From: Terriglobia bacterium
GTDB taxonomy: Bacteria > Acidobacteriota > Terriglobia > Terriglobales > Acidobacteriaceae
DNA: 64,000 nt
Direction: 5' to 3'
Assembly: GCA_020073185.1 (NCBI GenBank)
Contig: JAIQFT010000015.1
Location: 1 to 64,000 of the forward strand
Shown: in pieces, positions 1 through 64,000 of the stretch
Layout: every line of letters starts with the position of its first letter
Position numbering within the stretch: the first letter of the stretch is position 1
Position numbers and translations under genes: made by a program
Notes under the pieces: generated by a model
Seen by the model: the letters and a program-made list of their open reading frames with translations, nothing else
Database searches by the model: none
What the model was told of the DNA's origin: nothing

Positions 1-87
1 ATGGGCTGGAAGGACATCTGGCAACTGAGAGCAATCCTAGGAAGAGGAGAAACAGAAAAAGCTGCGACTAAGCAGGAGGTCGCGTAA
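1..87 (+). CDS. 3' end of an unknown gene (partial)
   Basis: An open frame runs from the first base to TAA at 85-87 and encodes about 28 residues ending KQEVA. The ATG at position 1 may be internal, so the protein probably starts outside the window. The AGGAGG-like site of the next gene lies inside its last codons, which suggests one transcript. No function can be assigned from so short a piece. Confidence 0.4.
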   Translation: MGWKDIWQLRAILGRGETEKAATKQEVA

Positions 88-88
88 C

Positions 89-358
89 ATGATCCCGAGC
101 GCCGCTCTTCAACCTCCAACTAAAAGCGGGACACTCTCCCAGAAATTTGCGCAACAACTAGAGAGGCAACTGTCGAAGGATGGTCTCAGTAGCGTCCATA
201 AAACCGAGAAGAGCCTACAGAAGCCTGTTACAGAGCACAAAGCGAAGCTGGCCGATCCGAATCTGCAATACAAGAGTGCAATCGTGAAGCAGCTCGCAAA
301 ACAGGAACGGCAACTACAAACTGTCAAGGAATTTTTGACGGACATTCCGAAGGACTGA
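89..358 (+). CDS. Hypothetical protein, 89 aa
   Basis: A small Lys/Gln-rich, mostly helical-looking soluble protein with no signal peptide and no recognised motif. A good ribosome site (GCAGGAGGTC) sits 8-9 nt before the ATG and overlaps the end of the preceding frame. The next gene starts 2 nt after its stop. Base composition is visibly less GC-rich than the rest of the window, as expected of an acquired accessory module. The gene looks real; its role is unknown. Confidence 0.55.
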   Translation: MIPSAALQPPTKSGTLSQKFAQQLERQLSKDGLSSVHKTEKSLQKPVTEHKAKLADPNLQYKSAIVKQLAKQERQLQTVKEFLTDIPKD

Positions 359-360
359 AT

Positions 361-651
361 ATGGCTGACGATCAGGATGTACCGAATGGGCAACAGCGAA
401 TAGAAGGTCTGACCGAGAGATTTTATCGATTGGTTAGAGATAAGAATTTACTTTCGGATGAAGTGGCCCAGGATGTTGCCTATGCAATGAAAGAGGTGCA
501 TCGTTCCGGCGCGTTGTTCTATGAGCAGTATCTCCCAAGTCTGCTTAGCAACCCTGATGCTGATCCAGATACGCTCCGAGATCGGCTGTGGGACATCAGA
601 GAAGAGTTTCGCAGGCTCCAAGCAGTGATCGAGGAAGCTGTCGAGTTTTGA
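361..651 (+). CDS. Hypothetical acidic protein, 96 aa
   Basis: Follows the 89-aa gene by 2 nt, so the two are probably translated together. The product is acidic and predicted mainly helical, with no membrane segment and no catalytic motif that I recognise. It ends where REP-like sequence begins. Function unknown. Confidence 0.5.
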   Translation: MADDQDVPNGQQRIEGLTERFYRLVRDKNLLSDEVAQDVAYAMKEVHRSGALFYEQYLPSLLSNPDADPDTLRDRLWDIREEFRRLQAVIEEAVEF

Positions 652-736
652 AATGTGGCTGGCGACGGGTGGCCCACATTTGCCCGGTGTTGGGGGGGCT
701 GGCCCACTCTTTCAGTCAAGAAAAATCCCGAGGTTG

Positions 737-801
737 CCCCACCCTTGTCTCGCCTGACAGCGCCCTGCCCCGAAACGGAGCAATAGCGAGACAGGGTGGG
801 G
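737..801. repeat. REP-like hairpin upstream of the RAYT gene
   Basis: The left arm at 737-753 (CCCCACCCTTGTCTCGC) pairs with the right arm at 786-801 (GCGAGACAGGGTGGGG), with one bulged T, around a 32-nt loop. It lies just upstream of the tyrosine transposase gene and shares the GGGTGGGG core with the hairpin on its other side. Related fragments reading GGGTGGCCCACA and GGCTGGCCCACTC lie at about 666-712. Paired REPs around a RAYT gene are typical of such modules. Confidence 0.75.
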
Positions 802-830
802 ATTTTCCGTTCGCATCACAGGCTCCTATC

Positions 831-1445
831 ATGTTAAAGGATTATGCTTATGGTATGCCTTGGGGACTGAAGCGTTACCAACAGTCACGCTGCCTGCACT
901 TTATCACCTTCAGTTGTTACCATGGCGAACCCCTGCTGGCGACGCCTCGGGCGCGGGACATCTTCGAGGCAGAACTGGAGCGGGTGCGGCGCTGGTACGG
1001 CTTTTACGTGAGCGCCTATGTCGTCATGCCCGAACACCTACATCTGCTGGTCAGCGAGCCGGAGCGCAAGCAGCTTTCGGTTGCGATCCAGATGTTGAAG
1101 CAGATCGTATCGCGCAAGCTGCGCCGGCCCGGTGAGCGTCAGTTCTGGCAAACCCGCTACTATGACTTTCCCACTCCTGGCGAGAAGAAACGCGTTGAGA
1201 AACTGCAGTACACACACATGAACCCGGTCAAGCGCGGCCTGGTAAAACGACCTGATGACTGGAAATGGAGCAGTTTTCTTCATATCGCCGCCGGGTACGG
1301 AGGGACAGTGGTAATCGAGTCACAGTGGACGGCGCGGAAGCGAGAACGCTCGGGTAATGCCTTACCGATGGTGCGCCGTCAGGAACTACCCCACCCTGTC
1401 GCTCCAAACCCGGGAGCGACAAGGGTGGGGCAACCTCAAGAGTAG
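831..1445 (+). CDS. REP-associated tyrosine transposase (RAYT, Y1/HUH family)
   Basis: About 204 aa, similar in layout to TnpA-REP/RAYT enzymes of the Transposase_17 (IS200-like) family, which cut and join single-stranded REP hairpins. The HUH-type metal motif is visible as MPEHLHLLV at residues 66-74. The candidate nucleophile Tyr is in LQYTHMNPVKRGLV, followed by the usual DDWKWSS segment. The frame is open upstream to 588, but the ATG at 831 (or 855) gives the expected N-terminus. The extreme C-terminus is encoded by REP sequence (1389-1430), so the original stop may have been lost. Flanking REPs support the call. Confidence 0.85.
   Translation: MLKDYAYGMPWGLKRYQQSRCLHFITFSCYHGEPLLATPRARDIFEAELERVRRWYGFYVSAYVVMPEHLHLLVSEPERKQLSVAIQMLKQIVSRKLRRPGERQFWQTRYYDFPTPGEKKRVEKLQYTHMNPVKRGLVKRPDDWKWSSFLHIAAGYGGTVVIESQWTARKRERSGNALPMVRRQELPHPVAPNPGATRVGQPQE
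1389..1430. repeat. REP-like hairpin inside the 3' end of the RAYT gene
   Basis: Arms 1389-1405 (CCCCACCCTGTCGCTCC) and 1412-1430 pair nearly perfectly around a 6-nt loop. The core matches the hairpin at 737-801. The RAYT reading frame runs through it and stops at 1443-1445, so the repeat supplies the last 20 or so residues. Confidence 0.75.
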
Positions 1446-1578
1446 TCGCGCGCGAAAGGGTGGGCCAGCCCCCACAGGAGGCTCCGGGGCAACAACCATA
1501 GCAATCCAGAACGCCGCAGGGCGTACCGTCACGAAAATCAGGTACTAAGCAATGTGTGCCACTCAAAGAGGAGAAACT

Positions 1579-2076
1579 GTGAAGCTGGGCGAGGACGAAA
1601 TCGTTTCGCTCTTGAATGAAGCGAAGTATCTCTTCTTGCGCGACATCTCTGAACCCGAGGAGAACTCACTACGCCTTGTTGTTGAAGAGGCGATTGCGGA
1701 TCACACGCAGACCATATCAACGACAGACTCAGCCAGTCCGTTCGCTGAAATCATGAAAGGTGCTTCGCCGGTCAAGGCAGTCGAGGGCTGTCGGAGATTC
1801 GAACTCCAGTGGAGCCGCTACGTCGCCTATCTTGTTACCGAAGAGAGCGTGGGTTCTGGCGGGAACTACGAGGACGAGGTTTACACCGGCAAGCTGTTTC
1901 GGGAGTACACCAAATCGCATTTTCTCGACCTTCTTGCCCGTGACACGGGAGGCCACTTCGAGCCGATCTTGCAGTACAAGCTGATCTGCCAGAACCATCT
2001 CATTGACGTGGCAGCCTACGGCCCACCGGAAGTTCGGCTCTTGGAGAGTAGCGGGACAAAGCTTAAGCCTAACTGA
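1579..2076 (+). CDS. Hypothetical protein, 165 aa
   Basis: The GTG at 1579 is chosen because AAAGAGGAGAAACT lies directly upstream; an in-frame ATG at 1552 has no such site. The protein is soluble, rich in acidic and aromatic residues and has no signal peptide or recognised catalytic motif. It sits between two REP clusters in the accessory patch and has no obvious operon partner. Function unknown. Confidence 0.55.
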   Translation: MKLGEDEIVSLLNEAKYLFLRDISEPEENSLRLVVEEAIADHTQTISTTDSASPFAEIMKGASPVKAVEGCRRFELQWSRYVAYLVTEESVGSGGNYEDEVYTGKLFREYTKSHFLDLLARDTGGHFEPILQYKLICQNHLIDVAAYGPPEVRLLESSGTKLKPN

Positions 2077-2141
2077 ATCAAGACCGACGCGCTCGATAGG
2101 CGGGTGGCACACCTTTCAAGTAGAACCAAACTCGTGGGTGG

Positions 2142-2170
2142 CCCACCTTTCGCGGTTTTCGAAAGGTGGG
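2142..2170. repeat. REP-like hairpin (CCCACCTTTCG family)
   Basis: A perfect 11-bp inverted repeat: CCCACCTTTCG at 2142-2152 and CGAAAGGTGGG at 2160-2170, with a 7-nt loop. Further degenerate GGCCCACTTTG and GGCCCACCCTG copies follow at 2202-2240, so this is a small REP cluster. Confidence 0.7.
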
Positions 2171-2286
2171 AGTAGCGGATTTCTGATTTCGGTACTCTGA
2201 CTTGGCCCACTTTGCGCATCTGATTTGGCCCACCCTGTAAACCGAATCGACCTACTCTGTTCCAACCAGCCGGAACGGGGAGGCCG

Positions 2287-2460
2287 ATGGACAGGAGACG
2301 CAAGGTGGAGCTGTTTGAAGAGATCAGACGGGAGTACACCCACGGCGTTGGCACGATCCAAGGCACCGCGCAGAAGTTGGGGGTGCACCGGCGGATGGTG
2401 CGGCAAGCGCTGGCCAGCGCAGTTCCTCCGGAGCGGAAGCAGCCGGTACGACGCAAGCCG
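2287..2460 (+). pseudogene. IS21-type transposase (IstA) N-terminal remnant
   Basis: The first 55-60 residues match the N-terminal helix-turn-helix of IS21-family IstA proteins, with the typical [12 protein letters not shown] start and [18 protein letters not shown] recognition-helix region. The IstA catalytic DDE core (about 300 further residues) and the IstB ATPase partner are absent. From about 2460 the frame reads into REP-like sequence and stops at 2538. This is the scar of an old insertion sequence truncated by, or fused to, a REP. Confidence 0.75.
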
Positions 2461-2510
2461 GCGGGTGGCACACCCTTTAGGCAGCTCAACCCTACCCCAG
2501 CGTGGGTGCC

Positions 2511-2534
2511 CGACCTTTCGCTTCGAAAGGTGGG
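2511..2534. repeat. REP-like hairpin, same family as 2142-2170
   Basis: CGACCTTTCG (2511-2520) faces CGAAAGGTGGG (2524-2534) across a 3-nt loop. It matches the 2142 copy in both arms apart from one base, and ends the IstA remnant. Confidence 0.65.
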
Positions 2535-2539
2535 ATAGC

Positions 2540-2903
2540 GAATCGTCAAGCCTTGATTTATGACTGCCAGTCATCATGCCGCCTTGTCACACTGACCTAT
2601 GACCAAATCGCTTGACCTCCCGAGATATAATGGAACTAGCTGAAAACTCGGCTGGCATTCGGGCCGCAGGCTTCAATCCTGCGGCCCGCGGTGTCTTGCC
2701 ACTATTACTTGTGGTCGTGAGGTGTGACAACAGTATATCTTCGGTTTTCCAGAAAACCCGAACGTATCTTGTTGATTCTACAGACCAGCCCCACAGTAAC
2801 CGTGCCGAATCCACGGTATACCGTGCGTAACTCATTGATTCCACACGATAGGAGTGGGGAGGGGGGTGGGTTAACAGCCCTATGGGTGACTAAGTAGTAC
2901 TGA
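2540..2903. other. Non-coding spacer with hairpins and a 14-bp palindrome
   Basis: No credible gene. A 10-bp stem-loop is at 2661-2688 (GGGCCGCAGG / CCTGCGGCCC, 8-nt loop). A 7-bp stem is at 2743-2758 (GGTTTTC / GAAAACC). A perfect palindrome CACGGTATACCGTG lies at 2812-2825 and could be a protein-binding site, although no adjacent gene start explains it. Confidence 0.6.
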
Positions 2904-3917
2904 TTAGAAATTCAGCAGAAATTCTCGCTTGCGCTCTTCCGGCAAAAACGATGCCCGAAATGAATTCTTCGCCAATTCGCGCAGTTGCTCATCGCTGAAG
3001 CCGAACGTTTCCTGCGCCAGCTGGTACTCGCGGCAGAGTGAAGTTTCGAACATTGCGGGATCGTCGGTGTTGAGCGTGACCACGATTCCGCGGTCGTAAT
3101 AAGTCCTCAGCGGATGCTGCTCAATTGCCGCGCAACATCCAGTACGCAGGTTGCTGGTAAGGCAGACCTCGATCGGCACTTGCGTCTTCGCCAGCCGCGC
3201 CATCAACTCGCTGTCCTGGCACGCGGTGAGCCCATGCCCGATGCGCTCGGCCCTCAAGGCGTCCAGCGCGCCGAGAATGGATTGCGGCCCGCTGGATTCG
3301 CCGGCGTGCGCGGTGAGGCGCAGGCCGTTGCCTTTGGCGCGTGCGTACAGCTTGCGGAAGAGTGCGGGCGCGGCCAGACGCTCGTCGCCGCCGATGCCAA
3401 TGCCGACCACGTTGCGCTCGCGAAGCTCAATGGCCTTGTTGAAGACGTGCTCCGCCGCCTCGACGCCGAAGTGGCGCACCGCGTCGAAGATCCACAGCAG
3501 CGAGACGCCGAAATCGCGCTCGCCGCGCTGTCGCCCGCGCTCCAGGCCCTCGAAGATGGCGTCGAAGTCGCGATTGCGGAACAGGATCACGCCGACCGAA
3601 ACGTAGACCTCGGCGTGAAGCACGTTTTCCGCCTTGAGCTTCTGCATCAGGCGATAGGTGATCAGCTCGTAATCGTCGGGCGTGCGCAGCCATTGCGTGA
3701 TGCGCTTGAACGCCTCCAGAAAGGCAGTGAAATCCCGGTGTTTGTAGAGCTGCGCCAGGCGCGTGCGATCCACCGGCCCGCCGCCGTGACGGACGATCAG
3801 CTCGGCCAGCTCATCCGGGCCGATGGAGCCTTCCAGGTGGAGATGGAGTTCGGCCTTGGGAAGAGAGCGGATGTAGGTCGACGGTTCCCTCGCTCCGATC
3901 ACGCAAAAACCCGACAC
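2904..3917 (-). CDS. add: Adenosine deaminase-family protein
   Basis: A cytosolic zinc hydrolase of the amidohydrolase superfamily that deaminates adenosine, or a related purine, to the inosine form. Family signatures are present in order: HLHLEG near residue 25 (zinc ligands), the HAGES motif near 205 (third His and catalytic Glu), the ERIGHG segment, and LNTDDP near 285 (metal-binding Asp). At 337 aa it is the usual length. Start codons GTG 3917 or GTG 3902 are both possible, as no clear ribosome site is seen. Adenine or aminodeoxyfutalosine deaminase activity cannot be excluded from sequence alone. Confidence 0.88.
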   Translation of the reverse strand: MSGFCVIGAREPSTYIRSLPKAELHLHLEGSIGPDELAELIVRHGGGPVDRTRLAQLYKHRDFTAFLEAFKRITQWLRTPDDYELITYRLMQKLKAENVLHAEVYVSVGVILFRNRDFDAIFEGLERGRQRGERDFGVSLLWIFDAVRHFGVEAAEHVFNKAIELRERNVVGIGIGGDERLAAPALFRKLYARAKGNGLRLTAHAGESSGPQSILGALDALRAERIGHGLTACQDSELMARLAKTQVPIEVCLTSNLRTGCCAAIEQHPLRTYYDRGIVVTLNTDDPAMFETSLCREYQLAQETFGFSDEQLRELAKNSFRASFLPEERKREFLLNF

Positions 3918-3976
3918 AGAGACACTGAGAGAAAAACGATGATCAATATATCTCTGTGCCTCTGTGTCTCTGGGTT
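3908..3976. repeat. Reiterated-word inverted repeat (CACAGAGACAC)
   Basis: A-rich words GACACAGAGACACTGAGAGA on one side face TCTCTGTGCCTCTGTGTCTC on the other, around AAACGATGATCAATA. It lies between the deaminase and permease genes and belongs to the word-hairpin class seen at many spacers up to 25 kb. Confidence 0.5.
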
Positions 3977-3989
3977 CATCGTTCGTTGC

Positions 3990-5555
3990 TCAGTGCCGAG
4001 CGAATTCTGAGTGCCGCCGGCTCCACAGGAAATAGATGCATAAGCCAATTGCCAGCCAGACGAAGAAACGGATCCAGGTGATGACCGTCAGTCCCGTCAT
4101 CAGGCCGCCGCAAAGCACCACGGAAATCAGCGGGAACAGCGGCACCAGCGGGACGCGGAAGCCGCGCGGACGATCCGGCTGCGTGCGCCGCAGGAAGATC
4201 ACGCCCAGAGAGACGAGCACGAAGGCAAACAAGGTTCCGATATTGGAGAGATCGGCGGCATCGCCGATGTCCACCACTCCAGCGGGAATGCCGACTGCGA
4301 AACCCGCGATCCAGGTGGACCAGTGCGGCGTCTTGAACTTCTTGTGCACGACGGAAAAGATGCGCGGCAGCAGGCCGTCGCGCGACATGGCAAACCAGAT
4401 GCGCGTCTGGCCGTACTGGAAGACGAGCAGCGACGACAGCATTCCCGTCAGCGCGCCAATGATGATCACCGACTGCCACACACGGCTGGCGCCGAGGTGC
4501 TTGAGCGCGTACGCGACCGGCGCTTCGGCGGCCGCGCCCTCGGTGAAAGTTGTGTATTTCATCATGCCCAGCAGCACCAGCGCCACGCCGACGTAAAGGA
4601 TGGTGCAGACGATGAGCGAGGCGATGATGCCGAAGGGGATGTCCTTCTGCGGCTCCTTGGATTCTTCGGCGGCGGTGGAAACCGAGTCGAAGCCGATATA
4701 GGTGAAGAAAATGATGGCGCCGCCGGTGACCACACCGGCAAAACCCGAGGGCATGAACGGATGCCAGTTCGCCGGACGCACCAGCATGCCGCCGACGATG
4801 AGGAAGATCACGATGGCCGTGAGCTTGACGGCAACCATGATGTTATTGGTCTCGGCCGACTCACGCACGCCGCGCACCAGCAGGATGGTCAGGACAAACA
4901 CGACGAGGAATGCGGGCAGGTTGAAGTACGCGCCGGTCCATTTGCCCGAGGCCCAGACGGCGCTCGACCAGTGATCCGGCAAGACAATGCCAAAGGCGGC
5001 GAGCTGGGCTTTCAGATATCCGCTGAATCCGACGGCGACCGCGACGTTGCTGACCGCGTATTCCAGAATCAGGTCCCAGCCGATGATCCAGGCGAAGATT
5101 TCGCCGAGCGTGGCGTAGGAGTAGGTGTAGGCGCTGCCGGCGATGGGGATCATCGAAGCCAACTCGGCGTAGCACAGCCCGGCGAAGCTGCACGCGACGG
5201 CGACCAGGATGAACGAGATCGCGATCGCCGGTCCCGCCGGAGGACGTCCGTGCATGAGCGCGCCCGCACTCGACGCGTGGCGCAGCCAGTTGGCGATCAG
5301 GTCGAGCACCTGCGCGTGCAGGATGGAGGGAACCTCGAAGTGTTCGCCCGCGGCGGCTGTTCCGGTGAGCACGAAGATGCCGCTGCCGATGATGGCGCCG
5401 ATGCCGAGCGCGGTCAGGCTCCACGGGCCCAGCGTTTTCTTGAGCCGGTGTTCGGGCCGCTCGGAGTCGGAGATCAGCTTGTCAATGGACTTACGGGCGA
5501 GAAGCTGGGAGCGCGGGTGTGCGCTCGTCTCTGTCGTGGCAGGTGTTTTGAGCAA
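3990..5555 (-). CDS. APC-superfamily amino acid permease (CAT-like)
   Basis: A polytopic inner-membrane transporter of about 521 aa, resembling cationic amino acid transporters and YfnA/RocE-type permeases. The first membrane helix carries the family glycine motif ALGIGAIIGSGIFVLTG. About 12-14 hydrophobic segments follow, and IFFTYIGFDSVSTAAEE (TM6 region) is typical of the CAT subgroup. The frame extends to 5627, but TTG at 5555 with GGCGGAA 8 nt upstream is the better start and keeps the 5' end clear of the repeat at 5603-5636. Substrate is not predictable beyond amino acids. Confidence 0.85.
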   Translation of the reverse strand: MLKTPATTETSAHPRSQLLARKSIDKLISDSERPEHRLKKTLGPWSLTALGIGAIIGSGIFVLTGTAAAGEHFEVPSILHAQVLDLIANWLRHASSAGALMHGRPPAGPAIAISFILVAVACSFAGLCYAELASMIPIAGSAYTYSYATLGEIFAWIIGWDLILEYAVSNVAVAVGFSGYLKAQLAAFGIVLPDHWSSAVWASGKWTGAYFNLPAFLVVFVLTILLVRGVRESAETNNIMVAVKLTAIVIFLIVGGMLVRPANWHPFMPSGFAGVVTGGAIIFFTYIGFDSVSTAAEESKEPQKDIPFGIIASLIVCTILYVGVALVLLGMMKYTTFTEGAAAEAPVAYALKHLGASRVWQSVIIIGALTGMLSSLLVFQYGQTRIWFAMSRDGLLPRIFSVVHKKFKTPHWSTWIAGFAVGIPAGVVDIGDAADLSNIGTLFAFVLVSLGVIFLRRTQPDRPRGFRVPLVPLFPLISVVLCGGLMTGLTVITWIRFFVWLAIGLCIYFLWSRRHSEFARH

Positions 5556-5602
5556 AAGGATTTCCGCCGTGATTGAGAATTGCGGAATTGCGGAACCGCG
5601 GA

Positions 5603-5636
5603 ATCGGGTAATTGGAATCAAGCACAATTACCCGAT
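5603..5636. repeat. Word hairpin ATCGGGTAATTG
   Basis: A perfect 12-bp stem: ATCGGGTAATTG (5603-5614) and CAATTACCCGAT (5625-5636), with a 10-nt loop, flanked by reiterated AATTGCGG words. It lies between the permease start and the small basic protein gene. Confidence 0.7.
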
Positions 5637-5659
5637 TACCTGCTTCAACAATTCCCCGA

Positions 5660-5821
5660 TTAACGTTTGCTCTGGCCGCGCACCATCTTTTTTACTTTGC
5701 GCTTCTTGGAGCCGCGGGCGTAATCGCGTTTCTTCTTCGGTTTCTCGATCGAGGCCTTCTTACGGGCCGTGCGCTTGATTTTCTTGCGTTCTTCCTTGGA
5801 CAGTGCTTGCGTATTTGCCAT
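5660..5821 (-). CDS. Small very basic protein, 53 aa
   Basis: An intact frame, ATG at 5821 to TAA at 5660-5662, encodes a 53-aa protein in which about 40 percent of residues are Lys or Arg (for example SKEERKKIKRTARKK and GSKKRKVKKMVRG). The composition is like that of nucleic-acid-binding or ribosome-associated peptides. The bias is not explained by the surrounding DNA, which supports a real gene. There is no signal peptide or Cys. Its exact role is unknown. Confidence 0.6.
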   Translation of the reverse strand: MANTQALSKEERKKIKRTARKKASIEKPKKKRDYARGSKKRKVKKMVRGQSKR

Positions 5822-5851
5822 GAGTTCTCGCTAGATTGGATTAGTTCTGTC

Positions 5852-5908
5852 GCCCGCTGAAGCGGGCTTGATCTCTTGTTCCCTGCGACCCACGGCTTAC
5901 GCCGTGGG
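5852..5908. repeat. Two REP-type hairpins
   Basis: GCCCGCT-GA-AGCGGGC at 5852-5867 and CCCACGGC-TTAC-GCCGTGGG at 5889-5908 are perfect stem-loops in the 216-bp spacer between the 53-aa gene and uvrD. The remaining spacer to 6037 contains loosely repeated AGCTGA/CAGCCG words and no gene. Confidence 0.65.
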
Positions 5909-6037
5909 CTACGTTCTGCCGCGCGCTTCGCTTGCTCGAAGCCGGTCCACAACCGCGAAACAGCCACGCTGCATAGCTGAAAGCTGACAGCTCATAATGA
6001 CGGCTGCGAGCCGATAACTGGCAGCCGGTAGCTTGTT

Positions 6038-8644
<2,607 letters not shown>

Positions 8645-8648
8645 CAGT

Positions 8649-9134
8649 TTACCGCGAGGGAGGGCCCCCAATCGTAAGCCGCTTGTGCAATTCGCCAAGC
8701 CACCAAAGCATCCCGAGAAAGATCGGGATCAAAGCAAGACGTGGCCAACCAGGACGGATCCAATTGGAGTGGAAGGGATCAAAGATGAGCAAAACTGCTA
8801 TCCCGATGACCGCTGCGACAGTCAACAGAAAGACGATTAATCGTTTGTCGAAAAGCTGCGGAATGGCCAGTGGGCGCGGTATTCCAGCAGCATCGACCAT
8901 AACAAGTCCGTAGAAATCCTCTTTCTGCAGAGCAGAAAGCGCATCCTCCCAAGCAGCCTTTTCAGGAGCACTCTTGCAGGCGTTCCGGTACGCTTTTTTC
9001 AAGAGAGACGCGATTTTCTTCTCGTACCCCTCCGAATCGTACTCAGAGTCGAATTTCTCGTTTGCTTCCAAGTCAGCTTCGCCGGATGTTTCCGAGAACA
9101 GAAACATGCGGCGTTCGATATCTGAGAGCTTCAC
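8649..9134 (-). CDS. Hypothetical membrane protein, 161 aa
   Basis: A hydrophilic N-terminal half rich in Glu/Lys helices is followed by two hydrophobic segments near the C-terminus (around residues 108-128 and 135-152), suggesting a membrane-anchored protein with a cytosolic N-domain. GTG 9134 is the likely start; the open frame to 9269 has no better site. It ends 4 nt before the helicase start, so the two are probably co-transcribed. No known family recognised. Confidence 0.6.
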   Translation of the reverse strand: MKLSDIERRMFLFSETSGEADLEANEKFDSEYDSEGYEKKIASLLKKAYRNACKSAPEKAAWEDALSALQKEDFYGLVMVDAAGIPRPLAIPQLFDKRLIVFLLTVAAVIGIAVLLIFDPFHSNWIRPGWPRLALIPIFLGMLWWLGELHKRLTIGGPPSR

Positions 9135-9202
9135 ACCGTCCCGCTGCGCTTGCGAATTGCTTTGCGGAGTCGGACGTTTGGGATGCGACTTCCATTTAGC
9201 AC

Positions 9203-9616
9203 TCAGTGCGGCACGGTGCGGGTTACACCCGCACCCGGCGGTTTCATCTCGCGTCGCAGGCTGGAGCACTCGCGGCAGGGGCAGAACTCGCGCAGGAAAT
9301 CCCAGGAAAAGATGCCGTGCTCGTGGCCGTCGCTCCAGGTGAAGCGGATAGCGTACTTGCCGACGCCTTCGGCCACGGTGGGCTTCGGAGGCGGCGTGAA
9401 CATGGGCAGGGCGCCGGGCGCGGGCTTGGGACGCTCGCCGGGTTCGCGATTTTCCTTAACGCGCAGCTCGTTGCAGAGGGCGCAAGGACAGGCGTCGCGC
9501 AGATATTGGAACGAGTAGGAGCTCTTGTGCCCGTCCATCCACTCGATGTCCATACCGGTGCCGTCCTTCAGGTGGACTTTGACCGACTTGGGGGCGGGCT
9601 GCGTAACGACAGGCAT
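9203..9616 (-). CDS. DUF971 (GBBH-like N-terminal domain) protein
   Basis: A 137-aa protein with the DUF971 fold, also found at the N-terminus of gamma-butyrobetaine hydroxylases and next to Mrp-type Fe-S carriers. The family pattern is visible: WMDGH, then YLRDACPCALC, the WSDGHEHGIFSWDFLR stretch and FCPCREC near the C-terminus. The paired Cys motifs suggest metal or Fe-S binding. The ATG at 9616 matches the family start. Biochemical role unproven in the stand-alone form. Confidence 0.8.
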   Translation of the reverse strand: MPVVTQPAPKSVKVHLKDGTGMDIEWMDGHKSSYSFQYLRDACPCALCNELRVKENREPGERPKPAPGALPMFTPPPKPTVAEGVGKYAIRFTWSDGHEHGIFSWDFLREFCPCRECSSLRREMKPPGAGVTRTVPH

Positions 9617-9909
9617 GGAGTTAGTATCGCATAGTCGGTAAATTACATTTGACGCCATTTCGCGCAGGCGCGCGTCTGTGGAGAAGCCAGGGGCAAGGCC
9701 GTGCTACTTTCGCGCGGGCAAGCTGGTGCGCTATCGGCGCGCCGATGGGGACCGATCGACGGCCCGCTGCAGACGGCGCGGCCACAGCCGTGAGTTGCAG
9801 CAAGGCCACTGTACCGCGCCGCGCCGCCGGCTAATGGAATCGCCTTCAGTTTCTTAATTCTCCCTTTTTTTGACCCCAATTCGCGCAGGCGCGTATAGTC
9901 GGCCCCGCA

Positions 9910-10152
9910 ATGAAAGACGAAGGATCCAAGGAAAAAGAACTTCGGGAAGTCATGCGATCTGAGCGCAGCCGCGGTGCGCGGCACGCGTCGGTCGCAGCCC
10001 AGAGAGATCGCGACGTCTTACGCCGGATGAAGGCGCTACTCGAACTCGACAACGAGCGGGAGTTCGTTTCAGTGTTGAAAAATGAATTTGGAATTATCGA
10101 GACTTCGCTGAACTTCGCTGCGATTTTGCAGGCTTGGCGTGCGAGGCGGTGA
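9910..10152 (+). CDS. Hypothetical protein, 80 aa
   Basis: A charged, Arg/Glu-rich helical frame with an ATG at 9910 but no convincing ribosome site. Its last 59 nt overlap the converging 68-aa gene on the other strand. It may be real, but codon context alone does not settle it. Confidence 0.35.
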   Translation: MKDEGSKEKELREVMRSERSRGARHASVAAQRDRDVLRRMKALLELDNEREFVSVLKNEFGIIETSLNFAAILQAWRARR

Positions 10153-10300
10153 GCTTGTCCACGCGCTCGCAGAACGAGTCGATCCGGCGGTTCTGTTCTT
10201 CCTCGGAGAACTGCTCGAGATGTTCAAACACGAGGTCGGTGATCTTCCGCGCCGCTTGCTTGGCAGTCAATTTCGGCGGTCGTTTGGGTGCAGTCGCCAT
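10094..10300 (-). CDS. Hypothetical protein, 68 aa
   Basis: Encodes a Lys-rich protein beginning MATAPKRPPKLTAKQAARK and containing a helical EEEQNRRIDSF segment. Amphipathic helix spacing and the basic tail make it a plausible small DNA- or RNA-associated protein. It converges on the 80-aa frame and overlaps it by 59 nt, so one of the two may be spurious. This one has the more protein-like composition. Confidence 0.5.
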   Translation of the reverse strand: MATAPKRPPKLTAKQAARKITDLVFEHLEQFSEEEQNRRIDSFCERVDKLTASHAKPAKSQRSSAKSR

Positions 10301-10349
10301 GGAGTCGCTCGAACGAATTGTACACCTGGATCATTAGATGCCTCAGCGG

Positions 10350-10378
10350 TTGTCAGGTCGCGGCAGCTCCTGTAAAAT
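10350..10378 (+). promoter_or_regulatory. Sigma-70-type promoter of rpmB
   Basis: TTGTCA at 10350-10355 and TAAAAT at 10373-10378 are separated by exactly 17 bp and lie about 43 nt before the rpmB ATG. This is the best promoter match noticed in the window. Confidence 0.7.
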
Positions 10379-10420
10379 CTATGTTTTGCCCCACTGGGAA
10401 TGGAAGGATTCTGAGCAGTC

Positions 10421-10609
10421 ATGGCACAAGTCTGTGATGTCTGCGGCAAGGGACCGCAGTTCGGCAACAATATCAGCCACGCCCACAACGTCACCAGGCG
10501 GCGCTGGAACGTCAACCTGCGCCCGGTACGCGCCAAGGTGAAGGGCGCGACCAAGAAACTGCGGGTGTGCGCGTCGTGTTTGCGCAGCGGGAAAGTTGTG
10601 AAAGCGTAG
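10421..10609 (+). CDS. rpmB: 50S ribosomal protein L28
   Basis: A 62-aa basic large-subunit ribosomal protein. It begins [17 protein letters not shown] and contains the L28 hallmark [15 protein letters not shown], then [13 protein letters not shown]. Two CxxC pairs mark it as the zinc-binding (C+) form. It is monocistronic, with its own promoter at 10350-10378 and terminator at 10671-10695. Confidence 0.95.
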
Positions 10610-10670
10610 CAAGCTCTTAGCTTTTAGCGATCCACGCTCTGGGCGCTGCTAACATTCTGAGGACGATCAG

Positions 10671-10695
10671 CCGGCCGAAGTGGCCGGTTTTGTTT
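10671..10695 (+). terminator. Rho-independent terminator after rpmB
   Basis: CCGGCC (10671-10676) pairs with GGCCGG (10682-10687) over a 5-nt loop and is followed by TTTTGTTT. It is placed 60 nt after the rpmB stop and ahead of the converging ridA gene. Confidence 0.7.
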
Positions 10696-10718
10696 AGTCC
10701 GTCGGAACCGGCCAACTT

Positions 10719-11096
10719 CTACAGCACGGCAATCACATCAATTTCCACCAGCACATCCTTGGGCAGTCGCGCCGCCTCGACGGTGGAGCGCGCCGGCGGC
10801 TGCTGGCTGAAGAACTTCCCGTAAACCTCATTCATCGCCGCGAAATCGTACATGGATTTCAGGAAAACCGTCGTCTTCACCACTTGCTCCAGGTTGCTGC
10901 CCGCTTCCCCGAGCACGGCGGAGAGGTTTTTCAGCACGCGCTCAGTCTGGGCGGCGATATCGCCCTCGATCAGTTGGTTAGTGGCGGGATCGAGCGCGAT
11001 CTGGCCGGAGCAGAAAATCATTCCATTGGCGCGGATGGCTTGCGAGTAGGGGCCGATGGCTTTGGGGGCATTCGCGGTGGCGATGACTTGGCGCAT
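10719..11096 (-). CDS. ridA: RidA/YjgF reactive enamine-imine deaminase
   Basis: A 125-aa trimeric cytosolic enzyme that hydrolyses 2-aminoacrylate-type imines released by PLP enzymes. It has the family order APKAIGPYSQAI at the N-terminus, FCSGQIALDP, then PARSTVEAARLPKDVLVEIDVIA, which includes the Arg that binds the substrate carboxylate. GAGGGAGAAATC precedes the ATG. It stands alone between rpmB and the doxX-like gene. Confidence 0.93.
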   Translation of the reverse strand: MRQVIATANAPKAIGPYSQAIRANGMIFCSGQIALDPATNQLIEGDIAAQTERVLKNLSAVLGEAGSNLEQVVKTTVFLKSMYDFAAMNEVYGKFFSQQPPARSTVEAARLPKDVLVEIDVIAVL

Positions 11097-11394
11097 GATT
11101 TCTCCCTCGGTGTTGGTTGGTGTTTAGTCCTCGGCCTGCCATTCCCGGGCGCGGCGCGGTAGCAGTTTTGCCCTTTCAAGGGCTCGTCGAGCCAATGAAT
11201 CGCGCGCCAGACGGCGGATTGTAGCAGCAGTCCGACGACGCGGTGAGGGCCATAATTACCGCGGTCGATTCCCGAATGCGGTCCGAAGTGCAATAATTTG
11301 CAACCGCTTTGGTGCAAATATCCCTTGGTGCATGAGGGCCAATGGGTGCATGATTCCGAATAGGAAAGTCCCCCGAGCCTCAGCGGGAGCGTTC

Positions 11395-12030
11395 ATGGCC
11401 TATTCGCACTCGCGGCTACACCGGACGCTGGCATTGGTCCGCATCCTAACGGGCGTGCTGTTCCTGTTCCTCGGCGCGCACAAGATATCCTCCTGGGAAT
11501 TCGCCAAGGTTGAATTCCCGCAATTCGTGTGGGATGCGACCCATGGCGCTGCCGTCGGCTTCTATGCCACTTTCCTCAATAACGCGTTCGAGAGTCATCC
11601 GTCGGGGATGGCGTTCCTGATTGGGCTGACGGAACTATTTATCGGTGTAGGACTGGTACTGGGGCTAGCCGTGCGCCCCATCTCGGTGCTCGGGATGGTG
11701 TACATGCTGAATCTCATCCTGGCGACGTGGATGGCGCCCGGCTCGAACGTCGACCTGTGGCGCTACCTGGACAACGAGTCCAAGCTAATCACGATGTTCT
11801 TTCTCTTTCTGCTGTTCGGCATCGGGCACGCGGGCGAGTCCTTTGGGCTCGGGGCGCTATATCACCGCCGCCGGCGCCTGAAGTGGGCGGCGGCGGAAGC
11901 AGGCCAGGAGGAATCCGCCGACGATCGCAAGTACGATAAGATTGACCAGCGGTACGGGACGGATGAGGAACATGCCGCCCGCGGCCGGGAGCTGGGCAGC
12001 CATTCCATGCACTCCCGTCTAATGCCCTGA
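11395..12030 (+). CDS. DoxX-family membrane protein
   Basis: About 211 aa with four hydrophobic segments: near residues 13-30 (ALVRILTGVLFLFLG), 70-90, 95-115 and 133-150. This matches DoxX-like proteins, linked in other organisms to quinone/thiosulfate oxidation or oxidative stress. ATG 11395 is preceded by GCGGGAGCG; the open frame starts earlier at 11332 without such a site. The hydrophilic C-tail of about 50 residues is charged and unusual for the family. Confidence 0.75.
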   Translation: MAYSHSRLHRTLALVRILTGVLFLFLGAHKISSWEFAKVEFPQFVWDATHGAAVGFYATFLNNAFESHPSGMAFLIGLTELFIGVGLVLGLAVRPISVLGMVYMLNLILATWMAPGSNVDLWRYLDNESKLITMFFLFLLFGIGHAGESFGLGALYHRRRRLKWAAAEAGQEESADDRKYDKIDQRYGTDEEHAARGRELGSHSMHSRLMP

Positions 12031-12093
12031 GCTTCGTACACCGTTCGCCCGCGCAACCCCGCTTCTGTGGCTGCTATAATCAAATCAGTTCTA

Positions 12094-12660
12094 ATGAAAG
12101 CTCCGCGTGCAGTAGCCGAAGCTCATTTCCCGAAAATCCGCTCTACCACTGTGCTGGCTGTACGCAAGGACGGCAAGGTGGTCATGGCTGGAGATGGCCA
12201 GGTCACCCTCGGCGAGGGCGTGGTCAAGCATACGGCGCGCAAGATCCGGCGGCTTTACCAGGACAAGATCCTAGCCGGTTTTGCCGGGTCCACGGCCGAC
12301 GCTTTCTCGCTGTTCAGCCGTTTCGAATCCAAGCTGGAGCAGTATCACGGGAACCTGGGCCGCGCCGCGGTGGAGCTGGCGAAGGACTGGCGCACCGACA
12401 AGGCGCTGCGCCACCTGGAGGCGCTGCTGCTGGTGGCCGACCACACGCAGACGTTCCTGATCAGCGGCGCGGGCGACGTGATTGAGCCCGATTCCGGGAT
12501 TGCCGCCATCGGCAGCGGAGGCCCGTATGCGCAAGCGGCGGCCCAGGCCCTGGCGGCGCATACCGAGCTGCCGGCGCGCATGATCGCCGAGGAAGCGATG
12601 AAGATCGCCGCCCGCATGTGCATCTATACGAACGAGCAGTTCACGTTTGAAGAGCTGTGA
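12094..12660 (+). CDS. hslV: ATP-dependent protease subunit HslV
   Basis: The proteolytic subunit of the HslUV (ClpQY) complex, an N-terminal-threonine peptidase. The core [11 protein letters not shown]...[12 protein letters not shown] is unmistakable. The catalytic Thr would be T18 of the ATG-12094 product, so a 17-residue propeptide must be removed, longer than the usual 1-10. A frame-compatible GTG at 12067 would lengthen it further. TATAAT at 12075-12080 may be a -10 element just before the ATG. hslU follows after a 76-codon frame. Confidence 0.93.
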
Positions 12661-12887
12661 GGGGAGCGCTGTTCGCCCGGATTAGCGATACGACAGGCGC
12701 CATGGTTTGGGTCTCGTGGCCGAAGAAAGCATCCGGGGTGGCCACCGATCTCACCGAAGACGTGGTGCGTCGGGCTGGGCTGCCGCTGGGCTGGGTGGAC
12801 GTGAAGGTTTGGGCGATTGACCAAACCTGGTCGGGCCTGAAGTTTTATCGGCGCAAAGCGCAAGCGAAGGCGGCCGCTCGAAACTAG
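12657..12887 (+). CDS. Hypothetical 76-aa protein between hslV and hslU
   Basis: Starts with GTG overlapping the hslV stop (GTGA), so it could be made by translational coupling. It encodes a Trp/Val-rich small protein with a basic C-terminal tail ([10 protein letters not shown]). No family is recognised. Position inside hslVU is the main argument that it is expressed. Confidence 0.45.
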
Positions 12888-12907
12888 AAACCAGAAACTA
12901 GAAACTG
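12880..12907. repeat. Reiterated GAAACTA words before hslU
   Basis: Four GAAAC-type words (GAAACTAGAAACCAGAAACTAGAAACTG) fill the 26-nt spacer before the hslU ATG, displacing any obvious ribosome site. The same words recur at 19.6-19.7 kb and 24.5 kb. Confidence 0.6.
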
Positions 12908-12913
12908 TCTCTT

Positions 12914-14326
<1,413 letters not shown>

Positions 14327-14329
<3 letters not shown>

Positions 14330-14393
14330 TTTGCTGATTGGGTGATTGGCCCGGCGGACTGCTGGGCCTTTTCGTTTTCCAATCGGCAAATCA
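14327..14393 (+). terminator. Composite hslU terminator with outer word hairpin
   Basis: An inner GC stem, GGCCC (14348-14352) with GGGCC (14364-14368), is followed by TTTTCGTTTT, a standard intrinsic terminator. It is enclosed in an outer stem of TGATTTGCTGATTGG (14327-14341, including the hslU stop) and CCAATCGGCAAATCA (14379-14393), which pair with one wobble. Confidence 0.65.
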
Positions 14394-14436
14394 GTAAGTC
14401 GGCAAATCGGAAATTCTGCTACGCTGATTGGCTTTC

Positions 14437-15519
14437 ATGAAATCCAAGCTTGATCTCATTGCAGCGCTGCTGTGGTGTGCGCTGCTCGCCGCCTGCGGGA
14501 CGCCGGGCGCGCCGCGTCCGCCGTCGCTGGAGTTGCCGCAGCCGATCAATGATCTGGTGGCCACGCGGCAGGGAGACAAGGTCACGCTCGCCTGGACCGT
14601 CCTGCGCGAGACTACCGACAAGCAGAACATCCGGCATCCCGGGCCGGTGCGGGTTTGCCGCGGCGTGAACACCACCGCCATGGTGCAGTGCCCGCAGGTG
14701 GCGGAGCTTCCGCCTGCCAACGCGCCGCCGTTGAAGAACGCCAAGCAGGAGCAGAGGACGTACACGGACACCTTGCCGCCGCAATTGCAGCAACAGTATC
14801 CAACGGGTTTTGCGACCTACGCGGTGGAGACGCTCAACCCACGCGGGCGCAGCGCCGGGTTGTCGAACCAGGTGGAGGTGCCGCTGGCGCCGACGCTGGC
14901 GCCGCCCAATGATGTGCGCGCGCAGGTCAGGCCGGAGGGCATTGTGCTCACCTGGACAGGCGTGCTCCACGAGCACGAAGCGCCGGAGTTGCGGCACGTG
15001 CATCGCATCTACCGCCGGACACCGGAGACACCGGCGTGGAGCGCGGTTGGAGAGGTACAGCTTTCCACCGACCCGCACGCCCGCTTCGTGGACATCGGAT
15101 TCGAGTGGGAAAAGACGTATCTGTATCGCGTGGTGGTGGTCACCTCGGTCGTTCGCGGTGGTGAAACGGCGGTGCAGGTTGAGGGCGAGCCGTCAGCAGA
15201 CGTTCAGGTCTTCGCGCACGATGTGTTCCCGCCGGCGGCGCCGAGCGGGTTGCAGGCGGTGGCCAGCGGCGTGGGACAGCCGCCGTTTTTGGATTTGACC
15301 TGGGCGCCGAACACCGAGCCCGACCTCTCCGGCTACAACCTCTATCGTCACGAGGCAGGCCAGCCGCCGGTGAAAATCAATTCCGAGCTGGTGCAGACAC
15401 CGGCGTACCGCGACCGCGCGGTGGCGTCAGGACACAAGTACATTTATTCCGTGACTGCGGTGGATTTGCGCGGGAACGAAAGCCAGCAGTCACCCGAAGC
15501 TTCTGAGTCAGTTCCATAA
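14437..15519 (+). CDS. Lipoprotein with fibronectin type III-like domains
   Basis: About 360 aa with a type II signal peptide and a clear lipobox (ALLAAC, Cys at residue 20). The body contains about three FN3-like beta-sandwich repeats; the last has the typical DLTWAPNTEPDLSGYNLYR and YSVTAVDLRGNES strands. Probably an envelope-anchored binding or adhesive protein. ATG 14437 is preferred to a TTG at 14428. No operon partner is evident. Confidence 0.8.
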   Translation: MKSKLDLIAALLWCALLAACGTPGAPRPPSLELPQPINDLVATRQGDKVTLAWTVLRETTDKQNIRHPGPVRVCRGVNTTAMVQCPQVAELPPANAPPLKNAKQEQRTYTDTLPPQLQQQYPTGFATYAVETLNPRGRSAGLSNQVEVPLAPTLAPPNDVRAQVRPEGIVLTWTGVLHEHEAPELRHVHRIYRRTPETPAWSAVGEVQLSTDPHARFVDIGFEWEKTYLYRVVVVTSVVRGGETAVQVEGEPSADVQVFAHDVFPPAAPSGLQAVASGVGQPPFLDLTWAPNTEPDLSGYNLYRHEAGQPPVKINSELVQTPAYRDRAVASGHKYIYSVTAVDLRGNESQQSPEASESVP

Positions 15520-15622
15520 AAAGCTGACCGCAGAGGTTGCGAAGGAAGCGTGCCAACAATTTCTGAATTCCTTTGCGCGCCTTGGCGTTCTTTGCGGTAA
15601 AAATGTGTTGTAAGGTTCCCAA

Positions 15623-16426
<804 letters not shown>

Positions 16427-16433
16427 CGAGGTG

Positions 16434-16510
16434 GGTAATTTCGTAAGTGGGTGACTCGGTAATGGAAGCGGTTCGATTGGCCGTTAGTTTTCTGCAATTA
16501 CGAAATTACC
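16434..16510. repeat. Word hairpin GGTAATTTCGTAA
   Basis: A perfect 13-bp inverted repeat, GGTAATTTCGTAA (16434-16446) and TTACGAAATTACC (16498-16510), with a 51-nt loop. It starts 8 nt after the FAH gene stop, and further GGTAAT/ATTACC words surround it. Confidence 0.7.
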
Positions 16511-16552
16511 AATTTACCCGATTACCAAATTTGTAGAAGATGTGGGTTCAGC

Positions 16553-17227
16553 ATGAAATTCTTCATTGATACCGCCAACCTGAACGAAATCCGTGAGGCC
16601 AATGCCATGGGCATCCTCGACGGCGTCACCACCAACCCCTCGCTGATCGCCAAGGAAGGCAAGCCATTCAAGGACACGATCCTGGAGATCTGCCGGATTG
16701 TGGACGGGCCGGTCAGCGTGGAAGTAGTGGCCATCGAAGCCAGGGGCATGCTGCGCGAGGCGGAAGAATTCGCGACGTGGCACAAGAATGTCGTGGTTAA
16801 GCTGCCCACCACGAAAGAAGGATTGAAGGCGTGTAAGACGCTGAGCGGAAAAGGCATTCGCACGAATTTGACGCTGTGCTTCTCGCCCAACCAGGCGCTG
16901 ATGGTGGCCAAGGCGGGCGCCACCTATGTCAGCCCGTTTGTCGGGCGGTTGGATGACATCAGCCACGTCGGTATGGACTTGGTTCGGCAGATCATCCAGA
17001 TCTATAACAATTACGGATACAAGACGCAGGTGCTGGCAGCATCGCTGCGGCATCCGCTGCACGTGGTGGAAGCTGCGATGGCGGGCGCGCACGTGGCCAC
17101 TATCCCATTCAAGGTGCTGGACCAGATGATCAAGCATCCGCTCACCGACAGGGGCCTGGACGCCTTCCTCAAAGACTGGGAGAAGGTGAAGGCGCTAGCG
17201 GAAGCGGAGTTGATCGCGAAGGGCTGA
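16553..17227 (+). CDS. tal: Transaldolase, small (FSA/TalC-like) type
   Basis: A 224-aa class I aldolase moving a dihydroxyacetone unit between sugar phosphates in the non-oxidative pentose phosphate pathway. It starts [10 protein letters not shown] and carries [13 protein letters not shown] and [11 protein letters not shown], where K83 is the Schiff-base lysine. [12 protein letters not shown] and [10 protein letters not shown] follow. This is the short form, unrelated in length to the TalA/B type. A second transaldolase domain lies at 61.9 kb. Confidence 0.93.
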
Positions 17228-17252
17228 CGCAGTTGCAGGAATGAAAGCGGTG

Positions 17253-17279
17253 CGGCGCGAGGTAGCGCCGTTTGCATTT
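17253..17279 (+). terminator. Possible terminator after tal
   Basis: CGGCGC (17253-17258) and GCGCCG (17265-17270) pair over a 6-nt loop and are followed by TTTGCATTT. The T-run is broken, so efficiency is uncertain. Confidence 0.45.
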
Positions 17280-17479
17280 GGGCTATCGGCGTTCGGCTGT
17301 CGCTTCGGCGGCTGGGCGGATTGATTCACCCGACTGACGTTAGTCCATGGCCGAGAGCCGTACCGCACCCCAATCGTAACCTCTCGCAACCCGCATCTAA
17401 GGGGTAAGCTGGATTTGTCCGCTGCGAGAGGAGCAGTAGGTTGCGCGTGCGGGTGGCCAAGTATGTTTCCGAGAGGAGT

Positions 17480-17872
17480 ATGAGCGCGCTTCGTTTTTAT
17501 GCTGTGATGGCGGCGGGCATTACCGCCGTGGGTGTTGGTGTGTGGCAGTGGATCCGCGCCCATCGCACCACTCCAGAACAGCGGGAGCGCGCGCGGCGGC
17601 AGCGGCTGGCGCAGATCGGCCGCATCTGCGATGGCACCATCGTCGACGTGCAGGAAATCAGCGCCAACGGCCGCGGCCCTATGCAACTGATCATGTTTAC
17701 CTACGATGTCGGCGGCGTGTCGTACGAGGCGTCGCAGGACATCACCCACCTGCAGCAGGCCATCGACATCCACTCCTGCAAGCTGGGCCTGCCGACCTCA
17801 ATCAGGTACGATCCGCACAATCCGGGAAACTCCATCGTCGTTGCTGAAGCCTGGACGGGAATCAGGCAGTAG
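17480..17872 (+). CDS. DUF3592-like membrane-anchored protein
   Basis: 130 aa: one N-terminal membrane segment (residues 7-24), a basic stretch, then a beta-rich domain with GTIVDVQEI and a DPHNPGNSIV ending, as in DUF3592 proteins. GAGAGGAG directly precedes the ATG at 17480. Its 3' 172 nt overlap the converging lipoprotein-like gene on the minus strand. Function unknown for the family. Confidence 0.65.
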   Translation: MSALRFYAVMAAGITAVGVGVWQWIRAHRTTPEQRERARRQRLAQIGRICDGTIVDVQEISANGRGPMQLIMFTYDVGGVSYEASQDITHLQQAIDIHSCKLGLPTSIRYDPHNPGNSIVVAEAWTGIRQ

Positions 17873-18729
17873 GCGAAAGGCGAAGGGCGCAAGGCTTCAC
17901 GGAGGCTTTTCGGCGGGGTCTTGTTCGGGTCGTAAGTGATCGCGGCCTGGAACATCGAGTCGGAGATCCCGACGTTGTAACGCACGCCGGTGATGAAGCG
18001 CTGGTTGTTGGTGTCGCCGTTGTGCGAGCGCAGGATGCTGTATGGCGTCATCACCCCCTGCACGAGACGCCAGTTGTCGAAGATCTCGCCTTCCACGTTT
18101 TTCAGCCGGTCGGTGGGGTCGCGCCACTCGAACGTCTTCTTGATCGGCAGATGGGTGTGGCTGTCGAGGAAGAGCGTGACCGCGTCATTGTCGGCGGTGA
18201 AGATGCTGACCTGGTCCGCCGGCTTCTGCTCGGCCACCGCGGGCCCGTCGTAGAACAGCGCCATGCCGGGCTGATTGAGCCACTGACGCAACACGATCTC
18301 GAGTGAATGGCGATAGCGGCGGTTGTAGTCGGCGACCTGCTCGGGCTCCTGCGCGGCGGTGCCCTTGTAGGTGATCTCGTAGCCCTTGTCGCCGACGTTG
18401 ATGAACACCACGTCGCGCTGCTTGGTGAGCTCAATGCGGTCCTTGTCGGGATATTTCCAGAAGCGCCAAAACAGGGTGCCCAGGCTGTTGGGCTGGCCCT
18501 GGAAATAACTGTACGAGCGTCCCTGCTGCTCCATGTCCTGCAAGTTGAGCCACGCCTGCCCGCCCAGCGCCTGGATGCACTGGTCGAGCAGGGCGCGGGC
18601 TTTCTGCGCGTTGGCGTCCTGCGGGGCTTGCGCCGGCTTAGCCACAGAGGGCACGGAGGATGGAGGGGCTTGGGCCGCGGCTAAAACCGCGTACGCCGCA
18701 AGAAGCACGACAATGACGAATGACTTCAT
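17701..18729 (-). CDS. Exported protein, outer-membrane lipoprotein-sorting-like fold
   Basis: A 342-aa frame with a cleavable signal peptide (MKSFVIVVLLAAYAVLAAAQ). The middle part (residues 45-280) has the LolA/LolB-like pattern of a curved beta sheet with a helix: ARALLDQCIQALGG, then repeated strands including FINVGDKGYEITYKG and DNWRLVQGVMTPYSI. The homologous part seems to end near residue 285 (DPNKTPPKS). The remaining 55-60 residues lie antisense to the DUF3592 gene, contain many Cys and look non-native, so the original stop may have been lost. Confidence 0.65.
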   Translation of the reverse strand: MKSFVIVVLLAAYAVLAAAQAPPSSVPSVAKPAQAPQDANAQKARALLDQCIQALGGQAWLNLQDMEQQGRSYSYFQGQPNSLGTLFWRFWKYPDKDRIELTKQRDVVFINVGDKGYEITYKGTAAQEPEQVADYNRRYRHSLEIVLRQWLNQPGMALFYDGPAVAEQKPADQVSIFTADNDAVTLFLDSHTHLPIKKTFEWRDPTDRLKNVEGEIFDNWRLVQGVMTPYSILRSHNGDTNNQRFITGVRYNVGISDSMFQAAITYDPNKTPPKSLREALRPSPFAYCLIPVQASATTMEFPGLCGSYLIEVGRPSLQEWMSMACCRWVMSCDASYDTPPTS

Positions 18730-18794
18730 AGTGAACTGACTATTTTAGATGCTTGCCGGAAATCGCGTCCGGCAAGGAGCCCGGAGCCTGAAGC

Positions 18795-19571
18795 CTATCC
18801 CACCAGCACCGCGCCGCCGTTGACGTTGAAGATTTCGCCGGTGATGAAGCCGGCATGTTCAGTGCACAGAAACAGGATAGGCGCGGCGATCTCTTCTGGG
18901 GTGGCGACGCGGCGCAGCGGAATGGTGTTGAACACCTTCTCGCGCGTGACCGGATGATTGAGCGCGGGGGCGGCCATATCGGTCGCCACCCAACCGGGAG
19001 CGACGCAGTTGACGCGGATGCGGTCGGGCGCCAGCTCGGTCGAGAGTCCCTTGACCATGCTGATTACCGCGCCCTTGGCGGCGGCGTAGTCGCAATGGAA
19101 GGACTCGCCGCGCTGCCCGGCAGTCGAACTGACCAGCACGATGCTGCCGCCGCGGCCCTGTTTTTTCATCTGCGCCACCGCGTGCTTCACCAGGCCGAAG
19201 ACGCTGTCGAGGTTGATGGCGATGGTTTCGTGCCATTGCTGATCCGTCATGCGATCGATGGGAACATCTTCGGGTGGCCAGATGCCGTGGTTGGCAACCA
19301 GAATGTCCACGCCGCCAAAGCGCTGGACGGCCCGCTCGATCAGCTCGCGAGCGGACTCGACATTGCGGAGATTGGCCTGCACGGCGGCGCAGCGGTCTGT
19401 ACCGCACTCGTTCACTACGCGATCGGCAGCGGTGCGGTTCTGCTGGTAGTTAAACAGCACCTTGGCGCCGGCGGCGGCGAACATCTTGACGGTGGCCGCG
19501 CCGATGCCGCGCGACCCGCCGGTGATGACGGCGACGCGATCCGGGAGCGAGAGATTTGGCGCATTAGGCAT
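18795..19571 (-). CDS. Short-chain dehydrogenase/reductase (FabG-like)
   Basis: 258-aa classical SDR using NAD(P)H. TGGSRGIG near residue 18 is the Rossmann glycine motif, followed by VANHG (NNAG-equivalent), the catalytic Ser in LVSSTAG and the YAAAKGA active-site Tyr/Lys pair. The C-terminal FITGEIFNVNGG is typical of 3-oxoacyl reductases and sugar dehydrogenases. ATG 19571 is preferred over TTG 19574. Substrate cannot be deduced, as no fab genes are adjacent. Confidence 0.9.
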   Translation of the reverse strand: MPNAPNLSLPDRVAVITGGSRGIGAATVKMFAAAGAKVLFNYQQNRTAADRVVNECGTDRCAAVQANLRNVESARELIERAVQRFGGVDILVANHGIWPPEDVPIDRMTDQQWHETIAINLDSVFGLVKHAVAQMKKQGRGGSIVLVSSTAGQRGESFHCDYAAAKGAVISMVKGLSTELAPDRIRVNCVAPGWVATDMAAPALNHPVTREKVFNTIPLRRVATPEEIAAPILFLCTEHAGFITGEIFNVNGGAVLVG

Positions 19572-19608
19572 CAACGAATGAAATTAGCAGAAGCGAGTTT
19601 CTAGTTTC

Positions 19609-19729
19609 CAGTTTCTAGTTTCCTAAATGGCAGCACATGTCAGGTTACCAGTGTCACACAAGCAACTCTAGAACTCGGGTCGGAGACCCAAGCCACACAT
19701 CCCCGCTGGAAACTGGAAACTAGAAACTG
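19609..19729. repeat. Word inverted repeat CAGTTTCTAGTTTCC
   Basis: CAGTTTCTAGTTTCC (19609-19623) and its perfect complement GGAAACTAGAAACTG (19715-19729) enclose 91 nt. Extra GTTTC/GAAAC words extend both arms, and the right arm runs into the 3' end of the amidotransferase gene. Confidence 0.7.
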
Positions 19730-20535
19730 CTCTTCAGCGACTCGAAGTCCGGCACCGGGACGCGCGGCTGCTGGTGGCGGCGCAGCGCGGCCTGCGTGAA
19801 TGCCCGGAAGATGGCGCGCGAGGGTTCGTCGTCAGCAAAGCTGCGCTCCGGGTGCCACTGGACGGCGAGGACGAAGTGGTCGGACGCAGCGCCTTCGACG
19901 GCTTCGACGACTTGATCTTTGTCGGAGCGGGCGACCACGCGCAGGCCGTCGCCAATCATGTCCGCCGCCTGGTGGTGGCTGGAGTTCACCTCGACGGAAA
20001 TTTCCTGCTGCGGAACATAGTTCCCATCTTCGCAAACTTCGGTCGCGAATTCCTTCACCGGCGCAACGATGCCGGCGAGACGCGATCCATGCTCAATGGT
20101 GACGGTGTGCGCGCGCGGCACGGTGTGTCCGGCGGCGTGGTTGACCCCGGTGTCAAGGTGCTGGATGAGCGTTCCCGTGCGCCAGACGTTGAGTGCCTGC
20201 AAGCCGTAGCAGATTCCGAGGATGGGTTTGCGCATGTTGAACGCGTCCTGGAGCAGGAGTTCGTCCACATTGTCGCGGGTGGGATCGGCGGGCGCGGTGT
20301 GCGGATCGCGAGTGGCGGCGCCGTATTTTTCCGGGTCGATGTCGGCCTTGCTGCCGGGCAGAAGAATGCCGTCGCAACGCTTGGCCGCTTGCGCGATCTG
20401 CTGATTCGACCATTCCAGCGGAATGACGATGGGCTCACCGCCGGCCTGGCGCATCGCGTCTTCATATTGCGTCAGGGCGCGCAGAGCGTAGTCGCGCTCG
20501 GAGTGCGGGACGGGGATAGCAATCCTGGGTCGCAT
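19720..20535 (-). CDS. Class I glutamine amidotransferase-like hydrolase (peptidase C26)
   Basis: 271 aa, PuuD/YvdE-type gamma-glutamyl hydrolase fold. The nucleophile Cys is in LGICYGLQALN (C109), and the His/Glu partners are in AVQWHPERSF near the C-terminus. The oxyanion region ILLPGSKADIDP is also present. It may release glutamate from gamma-glutamyl compounds such as gamma-glutamyl-GABA. The ATG at 20535 gives the standard start MRPRIAIPVP; no ribosome site is obvious. Confidence 0.82.
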   Translation of the reverse strand: MRPRIAIPVPHSERDYALRALTQYEDAMRQAGGEPIVIPLEWSNQQIAQAAKRCDGILLPGSKADIDPEKYGAATRDPHTAPADPTRDNVDELLLQDAFNMRKPILGICYGLQALNVWRTGTLIQHLDTGVNHAAGHTVPRAHTVTIEHGSRLAGIVAPVKEFATEVCEDGNYVPQQEISVEVNSSHHQAADMIGDGLRVVARSDKDQVVEAVEGAASDHFVLAVQWHPERSFADDEPSRAIFRAFTQAALRRHQQPRVPVPDFESLKSSF

Positions 20536-20613
20536 AAAAACAGCCGTTGGTAGCTGGTAGTTAGGAGTTAGCAAAAAACCGGTTTCGGCGATATCCAAAA
20601 TAGTTTACCGCGC

Positions 20614-21414
20614 TCACGCCTGACTTCCTATGGTGCCCGCAGCCATGCGCGGGTCGGGTACGCGGGAATGGGAATAGTAGAGGTCCTCGACGGCTTTCTG
20701 CGCGCGGGCGGCGAGGACGTCCATGTCGCGCAGGCTGTAGCCAGCGGTTGAAATCGGCTCACCGATGACCAGCCGCATCGTGCCGGGTCGGATGTGAAAG
20801 CTGTTCATGGGGAGAACTTCGTAGGTGCCGACGATGGCCATGGGGACGATGTCCACCCCGGCCTTGATGGCGATGTAGAACGCGCCGCTCATGAAGGGCC
20901 GGACCTGCCCGCTGGCGGAGCGACCGCCTTCGGGGAAGACGACCAGTGGCATGCCGCCCTGCAGGCTGCGAACGCCGCGCATCAGGCTGCGCATGGAGGC
21001 CATAGCGCTGCCGGCGTCCACCGGAATCTGGCCGGAACGGCGCAGGTGCCAGCCCATGAACGGGTAGCGGAACAATTCTCTTTTGGCCATGATGCGGAAC
21101 TGGAAGGGCAGGTGCTCGTAGAGGAGCGGGATGTCGAGTGCGGAAATGTGATTGGCGGCCAGCACCTGCGGGCGCGAGCGGTCGAGCCTCTCCATGCCGG
21201 TGATGGTGACCGGGCAGAAGATGGTGTGCAGGATCAGCCACGACCAGAGCCGCGCAAAACCGTGCTGGATGCGGCCGTCACGGTCGAACAGCGACGACAG
21301 CAGGGACAGCGTGCCGAGCACGAAGGTGTAGATGTAGATGAGGACGTCGAAGATGAAGATGGAGCGAGCCCAGCTCAGGGCGTTCCAGTGTTTCGCCGAT
21401 GTGTTCACGTGCAA
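20614..21414 (-). CDS. plsC: 1-acyl-sn-glycerol-3-phosphate acyltransferase (PlsC-like)
   Basis: A membrane-bound acyltransferase of phospholipid synthesis, 266 aa. Two N-terminal hydrophobic segments precede the catalytic NHISALD box (HX4D, near residue 88). FMGWHLRRSGQIPVD and the glycerol-phosphate-binding FPEGGRS box (near 160) follow. The start may be TTG 21414 or GTG 21408. It lies upstream of the C26 hydrolase on the same strand with a 78-nt gap. Confidence 0.88.
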   Translation of the reverse strand: MHVNTSAKHWNALSWARSIFIFDVLIYIYTFVLGTLSLLSSLFDRDGRIQHGFARLWSWLILHTIFCPVTITGMERLDRSRPQVLAANHISALDIPLLYEHLPFQFRIMAKRELFRYPFMGWHLRRSGQIPVDAGSAMASMRSLMRGVRSLQGGMPLVVFPEGGRSASGQVRPFMSGAFYIAIKAGVDIVPMAIVGTYEVLPMNSFHIRPGTMRLVIGEPISTAGYSLRDMDVLAARAQKAVEDLYYSHSRVPDPRMAAGTIGSQA

Positions 21415-21555
21415 TGTTTCTCTTGGTCTATCCGTCGATCGGTCCCAGCATCAACAAGCAGGCGCACAGGACCGACAGACCGAAGGGCCGACTGACCCGC
21501 GATTCACCTGAGATTTTAGCTTGTCCTCATCGCTTGGACGTAAACGACACTTTGG

Positions 21556-22932
21556 CTACGGCGCGATGCCCAGCACCGGCATGGCTTCGCCGACCACATA
21601 AATCGAGCCGGTGATCACAACTACAGCGTTGGCAGGGGTGAGGCGGCGGGCGGCTTGGATGGCGGCGGCGACGGTGGCACCGGTTTCGATCTCGGCGCCG
21701 GTGCGGGCGGCGGCGTCGCGGATCTCCTGGGGCGCGGCGGAGCGTGGGTTCTCGGCGCGAGTGGCGATGACGCGGTGCGCGAGTGGAAAGAGGATTTCCG
21801 CCATTTCGGCGATTGCCTTGTCGCGCATGGCGCCGAAGACAAACAGCAGCGGGCGGTCTGGGTAGCGCTGCGACAGCGCAGAACGCAGGGCCCAGGCGCC
21901 GGCGGGATTATGCGCGACGTCGAGGACGAAATCGATCGAGCCCTGGGGCTCAATCTGGAAGCGTCCCGGCCAGCGGGTTTCGCGGATGCCGCGCTCGATG
22001 TCCTGCGGGGTGATGCGCAGGCCCGCGTCATTGAGTTCGACAGCGGCAGCAACGGCGAGCGCGAGGTTGCGGAGTTGGTGACGGCCGAAAAGTGGCGACG
22101 CCACGGTGATTTCCTGGCCCATGACGGTGAGAGGGTAGGAGGTTCTGGTTTCTCGTTTCTGGTCGCTGGAAACAACAGATTCCTCGCTCCGCTCGGAATG
22201 ACAATTCTCGATGGGTGAACCCGGCGACAGGGGCGGGACGTAGGGAACAGCGCTGACGCCGCGTGCGCCGCGGTCGAGGATGGTGTTGCCGATGACGTCG
22301 TTGGCTTCGGGATGCTGGGGCAGCGTGACCACAGTTCCGCCGGGACGAATGATGCCGGCTTTCTCACCCGCGATCTCGCGCACGGTGTTGCCGAGGAATT
22401 TCTGGTGGTCGAGCGAGATGTCGGTGATGACCGAGACCAGCGGGTCGACGACGTTGGTCGCGTCGAGGCGCCCGCCCATGCCGACCTCGAGCACGGCGAT
22501 GTCCACGCCGCTGCGGGCGAAGTGCAGGAACGCCATCGCGGTGAGGATTTCGAAAAAGCTGGGATGCCAGGGCAGCTTGCCGGAGTCGAGCAGGCGGGCG
22601 ACGGCGGCCTCGACGTCGTCGTGGGCGCGGGTGAAATCGGAGTCGGAAATCGGTTCGCCGTTGATGCGGATGCGCTCGTTGATGCGCACCAGGTGCGGCG
22701 AGGTGTAAAGGCCGGTGCGGTGGCCGGCGGCGCGCAGGATCGAGGCGAGCGTGGCGGCGGTGGAGCCTTTGCCGTTGGTGCCCGCGATCAGCACCGAACG
22801 GAATTGGCGCTCCGGCATGCCCAGCGGCTGCAGCAGCACGCGCATGTGCGCCAGGTCGAACTTGTGCGCCGGAGTACGCGCCAATTCGTGCCCCAGTTCG
22901 TAGAGTTGCGCGACTGCGGAATCGTAGGGCAA
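21556..22932 (-). CDS. folC: Folylpolyglutamate/dihydrofolate synthase
   Basis: An ATP-dependent Mur-ligase-family enzyme adding glutamate to folates, about 458 aa. ATP-binding SVLIAGTNGKGSTAA, then TSPHLVRINERIRI and LEVGMGGRLDATN, then DISLDHQKFLG and the C-terminal DVAHNPAGA are all present. TTG 22932 gives the standard start PYDSAVAQLYELG; the 22971 extension is encoded by repeat DNA. Residues about 240-265 (SPIENCHSERSEESVVSSDQ) are not part of the family and are translated repeat sequence, between the ATPase and glutamate-ligase halves. Confidence 0.92.
   Translation of the reverse strand: MPYDSAVAQLYELGHELARTPAHKFDLAHMRVLLQPLGMPERQFRSVLIAGTNGKGSTAATLASILRAAGHRTGLYTSPHLVRINERIRINGEPISDSDFTRAHDDVEAAVARLLDSGKLPWHPSFFEILTAMAFLHFARSGVDIAVLEVGMGGRLDATNVVDPLVSVITDISLDHQKFLGNTVREIAGEKAGIIRPGGTVVTLPQHPEANDVIGNTILDRGARGVSAVPYVPPLSPGSPIENCHSERSEESVVSSDQKRETRTSYPLTVMGQEITVASPLFGRHQLRNLALAVAAAVELNDAGLRITPQDIERGIRETRWPGRFQIEPQGSIDFVLDVAHNPAGAWALRSALSQRYPDRPLLFVFGAMRDKAIAEMAEILFPLAHRVIATRAENPRSAAPQEIRDAAARTGAEIETGATVAAAIQAARRLTPANAVVVITGSIYVVGEAMPVLGIAP
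22141..22203. repeat. In-frame repeat insertion in folC
   Basis: Bases 22178-22203 carry ATTCCTCGCTCCGCTCGGAATG, which translates on the minus strand as CHSERSEES, a well-known dispersed palindromic repeat product. Bases 22141-22170 (GGTTCTGGTTTCTCGTTTC then TGGTCGCTGG) match the GTTTCTGG word repeat found at 24514-24535. The pair replaces nothing and keeps the frame open. Confidence 0.7.
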
Positions 22933-22939
22933 AGCTTCT

Positions 22940-23006
22940 AGCTCTTGGCTCTTAGCTGCCGTTCGGTGCAAGGTCAGCAGTCAAGTCCAAGCTGACAGCT
23001 AAGAGC
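22940..23006. repeat. Word hairpin AGCTAAGAGC between accD and folC
   Basis: GCTCTTAGCTG (22948-22958) pairs with CAGCTAAGAGC (22996-23006), and more AGCTCTT/AAGAGCT words lie on both sides. It spans the accD-folC junction and forms the apparent upstream extension of folC. Confidence 0.65.
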
Positions 23007-23012
23007 TAATAG

Positions 23013-23870
<858 letters not shown>

Positions 23871-23882
23871 ATTAATCGCGAA

Positions 23883-23966
23883 ATTGCGGAATCGGGTAAT
23901 TGCGGAATTTCAGCGACTGACGGCTCCAGTCGATTACACAATTCGGCAGTCACGCAGTTCCGCAAT
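23883..23966. repeat. Word inverted repeat ATTGCGGAA
   Basis: ATTGCGGAA (23883-23891) faces TTCCGCAAT (23958-23966), with several GCGGAAT/AATTC words around. It occupies the cobO-accD spacer. Confidence 0.55.
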
Positions 23967-24503
23967 TCAGTACTCGATTCCCCGCTGCGCCTGCACGCCC
24001 TTTTCATAGGCGTGCTTCACCTGGCGCATCTCGGTGACGGTATCGGCCAAATCAACAATTGTGGGGTGCGCGTTGCGTCCCGTCAAGATGACGTGCACCA
24101 TTTCGGGGCGATTCTTCAGCGCGTCGGCGACCTTGGCCGGGTCGAGCATGCCGTAGCTGATGGCATAGTTGATCTCGTCGAGGATCACCAGGTCCCACTC
24201 GCCGGACAGGATGGCCCTCTCCGCCTCGGCCCAGGCTTGCTCGACCATGCGAATGTCCTCGGGATCGGTTTCGGCGCCGCCCACCTTAACGAAGCCGCGT
24301 CCCATCTGCTTCATGACGAAACGGTCGCCGAAGGCCTGCACCGCGTCCAGCTCGCCGTAATGCCACGAGCCTTTCAGGAATTGCAGCATCAGCACCTTCA
24401 TGCCCTGCCCGACGGCGCGCAGCGCCGTGCCCATGGCGGCGGTGGTCTTGCCCTTGCCCGGGCCGGTGTTGACGATGATGAGACCGCGGCGAACGTCTGG
24501 CAT
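23967..24503 (-). CDS. cobO: Cob(I)yrinic acid a,c-diamide adenosyltransferase
   Basis: 178 aa, CobO/BtuR family P-loop enzyme that adenosylates corrinoids using ATP. The P-loop TGPGKGKTTAAMG is near residues 13-25, with QFLKGSWHYGE, DLVILDEINYAISYG (Walker B) and LTGRNAHP following. No other cobalamin gene is nearby, so salvage or assimilation of corrinoids is as likely as de novo synthesis. ATG at 24503. Confidence 0.93.
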   Translation of the reverse strand: MPDVRRGLIIVNTGPGKGKTTAAMGTALRAVGQGMKVLMLQFLKGSWHYGELDAVQAFGDRFVMKQMGRGFVKVGGAETDPEDIRMVEQAWAEAERAILSGEWDLVILDEINYAISYGMLDPAKVADALKNRPEMVHVILTGRNAHPTIVDLADTVTEMRQVKHAYEKGVQAQRGIEY

Positions 24504-24513
24504 GCAGTTTCCA

Positions 24514-24582
24514 GTTTCTGGTTTCTAGTTTCTGGTCGTGAAGTGTGGTTTTCGAGCAAACCGGCCACTCGAAACCAGAAAC
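24514..24582. repeat. Word hairpin GTTTCTGGTTTC
   Basis: GTTTCTGGTTTC (24514-24525) and GAAACCAGAAAC (24571-24582) are perfect complements with a 45-nt loop. It lies in the 92-nt spacer between rlmH and cobO. Confidence 0.7.
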
Positions 24583-24595
24583 TTGAAACTGTCCT

Positions 24596-25039
24596 TCAGT
24601 GCCCCAGGTGGTACGGATGTCCCTTGAGGATTGTAAATCCTCGGTATAGCTGCTCCAGCAAAACCACGCGGGCGAGTTCGTGCGCGAGGGTCATTTTGCC
24701 GAGCGAAAGCTGGAATGAGGCGGCAGCGCGAGCGGCGTCGGAGAAGCCGTCCGGACCGCCCACGGCGAAGAGCAGCGACTGCGTGCCGCGGTCTTGCTGC
24801 TGTTGGAGATATTCGGCGAACTGCTCGGAAGAAAGCTGCTTGCCACGCGCGTCGAGCAGGACGAGGGTCTGCGCAGGGCGGACGCCGGATTTTTCGAGTT
24901 GCCTCAGTAGTGCGGCTTCATGCGGCAGCTCGATCGAATCGGTTGGGATGTAGCGCGAAAGGCGCTCGAGGTATTCGGCGGTGAGCGACTGGATGGCGGA
25001 CTCTTTGGTTTTGCCGATCCAGGCAATGCGCAGGCGCAT
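24596..25039 (-). CDS. rlmH: 23S rRNA pseudouridine-1915 N3-methyltransferase
   Basis: 147 aa SPOUT-class methyltransferase that modifies helix 69 of 23S rRNA. It has LDARGKQLSSEQFA, the SAM-binding knot FAVGGPDGFS, then LSLGKMTLAHELARVVLLEQLYR and the terminal GHPYHLGH, which is diagnostic of RlmH. Single-copy housekeeping gene. Confidence 0.95.
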   Translation of the reverse strand: MRLRIAWIGKTKESAIQSLTAEYLERLSRYIPTDSIELPHEAALLRQLEKSGVRPAQTLVLLDARGKQLSSEQFAEYLQQQQDRGTQSLLFAVGGPDGFSDAARAAASFQLSLGKMTLAHELARVVLLEQLYRGFTILKGHPYHLGH

Positions 25040-25119
25040 ACGCCATTTGTAATGGGTAATTGGTAATTTGCAAATTGATTCGGGCGGGCTGCGTCTGGTC
25101 AGGAATCGTAGTAGGTAGT

Positions 25120-25154
25120 CGGTAGTCCGTAGACTGGCCGACTGAGGACTACCG
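25120..25154. repeat. Word hairpin CGGTAGTCC
   Basis: CGGTAGTCC (25120-25128) pairs with GGACTACCG (25146-25154) around a 17-nt loop. GTAGGTAGTCGGTAG words precede it, and GGTAATT words lie at about 25055-25070. It fills the spacer between the methyltransferase and rlmH. Confidence 0.6.
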
Positions 25155-25177
25155 TGAGATGCAATTTACATCTTGAG

Positions 25178-26014
25178 TTATCGAACCCCGGCCGCGAGCA
25201 CAAAGTCCGCCGTCATGTTCACTTTCTCGCCGTCCCAGAAGCGGGAGAAAGCGGCGTGGACGTCGCGGGTGATCGGTTCCATCTGTTCGGGGCGGATTTG
25301 CTCCAGCACGGGACGAAACGGGATGGTCACCGCCTGGTAATACTGCCAGAGCTCGTCAATGGAGCCGTGCCACACCCACGGTACGGTGTGGAGTTCTTCG
25401 TTGACGTCGCGGAATCCGGCGGCGGTAAGCGCGGCGGCCAGCGTACCGCGCTCGCCGAACTTGAACACCTGCTTGGCGGCTGGAGGCAAGTCGCCGCCGA
25501 TGTGCCGCATGAGGATCATGCCGGTGGCTTGAAAATACGGCTGCTCCATCGGACCCCAGGCGAGGATGGCGACACGGCCGCCCGGCTTGAGCACGCGCCG
25601 TAGCTCGCTCAGGGCGCGCGGCAGGTCGGCGAAGAACATGACGCCGAGTCGCGAGGTCACAAGGTCGAAGTTCTCGTCGGGAAATCGCAGGCGATGCACG
25701 TCCTCGACTTCGAAGCTGATGTTGGTGAGGCCGCGGTCGCGGGCGCGCTGGGCGGCGATCTTCAGCGGCTCGGGCGACAGATCGGTGGCGATAACGTGGC
25801 CGTCCGGCGCAACCCGTCGCGCCACGAGCAGCGCCGGCGCGCCGGTGCCGCTGGCTACGTCGAGCACCTTCATGCCAGGTTGCGGCCGCGCGAAGTCAAC
25901 AATCGCTTGGGTGGCGCCGCGACCCATTGCCGCCGAGGGGCGCTCCCAGCGGTTGGCGGCGTTCATGCGCGCGTGAGTTGCCCAGTCGGAGGCCCTTGGA
26001 GGCTTGGTTGCCAT
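25178..26014 (-). CDS. Class I SAM-dependent methyltransferase
   Basis: 278 aa of the UbiE/COQ5-like Methyltransf_11/25 group. Motif I is VLDVASGTGAPAL near residue 50, followed by the acidic motif around IATDLSPEPL and post-I signatures LVTSRLGVMFFADL and LKPGGRVAILAWG. A small-molecule (quinone or lipid) substrate is likely, but the neighbours give no clue. Confidence 0.85.
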   Translation of the reverse strand: MATKPPRASDWATHARMNAANRWERPSAAMGRGATQAIVDFARPQPGMKVLDVASGTGAPALLVARRVAPDGHVIATDLSPEPLKIAAQRARDRGLTNISFEVEDVHRLRFPDENFDLVTSRLGVMFFADLPRALSELRRVLKPGGRVAILAWGPMEQPYFQATGMILMRHIGGDLPPAAKQVFKFGERGTLAAALTAAGFRDVNEELHTVPWVWHGSIDELWQYYQAVTIPFRPVLEQIRPEQMEPITRDVHAAFSRFWDGEKVNMTADFVLAAGVR

Positions 26015-26418
26015 CAGGAAAAAATACCAGAAGAAGTGCTGCTCGTGGGGTATTCAATGCTAGCGCCGAATTGGGAACGCACGCGCAGCGGTGATGGCCG
26101 TCACCGCCGGGGAGCCCGCGCCGGGTAAAGACTTTCGATAGCGCGAGCGGTGAAAAAATACTGCCTTGCCTGAGCACAGCAACAGCGAAAACACACTGTT
26201 GCGTTGGCCGCGCTCCGCGGCCCCGTAAACCTTCACCCTAACCGGTTTCGCCTCACAAGGGGGAGGTATGGTGCTCCAGGATTCGAACCGTCTAAACCTA
26301 CGATCCACGTTCATCTATCGCGGATGCGCCGCCCCTTGTATCTGCGTTTGCGCGGGCAAACGCTCCGGTGTGCGCCGTGAGGGTGCGCGCGATCGCAGGT
26401 CACATCGAGGAGGATGGT
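26015..26418. other. Non-coding spacer, 404 bp
   Basis: No convincing gene on either strand. The minus strand at 26269-26290 reads GGTTCGAATCCTGGAGCACC, which resembles the 3' end of a tRNA, but no cloverleaf can be completed around it. The AGGAGGATGGT of the downstream zinc-ribbon gene lies at the end. Confidence 0.5.
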
Positions 26419-26586
26419 ATGGCTGATCTGTACACCTGCAGTTGCGGCAATCAAGTCTGGCAGATTTTCGATACGGTGGTGCGCTGCACCGCTTGCAACC
26501 AGGAATTTCTGACGCAGCACACGGCCGTGGCGGAGTTCAATCACCGGGTGACGCAGGAGTTGGACGAGGAACTGGAAGAGGTGTAA
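26419..26586 (+). CDS. Zinc-ribbon peptide, 55 aa
   Basis: ATG 26419 is preceded by GAGGAGGATGGT. The product has the pattern CSC-x16-CTAC (Cys 7, 9, 26 and 29), likely a single metal-binding ribbon, then an acidic tail (DEELEEV). Such peptides often join larger enzymes or act in redox stress. It precedes the universal stress gene by 155 nt on the same strand. Confidence 0.7.
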   Translation: MADLYTCSCGNQVWQIFDTVVRCTACNQEFLTQHTAVAEFNHRVTQELDEELEEV

Positions 26587-26741
26587 GGGCGTCGCCTCTG
26601 CCCTAGATCACGTGAGCGTCCTTCCACATCTCCAGGCATGAGTATGGTGCTCGTGCCCGGAGGCAGATTCGAGGCGGGAGGACCGGGCGCCGACGCGCCG
26701 GTTGGCGGTCGGCGTCCCGCTCCCGCTTCGGAAGGAGGAAT

Positions 26742-27653
26742 ATGACAGCGGTCACTGCTCCAACCCGCATAGCAATCAAGAACATCGTGGTGGCCACCGA
26801 CTTCTCCGCCTGCGCGGATTCGGCGGTGGCATATGCCTCGGGCCTGGCGCGCCGCTACGGCAGCATGCTGTACATGGTAAATGTGCTGCCGCACGCTCCC
26901 TTCGTGGAGTCCTCCGACGCAGACCCGGAGAAGGTGAAACGTATCGCGGAAAGAAAGATGACCGACATGGCTGGCTCCCAAGCTTTCCAGGGTGTGACGC
27001 ATACGGAGTTGATCCGGGAGGGCGAGGTCGCCGGCGTGCTGTCGGAACTGGTAAGACAACATCAAATTGACCTGATCGTGCTGGGGACGGAAGGCCGAAC
27101 CGGACTGCGGAAGTTTTTGCTGGGCTCCGTAGCGGAGGAGGTTTACCGCACCGCGGAATGCCCGGTGCTGACGGTGGGCCCGCACGCGTCGCGGGGCCTC
27201 AACGGCGGCATGCTGCAGCACATCCTGTTCGCCACTGACTTTGGCCCGGAATCGGAGCACGGGCTACCGTACGCCATTGCGTTGGCGGAGGAGCACCGGG
27301 CGCGGCTGACGATGTTGCACGTCGCCTCCGTCCCCGGAGTCGCCTTTGCCCAGGCCGAAACTGGCGCCCTGCCGGTGATCCCTCCGTATGAGGCGGTGGC
27401 GAGTGGCGAGAAGCAATTGCACGAGCTGATCGCCAAAGGGCCGCCGTTGTGGCGCGAGCCGGAATACCTGGTGCAATTCGGTCCACCGGCGGAAACGATC
27501 GTGCGCATCGCCGGCAAGGACGTAGATCTGATCGTATTGGGGGTGAAGCGGCCGGCGGCGCTGACCAAACACCTGGGCAGCGGAGTGGCATACAAAGTCG
27601 TATGCGAGGCGCCGTGCCCGGTGCTGTCGGTGGGCGCGCCGTACCACCGCTAG
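26742..27653 (+). CDS. Tandem-domain universal stress protein
   Basis: 303 aa with two UspA domains, about residues 11-147 and 157-300. The first keeps the ATP-binding pattern (GTEGRTGLRKFLLGS after LIVLG). The second has LIVLGVKRPAALTKHLGSG, a weaker match, so perhaps only one site binds nucleotide. Tandem Usp proteins are usually induced by energy or redox stress. GGAAGGAGGAATATG is a strong start. A hairpin terminator-like structure follows at 27667-27699. Confidence 0.92.
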   Translation: MTAVTAPTRIAIKNIVVATDFSACADSAVAYASGLARRYGSMLYMVNVLPHAPFVESSDADPEKVKRIAERKMTDMAGSQAFQGVTHTELIREGEVAGVLSELVRQHQIDLIVLGTEGRTGLRKFLLGSVAEEVYRTAECPVLTVGPHASRGLNGGMLQHILFATDFGPESEHGLPYAIALAEEHRARLTMLHVASVPGVAFAQAETGALPVIPPYEAVASGEKQLHELIAKGPPLWREPEYLVQFGPPAETIVRIAGKDVDLIVLGVKRPAALTKHLGSGVAYKVVCEAPCPVLSVGAPYHR

Positions 27654-27666
27654 GCAGCGTTGCGAG

Positions 27667-27699
27667 AGGCAAGGCGAACGCCAGAATGTCGCCTTGCCT
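27667..27699 (+). terminator. Hairpin after the universal stress gene
   Basis: A perfect 11-bp stem AGGCAAGGCGA / TCGCCTTGCCT with an 11-nt loop, 14 nt past the stop. There is no T-run, so it may stabilise the 3' end rather than terminate alone. Confidence 0.5.
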
Positions 27700-27855
27700 C
27701 CACAGTGCGGACAAGGGGAACGCAAGAGGGAGTTTCTGTCTTGCCAGCGCAGTCGCCGCGAAACTGCGCTGGCGAGCCGGTGGTTGTTGTGATAAGGTGT
27801 TAGGTTTTAACTACCACAGGTGACCGGCTCGTCCGACCGTGCCGGGGAGGTAGTT

Positions 27856-28572
27856 ATGCCCTCTCCCTACGGTCTGAAGCTCGTCGAAAGCTGCGTCACG
27901 TGCAAGTTGAGGAACCACACTTTCTTCTGCTCCCTGCCGCGTTCCTCGCTCGTCCATCTGGATACCCTCAGCTTGGCTAATCTGCTGCCCAAGGGGAGCA
28001 TCCTGTTTGTCGCCGGACAGAAGCCCGGGGGCGTCCACATCTTGTGCGCGGGTAAGGTCAAGGTGTGCACACAGCGAGGCAACGGGAAGCTGGCGATGGT
28101 GAAGATCGCGGGCCCCGGCGAGGTGCTGGGGCTGCACGCCTGCATCGGCGGGACAGTGCATGAATTCACGGCGGAAACGGTGGAACCGTCGCACATCGTG
28201 TTCGTCAGGGGCGATGATTTCAAGCAATTCCTGAGCCAAAACGAAGTCGCGTGCTGGAAGGCGGCGCAGATTCTGAGCCGCGATTGCCACGAGGCGTACG
28301 AGATCATCCGCTCGGGTGGCGGGGCTCGTTCGGGCAGCGCCAAGCTGGCGCGGCTGCTGCTGGACATCGCGGTCATCGGAAAGCCGCATGGGGACGAGAT
28401 TGAAGTGGTCCTGCCGCTGACGCACAAGGAAATGGCGCAGGCGATCGGGATGTCGCGGGAAACGGTATGGCGAAAGCTGGTGGAGTTCCGCCACCGCGGA
28501 ATCGCAATCCTGAAAGGCTCCGTGCTGCTGATCCACAACAAAGCGGAGTTGCAACGCTTGGCCGGCCGGTAA
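27856..28572 (+). CDS. Crp/FNR-family transcription regulator with N-terminal Cys cluster
   Basis: 238 aa. Residues about 40-150 form a cNMP-binding-type beta-roll. A C-terminal HTH has LTHKEMAQAIGMSRETVWRKLVEF, where the S-R-E-T-V-x-R recognition helix is CRP/FNR-like. The N-terminus carries ESCVTCKLRNHTFFCSL (Cys 13, 16 and 25), resembling the FNR iron-sulfur ligands, so oxygen or redox sensing is plausible. ATG 27856 follows GGGGAGGTAGTT. The gene stands beside stress, transport and respiratory genes; its targets are unknown. Confidence 0.85.
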   Translation: MPSPYGLKLVESCVTCKLRNHTFFCSLPRSSLVHLDTLSLANLLPKGSILFVAGQKPGGVHILCAGKVKVCTQRGNGKLAMVKIAGPGEVLGLHACIGGTVHEFTAETVEPSHIVFVRGDDFKQFLSQNEVACWKAAQILSRDCHEAYEIIRSGGGARSGSAKLARLLLDIAVIGKPHGDEIEVVLPLTHKEMAQAIGMSRETVWRKLVEFRHRGIAILKGSVLLIHNKAELQRLAGR

Positions 28573-29314
28573 CTTGGCCATTGGACCGGCGCGCGGCCCC
28601 GTGGACGGAGATCACTCATGGGTGTGACGTACGTCACTGACGAGTGCTTCATCTTAATAGACTATGCCACCCCATCTTGAGCTGGCATGGGCGGAACGGT
28701 GGCGGATGCAATCGACTCTGCAGCCGCCGACAGCCTGCGTATGCCGGGAATTCTCGAGATTCGAGCACTCAACGCAGACGGATGTAATTGACTCTGCACC
28801 CGCCCGGTTCCGGAGTGCCGAAGAGGAGCCCAGTTCCCCGATTCAAGCCCGGTGAAGTCGAGGTCGCCAGACTGAATGCCCGAGAATGCCATCAGCGGCA
28901 GCCTCGGGGACATGCAGACAAGGGGATTTCAGGCGGTATGAGGGAGTTCATGGCGGTGTTGTCGGACTGTAATCCGGAGAGCGCAGTGATTCGCGAGGCG
29001 CGGTCGGAAGCGCCGCTCGTGAACGACGCGCGGCCCGGAATGCACCCGACATGGTCCGCAGTTGAGCCCCTGGTCTTGACCGCCGCAGACGAGGACTTCC
29101 AGGGCGCGCTGCACATCTACCCAAGCTCGATCAGGTAAGCGACTCCCCGCCCGTGCAAGCGGCCGCCGAGTTCATGACCCCAATCGAGCGAACGTTCGAT
29201 AGAAGCAAGCCGCCGGCGGCAGGCCGGGGGTAGCAGTCCCGGATCGGGGCAATGAACCCGATGTGGTTAGGCCCAGGCTCGTGACCCTTAGCAATTCACG
29301 AAGGAGATTCAGCT
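28573..29314. other. Non-coding spacer, 742 bp
   Basis: No supported gene. Frames at 28664 and 28788-29138 lack ribosome sites and protein-like composition. It contains the CRP-like palindrome at 28623-28638 and a 26-nt imperfect direct repeat (CGGATGCAATCGACTCTGCA at 28704 and CGGATGTAATTGACTCTGCA at 28779). A CGAACGTTCG palindrome lies near 29187. It may be the remains of lost genes or a long regulatory region for the MFS gene. Confidence 0.5.
28623..28638. promoter_or_regulatory. CRP-type palindromic operator candidate
   Basis: TGTGACGTACGTCACT fits TGTGA-N6-TCACA at nine of ten defined positions and contains a perfect 14-bp palindrome (28624-28637). It lies 51 bp after the Crp/FNR gene stop and 677 bp ahead of the MFS gene. 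Confidence 0.55.
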
Positions 29315-30622
29315 ATGGCAACCGCAGCAATGCAGCAGGACGCTCAAATCAGCCGTTGGTGGCGAGTGGTGGGCGGACTTTCCATGAACCTCGCACTCGG
29401 CTCGCTCTACGCTTGGAGCCTGTTTGTCCCACAGTTTCAGAAAGATGCAGAATTCAAAGGCTATGCGCCGACCGCTTACGCGCTTACCTTCACCATCGCG
29501 GTGGTGGTCTTCGCCCTGACCTTCGTGGTCGCCGGACGCATTCAGGACAAGAAAGGACCGTTCATCTGTTCCGCCTTGGGCGGCATTCTGGTGAGCGTTG
29601 GCTTCTTCGCGTCCGCCTATGCCCACAGCCTAACCGCCCTGTACGTTTCGTTCGGCGTCATCGGCGGGCTGGGCAACGGTTTTGGCTACGCGACACCCAT
29701 CCCGGTTATGGCCAAGTGGTTTCCCGATAGGCGCGGTTTGGCCGTCGGTCTTGCCGTGGCCGGCTACGGCGGCGGCTCGGCCATCTTCGGGAAATTGGCG
29801 CTTAACTATCTCGTCCCCGCCTATGGCTGGCGGTCGACCTTCCAGATCTTGGGAGTGATCTTCTTCGTCATGACCATGGTTGGGGCATTCTTGCTGAAGA
29901 ATCCGCCCGTCGGCTACCGACCCGAAGGCTGGACGCCCGCGCCGGCGACGGCGAAGGCGGCGGCCACGACGCATGAGTTCACGCCGGCCGAGACCCTGCG
30001 CACCCCGACCTTCTACTTCATGTGGTTGGCGTATGCGTTGGGCTGCGCCGCCGGCCTGATGGTGATCAGCCAGTTGGTGCCGTTCTTTGTTTCCAGCCTG
30101 AAGGGCACCGGCATGGATGCCAAGGTGGTGGCGGGGTTGGCGGGTACGGCCTTCATCGTGGGCGCCGTCGGCAACGCCGCCGGACGTATTCTGTCCGGCT
30201 GGATGTCGGATGCCCTCGGCCGCGTCAACGTGCTACGGCTGATGATCGCGATATCCATGATCGCCATGCCGATTCTGTACCTGGTGGGCGGCAGCGTGGC
30301 CCTGCTGTTCGTGTCGATCTTCGTCATTTATTGGTGCTACGGGACGCAATTGTCGGTCAACGGCTCTGCCGCTTCCGACTTCTGGGGCACCAAGAACGCG
30401 GGGATCAATTACGGCATGTTGTTCACGGCGTGGGGCGTGGCTGGCATCCTTGGACCCATGATCGGGGCCAAGCTGCTGGCTGCGACCAAGAGCTTCAAGG
30501 CTCCGTTCTATGCTGCTGCGGGTATGGCGGCTGTGGCCCTGGTTTGCGAGCTGCTGGCGAAGCGTCCTGCAGTTCCGGCCGAGTCCGAACTCAAGGCGGC
30601 GGCGGCGCCGGCTCGAGGCTGA
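29315..30622 (+). CDS. OFA-family MFS transporter
   Basis: 435 aa with 12 hydrophobic segments, resembling the oxalate/formate antiporter (OFA) family of the major facilitator superfamily. Typical features are the N-terminal GSLYAWSLFVPQFQ, the segment GGLGNGFGYATPIPVMAKWFPDRRG and the central hydrophilic loop. GNAAGRILSGWMSDALGR is the repeat of the loop 2-3 motif in the second half. AAGGAG precedes the ATG. Other OFA members move lactate, pyruvate or other small acids, so oxalate is only one option. A hairpin at 30661-30691 closes the unit. Confidence 0.88.
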   Translation: MATAAMQQDAQISRWWRVVGGLSMNLALGSLYAWSLFVPQFQKDAEFKGYAPTAYALTFTIAVVVFALTFVVAGRIQDKKGPFICSALGGILVSVGFFASAYAHSLTALYVSFGVIGGLGNGFGYATPIPVMAKWFPDRRGLAVGLAVAGYGGGSAIFGKLALNYLVPAYGWRSTFQILGVIFFVMTMVGAFLLKNPPVGYRPEGWTPAPATAKAAATTHEFTPAETLRTPTFYFMWLAYALGCAAGLMVISQLVPFFVSSLKGTGMDAKVVAGLAGTAFIVGAVGNAAGRILSGWMSDALGRVNVLRLMIAISMIAMPILYLVGGSVALLFVSIFVIYWCYGTQLSVNGSAASDFWGTKNAGINYGMLFTAWGVAGILGPMIGAKLLAATKSFKAPFYAAAGMAAVALVCELLAKRPAVPAESELKAAAAPARG

Positions 30623-30660
30623 GCGGACGCGCTGGGCTGCTGAGTGGTCATGAACCTGGA

Positions 30661-30691
30661 GGGCTAGTGCGCCCACTGGACGCACTAGCCC
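30661..30691 (+). terminator. Hairpin after the MFS gene
   Basis: GGGCTAGTGCG (30661-30671) and CGCACTAGCCC (30681-30691) form a perfect 11-bp stem with a 9-nt loop. No T-run follows. Confidence 0.55.
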
Positions 30692-30710
30692 CGAGTCTGG
30701 AGACTGTATC

Positions 30711-33700
30711 GTGCAACGACCGACACGAGTGGCGACACCGGGGGCATTCACACTCGCGTTGGTCTGCCTGGTCTGGCTGCCGTGCGCCTGGGCACAATAC
30801 ACAGTCGGACGGGTGGAAGGAACGGTGATGGATCCGATGGGGGCCGTACTAGTCGGCGCCACGATCCGGCTGGTGAATCGCGCCACCAATTCGACCAGCA
30901 CGTTCACCACCGGCCGCGACGGGTACTACGTCTTTTTTGCGCTTTCGCCCGGCCAATACCAGCTCTCGGCAGAAGCTCCCCGGTTCGCCCGGCGCACGGT
31001 GGACCTGGTGGTTACCAGCGATCAGACGCTGACGCAAAAACTGGTGTTGCCGGTGGGAGATCCCTCGACAACCGTGGAGGTCAAGTCCGACGAGGCGGTT
31101 GCGGTAGCGTCGTCGGACGCGCAACGCAGCATCACGCGCACCGAAGCCGAACTCGCCAACCTGCCCAGCCTGGGGCGCAACATGATCTCGACGGTACAAC
31201 TCGGAGCGGGACTGGCGCCGACGAACAATCCGCGCGGGGGATCCACGTTCGGCGGGGGCGGCTCGTTTGTCATCGTGCTGGGCGTGCAGTCGGGGCTGAT
31301 CGCGGCCAACGGAGGGCGGGCGCGCGCCACCTCGGTGCAACTCGATTACACCGACGCCAACGACTGGGAGGCGGGCGGCTTCGCTCCCGGCATGCAGGCG
31401 ATCACGCCCGACATGCTGCAAGAGCTGAAAATTCTGACCAGCAACTTTTCCGCTGAGTACGGGGTCAAGTCGAACGCGCAAGTGATCATGGTGACCAAGA
31501 GCGGGAGCAACTTCCTGCACGGCAGCGCCTACGACTTTGTTCAGAACGATGCCTTCAACGCGCGCGACTACTTCGACCAGACGGGCCATGCTTCGCCCCT
31601 GAAGCAGAACGTGTACGGGATCACGCTGGGCGGACCGCTGAAGAAAAACCGGACCTTCCTGTTCGGCGGGTACGAAGGGCGGAGGACGCGGGGTGGAAGC
31701 TTCACCGCGCTGGCCAACGTGCCGAGCGCGGCGGCGCGGGCGCGCGCCACCGACCCGTCCATCATTGATCTGATGAACCGGTTCCTGCCGGCGGCGACCG
31801 GGACGACCAACAACCCCGACATCGGGACGGTCGCGGTCCAGGTGCCATCGCCGGTGGACAACTATCAGTTCGTGATGAAAGCGGACCACCAGATCAGCGA
31901 GGCGCACAGGATTTCCGCGCGCTACCTGCAGGGGACGGCGTCGTTCGTGGCGCGCTTCCCGTCGCAGAACACGCTGCGCGGCTTTGATGTGGACAACCAC
32001 TTCGAACTGCGCAACCTGAACATTACCGACACGTTGATTCTCAGCCCGAAGACGGTGAACGAGCTGCGGGCGGCGTACGGACGTTCGGTGGCGCAGGGAG
32101 CGCCGCAAAACGGGCTGGATACACCGCGCTTCCTGATCAGCGGGCTGGTAAATTTCGGCGCGCTGCAGTCGGTGCCGGCGAGCCGGGTGTTCAACGTTTT
32201 CCAGTTGAACGAGGTCTTCAGTCACCTGCTTGGCAGCCACGTGCTGCGGGTGGGCGTGGACCTGCGCAAGATCCAGGACAACTCGGTGAATGCGACCAAC
32301 AGCCGCGGCGTTTTCACGTTCGCGTCGCTGAACCAGTTCCTTGCCGGCCAGCCGACCGCGTGGACGCAGTTGTTCGGCAATACCAGCCGCGGATTCCGCA
32401 CCGGCCTGTACGGGTTCTTCGTGCAGGATGATTGGAAGTTGAAGCCGACGCTAACCATCAACGCCGGCCTGCGGTGGGAAATACAAGGCGCGCTCAGCGA
32501 TGCCGGCGGCAGTACTTCCATTCTTGATCCGCGTAGCACGGGAACCATCGGGGTGGCGGGACCGGGGCCGCTGGGAAGCTTTCGACTGGGTGGAGACGCA
32601 ATTGAGGCGAACCCTTTTAATATCGCGCCCCGGATCGGCTTTGCCTGGAACCCGCATGTCGGCAAGTTGGTGATCCGCGGCGGCTACGGGATTTATTGGG
32701 ATTCGTTCACCTTCAGCCCGCTGGCGGCGTCGCGCTCGGTGCCGCCTTTCAATTACAGTCCGAGCCTGTCCTGCGTGTCGATACTTGCGCCGACCTGCCA
32801 GATGACGGGCGCCAACAATGTTCAGAACTTGCTGCAGGGCACGGCCCTGATCCAGACGCAGACGCAAGCGCAGATCGGCGGATTTGGCCAACTGACGAAC
32901 TTCAAGAGCGTCACCACCAGCGATCCGCATCTGGGCAACCCCTACGTACAGCAGTTCAGCTTCGGGATTGAGCGGCAAATGCCGGCGAACTCGGTGTTCA
33001 CGCTGGGGTACGTGGGCACCAAAGGCACGCAACTGACGCGGCTGGTGGCCATCAATCCGCTGGTACGTCGTCCCGCCGGGGCAACCGGCATCGCCGACGA
33101 AACAACGCGCCTCAGCCAGTTCCAAGCCGCGGCCGGAACGGAGAACGGGGCGGGAAATGCGCGGCTGGACCCGCGGTTCGACCAGGTGAACCTGCATGAA
33201 GCGGGCGGCAGCTCGATCTATCACTCGCTGCAAGTCGAGTGGAAGAAGGGGTTCTCGCACGGGCTGCAATTCCAGGCTTCATATACCTGGTCGAAATCCA
33301 TCGACGACGCTTCTGATTTCAGCCCCACCATCCAGGCCAACGACAACAGCTTCGCGCAAGATGCCGCGAACCCGCGGGCGGAACGGGCGGTGTCGAATTT
33401 CGACATCGCGCACCGCGTGCTGGTCACCGGAATTTGGCGGATCCCGTTTTTCCACCACTTGAACGGGACGCCGAGGAAAGTGCTGGACGGCTGGAGCTTC
33501 GAGTCGGTGAACCTGTGGCAGACGGGGATCCCGGCGACCGTGCTAGCGGGCGCGCGGCGGGGCATTGCCGACGTGAACCTGGACGGCAACCTGATTCCCA
33601 CCGGCGCCGACAACACGCGCGCCAACTGCGCGGCCGACGCCTCCTTCCGGCTGGGCGATGCGAGCGCAATCCATGGATACTCGCAGCCGCTGCTGGGCAA

Positions 33701-33974
33701 CAACGGCACCTGCGGGCGCAACACCATCCGCATGAACCACCTGGCCAACTTCGACTGGTCGCTGTTCAAGGAGACAACGCTGACCGAGAGAGGGTGGATG
33801 GGATCGGCGCCGCTGACGCTGCAACTGCGAGCCGAGGCCTACAACGTGTTCAACGTGCCGTTCCTGACGGCGCAGACCGATAACTGGCGGACCGTCGCCA
33901 GCCCCAGTTTCGGCTTGTACAACTCCGCCGGCGCGACGCGGCGCCTGCAGTTGGCGGCGAGATTGAGTTGGTAA
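30711..33974 (+). CDS. Oar-like TonB-dependent outer-membrane receptor
   Basis: 1087 aa with a GTG start and a signal peptide (LVCLVWLPCAWAQ). The N-terminal carboxypeptidase-regulatory-like beta domain is at residues about 28-110 (GRVEGTVMDPMGAVLVGATI). A plug domain follows, then a long barrel ending in RLSW, a typical outer-membrane terminal aromatic. This domain order is greatly expanded in Acidobacteriota and is usually linked to uptake of plant polymers or metal/organic complexes. Ligand unknown; location before a CoA-ligation operon suggests an organic acid or aromatic. Confidence 0.9.
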   Translation: MQRPTRVATPGAFTLALVCLVWLPCAWAQYTVGRVEGTVMDPMGAVLVGATIRLVNRATNSTSTFTTGRDGYYVFFALSPGQYQLSAEAPRFARRTVDLVVTSDQTLTQKLVLPVGDPSTTVEVKSDEAVAVASSDAQRSITRTEAELANLPSLGRNMISTVQLGAGLAPTNNPRGGSTFGGGGSFVIVLGVQSGLIAANGGRARATSVQLDYTDANDWEAGGFAPGMQAITPDMLQELKILTSNFSAEYGVKSNAQVIMVTKSGSNFLHGSAYDFVQNDAFNARDYFDQTGHASPLKQNVYGITLGGPLKKNRTFLFGGYEGRRTRGGSFTALANVPSAAARARATDPSIIDLMNRFLPAATGTTNNPDIGTVAVQVPSPVDNYQFVMKADHQISEAHRISARYLQGTASFVARFPSQNTLRGFDVDNHFELRNLNITDTLILSPKTVNELRAAYGRSVAQGAPQNGLDTPRFLISGLVNFGALQSVPASRVFNVFQLNEVFSHLLGSHVLRVGVDLRKIQDNSVNATNSRGVFTFASLNQFLAGQPTAWTQLFGNTSRGFRTGLYGFFVQDDWKLKPTLTINAGLRWEIQGALSDAGGSTSILDPRSTGTIGVAGPGPLGSFRLGGDAIEANPFNIAPRIGFAWNPHVGKLVIRGGYGIYWDSFTFSPLAASRSVPPFNYSPSLSCVSILAPTCQMTGANNVQNLLQGTALIQTQTQAQIGGFGQLTNFKSVTTSDPHLGNPYVQQFSFGIERQMPANSVFTLGYVGTKGTQLTRLVAINPLVRRPAGATGIADETTRLSQFQAAAGTENGAGNARLDPRFDQVNLHEAGGSSIYHSLQVEWKKGFSHGLQFQASYTWSKSIDDASDFSPTIQANDNSFAQDAANPRAERAVSNFDIAHRVLVTGIWRIPFFHHLNGTPRKVLDGWSFESVNLWQTGIPATVLAGARRGIADVNLDGNLIPTGADNTRANCAADASFRLGDASAIHGYSQPLLGNNGTCGRNTIRMNHLANFDWSLFKETTLTERGWMGSAPLTLQLRAEAYNVFNVPFLTAQTDNWRTVASPSFGLYNSAGATRRLQLAARLSW

Positions 33975-34132
33975 TTGCAGTGACGATGTAGGGACGAGCG
34001 AGTTGAAGTAGGGCAATCACACGGTTCGTTGGGTCAAGCATTCCTCGTACAGACAGCGAATCCAGCAACGGGCAATTGAGGTCACGCAGCGTCCGAGCGG
34101 ATGAGATGCGAAGACGCCGAGGAGAAATGGGA

Positions 34133-35533
34133 ATGAGTAGCGAGAAAACCATACCCTGGCCGGCAGTGCCGATCCCAAAACCGGAGGAGGTCTATGCCGG
34201 TTTGAGTGATCAGGCGAAGGATTATCCACTGTTTCTTGAATCCATCTGTCGTCAATCACACAACTTCGAAAAACCGGAGGCGTTGTCGCGCCTGCGGGTT
34301 TATGACACCTCCACGCGCATGATGATCGGACACTGGTGTTCGTCCATGTTGTCCGAGCTAGGCGCGGAGGTCATTCAGATCGAGCCGCCGGGCGGCGACC
34401 CGATGCGCAAGCTGACTCCTTTCGGGCGGAAAGAGTACATGTTCACCGACAAGGAGACGGGCGAGCCAGTGGGAGCCCACTTCCTGCACGAGATGCGCAA
34501 CAAGATGTCGGTGACGCTCAACCTGGAAACGGAAGAGGGAAGGGAGATCTTCAAGAAGTTGGCGGTGCACGCGGACATCGTCATTGAAAACGATCCGCCG
34601 GGACATCGCGATAGCCTGGGGATCGGCTACCGTCAGTTGAAGGAGATCAACCCCCGTCTGATCTACTGCTGGGTGGGCCAACTCGGGCAGTGGGGCCCGC
34701 ACAAGGACAAGCCCGGGATGCTGGAGCCGACGGCGCAGGCGGCCTGCGGCTTCTGCCACGGCACCGGCGATCCCAAGGAGTTCGGCGGCACCCCGATGCG
34801 CTCGGCGCTGTGGATGGCCGATCACGTCGGCGGGACGCAGGCGGCCATGGGCATCCTGGCGGCGCTGTATTACCGCGAGATGGTGTCTGGCGAAGGGCAG
34901 TTTGTCGAAGCGACATCGGCGGAAGCGATCATCCGCATCCTCGACTACTCGTGGGCGTGGTACGGCATGGATGGCAGCATCCGGCCGCGCTTCGGCAACT
35001 GGGACCTGGCCATCAACATTTACGCCGTCAATCCTTGCAAGGACGGCTACATGATGGTGGGCGGGGGCCACGACCGCCTGTGGTACCGCATCTGGCGCGT
35101 GGTGGGCGACGAGCATCCGGCGGTCGAAGAGGACATCCTCGGCGATCCGCACCTGCGTGAAGTGGCCGATCGCCTGGCCATGAACCAGCAGATCAAGACC
35201 TACACCATGCTGGGCGAGTGGCTGAAAGACAACTCCCGTAGCGATGCGGAACGGAAGCTCTCCAAGCAGCAGGTGGCGTCGGGCGGCGTGCTCTACGTCA
35301 ACGAAGTGGCCGAGTACCCGCACTTCAAGTATCGCGGCCACGTGGCGGAGACCGAGTCGCCGCACTACGGCAAAATCCTGTACGGGACCACACCCTTCCA
35401 GCAACACAAGACACCGGGCCGCCTGAAGTGGATGGGCCGCCCGACCGGCTATGACAACCAGGACACGTACCGTCGGCTGCTCGGCTTCACCAGTGAAGAC
35501 TTCGCGCGGCTGCAAAAGGCGAACGTCATTTGA
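34133..35533 (+). CDS. Class III CoA-transferase, subunit 1
   Basis: 466 aa, CaiB/BaiF (family III) CoA-transferase, which swaps CoA between carboxylic acids through an aspartyl-CoA anhydride. ATG 34133 is taken because GAGGAGAAATGG precedes it; the open frame begins at a TTG 57 nt upstream. LSELGAEVIQIEPPGGDP is the family N-terminal motif, and the likely catalytic Asp is D230 in MADHVGGTQAA. It carries about 45 extra N-terminal residues compared with the 400-aa norm. A related gene follows after 14 nt, as in BbsEF-type two-subunit transferases. Confidence 0.88.
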   Translation: MSSEKTIPWPAVPIPKPEEVYAGLSDQAKDYPLFLESICRQSHNFEKPEALSRLRVYDTSTRMMIGHWCSSMLSELGAEVIQIEPPGGDPMRKLTPFGRKEYMFTDKETGEPVGAHFLHEMRNKMSVTLNLETEEGREIFKKLAVHADIVIENDPPGHRDSLGIGYRQLKEINPRLIYCWVGQLGQWGPHKDKPGMLEPTAQAACGFCHGTGDPKEFGGTPMRSALWMADHVGGTQAAMGILAALYYREMVSGEGQFVEATSAEAIIRILDYSWAWYGMDGSIRPRFGNWDLAINIYAVNPCKDGYMMVGGGHDRLWYRIWRVVGDEHPAVEEDILGDPHLREVADRLAMNQQIKTYTMLGEWLKDNSRSDAERKLSKQQVASGGVLYVNEVAEYPHFKYRGHVAETESPHYGKILYGTTPFQQHKTPGRLKWMGRPTGYDNQDTYRRLLGFTSEDFARLQKANVI

Positions 35534-35547
35534 GGCGGAGGAAAAAC

Positions 35548-36918
35548 ATGGCAACTGATACCGCTGTTTCCAAAACCCCGCAAATCAGTTTCGAGGAGTT
35601 TTGCCGCAAGACCTTCGACCCGAAGGGCGAGTTCGCCAAGCCTGAAGCATTGAAGGGCATCCGCGTGCTCTCCTGTACGCAGTACATTCTGGGTCCGTCT
35701 TGCGCCTCGTATCTGGCGGAACTGGGCGCCGAGGTCATTAAGATCGAAGCTCCCCGGCGCGGTGAGGCGATGCGCCACACCACGCCGTTCAACGAACCAT
35801 TTCTCTACCCGCTCTCCAAGTACGTGCCCGAGCGCGGCACCGGCCTGGGGTTCCTGGGCGCGAATCCGAACGAATACTTCTGCTCCATCGATTTCCACCG
35901 GCCGGAGGGCCAGAACCTGGTCAAGAAGCTGGCGGCGAAATCGGACGTATTCGTGGAAAACTATCGTCCGGGAACGTTCGACCGCTGGGGCATCGGCTAC
36001 CGGCAGTTGAGCGCGATCAACCCGCGGCTGGTTTACCAGTGGCTGGGCGGGTTCGGCGGCTGGGGTCCGGGGCGCGTACGCGCGTCCTACGACATTCTCG
36101 GCCAATCCCAGGGCGGCAACTTCGGCATGACCGGCGCGCCCGAGTTCAAGGGAGGTTCGCCTGCCAAGCACACCATCTGGCTCGCCGATTACTGGGGCGG
36201 AATGATGGGAGCGGTCCAGATCCTGGCCTCTCTCTATTACCGCGACAAGATTTCTGGCGAGGGCACCTTCATGGAGTATTCGCAGGTGCACGGCGTGACC
36301 CGGCAACTGGAGTACGCGCTGCCGCTGTACGGGCGGCACGGCATCACCCGCGAACGGTGGGGCACCTGGGACACGCAACTCTGTGTGCACGGGATCATCA
36401 AATGCGGCAAGTCCTCGTACCCGAACTCCGATAATCCACAGGAGAACGAGGAAGGCTACATCCTGATCAGTGCCAGCAGCGACGAAGACTTCGCGCGTTT
36501 GTGCAAAACGATTGGCGACGGTAATGTTGCCTCGAAGTACGGCAAGGCCGATGCGCGCGTAAAGCCGGAAGCGCAGATGGAGATTTACCCATTCCTGGAG
36601 AAGTGGGCGGCGGACAAGACCAAGGAAGACGTCGCCAACATTCTCGACAAAGCCAACATCCTCAACCAGCCCGTGTGGAACGCCAAGGAGGTTGCTACCA
36701 ACCCTCACTGGCAGCAGCGCGGCGCGGTGCGTTGGCTGGACGACCCCTACTACGGAGACCTGCTGCACCAGGGGCCGGGGTACAAGATGTCGCAAACCCC
36801 GCCGCGTTTGAAGTGGGCCCTGAAACCCGTCGGCGCAGACAACGAAATGATCCTGGGAAAACTGGCCGGCTTGACGCCCGAAGATATCAAGCGGTTGGAA
36901 GACCAGGAGTGCATCTGA
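35548..36918 (+). CDS. Class III CoA-transferase, subunit 2
   Basis: 456 aa, clearly related to the preceding product. It shows LAELGAEVIKIEAPRRGE, ENYRPGTFDRWGIGYRQL and a probable catalytic Asp at D214 (WLADYWGGMMGA). ATG 35548 follows GGCGGAGGAAAAAC. Since both subunits retain the Asp, each could be active or they may form a heterodimer. In anaerobic toluene degradation (R)-benzylsuccinate is activated by such a pair. The acyl substrate here is unknown. Confidence 0.88.
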   Translation: MATDTAVSKTPQISFEEFCRKTFDPKGEFAKPEALKGIRVLSCTQYILGPSCASYLAELGAEVIKIEAPRRGEAMRHTTPFNEPFLYPLSKYVPERGTGLGFLGANPNEYFCSIDFHRPEGQNLVKKLAAKSDVFVENYRPGTFDRWGIGYRQLSAINPRLVYQWLGGFGGWGPGRVRASYDILGQSQGGNFGMTGAPEFKGGSPAKHTIWLADYWGGMMGAVQILASLYYRDKISGEGTFMEYSQVHGVTRQLEYALPLYGRHGITRERWGTWDTQLCVHGIIKCGKSSYPNSDNPQENEEGYILISASSDEDFARLCKTIGDGNVASKYGKADARVKPEAQMEIYPFLEKWAADKTKEDVANILDKANILNQPVWNAKEVATNPHWQQRGAVRWLDDPYYGDLLHQGPGYKMSQTPPRLKWALKPVGADNEMILGKLAGLTPEDIKRLEDQECI

Positions 36919-36927
36919 GGAGGCACC

Positions 36928-37305
36928 ATGCTGCTAACTTGCCCGAACTGTAAGACTAAGAATTTTCTGGATCCCTACCCCTTTTGGAATTTCAAGGGGA
37001 CGACCCAATGCGCCGGGTGCAAGAAAATCTGGCGGCTGGAGACCTCCAACGGAGCCTGCGTTAGCGGGCCGGAGGCGGCGTCGGGAACAGCCGACCTGCT
37101 GCCCGGCTTCGCCGAGACGCCGGCCTACGAAGGCATTTCCGGTACGGGGCTGACCCGTCCCGCTCCCAAAGCGCAGAAGGAAACCGTCTGCAAACCCAAA
37201 GCCATTAAGCGCAACGTCCGCGGCAATGTCATCGCGGGCTATCCGCTTACCAAGAACGATCTCGTCGGCAGCCGCGCAAAATTCATGGTTGCCGGGGCGA
37301 AGTGA
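36928..37305 (+). CDS. Zinc-ribbon protein of the CoA-transferase operon, 125 aa
   Basis: The N-terminus has CPNCKTKNFLDPYPFWNFKG and then CAGCKKIW, a four-Cys ribbon (Cys 5, 8, 30 and 33). After a linker the C-terminal half (KAIKRNVRGNVIAGYPLTKN) is basic. GAGGAGGCACC directly precedes the ATG, 9 nt after the subunit 2 stop. Presumably an accessory or electron/metal-binding subunit for the neighbouring enzymes. No named family recognised. Confidence 0.7.
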   Translation: MLLTCPNCKTKNFLDPYPFWNFKGTTQCAGCKKIWRLETSNGACVSGPEAASGTADLLPGFAETPAYEGISGTGLTRPAPKAQKETVCKPKAIKRNVRGNVIAGYPLTKNDLVGSRAKFMVAGAK

Positions 37306-37319
37306 GAAACGGAGGGCAT

Positions 37320-37955
37320 ATGCACTATAACGACAAGTCGCTCTGCGTCCGCTGTACCCATCTGCGCCCGGCACTGGACCCCAATATTCAGAAGGCGTAC
37401 CTCGGCAAGTGCGTAAAGCGCGAATTTCCCTTCACCCTGGCTATCACGCTGCAGGGCTGGTCGGAATGCGAGGTCTTCCAGGATAGCGGGAAAGCCTACG
37501 TGCCGCCCGATCCGGCGGTGGCGACGGCTGCCGCCGCTGCCAAGAGCGCCAAGGGAGCCAAGCGCGTCGAGTTCTACTATTCCAGTAAGCAGAAGTCCGG
37601 CGAGCTGTTTCCCTGCGACAACAACAAGGCCTTGGAACTGGTCCACGCCCTCAAAGCAGCGGGGGTGGACGCCAAAGCCATTGACGTGGCCGACGTGAAA
37701 GATCGTTTCCCGGTCTATCACAAATCGGTCAGCGGACCGGACGCAACCGTGCGCCCGGTGTTCGGCGCCAAGGGCGCGCTGGTGGAGGATTTCGGCACCA
37801 ACGTTCCCGCCCTGCTGGTCTTTGAAGGCGACCGGTATCCGACGTTTGCCTTTCCACGGAGCGATGCCAAACGGGGCACCATCCGGGTGGAGCAGGCGCT
37901 GGAAGACCTGATCGCGGAAACGAAAGGCGCCGCCGTAGGCGCGGCGCACGACTGA
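37320..37955 (+). CDS. Cys-containing accessory protein, 211 aa
   Basis: ATG 37320 after ACGGAGGGCAT. The first 50 residues hold CVRCTHLRP, KCVKREFPF and SECEVF, four Cys that could bind zinc or an iron-sulfur cluster. After an Ala-rich linker, residues about 82-200 look like a thioredoxin/glutaredoxin-type fold (VEFYYSSKQKSGELFPCDNN...NVPALLVFEGDRYPTF). The upstream frame overlaps by 4 nt if a GTG at 37302 is used. Not a recognised family; its position suggests it works with the CoA-transferases. Confidence 0.65.
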   Translation: MHYNDKSLCVRCTHLRPALDPNIQKAYLGKCVKREFPFTLAITLQGWSECEVFQDSGKAYVPPDPAVATAAAAAKSAKGAKRVEFYYSSKQKSGELFPCDNNKALELVHALKAAGVDAKAIDVADVKDRFPVYHKSVSGPDATVRPVFGAKGALVEDFGTNVPALLVFEGDRYPTFAFPRSDAKRGTIRVEQALEDLIAETKGAAVGAAHD

Positions 37956-37964
37956 GGAGGGGGC

Positions 37965-39623
37965 ATGGGGGAACTTGAACATCTTCCGCCCCGCGATCTC
38001 TGGCCGACTCGAATTTACACATTGCCGGAGTTTGCCTCTTACCCCGACCGGCTGAACCCGACCGAGGAGTTGCTGGACAAAGCGGTCGCAGCCGGCCGGG
38101 GCGATCGCCCGGCTATCCTGTTCGAGGACCAGAAGATCACCTACGGGCAGTTGCTGGCCCAGTCCAACAAGCTGGGGAATGCGCTGCGCGGGCTCGGGAT
38201 CAACGCGGGCGACCGCGTGATCCTGCGTTCACCCAACATTCCGCCCGCGCTGGTCACCAACTTCGCGGTGCTGAAACTGGGTGCGGTGTTGACGCCGACC
38301 TCGCCGTTGTTCTCGCGTGCGGAAATCGCGCACGTGGCCAACGATGCCGAGGCGGTAGCGATCGTGGTCCATGCCGCGCTGCTGGCCGAACTGGAAGCGG
38401 CGCGCGCTGACCTGAAAACCGTCGAAAACATCATCGTGATCGGCGGCGAACCGGCGGATCTGAAGGCCAAGGGCTACCTGCCGTATAGCGAGCTGCTGCA
38501 GTCCGGGAGCGCATCCCTGGACCCGGTGCTGCGAAACCGGCAAGACCTCGGCATTCTGCTCTACACCTCGGGCACCACCGGCCGGCCCAAAGGCACGGTG
38601 CATTTCGTCGAGGAGACGCTGATCATCCCCGACGCGTTCGGCAAGTACGGCTGGCGCGTTACGGAGAACGATGTCCTCGGCGGGACCGCACCGCTGGCGT
38701 TTGGCGCCGGCTACTCGACTTTCGCCACCATTCCGTTTCGCTTCGGAGCGGCCGCGTCGCTGATCTCGAAGTTCGAGCCGGAAAAGGTCTTCGAGACCAT
38801 CCAGAAGCACAAAATCACCGTGCTTTCCCTGGCGCCGACGGCCTACCGCAAAATGATGCAGGTGCCGGATGCGGAGAAGAAGTACGATCTCCGCAGCCTG
38901 CGCATCTGTACCGGCGGCGGCGAAAGCCTGACGGCGGCCACCTACCACGCCTGGAAAAACAAGTTCGGGGTTGACATCTACGAGGGTCTGGGCACCACCG
39001 AGATGATGTACGTGTTCGCCTCGAACGTGGTCAGCCTGAAGGCGAGGCCGGGTTCCTTCGGCCAGGCGGTCCCCGGCTATGAACTCAAGGTGATCGACGA
39101 AGACGGGCAGGAAACCAAGCCCGGCAACGCCGGACACTTTATGGCTCGCGGACCGACCGGCACTATCTACTGGCGCGACTTCGAAAAGCAGAAGCACGCC
39201 ATCTCGCCGGACGGCTGGAACCGAGCGGGCGATTTCGTCTACGCGGACGAGGACGGGTACTTCTGGTTCGTGTCCCGCGAGGACGACGTTATCAAAAGCT
39301 CGGCCTACCGCATCGGTCCGGAGGAGATTGAGGTCACGCTCAACGCTCATCCGGCGGTGGCGGAAGCGGGGGTCATCGGCGTGCCCGATGAAATCCGCGG
39401 CCAGATCGCGAAGGCGTTCGTGGTGCTGAAACCAGGGGAAAAAGCCACTGCGGAAGAGCTGATCGAGTTCTGCCGCGGGCGGATTGCGACCTACAAGATG
39501 CCCCGCGAGGTCGAAATCGTGGCGGAACTGCCACGCACGCCAACCGGCAAGCTGTTACGACGGGTGTTGCGCGACAAGGATAAGGCCAAGGCTGGTGGCC
39601 GCGCCCCAGTGCACAGTGCTTAA
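37965..39623 (+). CDS. Acyl-CoA synthetase, benzoate-CoA ligase-like
   Basis: 552 aa, class I adenylate-forming enzyme: acid + ATP + CoA gives acyl-CoA + AMP. The P-loop YTSGTTGRPKG is near residue 199, the GGGESLTAATYH/YEGLGTTEMMY region is the A5 motif, and NRAGDFVYADEDGYFWFVSREDD is the A7 hinge. PTGKLLRR near 529 holds the catalytic lysine. The N-terminus (LNPTEELLDKAVAAGRGDRPAI) resembles benzoate and 2-aminobenzoate CoA ligases. A GAGGAGGGGGC ribosome site lies 9 nt after the previous stop. It ends the operon; a hairpin follows. Confidence 0.88.
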   Translation: MGELEHLPPRDLWPTRIYTLPEFASYPDRLNPTEELLDKAVAAGRGDRPAILFEDQKITYGQLLAQSNKLGNALRGLGINAGDRVILRSPNIPPALVTNFAVLKLGAVLTPTSPLFSRAEIAHVANDAEAVAIVVHAALLAELEAARADLKTVENIIVIGGEPADLKAKGYLPYSELLQSGSASLDPVLRNRQDLGILLYTSGTTGRPKGTVHFVEETLIIPDAFGKYGWRVTENDVLGGTAPLAFGAGYSTFATIPFRFGAAASLISKFEPEKVFETIQKHKITVLSLAPTAYRKMMQVPDAEKKYDLRSLRICTGGGESLTAATYHAWKNKFGVDIYEGLGTTEMMYVFASNVVSLKARPGSFGQAVPGYELKVIDEDGQETKPGNAGHFMARGPTGTIYWRDFEKQKHAISPDGWNRAGDFVYADEDGYFWFVSREDDVIKSSAYRIGPEEIEVTLNAHPAVAEAGVIGVPDEIRGQIAKAFVVLKPGEKATAEELIEFCRGRIATYKMPREVEIVAELPRTPTGKLLRRVLRDKDKAKAGGRAPVHSA

Positions 39624-39662
39624 CCGGCGGGAGACTGCGCACACAACATCCAGTCGTGTGCC

Positions 39663-39694
39663 GCGCTGGGACGCCTAACCGGGCGTCCCGGCGC
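39663..39694 (+). terminator. Hairpin after the CoA-ligase operon
   Basis: GCGCTGGGACGCC (39663-39675) and GGCGTCCCGGCGC (39682-39694) pair with one G-U wobble and a 6-nt loop. It is 40 nt past the ligase stop. Confidence 0.6.
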
Positions 39695-39825
39695 ATCGGT
39701 GGTCACTGGAGCAACGCGGCCGAACCCTTTCATTTTGGGGAGGGTACAAGGCCGCAAGCTCTGGTGGCTGCCATCCACTGAACCTGCCTTGCAAGCAAGT
39801 CGCGGGCGTGCGAAATTACTCTCCC

Positions 39826-40278
39826 ATGAATTTTTCCTACAATCACTCCTGGTTATGCGAGCGGATCGTGGACGAATCGCACGTCGCCACCGTCTACGCC
39901 GACCGCGAGGGCCTCATTCGCCTGTGGAATGCCGGCGCGGAAGCCATGTTCGGCTACACCGCCGCGGAGGCGGTCGGGCAGTCGATGGAGATGATCATCC
40001 CGGAAAAGCATCGCGCCCGGCACAACGAGGGTTATCGCCGGGTGATGGAAACCGGCATCACCAAGTACGGACGGGATGTGCTCGCCGTGCCTGGCTTGCG
40101 CAAGGACGGAACTCGCATCTCGATTGAGTTTTACATCAGCCTCGTGCGCTCGCCGAACGGCGACGTGCTGGGCGCGGCCGCCATGATCCAGGATGTCACC
40201 TCCCGCTGGGAGCGCGAGAAGGCGATGCGCGCCAAGCTGGCCGCGCTGGAAGCGAAGGCGGCGGAATCAGGTACGTGA
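39826..40278 (+). CDS. Single-domain PAS protein
   Basis: 150 aa, consisting almost only of one PAS domain (about residues 12-130): VATVYADREGLIRLWNAGAEAMFGY, then ISIEFYISLV and GAAAMIQDVTSRWEREKA, followed by a short helical tail. No kinase, cyclase or HTH is attached, so it must signal through partners. ATG 39826 is preferred to GTG 39808. Likely a ligand or redox sensor in the same region. Confidence 0.82.
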   Translation: MNFSYNHSWLCERIVDESHVATVYADREGLIRLWNAGAEAMFGYTAAEAVGQSMEMIIPEKHRARHNEGYRRVMETGITKYGRDVLAVPGLRKDGTRISIEFYISLVRSPNGDVLGAAAMIQDVTSRWEREKAMRAKLAALEAKAAESGT

Positions 40279-40302
40279 AAACGAATTGGGGCGGCAAAAC
40301 CT

Positions 40303-41049
40303 ATGAACTTTGAGCGGCTGAACATCAGCGCTGCGGACGGTCACGCAATTCCCGGATTTCTTCTCGCCCAGGAAGCTGCACGCGGTGGCGCGCTTCTCCT
40401 GCCCCCGTACGGCGGCAGCAAGGAACACATGCTGGGTCTGGCTGCCGCGCTGGCGGAGGCGGGCTGGGCAGCGTTGTCAGTTGACCTTTGCGGCCACGGA
40501 GAAAATACGGCGGCCATCGGCGCCGGCATGGTGCAGGAAGTGGAAGCGTCGCTGAAGTATTTGCGCCGCTTCGGGCGCACCGCCGCGGTCGGCTTGAGCC
40601 TGGGCGGGCGGCTGGCGCTCACTTCATCGGCTGATGCCATGGTCGCGATCTCGCCGTCGGTAATCACCGAAATGTCGCCGCAGGGGAAATGGATGTTCGA
40701 GAATTTTCCCAGCCCGGCGGTGCGCGAACCGTATCCCGGCTACGTGGTAAAGCTGCTGGACGACCTGGGCCCGGTCACCCCTCACTCCCGTTCTTGCCTG
40801 ATTCTTTACGCCGAGCGCGACATCCCGGCCATCCTGAACGGGGCCACCGGGCTGAAGGCAGCGTTGCCGCAGGCGGAGGTGCGCTACATCACGAAAGACA
40901 CGCGCCCCGACGTCCAGCACGAGAACGGATTCATCCGCTATCTGCCGCGCTGGTTTAACCACGGCGAACTGAAGTTCAACTTCGAGGTGCTCCAGTCAGC
41001 GGCGCAATGGCTGGCGCAGTTGCAGCCTGCCCCGCCAGCCCATGACTGA
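40303..41049 (+). CDS. Alpha/beta-hydrolase fold protein
   Basis: 248 aa. The nucleophile elbow is GLSLGG near residue 97, with LLPPYGGSKEHM and SVDLCGHGE as the oxyanion and strand signatures. A DIPAIL acidic site and a C-terminal His (RYLPRWFNHG) are possible partners. Resembles dienelactone-hydrolase/thioesterase relatives, so ester or thioester cleavage is likely. It starts 25 nt after the PAS gene and overlaps the next gene by 8 nt. Confidence 0.8.
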   Translation: MNFERLNISAADGHAIPGFLLAQEAARGGALLLPPYGGSKEHMLGLAAALAEAGWAALSVDLCGHGENTAAIGAGMVQEVEASLKYLRRFGRTAAVGLSLGGRLALTSSADAMVAISPSVITEMSPQGKWMFENFPSPAVREPYPGYVVKLLDDLGPVTPHSRSCLILYAERDIPAILNGATGLKAALPQAEVRYITKDTRPDVQHENGFIRYLPRWFNHGELKFNFEVLQSAAQWLAQLQPAPPAHD

Positions 41050-41365
41050 CGGTCGAGGCCGCGGCATGATCGAAGCGCGCTTCGGACCTCTCGGTTGCGG
41101 TACGCAGTTCCTGACCCTCGGCGGCGAGAAGCTCGGCATGGACGAGTTGCTGCACCGCATGGGGCTGGATTTCGATGACGCCAAGACGATTGACCTGATC
41201 ATCGTCTCGGAGAACCGCTACGCGGTGCGCTACTACGACGGGCAGGACCAGCGCGTCGTCGCCCACGAGTTTGACGCGGAGATGCATTTTCTGGGCGAGA
41301 CGCGCGCCCATGTCGCCGAGTGGATTGGCGAGGAGGCGTATTTCTCGTTGTTCGGCGGACACTGA
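41042..41365 (+). CDS. Hypothetical protein, 107 aa
   Basis: Overlaps the hydrolase stop (ATGACTGA), so coupled translation is likely. The sequence is compact and mixed alpha/beta with a DLIIVSENRYAVRYYDG strand pair, no Cys cluster and no signal peptide. I do not recognise the family. Its place in the hydrolase-transporter group suggests a related role. Confidence 0.6.
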   Translation: MTDGRGRGMIEARFGPLGCGTQFLTLGGEKLGMDELLHRMGLDFDDAKTIDLIIVSENRYAVRYYDGQDQRVVAHEFDAEMHFLGETRAHVAEWIGEEAYFSLFGGH

Positions 41366-41395
41366 CCGACCCGGGCAACGCTTGCGGGTGAGGCT

Positions 41396-41905
41396 ATGGG
41401 AAAAGAACCGCCGAACCAGGGCGAAGACAACAGCATTGGGGCCAGCACGGGCGACGCGCAAGTCATACTTCAGCTCTACGAACTGCGCCGCGATCCAGCC
41501 ATGCGCGACGCGCGCCACTTTATTTCCGCCAATTTCTGGCCGGAAAATGCGGAAGATGTGCTGCGCCTGGCGCGCAGTTATCCCAGCCAGGAAAACACCT
41601 ATCTGCGGCAGGTGACCAGCTACTGGGAGATGGCGGCGTCACTGGTGTTGCGGGGCGCGCTGCACGAAGGCCTGTTCTTCGATTGCAGCGGCGAGATGTA
41701 TTGCGTGTTCGCCAAATTCAAGCCATTTCTTGAAGAAATTCGCAGAAAGCTGCCATACTTCCTGTTGAGCGTGGAGGCGGTGATTATGCGCACCGCCGAT
41801 GGCCGTGCTCGCCTGCAGCGGCTGGAGCTCCGCCTGGCGCGCCGCAAGCAGAAGCTGGCGCAGCGCCGGGCCGCCGTGGCCGCCACTTCGGCGGGATACA
41901 GCTAG
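41396..41905 (+). CDS. Hypothetical helical protein, 169 aa
   Basis: An all-alpha soluble protein with a central block VTSYWEMAASLVLRGALHEGLFFDCSGEM flanked by charged helices and a basic C-tail (ARRKQKLAQRRAA). Similar DUF4760-like proteins of unknown role are common in Acidobacteriota (recall only). It precedes the ABC importer. Confidence 0.65.
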   Translation: MGKEPPNQGEDNSIGASTGDAQVILQLYELRRDPAMRDARHFISANFWPENAEDVLRLARSYPSQENTYLRQVTSYWEMAASLVLRGALHEGLFFDCSGEMYCVFAKFKPFLEEIRRKLPYFLLSVEAVIMRTADGRARLQRLELRLARRKQKLAQRRAAVAATSAGYS

Positions 41906-41933
41906 ACACCAGGTGGGATTGACTCAGACGCGC

Positions 41934-42878
41934 ATGGCCCGGGTGGTTGCTGCCGCCTCGATGATCGTCATCCTGGTGGCGGCCGTGCGCCTGACCTCGC
42001 GCCGCAATGGCCGGGTGCGCATCGCCTATCCACCCATGCTGGCGAGCCTGCCGGTGGTCGCGGCTCAGGATCAGCAGATGTTCCAACGCCATCACTTGCA
42101 GGCCGAGGTCGTGTCGTTCAGCAGCAGCAACGACATGGTGAGCGCCCTTGTCGCCGGCCAGGTCGATGTGCTGCCAGCGGTGTCGCTGGTGCCGCTGCTG
42201 CATCTGGAAATCCAGCACCCGGGACGATTTCGCGTGTTCTCGCACAGCCGCATGCGGCGCGAGAACTCCACCTATCGCATCGTGGTCAAGAGCGGCTCGC
42301 CGCTGCAAAAGCTAGCGGACCTGAAAGGGAACAAGGTCGGCGTTTTCCCCGGCATGTCGGCAACGCGCCTGATCAGCGCGTTCCTGCAACGCAATGGCGT
42401 GGACCCGCAGACGGTCACGTTCATCCAATTGCCGCCATCGGCGCAGGTGTCGAGCCTGGAATCCGGCGCGGTGGATGCGCTGTTTTCCTACGACCCGCTC
42501 ACCTTGATCGCCGAGCCGGGAAAGTACCGTCCGCTGTCGGATTCCGTGTACGCCGAGTTGATGGAGCCGTGCCCGGTGGGCGTGTCCGTCATTTCCCGCG
42601 ATTTCGAGCGCAGGCAACCGGAGGCCGGCGGGCGGGCGGTGGCCGTGATGCGGGAAGCCATCGCCTACGTCGGCTCCCACCCGCGGCAGGCGACCGCGCT
42701 CCTGCCCCGTTTCACCCGCATGACGCCGGAGATGGCGTCGCGCGTAAACGTGGCCGACATCACCTTGTCGAACCAGGTGGACGCGGCCGTGCTGCAACGT
42801 TTTATTGACATGCTGTACGAGATCGGCGAAATTCCCGAGAAGATCGATGCTCACCGTCTTATCGACCCAACGCGCTAG
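41934..42878 (+). CDS. ABC importer substrate-binding protein (NitT/TauT/SsuA-like)
   Basis: About 314 aa with an N-terminal hydrophobic anchor (VVAAASMIVILVAAV). The NMT1/THI5-like fold is seen: RIAYPPMLASLPVVAAQDQQMF, LVAGQVDVLPAVS, LADLKGNKVGVFPGMSATRL and LESGAVDALFSYDP. It would bind a sulfonate, aromatic or thiamine-precursor-type ligand in the periplasm. A TTG at 41919 is an alternative start. It overlaps the ATPase gene by 32 nt. Confidence 0.85.
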   Translation: MARVVAAASMIVILVAAVRLTSRRNGRVRIAYPPMLASLPVVAAQDQQMFQRHHLQAEVVSFSSSNDMVSALVAGQVDVLPAVSLVPLLHLEIQHPGRFRVFSHSRMRRENSTYRIVVKSGSPLQKLADLKGNKVGVFPGMSATRLISAFLQRNGVDPQTVTFIQLPPSAQVSSLESGAVDALFSYDPLTLIAEPGKYRPLSDSVYAELMEPCPVGVSVISRDFERRQPEAGGRAVAVMREAIAYVGSHPRQATALLPRFTRMTPEMASRVNVADITLSNQVDAAVLQRFIDMLYEIGEIPEKIDAHRLIDPTR

Positions 42879-43650
42879 AGCGCACGCGGCCGGCGAACAC
42901 GCGCTGCGCGTGCGCGGCGTGGACTTCTCCTACTGCACGGCGGCGAACGACTCCAAGGCGCTGTACTCCGGGTTCGCCCTCGACATCGAGCAGGGCTCGG
43001 TGGTCGCGCTCATGGGCGCCAGCGGCTGCGGCAAAAGCACGCTGGGAAAAATGATGGCCCGCATCATCAAACCGACCGCGGGGCGTATCGAGTGGTCGCC
43101 GCAGTTCAGCAAGCGTGCCGACGTGGTCTACATGGACCAGCACCCGATGAACAGCATCTTCCCGTGGCAGACGGTGCGCGGCAACCTGGAGTACCCACTC
43201 GAAAAATTGGGATGGAGCGAACTGGAGAGCCAAGCGCGGGTTGCGTATCTGGCTTCCTTGTTCCGGCTCGATGGCATTTTGCATTCGCTGCCGGCGCAGA
43301 TTTCCGGCGGCGAACTGCAACGGCTGGCGTTGGCGCGCTGCCTGTCGTGGAGGCCCCCGCTGGTCATCCTCGATGAACCCTTCTCCGCGCTCGATCGCGA
43401 CGTCAAGACCAACATCATCCACGCGCTCCACGCGCTTGCCACCAAGGATGGCATGACCGTGGTGCTGATCACGCACAACGTCTCCGACGCGCTCGCCATC
43501 GGCATGCGCTACGTGATCGTCGGCGACCGCCCCGTGCGGATCATGTCCGACATGGAATTCAAGAGCCCGCATCCGCGCGAACGCGGCACGCTGGATTACG
43601 ACACCATGGAGAAGGCGCTCATCGCCTGCATCCGCGATGGACTGGTGTAA
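42847..43650 (+). CDS. ABC importer ATP-binding protein
   Basis: 267 aa, SsuB/TauB-type ATPase. Walker A GASGCGKST near residue 50, signature SGGELQRLALARC near 145 and Walker B LVILDEPFSALD near 165 are present, plus an H-loop His in LITHNVSDA. ATG 42847 lies within the 3' end of the binding-protein gene. It powers uptake through the permease encoded next. Confidence 0.93.
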   Translation: MLTVLSTQRARAHAAGEHALRVRGVDFSYCTAANDSKALYSGFALDIEQGSVVALMGASGCGKSTLGKMMARIIKPTAGRIEWSPQFSKRADVVYMDQHPMNSIFPWQTVRGNLEYPLEKLGWSELESQARVAYLASLFRLDGILHSLPAQISGGELQRLALARCLSWRPPLVILDEPFSALDRDVKTNIIHALHALATKDGMTVVLITHNVSDALAIGMRYVIVGDRPVRIMSDMEFKSPHPRERGTLDYDTMEKALIACIRDGLV

Positions 43651-43656
43651 CCCCTC

Positions 43657-44436
43657 ATGCCGAGATTGACCAAGCCGCTGCGCAAGCCGACGCGAGTGAT
43701 CGCGCCGCTGCTCTTGCTGCTGGCTGCCTGGGCGGCGGTGGCCGGCTTTCGTTTGGTGGACCCGATCGTGCTGCCCGCGCCCTGGAGCGTGCTGCGCGCC
43801 GTCAGCGGCATGGTGCGGGACCGCATCGTCGGCGACGTTGCGCTGACGCTGGGCCGCGTCTTGGGCGCTCTGACGATAGCGGGCGCGGTGGGAATTCCTG
43901 TCGGCCTGTACCTGGGATATCGCCAGCGCTGGTACCAGATGGTGGAAGGTCCGCTGCACGCGCTGCGGTCCATCCCGGCTTCGGCGCTGTTTCCGCTGTT
44001 TCTGATCATTGTCGGCGTCGGAGAAACCTCCATCGTTGCCCTCGCCGCGTATCCCAGCCTGCTGGTGATTCTGGTGAACACGGTGACCGGCGCCACGCTG
44101 GCCAACAAGCGGCGTCTCTACCAAGCCAAGCTGTTCGAGCTCAGTTCGTTTGAGACCATCACCGACATCGTCTTTTACGAGGCCCTGCCCAGCGTCTTCG
44201 ACGGCGTGCGCACCGCCGCCTCTTACTCCATGGTGCTGGTGATTGCCGTGGAGATGTTCGTCGGGCTGGGCGAGCGCGGACTGGGGCGCGCGATTTACGA
44301 GTACCAGGCGACCTACCGCATTCCCGAAGCCTATGCTGCGGTCATCGTGGCGGGCGCCATCGGCATCCTGCTGAACCTGGTGGTCAACACGCTGCAAAAC
44401 CGCATGCTGCGCTGGCTACCAAACGTGCACGAATAA
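43657..44436 (+). CDS. ABC importer permease
   Basis: 259 aa with five or six hydrophobic segments, of the BPD_transp_1 family (SsuC/TauC). The coupling-helix EAA region is around YEALPSVFDGVRTAASYS. It starts 6 nt after the ATPase gene, completing a binding protein-ATPase-permease set. It ends at a convergent junction with the cytochrome cluster. Confidence 0.92.
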   Translation: MPRLTKPLRKPTRVIAPLLLLLAAWAAVAGFRLVDPIVLPAPWSVLRAVSGMVRDRIVGDVALTLGRVLGALTIAGAVGIPVGLYLGYRQRWYQMVEGPLHALRSIPASALFPLFLIIVGVGETSIVALAAYPSLLVILVNTVTGATLANKRRLYQAKLFELSSFETITDIVFYEALPSVFDGVRTAASYSMVLVIAVEMFVGLGERGLGRAIYEYQATYRIPEAYAAVIVAGAIGILLNLVVNTLQNRMLRWLPNVHE

Positions 44437-44462
44437 GCGGTGACCGAGCGCCAGCGATTCCG

Positions 44463-45089
44463 CTACAGATGACAGACAACGCACAGCGACGAATTCTTAT
44501 TGGGCGACCGCAGGAGGTCGGCATCATTGTTGTCGTGGACCTCGTGACAGGTGGTGCATTGTACAGTGTTGGTGCGACCGAACAACTTTACCTGCCGGAG
44601 GACAACGGGCAACGCAGCCAGTTTCGGATCCTTCGTGGGGTCATGGGGAACGTCGACGGGATGCTCGTTCTGCAGGCCCCTGGGGACGCTGGATAAGAAA
44701 TCGGCTTTGGAGCCACGATTCATATCCGTGGTGGAGACTCCATCGTGACAGCTCGCGCACAGCATGGAGGACATGCGCACTTGCGTGTCGTCCCCAGGCA
44801 ATGCCGCACCCGCGGCTTTGCTGCCGGCCGCAGGCGCGTCGTAGCTTTGAAAGGTCCGGGAGAGCAATGCGCAGTCCCACAACAGGGTTGTGTCGCAGTT
44901 GCCTGCCTGCGCCGCGGGCGATGGCGAAGCGGTCGACGCGACATGGCACGTCGAGCAGCTTTGACCATTCAAATTGTGCTTTCTGCCGCTTTCACCAGCA
45001 TCCTGCGACCATGCGACGAGCGTGAAGAGCAGAACAATCACAAGGCCCAGGCTGCGCGGGAGATTCGTCAGCTTGCCTCTGACGCACAT
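44463..45089 (-). CDS. Periplasmic tetraheme cytochrome c (copy A)
   Basis: 208 aa with a signal segment (LGLVIVLLFTLVAWSQ) and four CxxCH motifs: CSTCH, CASCH, CTTCH and CVVCH, the last at the extreme C-terminus (CHL). A perfect GGAGGTGATTCC precedes the ATG. It is paralogous to the 52979-53608 gene: both share SSxLCxSCHDGV-like, HPVxxxHDPTK and NTVQCxxCH segments. Last gene of the minus-strand cluster. Likely a periplasmic electron shuttle. Confidence 0.9.
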   Translation of the reverse strand: MCVRGKLTNLPRSLGLVIVLLFTLVAWSQDAGESGRKHNLNGQSCSTCHVASTASPSPAAQAGNCDTTLLWDCALLSRTFQSYDAPAAGSKAAGAALPGDDTQVRMSSMLCASCHDGVSTTDMNRGSKADFLSSVPRGLQNEHPVDVPHDPTKDPKLAALPVVLRQVKLFGRTNTVQCTTCHEVHDNNDADLLRSPNKNSSLCVVCHL

Positions 45090-45292
45090 GGAATCACCTC
45101 CGGCAGCCGATCGCAGATTTCCGATGAAGAATGCCGATTTCGGGCTGGCGAATTACCGGCAACGGATTTTATATTCCGCATTGACTCCCTCCCGCATCCC
45201 CTTTGGACCTGGCAGCCGCTTGCACTGTCATCGTGAACTTCTCTTGCGCGATCGAAGTCTTCCTTTCGGAGTCGGTCACAGGCGACTGTTCC

Positions 45293-47223
45293 TCAGACCG
45301 GATTGCGATGGCACGCCGCGCACTCGGTTGGCGTGCGTTTGAATTCGGTCACCGTCTTTCCCTCAACCAGCTTCACATTCTTGTGACAAGCTGCGCATTT
45401 CACGTCACGATGCTTGCCGAGAAGCGGGAACCGCGTTTCCCTTCCGTGGTCGAACAGCGACGGCACCCACCGCCCACTGCTGTGGCAGTCAGCGCAGGGA
45501 GTGATTCCGCCGGCCCGGGCGAATTGACCAAGGTGATAATCCTGGTGGCATCGCTCGCATTTACTGGGGGCAGATTTGAAGTCCACCAACTTCAGCGGAA
45601 TATCCGGCTGCGCCGGCTTGTGACAATTCACGCACGCGGTGGTGGCGTGCTTTCCGAGTAGCGGAAAGCCGTCCACGGAATGCGGGAAGCTCATGTCTTT
45701 CCAGGACTCTGGCGAGTGGCAGAGCCGGCATTCCATGGTGCTGCCATCGGCGCCTGCCTGCATGAGCCGGCTGAACTGCCCGCGGTGCGGATCCTGGTGG
45801 CAGGCGGTGCAGGAGCGATCTTCAAAGCGGTAGCGCGCCACGCTCTTCGGGTCAGTCCCGACAATCGGTTTGTGACAGTCGGAGCACTTAACCGCAACGT
45901 GCTTGCCGGTCAGCGGGAACGCCGTTGTACTGTGTCGCGCCACCGTGAATGTGGATGGCCGGAAGCCTTGCACGGAATGGCAGGTTTCACAACGGTTGAG
46001 GAGCGGAGCGGCGGCGAACTGGCGCCCGTGAGCGTCCTTGTGGCAGTCGGCACACTGGGCAAACTTGATGCGGTATACCGTCGCCTTGCCCGCCGGAATA
46101 TGACAGCGCTCGCAGCCCACCGTAGCATGCTTGCCTTGCAGCGAGAACTCGGTTTTCGCGTGTTCCAGCAGGCCGAATTTCGCCGGCTTGAATCCTTCGA
46201 CCGTGTGGCAGGCGGAACACTCGCCAGCGTCGGCGCGCTTGGCGAATTGCCCGCTGTGCGGATCGGGGTGGTGACAATCGGAGCACTTCTGGAACGCGAT
46301 CGGCTTCTTGAAGTCGCCGGCCACGTGGCATTGACCGCAGCGCAGCGACGCATGCCTGCCCAGCAAGGGGAACTTCGTGGTCGCGTGATCGAATCTCGCG
46401 GCCACCGCCTGCATCGAAACCGACCTCCAGCCGGCGGTGCTATGGCACGACTGGCAGGCGGTGGCGAATTTGCCGCGATGGGGATCCGTATGGCATCCCG
46501 TGCAGCCATCGAACACCAGCCCAGTCCAGCGCGGCGGGCCGCCTCGCTCCGCCGGCGTGTGGCATTTGTCGCAGCTAACCCGCGCGTGCGCTCCGGTCAG
46601 CGTGAAGTGCGTGCGCGCGTGGTCGAAGTTCGGTACCGCCTTCCAGTCGCTGGGGTTGTGGCACTGTTCGCAGTTGCGGCCGAAATGGCCGCGGTGCTGA
46701 TCGTTGTGGCACGCGGCGCACTCGCGCGACAGGCCGAGGAAGGTCCGCCTCAGATCCTTGACCCGAATCTGCGGCTTCTCGCTTGCCACGATGTTCTCCG
46801 GCGCATGGCAGCGGCTGCATGTCAGCGCCGTATGTTTGCCGGTGAGCGGCCATCCTGTCTTGCTGTGGTCGAACAGCGGCTGCGGCGGTTCCCACCGGAT
46901 CAGCGCGAAGCGCTCGCCATTGTGCTCGGAGTGGCACGTGGAGCAGCTTGGACTGCCGGCGGTTTTTCCCGCCACGCGCGCGTGCATGCCACGTCCGGCC
47001 GCGATCCTGATCGCAATTTCGGTGTGGCAATCAAGACACTTCGTCGCCTGGCCGCCCAGCCGATGGCAACTGGTGCAATTGGTGGCGCCGTTCAGGAAGC
47101 TATGTGCCTTCGACAGCGGTCCGGGAGCGAGTTGGGCCGAGGCGTACATGGAAAAAAAAAGCAGGTCAGCACGGCGACCATCGCGATCGCCTTTGCACCT
47201 CGTAGTTGAGCGAGCTTGGTCAT
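45293..47223 (-). CDS. 23-heme cytochrome c, frame-shifted at its signal peptide
   Basis: The body (ATG 47149 to 45293) contains 23 CxxCH motifs in 618 aa, with no axial-ligand shortage as His is abundant. Six full triheme modules repeat (CxxCHxDxHxGxF, then CxxCHxxxxW, then FDHxxTxFPLxGKHxxxxCxxCH), preceded by hemes 1-4 and ended by heme 23. On its own this frame lacks a signal peptide. ATG 47223, overlapping the stop of the upstream gene (TGATG), encodes one (AMVAVLTCFFF), but in another frame. One added T in the run of nine at 47152-47160 would join them (LTCFFFSMYASA-QLAP). Indel error or slippage. Confidence 0.88.
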
Positions 47224-49100
47224 CAGTTATTCGGGTATCTATACGGGTTGTGATTTTCGCCGTGGCAGGTCAGAAAACAGAGACCGGAATTCGTCCCGGT
47301 ACTCAGGTAAAGCAGTAGACCGCTGCTGCTGGGCCGCACGATCGCAGTGTCGAAATTCACCAGGCTCTTGGTGGTGGCGGCTAACCCCCCTCCTTGAATT
47401 CCATGCGCCGCATGGCAGGTGGAGCAGGCAGTGCGCTCCTCGACAATGTGCATCGAGTGCCCACTGCCAGATGTAAAACTCCGGTTCTGCAGGATGCTGT
47501 TGGTGATGTCGTGGCACTTGTCGCAAAGGGCATAGGTGCCCGTCGTCCCGCCGGTGTACCTGACGCCATTGCCTGGCGGGTTTTCTACCTCATAACGGCG
47601 CTCGAGCAAGTGCGGATAGGCCGATCCATGCGGTCCGTTGGGACCCGTGCCGCCGGCACCGCGGGCTCGGTCATTATTGTGGCAGTCGCCGCAGTAGATG
47701 TAGGTGCCTGGGCCGAGGCTGCGGCCAGTGCTGCCATCCAAATTCACAATGGCAGGGCGCAGGCTGGGGGTCGCCGCCGCCGTCAGGTACCGAGGCTGCG
47801 TGACCGGGTGCCGCGCCAAGCCGGTATTGAAATCCAGCCGTACATTGTTCGGGTCAGCCAGGCGGCTGAACGTCAGCCGCACGGGCGTCCGGCCGTACAC
47901 ACTGTAGCCGGCGCCATCTTGAGGTTTGTTGGTGCTGTTGGCGTGACACTTGAAGCAGATCTCGTACTCGTTGCTGGCGGGGCGCAGCGCGATGGCGCCG
48001 GTGGCCTGGTCCACGCCGGAGGCGCCCAGGAGGGGGGACTGCAGCGCCGGTGGCACGTTGCTGCCGCCGGTGTTGGAGGCGGCGTGCGAATTGTGGCAGT
48101 CGACACATTCAGAGTGACGATTGCCATTCAAAGGAAACGCATCCTCGGCCGCGTCGTGCAGGCCGGTAACGGTTATTACCGGGTGGCTGTACGTCTTGCT
48201 GAATTCCCCCATGATATCGGCGATCGCCGGACTCAAGTTGGTGCCGCTGTGGCATTGGCGGCACGCCTCTTCTTCGGGGCCGCGCAGCAGGCGAGCCGCG
48301 GCGCCGGCGGGAGCGTTGTGCGACTGGTGGCAGTTGAGGCAGGCATCCGAGGCTACGTCGCCGTAGGGACCAAACATGGCGCCGCCGGCGGTGGCGTTGC
48401 CGGAGGTGCGGTGGGCGCTGCTGGTCCAGCCGTTCAAGGCGTTCGGCTGCGGCCGGGAAGGATCGTGGCAGGCCAGGCAAATCGCGCTATTGGAGTTGGG
48501 ACGGACCAGGAACATGCCTGCGATGGGATCCAGGTTCGGTGTGTGCGGATCATGACAGGTCACACATTCGACGTTACCATTCCGCAGTTTTACGGTCGGA
48601 TCGCCTGTAACCGGCGGGCTTAGGAACAGGTTGGGAGAGAGTTCGCCGTTGTTGGTGAGGGTGAAACTGACGGGATGGTCATCGCTCAGGTCGGTCGTCA
48701 GGTTCTTGGCGGGACTCAGAGCACCGGTTGTCGTGATCAGCCCGCTTGTGATGGTCTGTCCGAGGGCGACGGTTCCGTCGTGGCAACTCAAGCACAGCTT
48801 CGAGGTCTGGCTGGGCATCGCCGCCGCCGCTTTCATCGTGGAGCTGCTGTATGGATTGTAGGACTGCACCGGCAGGAAGCGATTCCACAGCGGCTGGACC
48901 TCGGGAAACACGTTGTGCGGCGCATGGCAGAAAATGCAGACTTGCGTTTCCGAAGACTGCACGGTTCCCGGACCGCTGGCGGACAGGTTGTGCGACGAGT
49001 GGATGACGTCCGCCGTACCTGCCGACACCGGCCCGGCCAGCCAGCTCGCGAATATCAGGACGAGGCCGCCCCCGATTACGGCCCCGGCTCGCGCCCGCAT
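47223..49100 (-). CDS. Multiheme cytochrome c, 11 CxxCH plus one CxxxCH
   Basis: 625 aa with a signal peptide (GGLVLIFASWLAGPVSA). Heme motifs in order include CIFCH, CLSCH, CVTCH, CLACH, CLNCH, CRQCH, CVDCH, CFKCH, CGDCH, CDKCH and CSTCH. The last one, CFLTCH, has an extra residue. Several HPV, DPHTP and NSHA segments match the doubled-CXXCH and cytochrome_c3-like repeats of surface electron carriers. ATG 49100 overlaps the stop of the NHL gene (TGATG). Probably periplasmic or outer-surface and part of the conduit. Confidence 0.92.
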   Translation of the reverse strand: MRARAGAVIGGGLVLIFASWLAGPVSAGTADVIHSSHNLSASGPGTVQSSETQVCIFCHAPHNVFPEVQPLWNRFLPVQSYNPYSSSTMKAAAAMPSQTSKLCLSCHDGTVALGQTITSGLITTTGALSPAKNLTTDLSDDHPVSFTLTNNGELSPNLFLSPPVTGDPTVKLRNGNVECVTCHDPHTPNLDPIAGMFLVRPNSNSAICLACHDPSRPQPNALNGWTSSAHRTSGNATAGGAMFGPYGDVASDACLNCHQSHNAPAGAAARLLRGPEEEACRQCHSGTNLSPAIADIMGEFSKTYSHPVITVTGLHDAAEDAFPLNGNRHSECVDCHNSHAASNTGGSNVPPALQSPLLGASGVDQATGAIALRPASNEYEICFKCHANSTNKPQDGAGYSVYGRTPVRLTFSRLADPNNVRLDFNTGLARHPVTQPRYLTAAATPSLRPAIVNLDGSTGRSLGPGTYIYCGDCHNNDRARGAGGTGPNGPHGSAYPHLLERRYEVENPPGNGVRYTGGTTGTYALCDKCHDITNSILQNRSFTSGSGHSMHIVEERTACSTCHAAHGIQGGGLAATTKSLVNFDTAIVRPSSSGLLLYLSTGTNSGLCFLTCHGENHNPYRYPNN

Positions 49101-50149
49101 CACGGCATACCCCTTCCGCGTGCGCGCACAAACTGGAACACCTGTACACGCCGATTCAGGGCATCCGCGACAAAGATGCGGTCGTGGGGGTCAATCCAGA
49201 CTCCGGCGGGCAACTGGAACTCGCCGGGTCCCGTGCCGGTGTTCCCGAAGTAGTACAAGAAATGGCCGTCGCCGTCGAAAATCTGCACGGCTTCCAGCAG
49301 CGCTTCGGCAGTGTAGATGTCGCCTTCGCTGTCCACGGCCAGTCCTTTGGGCCGGCTCAGGGACCCGGTGCTATTGCCCAGCTGGCCAAACACCCGCTGC
49401 AGCCTGCCACTGGGATCAAATCCCTGCACGCGGAAGTTCATGGCATCCAGGACCAGCAGCTCGCCGTCGCGCCAGGCGAGGTCAGTTGGGAAATTGAGTT
49501 GGCCGGGAGCGCTGCCGCGCTCTCCGAAACTGCCCAGCACGTTGCCTTCAAGGTCGAGGATGAAGATCCTGTGGCGCAGCGTGTCGCTCAGGTAGATGCG
49601 GCGCTGCGCCGAATCCACGACAATGCCGGTGGGCCGCTTGAAGATGCCCTCCCCGCCTCGCTCACCGAGGAAGCGGCGGAAGTGGAGGTCGCGGTCGAAA
49701 ACGAAAATATGGCCGCGCAAGGAATCGGTGACGTAGATGTTGTCGTCGGCGTCGGTGGCGACGCCGATCGGAGATTCGAAGCGCCGATGCCGCCCGCCCT
49801 CCAGGTGATGGTACTTCTTCTGGGCGAAGTCAAAGATGTGCACCATTTGCGCGCCCGGATCGGTGACGATGATCCGTCCGTGGGAATCGGTGGTGATCGC
49901 GTAAGGTCGCACCAGGTGGCGGTACTTGGGCGCGCCCGCCACGAAGTCCACCAGCTTGTTCCAGAACGAACGTGTGGGATTGACGTCTTTTTCCGAGGCG
50001 ATGGAACGCAGGTAATCGATGCGCCGCCCGCCGGCGATGACCGCGGGCGCGGGCACGTCGGCGCAAAGGCCATTCGGCGCTGTCGCAAGACACAGCCACA
50101 CCGCGACCACCAGGCGCGCACCAGCTCGAATTATTTTTCGTCCAGCCAA
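49100..50149 (-). CDS. NHL-repeat six-bladed beta-propeller protein (copy B)
   Basis: About 349 aa from TTG 50149, 4 nt after the barrel gene stop; the open frame back to 50221 overlaps that gene. A signal peptide (LVVAVWLCLATAPNGLCA) is followed by six NHL repeats such as SPIGVATDADDNIYVTD and RPKGLAVDSEGDIYTAE. NHL propellers commonly sit next to multiheme cytochromes in metal-reducing bacteria, where they act as scaffolds. It is paralogous to the 53664-54767 product. Confidence 0.88.
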   Translation of the reverse strand: MAGRKIIRAGARLVVAVWLCLATAPNGLCADVPAPAVIAGGRRIDYLRSIASEKDVNPTRSFWNKLVDFVAGAPKYRHLVRPYAITTDSHGRIIVTDPGAQMVHIFDFAQKKYHHLEGGRHRRFESPIGVATDADDNIYVTDSLRGHIFVFDRDLHFRRFLGERGGEGIFKRPTGIVVDSAQRRIYLSDTLRHRIFILDLEGNVLGSFGERGSAPGQLNFPTDLAWRDGELLVLDAMNFRVQGFDPSGRLQRVFGQLGNSTGSLSRPKGLAVDSEGDIYTAEALLEAVQIFDGDGHFLYYFGNTGTGPGEFQLPAGVWIDPHDRIFVADALNRRVQVFQFVRARGRGMP

Positions 50150-50153
50150 TTTC

Positions 50154-52919
50154 TCAAAACACCGTGAATTCACGAACCACGCGGAAAAAGAAACGATTGC
50201 GCTGGAACACATCGACGGCAAAATTCTGGTCGTGGGACAGGTAGCCGGCGTCCAGCGTGATGGAGCGGAACCGGTATCCGGCGGATACCTCCCACTCGCG
50301 ATATGAATTGGTGACGGCGCCCTGCAGCCTCTGCCGGCTGGTGAGCCAGGCCACGCGTCCTGTCAATTTTTGAACCGGGTGGACGGCCAGTGCCGCGCTG
50401 CTCCAAGTAGCGCCGGTGGGCACTACCAACGTGCCCGGGAAGGCCCCCAGCAACAGGCCGCCCTGGCCGGAGGAAACCAACTGCAGGCGGGGATCGGCTT
50501 GAAAAGTCAGACCGTCGCGGATGTTGTGAGAAACGGACAGCTCAGCGGACGGATGGACTACCGAAACTGTTACCCCGTTGAGGACGGAGGAATATTGCGC
50601 GGCCAGGAAATTGTACTTGTCATTTTCGCGGTCGTAGGTCGCGCGCACCTTCCAGCGTTCCCAGAGCGAGCGCGACAAGGCCAAGTTCGCCCCGGCGCTG
50701 CGGTCGTGCACGTAGGTGCTGCCGGTGACATCTTGCAGGCTGCCGTTGACCCCGGCCGTCAGCTCCATAGAGGCCAGCGAGCCGAGGGTGGCGCTGGCGT
50801 TCGCCCGCTGGCCGTAGGTGGTGTTCGATCCCGCGGCCGCGTAGGTGAAATTTCCGCCGTTCGCGGCGTAGTAGGCCTGCAGACGCCAGAACCGGAAGCG
50901 GTGAGTCAAGGAAAGGCTGCCCTGTGCGGAGGTCAATCCGCTGGCGGAGCTTGCAATCGTGCTGGACAGCGGCGCATGCGTGGTTTCCCGCGTGACGTCG
51001 GCCTGCGCACGCAAGTCGTTGGTGAACGCGTACTGCGCCGAGCCGTTGAAACTGATCATCCGCAAGTCAGCCTGACTGGGCACTAACAGGATTGGCTGGG
51101 CGGAGGTTAAGCTGTTTCCTCCGGTAACCTGTTCGAGGAAGGCGCCCACAATGTTGTCGGTCACTCCAGCGCGGAAGGAGAATGTCAGTTTCTTGCTCGG
51201 CCGGAGGAACGAGCTGCCGGTCAAAAACCGGAAGCTTTGGTCGAACGGGCGCCCCTGGACCTGGTTCCGTGCCTTGGTTGCACCGGCCACAATGGCGGTG
51301 CTCAGCCACTCGCCGACCTCGCGATCGGCCGAAACGCGAACTTCCTGATCGTTGCGTTTGTAGAGATAAGGAGCTTGCTTAGGATCGAAGATGTTGATTA
51401 GGTCCTGCGTCGAGCGTTCTAACTTGTAGCGCGATTGCAGGTTCCAGCCCGACAATTTGTAGGTGACGTCCACCGAGAACAAACGCCCGCCGTCGACCGT
51501 CTTGGGGGCTAGGGCGGTTAGAGGCTCATAGTTGTCGGAGTACTTGGAATAACTCACTGCCAGCTCGGGAACGTTTTTCAAGTGGAGCTGCCAACTTGCT
51601 CCGAGCGAGTCTTGAAAGGTGTTGGCTTCCAGCCCGGCGAGCCGGTCGAGCGGCCCAAAGGTCACCAACGCGCGGTTTAGGCGGTGGTACGACACCGTGA
51701 ACGGTGTCGCCCCACCGCCAAATAGAGTGGTAGTGACGGAAACGCCATTTCCATCGGGGAACACGCCTTCGCTGGACAGGCGGCCCAAACTGCCTTGTGG
51801 CTTGACCGTGAAATTCAGAATCTGTGGGCTGCGGACAAAGCCGGTCGCATCCAGACGCAAGCTCCCCACCGGGGAATCCTGTTGTGACACATACCCGTTG
51901 CTGGTGGAAGCCTGGTAGTAGCCGCCGGTGACGGCACCTGACACCTGCAGGCCATAGGCGCCGCCATTGCGTGGCGCCGGGACACGTTTTTCCGCTGGCA
52001 GGGTCGCCCTGATGGCCTCTTCCTCGCGTCCCAGTTCGACGTCCTTGGCTTTGCCGGTTACGCCGACACCCAGCCGCACCGGCGGCGCAACCGGATTGGT
52101 TTCGGGAACGCCGGCCGGCGCCGCTATCTCGGCTGTTTCAGCCGCCAAGGCCGGCGGACGCGAGAGTACCCCCTCCATATTGACGGGTTCAGGGACTTCC
52201 AGCGGAGGCGCCGCTATCTCTGCGGTGACGGCCGACAACGCCGTTGGCCGCGAGATTAAACCTTCGATATTGACTGGTTCCGGCGGTGGGACGTTGCCAG
52301 CAGGCTCCGCGGTGGCCGCTAACGGGGGGTGTTCAAGTTTTGCTTCGACTTCATTCGTTTCAGCTGCCCCCGCCGCCGTGCCGTGTTCAAGTTCATCCAC
52401 CTTGCGGGAGCGGTGCCGTATTCGCGCCCAGAATCCTCCCGATGCGGCCGGCGCCGCCCGCGGCGACACTGTGATTGGGGCAATTCGCAGCCTCAGCTTC
52501 AACCCGTCGGGCGCCAGCGCGATCTCCATGTCGCGCTTGGGGGCCACTTCCACGCTGATCCGCGTCACGGGTTTGCCACGCAGATACCCATGATCGATGT
52601 GGACTGACTTGATTTCAGCCGTATTCACTGCGATGGAATGGATTGCACTCAATTCTGGACTCGGGATCGAATCCGGCACGTCAACGACAAATCGCTCCGG
52701 CTTGGAGAGCTGCATGGTGGTGTATTGCATGGGACCGCTGGTGGTGATCTCAATCTCCACGCCGCTGCTGCCGCGGATGAGGTCAATCCGCTCCACGACT
52801 AGCGGTCCGGCGGCGATGCTCTCTTGCGGACGAATGATGGCGGTCGCCGCCACGCTGGCGGTGATCAGCAGAATCAGGACTGGCAGCGCTGCCAGCGTCC
52901 TGCGCTTGCGGGAACTCAT
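50154..52919 (-). CDS. AMIN-domain fused outer-membrane beta-barrel protein
   Basis: 921 aa. Signal peptide, then an AMIN domain (residues about 42-150: VVERIDLIRGSSGVEIEITT, KPERFVVDVP and RISVEVAPKRDMEIAL), a Pro/Ala-rich linker with a duplicated unit (150-335) and a roughly 580-residue region of alternating amphipathic strands with aromatic girdles ending RVVREFTVF. That length fits a large (24-28 strand) porin such as MtrB/OmbB/PioB. AMIN domains bind peptidoglycan, so it would anchor the barrel to the wall. It is the best candidate for the outer-membrane conduit among the cytochromes. Confidence 0.8.
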   Translation of the reverse strand: MSSRKRRTLAALPVLILLITASVAATAIIRPQESIAAGPLVVERIDLIRGSSGVEIEITTSGPMQYTTMQLSKPERFVVDVPDSIPSPELSAIHSIAVNTAEIKSVHIDHGYLRGKPVTRISVEVAPKRDMEIALAPDGLKLRLRIAPITVSPRAAPAASGGFWARIRHRSRKVDELEHGTAAGAAETNEVEAKLEHPPLAATAEPAGNVPPPEPVNIEGLISRPTALSAVTAEIAAPPLEVPEPVNMEGVLSRPPALAAETAEIAAPAGVPETNPVAPPVRLGVGVTGKAKDVELGREEEAIRATLPAEKRVPAPRNGGAYGLQVSGAVTGGYYQASTSNGYVSQQDSPVGSLRLDATGFVRSPQILNFTVKPQGSLGRLSSEGVFPDGNGVSVTTTLFGGGATPFTVSYHRLNRALVTFGPLDRLAGLEANTFQDSLGASWQLHLKNVPELAVSYSKYSDNYEPLTALAPKTVDGGRLFSVDVTYKLSGWNLQSRYKLERSTQDLINIFDPKQAPYLYKRNDQEVRVSADREVGEWLSTAIVAGATKARNQVQGRPFDQSFRFLTGSSFLRPSKKLTFSFRAGVTDNIVGAFLEQVTGGNSLTSAQPILLVPSQADLRMISFNGSAQYAFTNDLRAQADVTRETTHAPLSSTIASSASGLTSAQGSLSLTHRFRFWRLQAYYAANGGNFTYAAAGSNTTYGQRANASATLGSLASMELTAGVNGSLQDVTGSTYVHDRSAGANLALSRSLWERWKVRATYDRENDKYNFLAAQYSSVLNGVTVSVVHPSAELSVSHNIRDGLTFQADPRLQLVSSGQGGLLLGAFPGTLVVPTGATWSSAALAVHPVQKLTGRVAWLTSRQRLQGAVTNSYREWEVSAGYRFRSITLDAGYLSHDQNFAVDVFQRNRFFFRVVREFTVF
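52117..52284 (-). repeat. 90-bp tandem duplication in the AMIN-barrel linker
   Basis: Copies start at 52117 and 52207, period 90 bp, and encode about 30-residue units PEPVNIEGLISRPTALSA and PEPVNMEGVLSRPPALAA with TAEIAAP ends. The copies differ by silent and conservative changes, so the duplication is not recent. Confidence 0.7.
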
Positions 52920-52978
52920 CCGTGCCTCGGCCTAAAATTTGCGGGAGGGAGGCGAACTCCCTCCCCACGTTGTCCTGG

Positions 52979-53608
52979 TTAGAGGTGGCAAGTGGTGCAG
53001 AGAGCGGAATTGGTATTCGCTTTCCGCAGGAACGACCCGTTGGTCGGGTCGTGCGTGGTGTGGCACGAGGAGCACTGGACGGTGTTGGCGGAGCCGTACA
53101 GCGTCAGTCCCCCGCTGGTGACGCTCGACACCGGCGCCAATTGCGCGTTCTTCGTCGGATCATGCGACATGTTGACCGGATGGTCATTCTGCAAGCCGAA
53201 CGAATTTGCGGGATTTCCGATGGACACCGAACCCGTCGGCCCCGTGTTAGCTGTCAAGTTGGGGGTGGTCACACCGTCATGGCAGGACATGCAGAGCAGC
53301 GAGTTCATGCGTGCGTCAGTGTTTTGCAGGGGGGTGGCTCCGCCGATCTCGCTCGCCTTGTTTTGCATGCTCGGCGAATCGTAAACGCCGAACGTCTGCG
53401 TGGAGAAGTCGCGGTCCCAGAGCAGAATCTTGCCCGAAGCCGCGTTGGTGCCGCCGGTGGCCGAGGCTCCGTCGTGCGACGCGTGGCAACCCTTACAGCC
53501 CTGGGCGTTAATGTCGTGCTTGGAGCCAATGACCTTGGACGTCTGTGCCCAGGCTGCGCTGGTGATCACAAATGCTGCCAGCACAACCAGGACGATTGAG
53601 CACTTCAC
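52979..53608 (-). CDS. Periplasmic tetraheme cytochrome c (copy B)
   Basis: 209 aa from GTG 53608, chosen for AAAGGAGGACTC upstream; the 53734 extension is not signal-like. Signal peptide (SIVLVVLAAFVITSAAWAQ). CKGCH, CMSCH, CSSCH and CTTCH are the four heme sites, the last at the C-terminal CHL. Shares NTVQCSSCH, HPVNMSHDPTK and the Asn-rich tail with the 44463-45089 protein. It follows the NHL gene by 55 nt. Confidence 0.9.
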   Translation of the reverse strand: MKCSIVLVVLAAFVITSAAWAQTSKVIGSKHDINAQGCKGCHASHDGASATGGTNAASGKILLWDRDFSTQTFGVYDSPSMQNKASEIGGATPLQNTDARMNSLLCMSCHDGVTTPNLTANTGPTGSVSIGNPANSFGLQNDHPVNMSHDPTKNAQLAPVSSVTSGGLTLYGSANTVQCSSCHTTHDPTNGSFLRKANTNSALCTTCHL

Positions 53609-53663
53609 GAGTCCTCCTTTTGGTCCACAGTCGTGCAGACCAGGTGTTTTCGTGGGGATTCGA

Positions 53664-54767
53664 CTACGGGGCCGTCCCGGTCCGCACAACCGCCGCTTGT
53701 TCCGGGAAATACTGAAAAATCTGCAAGCGTCCATGCCATTGGTCGGTTACATAGATCCGGTTGGATTTGTCGATTGCCATGCCGGCAATCAGAGCAAACT
53801 GGCCGGGATTCGTCCCGTAATCGCCAACCGCCAGCAGCGGACGCCCGTCGGGAGTCAAGATCTGGAAATTGTTGAATTCGGCGTCGGCGACGTACACATG
53901 CCCCTCGCTATCCACGGCGATGCCCTTGGGACGGACAAAATCACCTGGGGTAACACCATGTCGGCCGAACGCGCGCACGAATTTGCCGGCGGAGTCGAAC
54001 ACCTGCACCCGCTGGTTCCAGGTGTCGGTGACAAACACCTGGCCATCGGCACCGACCGCCACATTGCTCGGGGCGGAGAATTTGCCGGGTTCGCCTTTGC
54101 CCGGGGTACTGGGCCCTCCGATATGCTGCAGCCGACGAAACGAAGTGGTATCGAAGACCGCCAGTCGGTTGGCTTTTGCATCGGCGACGTACAAACGATG
54201 GAGGCGGTTGTCGAGCGCCATGCCGGCGGGTCGCTGCAGGTCGTCCATGCCAAACACCGCCAGCACCTCGCCATCAGGGCGGAAACAGGTAATCTGGTGC
54301 AGCGCCGCATCGGAGACGAACAGGCGGTCCTCGTCATCGATGGCCAGTCCAATGGGGAGCGCCAGGCGCGCGGGAGGCCGGTCGCCACGATACTCCACTC
54401 GCTTCTGTTCCAGGTTGAAGATGAACACCGCGTGATTGGCGGCATCGGCCACATAGATCTGGCGCTTGGAATCGACGGCCACGCCATAGGGCGATTTCAA
54501 GACTTGTCGCCGTGCCGGAGGCCTGGCCCCAGCGGCGCGATCCATCCAACTCCGCTTGGGAACGCCGACAACGTCGTCCGTTGCAGTGATCTGGGCGAGA
54601 TAGGCGATCCGGCGCCGTTGCGGAGGTTGCGGCCACACCAGGTTGCTGGTATCGACCGGTTCCTCCTTCTTTTGCTTCTTACTGCCGGCGCACAGCAGGC
54701 TGGCTGGAACCAGCAGACACAACGTCAGGGATGCGCGGAATAGATATAGATAGCTTCTGCGGCTCAT
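53664..54767 (-). CDS. NHL-repeat six-bladed beta-propeller protein (copy A)
   Basis: About 367 aa from ATG 54767 (the open frame to 54890 adds a non-native tail). Hydrophobic signal SLTLCLLVPASLLCAG is followed by a Lys-rich segment and PQRRRIAYLAQI. Six NHL blades such as SPYGVAVDSKRQIYVAD, APSNVAVGADGQVFVTD and RPKGIAVDSEGHVYVAD complete a propeller. First gene of the minus-strand cluster. Probably an extracytoplasmic scaffold or calibrator. Confidence 0.88.
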   Translation of the reverse strand: MSRRSYLYLFRASLTLCLLVPASLLCAGSKKQKKEEPVDTSNLVWPQPPQRRRIAYLAQITATDDVVGVPKRSWMDRAAGARPPARRQVLKSPYGVAVDSKRQIYVADAANHAVFIFNLEQKRVEYRGDRPPARLALPIGLAIDDEDRLFVSDAALHQITCFRPDGEVLAVFGMDDLQRPAGMALDNRLHRLYVADAKANRLAVFDTTSFRRLQHIGGPSTPGKGEPGKFSAPSNVAVGADGQVFVTDTWNQRVQVFDSAGKFVRAFGRHGVTPGDFVRPKGIAVDSEGHVYVADAEFNNFQILTPDGRPLLAVGDYGTNPGQFALIAGMAIDKSNRIYVTDQWHGRLQIFQYFPEQAAVVRTGTAP

Positions 54768-55642
54768 GAGTGGCGCTCTCAAGTGAGTTGCAACTCGGAA
54801 CAAAACCTGCCATGCGACCGACCGCCCTTCCGTCCGGCTCCTGCGGTGTCCCTGCGCTGCCTGGTCCCTTGCTGCACGCAGCGAATACACACCGATGTAC
54901 AGGACGATTGGCGTAGGTCTGGGGGGTGACCTTCGCAGCCGCCAGACTGGCCAGGTGACGCTAAATAATCAAAACGCCACGCGAAGACGCGTAGCGCGAG
55001 GCCAGTTCCGGATTCGTGGAGCGTTGCTCACCACAAACACGTGGTGCCAGATTAACCTCGGAAATGCCGACGCACACAGGGACATAAAGTCTCTAGGGAC
55101 GAATTTCTCTAGGCGAGTTCGGCGCGACGCCCGGAACGTCAATGCTCGTCCCTAATTGCTGGCAGTCATTGCCGCAGTTTCTTGCCTAACCAGCCGGCTG
55201 GAATGCCCCATAGCCGCTTCGGGTTACTACTTGGGTAATTGTTCTCCGGGCTTTCAGCATGGTATAGAGCCCTACACTTTGCTGGAGTTTTGGTAGCCGT
55301 GGGGATTCGGTACCCCAGCACCGCGACCGGTTCGCAACGCCTTATGTGCACCCATCACCTGTGCCTCGCAACTGTCGGGCATTGTTGCCGCAACGTTCTT
55401 GTAGGTGGGCTGGGGCGCAGGTCAGACGACGGCTGTCGACGTGACCGCGAATGAGAAGCCGGGAACCTTCTACCTTATATGGCTTTCATGTCAAGGGACG
55501 CGCCCCGATTGCAGCACCTGCCACACCCCGGTGAAGGAAGGCTCAGTGACGTTCCAGCGACCCGGCCACGATGGTGCATGGTCTGCGGCTCCGACACTGG
55601 CCGCAAGAGTCGTGTTCCGATCTAAGTGGCAGTGGGGGAGTC
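54768..55642. other. Divergent intergenic region, 875 bp
   Basis: Divides the minus-strand cytochrome cluster from the plus-strand respiratory genes and must hold promoters for both. No strong -35/-10 pair is seen. A frame at 55405 runs open into the next gene region and includes GTRPDCSTCHTPVKEG at about 55498-55545, a lone heme motif that may be the leftover of a cytochrome gene. Confidence 0.5.
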
Positions 55643-56344
55643 ATGCGGGTCAGGAAAGCTGGGCGCGTTGTCCATGTGGCCGCGCTGGCGCTCACGCCGC
55701 TCCTGCTGCGCGCGCAGGAGATCTCCCGGTTTCAGAGGGACCCAGTGGAGCATTTCGGCGCGCGGTTGCTGGCGGCCGTGATCGTGATCGGAATCGCAGT
55801 CGTTCTCTACTCGCTGGTGCGCTACCGTGGCCGGACGTTGAGCGCCGCGTCGTGGGGGGTTCTCGCCCTGGGTGTCGGGGTCCTTCCGGTGGTTTCGTCG
55901 GGGGTCGGCACCGTTCTCGTCTTTGAACGGGCGGAGAGAGTCGAGTTTTGCGAATCCTGCCACCTGACGATGCAGGCGTTCGTCAGCGACATGAAGAATC
56001 CGAAGAGTGAGAGCCTGGCGGCCCTGCACTACAAGAACCGGTACATCCCCGACGATCAGTGCTACATCTGCCATACTTCATACGGCCTTTTTGGCACGGT
56101 GGAGGCGAAGAAGGAGGGCATGCACGACGTGTGGGTGTACTACACGCGCACCTTCAAGTTGCCGGTCAAGCTGCGCCATCCGTATCCCAACACCGATTGC
56201 CTGAAGTGCCATGCGGAATCCGTCAAGTGGCTGGGCGTGCACGACGAATTCAAGGCTTCCCTGTTCTCCGGCGAGACCAGTTGCATGCAATGCCATGGGG
56301 CGACGAATCCCGCGCACAACGTTCCAGGGGAAGTGAAGCCATGA
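55643..56344 (+). CDS. NapC/NrfH/CymA-like membrane tetraheme cytochrome c
   Basis: 233 aa; ATG 55643 follows GGGGGAG. Three hydrophobic segments near residues 8-24, 40-60 and 72-95 precede a periplasmic domain with CESCH, CYICH, CLKCH and CMQCH. CESCHLTMQAF resembles the first heme of NrfH, where the Met is a distal ligand. Such proteins oxidise menaquinol and hand electrons to periplasmic multihemes. It overlaps the next gene by 4 nt (ATGA). Confidence 0.85.
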   Translation: MRVRKAGRVVHVAALALTPLLLRAQEISRFQRDPVEHFGARLLAAVIVIGIAVVLYSLVRYRGRTLSAASWGVLALGVGVLPVVSSGVGTVLVFERAERVEFCESCHLTMQAFVSDMKNPKSESLAALHYKNRYIPDDQCYICHTSYGLFGTVEAKKEGMHDVWVYYTRTFKLPVKLRHPYPNTDCLKCHAESVKWLGVHDEFKASLFSGETSCMQCHGATNPAHNVPGEVKP

Positions 56345-56937
56345 ATAAAGTTGCGACGAAGCTGGAGCGAATTGAATCCGATCCCATCATCGCCCGGCGG
56401 CTGCTGATTGCGGCGCAACTCCTGGCGCTGGTGGCATACGGGCTGGGATTACAGTTTTTGATGAACACCACGGGCGGTACGCTGTTCGTGTTTTCCGTGA
56501 TCGCGCCTGCGCTGGTGGCGGTTGGAATCGCCGTTCTGCTGGGGGTGCTGGCGTGGAAGTTCCTGCGGAGCCATAGCCTGTTCTACTTTGAGGAATTCGA
56601 TCCAGGACAGTTCATCTTCCAGCAGGGCGACACAGGCGACTGCGCCTACTTCATCCACAGCGGTGAAGTGGAGGTGGTGACCGGATCGGGCGGGCAGGAA
56701 CAGCTCGTGGCGAAACTTCAGCCGGGCCAGTATTTTGGCGAGATGGCGTTGATCACCAGCCACCCTCGCAACGCCACCGTGCGCGCGACTACGAAGACGA
56801 CGGTTGCGGTGCTGGGGAAGGAGAATTTCCTCACCCTGGTCAGCGTGATCCCTTCCACCCGCGAAGACATTATGAATACTGTCAACAAAAGGGCCATGCA
56901 ACAAGCCGCAGGTCTGTTACGGCGTACCGACCGCTAA
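56341..56937 (+). CDS. Membrane-anchored cyclic-nucleotide-binding protein
   Basis: 198 aa, ATG 56341 overlapping the stop of the cytochrome gene. Two hydrophobic segments (about 22-42 and 50-70) precede one CRP-like cNMP-binding domain (residues about 85-180). The phosphate-binding cassette is FGEMALITSHPRNATVRA. There is no DNA-binding or enzymatic domain. It could sense cAMP or c-di-GMP and act directly on the adjacent electron-transfer proteins. Confidence 0.82.
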   Translation: MNKVATKLERIESDPIIARRLLIAAQLLALVAYGLGLQFLMNTTGGTLFVFSVIAPALVAVGIAVLLGVLAWKFLRSHSLFYFEEFDPGQFIFQQGDTGDCAYFIHSGEVEVVTGSGGQEQLVAKLQPGQYFGEMALITSHPRNATVRATTKTTVAVLGKENFLTLVSVIPSTREDIMNTVNKRAMQQAAGLLRRTDR

Positions 56938-56958
56938 AACAACAAGGAGAACGAGAAG

Positions 56959-57294
56959 ATGAGCGCGTACATGTTTCGAACCGCAGCGTCGATCCTGGTA
57001 ATCATTGTGGTGGCAATCACGCCCGCGCTGGCGGCGGATGTCGCCGCCGGCCACGCCGTGTACGACAAGAAGTGCAAGATGTGTCATGGCGCCAATGGCG
57101 AAGGGAATCCGGCAATGGCCAAGATGTTTAACACCACCATCCAGCCGCTGGGTTCGCCTGAGGTACAGAAGATGAGCGACGCCGACCTGAAGAAAGTCAT
57201 CAAGGAGGGCAAGGGCAAGATGAAACCGCCTGCCGGGTTGACTGACGCCGACATTGGCAACGTGATCGCTTTCGTTCGCTCGCTGAAGAAGTAA
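56959..57294 (+). CDS. Monoheme class I cytochrome c
   Basis: 111 aa. Signal peptide (ILVIIVVAITPALA), heme site CKMCHGANGEG near residue 38, and candidate axial Met in KGKMKPP near 92. AACAAGGAGAACGAG precedes the ATG. A soluble periplasmic electron carrier of the cyt c551/c552 type, 21 nt after the cNMP gene. Confidence 0.92.
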   Translation: MSAYMFRTAASILVIIVVAITPALAADVAAGHAVYDKKCKMCHGANGEGNPAMAKMFNTTIQPLGSPEVQKMSDADLKKVIKEGKGKMKPPAGLTDADIGNVIAFVRSLKK

Positions 57295-57599
57295 CTTGCT
57301 GCCGCGACAACTCGCGTGCGCAGGTTAAGAACAACGGGGGCGTGCCACGGCATGGCCCCTGATGATAACCGCGATGGTGACAAACGCCGTTGGCACGCCG
57401 ATGGTGATGCTCCCGACGCGCAATCACTATCGGGTTGTATTATTGCGGAAGGCAGTGTAGGGTGCGAATCAAACCACTGGGTCGTTGGGCGACCCAATTC
57501 GCGTCGGGAGCCATTTCCAATTTGCCTGACTCGATGCAGCCGCGCGGGGTATTCTGCGTCGCGAGTTCATGAGGGCCGGCGTAGGAACGTGTGGGGACA
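57295..57599. other. Non-coding spacer, 305 bp
   Basis: Separates the cytochrome gene from the NDH-2 gene. No gene, strong hairpin or repeat was found; a promoter for the dehydrogenase may lie here. Confidence 0.5.
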
Positions 57600-59213
57600 A
57601 TGCGCACTGGGGAAAAACGCATTCTGATTCTAGGCGGCGGTTTCGGCGGCGTGTATACCGCCCGTCACCTGGAAAAGCTCCTCAAGCCAAATGAGGCGGC
57701 GCTCAGCCTCGTCAACCGCGAAAACTACTGGGTTTACCAACCGATGATCCCGGAGGTGATTTCCGGCTCGATCGGTCTCACCGACGTGGTCGCTCCCATC
57801 CGCCAACTGTGTTCGCGCACGGAGCTGGTGATGCGCGAGGTGGAAGCGATTGACCTGAGGAACCGGGTGGTGACGGTGAGTCCGGGGTTCCGCCCGCGGA
57901 AGATGGAACTCTCCTACGATTACTTGGTGATCGCGCTGGGCAGCACCACCAAGTTTTCCGGCATGCCCGGGATGCTGGAGCACGCCCTGCCATTCCGGAA
58001 CCTGGCCGATGCAATGTGCCTGCGCAACCACGTCATCAACGTGTTGGAGGAAGCCGAAGTCGAACCGGACTCGGAGATTCGCAGCAAGTTGTTGACCTTC
58101 GTGGTGGCCGGCGGCGGTTTCTCGGGCGTGGAGGTGATTGCCGAACTCAATGATTTCATCCAGCAGGTGAAGCGGCGATTCCCACGGCTGCGCAAGGAGA
58201 AGCACCGCTGCCTGCTGATTCATTCCGGAGACCGGATCTTGCCGGAAGTGACCGCGGGACTGGCCGAGTTTGCTGAGCAACTCCTGCACCGGCGCGGAGT
58301 CGAAATCCTTTTGCACGACCGGCTGGTGGCGGCGACCTCGGAGAAGGCCATTCTGCGCTCGAAGATGGAAATCCCCACCAAGACCGTCATCTCCACCGTT
58401 CCCGCGCAGCTACCCCCGGTGCTGCAAAAGCTGGATTGCACGTACGACAAAGGCAGGTTGCTGGTCAACGGCAACCTGGAACTGGCCGGGTATGAAGGCG
58501 AGGTCTGGGCGCTGGGCGATTGCGCCTCGATCACGACGATATCGGGCCAACCCGTGCCGCCGACAGCGCAGCACGCCGTCCGCGAAGCCAAGGCGGTGGC
58601 AAGCAACATCGTCGCCGCCATCCAGGGGCGGCCCCAAAGCGCGTTCGCGTTTGAAGCCTTGGGCAAGCTGGGCTCTCTGGGGCATTACTCGGCGGTCGCG
58701 GAGACTTTGGGCATGCGCGTGTCGGGATTCCCGGCGTGGTGCCTATGGCGAACCGTCTACCTGATGAAAGTTCCCACCCTGAACCGCAAGGTGCGGATTT
58801 TCCTGGATTGGGTACTCTCCGTGGTGTTTCCTCCCGACTTGGTGGAAGTGCGGACCGCGATGGAAAGCGGCATCTGCAAGCAGCACTTCGAGGCGGACGA
58901 GATGGTCTTCTTCCAGGGTGATGTCGGCGACAAGGTGTACATCATCGAGTCGGGTGAGTGCGAGGTGCTGCAGGAACGCGACGGGGTCCAGACGGTGGTC
59001 GCCACGTTGCGTAGCGGCGACTACTTCGGGGAAATGGCAGTGCTGATGGATTGCAGCCGCAACGCGACCATTCGAGCTCGCACCCGGATGGATGTGCTCT
59101 TGGTTTCCAAGAATGATTTCGACCTGCTGAAGGCCAGCGTGCCGGCGTTCTACCAGGTCTTCAGCGAACTCGCGAAGAGGCGTTCCACAGAGGCGATGAA
59201 GAGTTCGGCTTAA
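57600..59213 (+). CDS. NDH-2-type NADH:quinone oxidoreductase with C-terminal cNMP-binding domain
   Basis: About 537 aa (ATG 57600; GTG 57591 is an alternative). FAD/NAD dinucleotide motifs LGGGFGGVYTARHLEK near residue 10 and VVAGGGFSGVEVIAEL near 170, with WALGDCA near 300, define a non-proton-pumping NADH dehydrogenase. A membrane-binding stretch lies around 370-410. Residues about 420-520 form a cyclic-nucleotide-binding beta-roll with FGEMAVLMDCSRNATIRA. This fusion is uncommon and implies allosteric control of quinone reduction. Confidence 0.88.
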   Translation: MRTGEKRILILGGGFGGVYTARHLEKLLKPNEAALSLVNRENYWVYQPMIPEVISGSIGLTDVVAPIRQLCSRTELVMREVEAIDLRNRVVTVSPGFRPRKMELSYDYLVIALGSTTKFSGMPGMLEHALPFRNLADAMCLRNHVINVLEEAEVEPDSEIRSKLLTFVVAGGGFSGVEVIAELNDFIQQVKRRFPRLRKEKHRCLLIHSGDRILPEVTAGLAEFAEQLLHRRGVEILLHDRLVAATSEKAILRSKMEIPTKTVISTVPAQLPPVLQKLDCTYDKGRLLVNGNLELAGYEGEVWALGDCASITTISGQPVPPTAQHAVREAKAVASNIVAAIQGRPQSAFAFEALGKLGSLGHYSAVAETLGMRVSGFPAWCLWRTVYLMKVPTLNRKVRIFLDWVLSVVFPPDLVEVRTAMESGICKQHFEADEMVFFQGDVGDKVYIIESGECEVLQERDGVQTVVATLRSGDYFGEMAVLMDCSRNATIRARTRMDVLLVSKNDFDLLKASVPAFYQVFSELAKRRSTEAMKSSA

Positions 59214-59335
59214 AGGGCACGCATAAGATGATTGGCGAATGAGGGTCCCGCAAAGAATGACGCCGCCAGTTTCATAAGAATCGTTGTTGCGGTGCTCACG
59301 GTCCCATTCTGCTGCCATTGTTCTGTGGGGGAAGC

Positions 59336-61411
59336 ATGGCAAGTGTCGCAGACACGGCGGTCAACCTCGACGAATTGTGCGTCAACACCATTCGCACGCT
59401 CGCGATTGACGCCATCCAGAAGGCCAACTCGGGTCATCCCGGCACGCCCATGGGCATGGCGCCCACCGTGTATGCCTTGTGGCAGCGCGTGCTGCGCTTC
59501 GATCCCGAAGATCCGATCTGGCCGAATCGCGATCGCTTTGTGCTCTCCGCCGGCCACGCTTCCATGCTGCTGTACGCGATCCTGCACTTGGTCGGCGCCA
59601 AAGCGGTGGATCCCGATTACGAGGTTCTTGGCCGGCTCAGCGTGTCGCTGGACGACATCCGGAATTTCCGCCAGTTCGGCAGCCGGGCTGCGGGCCATCC
59701 GGAATACCGCTGGACCTCGGGCGTGGAAACGACGACCGGGCCGCTGGGGCAGGGCGTTGCCACCAGTGTCGGCATGGCCATCGCGGGCAAGTGGCTCGCC
59801 GCACGATATAACCGACCGGGTTTTGACATCTTCGATTACAGAGTCTACAGCCTGTGCGGCGACGGCTGCATGATGGAGGGTGTCTCCAGCGAAGCGGCCT
59901 CGTTGGCCGGACACCTGAAGCTCAGCAATCTTTGCTGGATCTACGACAACAACCACATAACCATTGAAGGCCCGACCACCATCACCTTCACGGAAGACGT
60001 CGGCGCGCGCTTCGCTGCCTATGGCTGGAACGTGCTGCGAGTCGGCGACGCCACCAACATCGGAGCGGTCGAAGGCACCCTGCAGGCGGCCAAGACCACC
60101 AGCGACCGCCCCACGCTGATCATCGTTGACAGCCATATCGGATACGGGTCTCCGCATCGCCAGGACACCTCCGCCGCGCACGGCGAACCGCTGGGCGAAG
60201 AGGAAATCAGGCTCACCAAGCGCGCCTACGGATGGCCGGAGGACGCCAAGTTTCTGGTTCCGGACGGCGTCTACGATCACTTTCGCCAGGGCATCGGCAA
60301 GACCGGGCGTGAGCTGCGCCTGGCCTGGGAAGCCAAGTTCAAGGAGTACGAGAAGGCGCACCCGCGGCTCGCCGACGAAGTTCAGCGCATTCAGCGGCGC
60401 GATCTGCCGGATGACTGGGAGAAGAGCGTGCCGGTGTTTCCCGCCGACGCCAAGGGAATCGCGGGGCGCGACTCGTCGGCCAAGGTGCTGAACGCGGTGG
60501 CCCAGGCCATACCGTGGTTGATTGGCGGCTCCGCCGACCTGTCGCCCTCCACCAAGACGCGCCTCACGTTTGATGGCGCCGGCGATTTCCAGGCCAGCAG
60601 CTACGCCGGGCGGAACCTCCACTTCGGCGTGCGCGAACATGCCATGGGTTCCATCCTCAACGGGCTTGCGCTGTCGAAACTAAGGCCGTTCGGGTCAGGG
60701 TTTCTCATCTTCAGCGATTACGGGCGCGGCGCGGTGCGGCTCAGCGCGCTGATGGAAATCCCGGTGACGCACATCTTCACGCACGATTCGATCGGAGTCG
60801 GCGAGGACGGGCCGACCCACCAGCCGATCGAGCATCTCGTCTCGCTGCGCGCCATCCCGCACTTGATCGTGCTGCGTCCCGGCGACGCCAACGAAACCGC
60901 CGAAGCGTGGAAGGTGATCCTGCGCTTAAAACGGCAACCCGTGGCGTTGATTCTTTCACGCCAGGCCCTGCCGACCCTGGACCGTACGAAATATGCGCCG
61001 GCATCGGGCCTCGCCCAGGGGGCCTACGTGCTGGCTGACGCCGCCCCGGGCATGCCCGCAGTGATCCTGATGGCGACCGGCAGCGAGGTTGCCCTGTGCG
61101 TGTCCGCGTTTGAGCGGCTCAAGGCGGAGGGCATTCGCGCGCGCGTGGTGAGCATGCCTTCCTGGGAGCTGTTCGAGCAGCAATCGCAGGAGTATCGCGA
61201 GCGCGTTTTGCCGCCTTCGGTGCAGGCACGGGTCGCGGTGGAGCAGGCGTCCACCATGGGCTGGGCACGGTACACCGGCACAACCGGCGCCATCCTCGGC
61301 ATGAAGACCTTCGGCGCCTCAGCCCCCTTGAAAGTGTTGCAGGAGGAATTCGGATTCACCCAAGACCACGTCGTGGCGGCCGCCAAGGCGCAACTGGGAC
61401 AGAGGAGCTAG
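59336..61411 (+). CDS. tkt: Transketolase
   Basis: 691 aa, thiamine-diphosphate enzyme moving C2 units in the pentose phosphate pathway. SGHPGTPMGMAP at the N-terminus, the TPP motif GDGCMMEGVSSEAA near 155, DSHIGYGSP and the second-domain GVREHAMGSILNG with DSIGVGEDGPTHQP (residues near 450-490) are typical. ATG 59336 follows TGGGGGAAGC. Same-strand rpiB follows after 3 nt. Confidence 0.96.
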   Translation: MASVADTAVNLDELCVNTIRTLAIDAIQKANSGHPGTPMGMAPTVYALWQRVLRFDPEDPIWPNRDRFVLSAGHASMLLYAILHLVGAKAVDPDYEVLGRLSVSLDDIRNFRQFGSRAAGHPEYRWTSGVETTTGPLGQGVATSVGMAIAGKWLAARYNRPGFDIFDYRVYSLCGDGCMMEGVSSEAASLAGHLKLSNLCWIYDNNHITIEGPTTITFTEDVGARFAAYGWNVLRVGDATNIGAVEGTLQAAKTTSDRPTLIIVDSHIGYGSPHRQDTSAAHGEPLGEEEIRLTKRAYGWPEDAKFLVPDGVYDHFRQGIGKTGRELRLAWEAKFKEYEKAHPRLADEVQRIQRRDLPDDWEKSVPVFPADAKGIAGRDSSAKVLNAVAQAIPWLIGGSADLSPSTKTRLTFDGAGDFQASSYAGRNLHFGVREHAMGSILNGLALSKLRPFGSGFLIFSDYGRGAVRLSALMEIPVTHIFTHDSIGVGEDGPTHQPIEHLVSLRAIPHLIVLRPGDANETAEAWKVILRLKRQPVALILSRQALPTLDRTKYAPASGLAQGAYVLADAAPGMPAVILMATGSEVALCVSAFERLKAEGIRARVVSMPSWELFEQQSQEYRERVLPPSVQARVAVEQASTMGWARYTGTTGAILGMKTFGASAPLKVLQEEFGFTQDHVVAAAKAQLGQRS

Positions 61412-61414
61412 AGG

Positions 61415-61903
61415 ATGCGCATCTGCGTCGGAGCCGACCACGCCGGCTTTGCTTTGAAGGAAATCGTGCGCAAGTTCTTGGCCGAGCTCGGCCATGAAGT
61501 GGAGGACCTCGGAACCCACAGCACCGACCCGGTCGATTATCCGGCCTATGCGGAAGCAGTTGTGAATGCGATCCTCTCGGGCAAGAACGAGCGCGGCGTG
61601 CTGATTTGCGGCAGTGGCGTAGGCGCATCGGTGGCTGCCAACAAGTTTCCCGGCGCTCGTGCCGGCTTGTGTCACGACACCTACTCCGCGCACCAGGGCG
61701 TGGAGCACGATCACATGAACGTGCTCGTTCTGGGAGGCAGAGTGATCGGCGAAGAAATGGCCCACGAGTTGGTCCGCGCCTTCGTCAATGCGCAATGCAG
61801 CCAAGAGGAGCGTCACCTTCGCCGCCTCGCCGAAATCGCCGCGATCGAGAAGCGGTATTGCGGCCAGTCGTCGCCTTTGGCGGGAAAGAGCACAGGATTA
61901 TGA
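61415..61903 (+). CDS. rpiB: Ribose-5-phosphate isomerase B
   Basis: 162 aa RpiB/LacAB family. Starts [15 protein letters not shown], with the substrate-binding [13 protein letters not shown] near residue 66 and [26 protein letters not shown]. It interconverts ribose-5-P and ribulose-5-P. A 15-residue C-terminal tail ([13 protein letters not shown]) is extra. The stop overlaps the next start (ATGA at 61900). Confidence 0.95.
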
Positions 61904-64000
61904 CTAGCGCAGCCATTGAAAAAGAGTTCCCGATCAATCGGCTCAAGGCCCTGCAGGGCTATGGCCAGTCGGTGTGGCTGGACTTCATTCGCCGCAGCCT
62001 GATTACCAGCGGCGAGCTGGGGCGTTTGGTGGAGGAAGACGGCTTGCGGGGCGTAACCTCGAATCCGGCCATCTTCGAAAAAGCCATTGTCGGCAGCACC
62101 GATTACCAGGACATCCTGAGCGCGCCGCAGTTCCGCGATCTGGATGCCAAGGCGCTGTACGAGGAGATAGCTGTCCGCGATGTTCGCGACGCGGCTGATG
62201 TGCTGCGTCCGATTTACGACAACTCCAAGGCACGCGACGGCTACGTCAGCCTGGAGGTCTCCCCCACGCTGGCGCACGACACGGAAGGCACGCTGGACGA
62301 AGCGCGGCGGCTTTGGAAGACCGTCGGACGTCCGAACCTGCTGATTAAGGTTCCCGCCACGACCCAAGGAATTCCCGCCATCCGGCAGCTCATCAGCGAA
62401 GCCATCAACGTGAACGTCACCTTACTGTTCGCGCAATCGAGGTACGAGCAGGTGGCGGAGGCCTTCATCGCAGGGCTCGAGGACCGCCAGGCCGGCGGCC
62501 AGGACATCAGGAACATCGCCAGCGTGGCCAGCTTTTTCATCAGCCGCATTGACACGGCGGTGGATGCGCTGCTGAGCGCGGAAACCAAGACATCAACCGA
62601 TGCCGGCAAGCGAGCCCGCTTGACCGGGCTGCTGGGCAAGACGGCGATCGCGAACGCCAAGATTACCTACCAGCGCGCGCGCGAAATTTACTCTAGCCAG
62701 CGCTGGAAACAGCTTGCCGCGCGGGGCGCACAGAGCCAGCGCCTGCTGTGGGCGAGCACCAGCACCAAGAACCCGACCTACCGCGACGTGATTTATGTCG
62801 AGGAGTTGATCGGGGCGGACACCGTCAACACCATTCCGCCGGCGACCTTCAACGGCTTCCGCGATCACGGCAACTTGCGCAAGAGCCTGACCGAAGACCT
62901 GGAAGGCGCGTTCGCCACCATGGAAGCGCTGGGCAAGGCTGGGATTTCCATGAAGGAAGTCACCGACAAGCTGTTGGTGGAAGGCATCCAGCAATTCGCC
63001 ACCGCGTTCGAGCAACTGCTCAAGTCCACTGGCCGGCGGCTCGAAACACACGCGTCGGTCAAGATCAATCGCCAGACGTACAAGATGCCAAGGAATCTCG
63101 CTGCGGCCGTCCAGGCCACACTCGACGACTGGAAGAAGCAGGAGAAAGCGCGGCGGCTGTGGCGGGGCGATACCTCGTTGTGGACCGGCGCCGATGAAGC
63201 CAACTGGCTGGGGTGGATGGGCATTAGCGACGATCAACTGGCCCACCTTCCGCACTTGAAGGGCATTGCGGAAGAGGTCAGGACCGCCGGGTTCAAGCAC
63301 GCGCTGTTGTTGGGGATGGGCGGATCTAGCCTCTGCCCGGAGGTCATGCGCCTGACTTTCGGCAAGATTCCGGGTTCACCGGAATTGCACGTGCTGGACT
63401 CCACTGACCCGGCGCAGATCAAGACCATCGAAAGCCGGATTGACTACCAAAGCACGGTGTTCATCGTGTCGAGCAAGTCCGGAGGCACGCTGGAACCCAA
63501 CATCTTCAAGCAGTACTTCTTCGAGCGCGCCAAGCAGCAGTTGGGCGCTGCCGAAGCCGGCAACCGGTTCATCGCCATCACCGATCCGGGTTCGAACATG
63601 CAGCACGTGGCGGAAGGCGATCGCTTCCGTCACATCTTCTATGGGCTGAAGAGCATCGGCGGGCGCTACTCGGCGCTGTCCGACTTCGGCATGGTGCCGG
63701 CAGCCATCATGGGCGTGGACCTGCCGCGCCTCCTCAACGCGACGGAAGAAATGGTGCACGCATGCGGAGCCACCGTACCAGTCGAGGAGAATCCCGGCGT
63801 CGTGCTGGGCGCAATCCTGGGTACGCTCGGCGTTGGCGGGCGTGACAAGGTCACGATCGTAACTTCGCCCGGCATCTTCGACCTGGGCGCGTGGCTGGAG
63901 CAGTTGATTGCCGAATCCACCGGCAAGATCGGCAAAGGCCTGATCCCTGTGGACCGCGAGCAATTGGGCAAGCCGGAAGTGTACGGCAACGATCGCGTCT
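61900..64000 (+). CDS. Bifunctional transaldolase/glucose-6-phosphate isomerase (partial)
   Basis: At least 700 codons; runs past the window end. Residues 1 to about 360 are a TalA/TalB-like transaldolase: [37 protein letters not shown] (Schiff-base Lys near 149) and [12 protein letters not shown]. From about 400 on, phosphoglucose isomerase signatures appear ([25 protein letters not shown] near 525). Fused tal-pgi proteins occur in some Acidobacteriota, Cyanobacteria and Actinobacteria. Together with tkt and rpiB it links the pentose phosphate pathway to glycolysis. Confidence 0.93.

Follow-up and report, generated by a model that had tools for sequence, protein, structure and literature searches.

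Extracellular cytochrome nanowires were reportedly described by Baquero et al. in Cell in 2023, and the omcS-companion (osc) operon is said to come from work by Shen et al. in 2025. Porin-cytochrome conduits include MtrCAB of Shewanella (PDB 6r2q) and OmbB-OmaB-OmcB, with a periplasmic octaheme OmaB and a dodecaheme OmcB. PDB entry 7tfs is the OmcE filament of Geobacter (PMC12954529), and polymerization with one heme ligated by a histidine of the next subunit is described as a feature of the OmcE family (PMC12307469, PMC12954529). What filaments do in Geobacter is presented as disputed (PMC13194489, PMC11077965), and section 5.4 of a 2025 review calls nanowire assembly, anchoring and redox coupling to membranes comparatively little understood (PMC12307469).

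With moderate confidence, we read the minus-strand block at 44463-54890 of the window (the whole 64,000-nucleotide stretch analyzed) as an OmcE-type cytochrome-nanowire cluster in which the 12-heme cytochrome C acts as adaptor between conduit and filament. The basis of this reading is the homology of F and of a domain of C to OmcE, a common set of histidines, a predicted barrel fold and the order of the genes. The original prediction had listed eleven genes in two strand groups, and every one was recovered at its position and on its strand (Table 1), as were TGATG overlaps at 49100 and 47223. CXXCH motifs number 4 in A, 23 in B, 11 in C (plus one CX3CH), 4 in F, 4 in H and 1 in J, against a mean of 0 to 0.26 in residue-shuffled versions of the same proteins; the two tetraheme, 12-heme-site and 23-heme cytochromes of the prediction stand. 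Pfam assigned NHL repeats to D and G, an AMIN domain to E, cytochrome c to J and cNMP binding to I, and its domains also agree with the predicted membrane cNMP protein, monoheme cytochrome and NDH-2-cNMP fusion. The main omission was the homology to OmcE, on which the prediction was silent.

Table 1. Features of the cytochrome cluster and of the facing genes, in positions of the window.
Feature	Position	Strand	Basis or remark
A, second tetraheme cytochrome, paralog of F	44463..45089	-	CXXCH count, Pfam
B, cytochrome with 23 hemes, probably a heme wire in the periplasm	45293..47149	-	CXXCH count
C, 12-heme cytochrome, OmcE-like tetraheme domain (~18-219), then eight heme sites	47223..49103	-	
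D, NHL propeller 1	49100..50221	-	Pfam NHL
E, AMIN domain (45-139), low-confidence linker (~150-315), predicted outer-membrane barrel (~320-921)	50154..52919	-	
F, tetraheme cytochrome of the OmcE family, candidate subunit of a filament	52979..53734	-	Probable GTG start at 53608
G, NHL propeller 2, adjoins F	53664..54890	-	Pfam NHL
Likely remnant, 22 residues long, of a gene for a 15-heme cytochrome	55507..55572	+	64% identity
H, NapC/NirT-type tetraheme membrane cytochrome, candidate quinol dehydrogenase	55571..56344	+	Probable start at 55643
I, membrane protein with cNMP-binding domain	56341..56937	+	Probable ATG start at 56341, overlaps the H stop
J, small cytochrome c with one heme, last gene of H-I-J	56959..57294	+	Pfam
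K, NDH-2-like oxidoreductase ending in a cNMP domain	57591..59213	+	Neighbor; membership in the system putative

Judged by its sequence, F is a full-length homolog of OmcE and a member of the OmcE family. Residues 48/49-250 of its 251 matched the PDB sequences 7tfs (E 2e-11) and 9yuq (E 4.4e-15), and a family profile of 36 members, made from the F of the window and 35 of 57 candidate tetrahemes, matched the same two entries at 8.3e-47 and 6.4e-44, with the next best PDB match at 4.6e-8. In an alignment that included 6 of 12 available relatives of F, four heme columns and four further histidine columns were common to OmcE, F and the N-terminal domain of C. F differs from OmcE in being shorter between the first histidine and the first heme. 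AlphaFold gave a poor model of F (mean pLDDT 49.6), and filament formation would not follow from homology to a filament former alone. A is a paralog of F, 38% identical to the F ortholog of the same-genus genome G699, and its match to 7tfs was limited to the last 37 residues (E 1.3e-5). It keeps seven of the eight columns; the conserved histidine after the first CXXCH is lost (CHVAS, not CHxxH), as it is in both G699 copies. A second tetraheme cytochrome lacking one conserved histidine is an unusual feature of the cluster.

The first third of C (residues ~18-219) is likewise OmcE-like and contains all eight histidines, and a C profile matched 7tfs with an E-value of 7.6e-33 over positions 18-219. 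The last of the eight later sites is the CX3CH. The C of the window was aligned with all but one of 12 class relatives (L050, of the same genus as L048, was omitted). In this alignment the CX3CH site, the other 11 heme sites and all eight OmcE-type histidines, heme-binding and further, are invariant in 12/12 sequences; the count of 12 heme sites in C is therefore right. For B, the natural start is probably the ATG in the overlap at 47223. At a T9 tract the frame of its signal peptide departs from that of the hemes, which leaves the listed B, starting at 47149, with no signal peptide.

The predicted structure of E is confident over most of residues 320-921 and forms a large outer-membrane barrel, so the first of the two refuting outcomes named in the original prediction did not occur. 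By Foldseek its best match was MtrB (6r2q_B, E 4.2e-12, TM 0.50 by target length; next match 1.2e-8), but by VIA-align MtrB ranked only 27th, with a Z of 16.0 over 449 residues (top 17.7). An MtrB-type barrel beside multiheme cytochromes is the likeness to MtrCAB, and together with the many hemes in B and C it favors a porin-cytochrome conduit of the MtrCAB or OmbB-OmcB type, the type named in the original prediction, in a form that makes no filaments, with C as surface reductase, B as the heme chain through E, and F and A as monomeric carriers. We regard this as possible but unlikely, given the membership of F in the OmcE family and the OmcE-like domain of C. In addition, on A, B, C and F the MtrA/DmsE model (TIGR03508) reached at most 51.5 of the required 192.2 bits, with B, and the OmcA/MtrC model (TIGR03507) at most 18.4 of 209.3, with C (16 with B). 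Unlike MtrCAB, the window adds NHL, AMIN and OmcE-like parts, and by motif count the block has no gene with eight motifs, the number of hemes in OmaB. PCC3 (He et al. 2017), described as a porin with cytochromes of very many hemes, was considered for the high heme counts and dropped; as described in PMC5566968 it has a conserved five-helix inner-membrane protein, the terms NHL and propeller are absent from that text, and the description includes no OmcE-like part. The predicted set of genes for extracellular electron transfer with a barrel was upheld, whereas an OmcE-type nanowire reads better than the type of conduit proposed.

The original prediction had also found the AMIN arrangement unfamiliar, and the AMIN-barrel fusion is indeed unusual, confined to this genus among the loci examined. 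The E sequences compared were that of the window and those of all 28 loci listed, with start codons picked by hand. An E profile matched few loci outside acidobacterial records, and those weakly (16-29 bits in L093, L118 and L125), so that barrel calls there are based on size, place and C-terminal residue. Against the barrel-sized reading frames near OmcE, E gave a moderate hhalign result (probability 90%, 264 columns), for which homology is not claimed. Of the 37 class genomes, out of 299, with a match to E, many matched solely in the AMIN part (residues 1-300); such matches were not taken as barrel relatives, nor was the one in the own genome, which by Pfam is a secretin that carries a separate AMIN domain.

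Linkage of A to G in relatives, proposed earlier as a check, was strong, so the second refuting outcome did not occur either: all 12 of the 12 complete class loci examined share the gene order NHL, tetraheme, barrel, NHL and 12-heme. Among 550 relatives of C, the best 80 supply the wider set of named loci, and counts from them lean towards close relatives. Within these 80 an NHL gene lies directly upstream of C in 67 of the 69 loci with enough upstream DNA, and where the DNA reached 8 kb or more beyond C on that side an OmcE-like tetraheme was present in 49/50 and a second NHL in 48/50. In the cultured relative Occallatibacter savannae, locus L073 has the tetraheme, isomerase, barrel, NHL and 12-heme genes, with no second NHL within the DNA covered. 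Comparable sets of genes are found in many further phyla of bacteria. By their titles, the acidobacterial records with the cluster come from soil, peat and groundwater. Among the papers listed by literature search, none described the cluster in acidobacteria in its title or abstract opening.

Loci of OmcE itself have a similar layout, with an NHL gene directly before the tetraheme and a barrel-sized reading frame after it. In nine such loci, an NHL gene immediately precedes OmcE in all nine, and a heme-free reading frame of 742-809 aa immediately follows it in seven; in the other two the barrel-sized frame comes after an extra NHL gene (L206) or after one reading frame and an NHL gene (L205). 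Unlike the window, the nine OmcE stretches examined contain no C homolog, and the window further adds the AMIN arm and the degenerate tetraheme A. The possible likeness to the osc operon, drawn from its description, would extend to a filament cytochrome, an isomerase (here in relatives), a beta-propeller and channel-like proteins (PMC13194489, PMC12977616). The window differs in having neither a hexaheme OmcS-type gene nor any six-motif gene, and no PpiC-type isomerase gene within its A-G block; the F family profile matched OmcS (6ef8) over 36 positions only (E 2.6e-6).

In relatives, an isomerase gene of the PpiC type separates F from E in 7 of the 12 complete class loci (Pfam-confirmed for one, L060) and occurs in 19/50 named loci, again from the best 80 of 550. 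These genes, and the roles described for the G. sulfurreducens osc operon (OscH in folding, OscEFG in secretion, OscD in morphology; PMC13194489), would suit a barrel that works mainly as an export channel for filament cytochromes, as proposed for OscEFG, and has no heme chain of its own. Such a role for E, which would be compatible with the nanowire reading, seems unlikely to us: its Foldseek likeness to MtrB and the long multiheme proteins encoded alongside (B in the window, a 16-heme protein in 9/12 class loci) fit an electron path.

Under the nanowire reading, F, perhaps together with its paralog A, would be the tetraheme subunit that polymerizes outside the cell, and E the outer-membrane barrel, tied to peptidoglycan in this genus by its AMIN arm. 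B may carry electrons across the periplasm. C may sit at the barrel, its OmcE-like N-terminal domain forming a socket that receives the first subunit of the F stack, and the two NHL propellers may help assembly or stabilize the complex. The divergent H-I-J unit may supply electrons from quinol, if the flow runs in this direction. Against the nanowire reading stand the short match of A to 7tfs and its lost histidine, the absence of C from the OmcE stretches, the lack of an isomerase gene in the block, the low VIA-align rank of MtrB and the moderate match of E to the reading frames near OmcE. We hold more tentatively to an extended form of this scheme, in which C is a built-in socket that makes wire and conduit one heme chain and about a dozen phyla possess such a kit, while in this genus AMIN pins the barrel to the cell wall and A, with one axial ligand missing, ends or modifies the wire. 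The 12-heme C with its OmcE-like domain offers a concrete candidate for the joint between nanowire and membrane, and the cluster, found across many uncultured lineages, could be recognized in genomes with less ambiguity than a single cytochrome match allows, and so offers a marker. If filaments do form, the Geobacter-type mechanism would extend to acidobacteria.

The facing genes appear to be only loosely tied to A-G. H belongs to the NapC/NirT group by the N-terminal region (PF03264, 35.4 bits, cut-off 24.1), but not to NrfH proper (TIGR03153, 33.5 bits, cut-off 134.2). K matched Pyr_redox_2 (119.3 bits, cut-off 26.1) and NDH2_C (34 bits, cut-off 27.7) and has a cNMP domain. The original prediction had joined all of these into a single cNMP-controlled chain, from NADH through K, quinone and H-I-J to the conduit and the surface. 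All its parts do lie together in the window, and H-I-J forms a unit beside another multiheme, barrel-like cluster in genomes G073 (divergent from it, as in the window) and G001 (convergent). Such a chain is nonetheless improbable, and the claim was not sustained: in G699, A-G is present at 83-96% identity and adjoins a transketolase reading frame (named by eye from its likeness to that of the window) with no H-I-J-K beside it or between. H had no match in the other three genomes of the genus, and K had matches there of only ~30% identity. Neither conduit genes nor H-I-J were found in any of six K loci examined from 46 matched genomes. For H, the loci examined came from 3 of 37 matched genomes, and both totals include the window's own genome. 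Within the DNA covered, the named loci (best 80 of 550) held no relative of H or K, one fragment of I, and J in 5 loci. Control of the cluster by cNMP is a guess.

Between the two strand groups lies what is, from its sequence, likely a relic of another multiheme cytochrome. Its 14 of 22 identical residues are with the 15-heme cytochrome found beside H-I-J in G073 and G001; as the same query also matched A, B, C, F and H of the window through their heme motifs, B better than the relic (E to 1.1e-14), it stands out by identity, not by E-value. An intact cluster of the G073 type was considered as the partner of H-I-J and rejected, the 15-heme protein having no match in the own genome (E 0.001). 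A search of four genus genomes for the 725-aa protein of that cluster gave no match, and, run without a positive control, this empty result is uninformative. The relic lies on the same strand as H, unlike the arrangement in G073 and G001, so simple loss in place would not explain it.

The assembly containing the window (contig C15) comprises 4.66 Mb in 121 contigs and is 100% complete. Domain names in the original prediction agreed with Pfam, and counting of heme-binding motifs gave four each in the tetraheme cytochromes A and F and in the NapC/NirT-type protein H, 23 in B, 11 plus one CX3CH in C, and one in the cytochrome J (means of 0 to 0.26 in shuffled controls of these six). At the start of B, the signal-peptide frame and the heme frame are out of register with each other at a tract of nine T, and both parts lie in a single frame in the counterpart from another genome of the genus (G699); the offset may be a sequencing error, decay or slippage.

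Coordinates of the gene blocks, further features and related clusters (plain numbers are window positions)
Feature	Position	Strand	Remarks
Genes A to G	44463-54890	minus	seven genes
Genes H to K	55571-59213	plus	four genes, facing A to G
Start of B	47140-47225	minus	signal-peptide frame opens at TGATG overlap (47223)
22-residue piece	55507-55572		just upstream of H
ABC transporter ORFs	41799-44436		substrate-binding, ATPase, permease (by eye); directed towards A
40-CXXCH ORF	L055:9214-12291 (G000 contig C25, about 57214-60291)		1026 aa; adjoins a 23-heme paralogue of B (65% identity)
Second conduit-like cluster	L259:2268-8376; L261:11372-17453		adjoins H-I-J; two other genera of the class
Beside H-I-J in G073, G001			15-heme cytochrome, 446-471 aa
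Beside H-I-J in G073, G001			548-565 aa protein, barrel-like by eye
Beside H-I-J in G073, G001			292-295 aa protein, weak TPR matches in G073
Beside H-I-J in G073, G001			five-heme protein, 725-733 aa

Judged by sequence, F is homologous along its full length to OmcE, a tetraheme filament cytochrome of Geobacter in which, according to two reviews, one heme is ligated by a histidine of the next subunit (PMC12954529, PMC12307469). F alone matched the OmcE filament structure (PDB 7tfs) over its full length at E 2e-11 and a 16-chain entry named "putative multiheme cytochrome c" (PDB 9yuq) at E 4.4e-15; a profile of F and 35 relatives from named genomes reached 8.3e-47 and 6.4e-44, respectively, with the runner-up at 4.6e-8. 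For the 12-heme protein C, the profile matched 7tfs over positions 18-219 (E 7.6e-33); C thus consists of an OmcE-like domain and, behind it, eight additional heme sites. Ten sequences were aligned, comprising OmcE, F, A, the OmcE-like domain of C and six relatives of F; all share the histidines of the four hemes and three further histidines, and a fourth further histidine (CHxxH after the first heme) was found in every sequence except A. This residue is missing from A in the window and in both G699 copies, and its loss is therefore a conserved variant in the genus. All eight histidines were invariant in the 12 aligned C sequences and seven of eight across the 36-member F family, whose N-terminal histidine was located by rule in 34 members and by eye in the remaining two.

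The gene order was conserved in relatives. Barrel matches led to 12 complete loci in 11 genomes, all belonging to other genera of the class, and every locus shows the order NHL2, tetraheme, barrel, NHL1, 12-heme (in one, L047, the tetraheme ORF gave no BLAST match to F). Upstream of NHL2 lies a cytochrome with 16 hemes in nine of these loci, seven in two and 12 in one, and a PpiC-type isomerase, Pfam-confirmed in one, lay between tetraheme and barrel in seven. A scan of named genomes with C recovered at least 550 relatives; the best 80 came from about a dozen phyla by record titles (among them Acidobacteriota, Verrucomicrobiota, Planctomycetota, Bacteroidota, Pseudomonadota, Nitrospirota, Nitrospinota, Myxococcota, Calditrichota and Desulfobacterota); as they are mostly metagenome bins, individual assignments may be in error. 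Among those of the 80 with sufficient upstream DNA, an NHL gene directly preceded C in 67 of 69 loci, and the gene before that NHL gene was a heme-free ORF of 550 aa or more in 51 of 62, with a C-terminal F, W or Y in 43 of the 51. Likewise, an OmcE-like tetraheme (49/50), a second NHL gene (48/50) and the isomerase (19/50) were found near C, and the CX3CH site was present in 79 of the 80. Matches to C occurred in 63 of 200 genomes of the window's family (E < 1e-90) and in 17 of 297 of the phylum of genome G299 (E < 1e-80).

The AlphaFold model of E, confident across most of residues 320-921 (28 strands of at least nine residues) and not in the AMIN part and linker, identifies this protein as a predicted outer-membrane barrel, with MtrB as its best Foldseek match (6r2q_B, E 4.2e-12, followed by a siderophore receptor at 1.2e-8). 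By VIA-align, MtrB ranked 27th by Z (16.0, top 17.7 for a chitoporin) and gave the longest alignment among the rows shown (449 residues). A role of E as an export channel is improbable in our view; it would concern the barrel alone and be compatible with a nanowire function of the cluster. Good matches to the E profile were limited to loci of acidobacterial type (28 frames scoring over 80 bits), with 16-29 bits in L093, L118 and L125 only outside them. The barrel ORFs of 13 class relatives span 618-680 aa, which leaves no room for the AMIN part, and the fusion recurs in G699; among the genomes seen, it is thus a genus-level trait. Elsewhere in the same genome, the closest AMIN domain is part of a secretin. 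AMIN domains bind peptidoglycan, which suggests that this part of E is a cell-wall tether.

OmcE itself has comparable neighbors. In the order of genome G589, 90 of 141 genomes matched OmcE (E 0.001), with identities up to 64% from which they were inferred to be Geobacter-like. In 20 kb stretches around nine OmcE loci, the gene immediately before OmcE encoded an NHL protein and an eight-heme cytochrome lay upstream in all nine, joined by a nine- or ten-heme cytochrome in seven; C was absent from these stretches. A heme-free ORF of 742-809 aa directly followed OmcE in seven loci, and an NHL gene (L206) or an ORF and an NHL gene (L205) intervened in the others. Profile comparison of such barrel-sized ORFs with E gave 90% probability over 264 columns only, a kinship that is suggestive and no more. 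A ResB-like cytochrome-biogenesis ORF (by eye) was seen upstream of OmcE in L201-L209.

Taken as an OmcE-type nanowire cluster, the block A to G would receive quinol electrons through H and J at the 23-heme B, convey them to C by way of barrel E, either through it or along it, and deliver them into a wire of F subunits that stacks on the OmcE-like part of C; the flow could also run inward. OscD, of the omcS-companion (osc) operon of G. sulfurreducens, is propeller-like. By analogy, one might guess at a similar role for the NHL proteins, as OscD is said to affect nanowire morphology (PMC13194489). We favor the nanowire assignment with some reserve, since homology to a filament cytochrome does not ensure that a protein forms filaments (PMC12977616) and what OmcS and OmcE filaments do in Geobacter is a matter of dispute (PMC13194489). 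OmcE homologs across bacteria and archaea have already been published (as reported in PMC12307469); among the papers listed by literature searches, no title or abstract opening described a cluster that combines an AMIN-barrel with a 12-heme protein bearing an OmcE domain.

The facing genes are only loosely linked to the block A to G. G699 contained A to G in the same order at 83-96% identity, with a transketolase-like ORF (by eye, resembling the window ORF at 59318) in place of H-I-J-K. H had no match in the three other genomes of the genus (E 0.001), and K matches there were only about 30% identical. K, an NDH-2-cNMP fusion, matched 46 genomes; in the six loci examined (50-66% identity), whose stretches end at contig ends, neither conduit genes nor H-I-J lay beside it, and one (L243) included a 10-heme ORF. 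The H-I-J unit, in which I is a membrane cNMP-domain protein, recurs in G073 and G001 (G034 has H and I without J), where it adjoins a different cluster, divergently in G073 and convergently in G001; in G073 a transketolase-like ORF follows H-I-J as in the window. The 22-residue piece upstream of H is 64% identical to the 15-heme protein of that cluster (E 4.5e-5 in a search of the window with the low-complexity filter and composition correction switched off) and is likely a relic of it; B outscores the piece in E-value via its heme motifs, so the case for a relic rests on identity. An intact 15-heme protein was not found elsewhere in the genome. In one plausible history, H-I-J was acquired together with a remnant of its former partner and now faces the putative nanowire cluster, which leaves the strand of the relic unaccounted for. 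The bases just behind the piece, in another frame, bear a weak likeness to the 15-heme continuation (E 0.07). In G699 (L211 and L212), a second copy of the A-to-G cluster lies on another contig and is truncated inside the barrel gene, where that contig stops.
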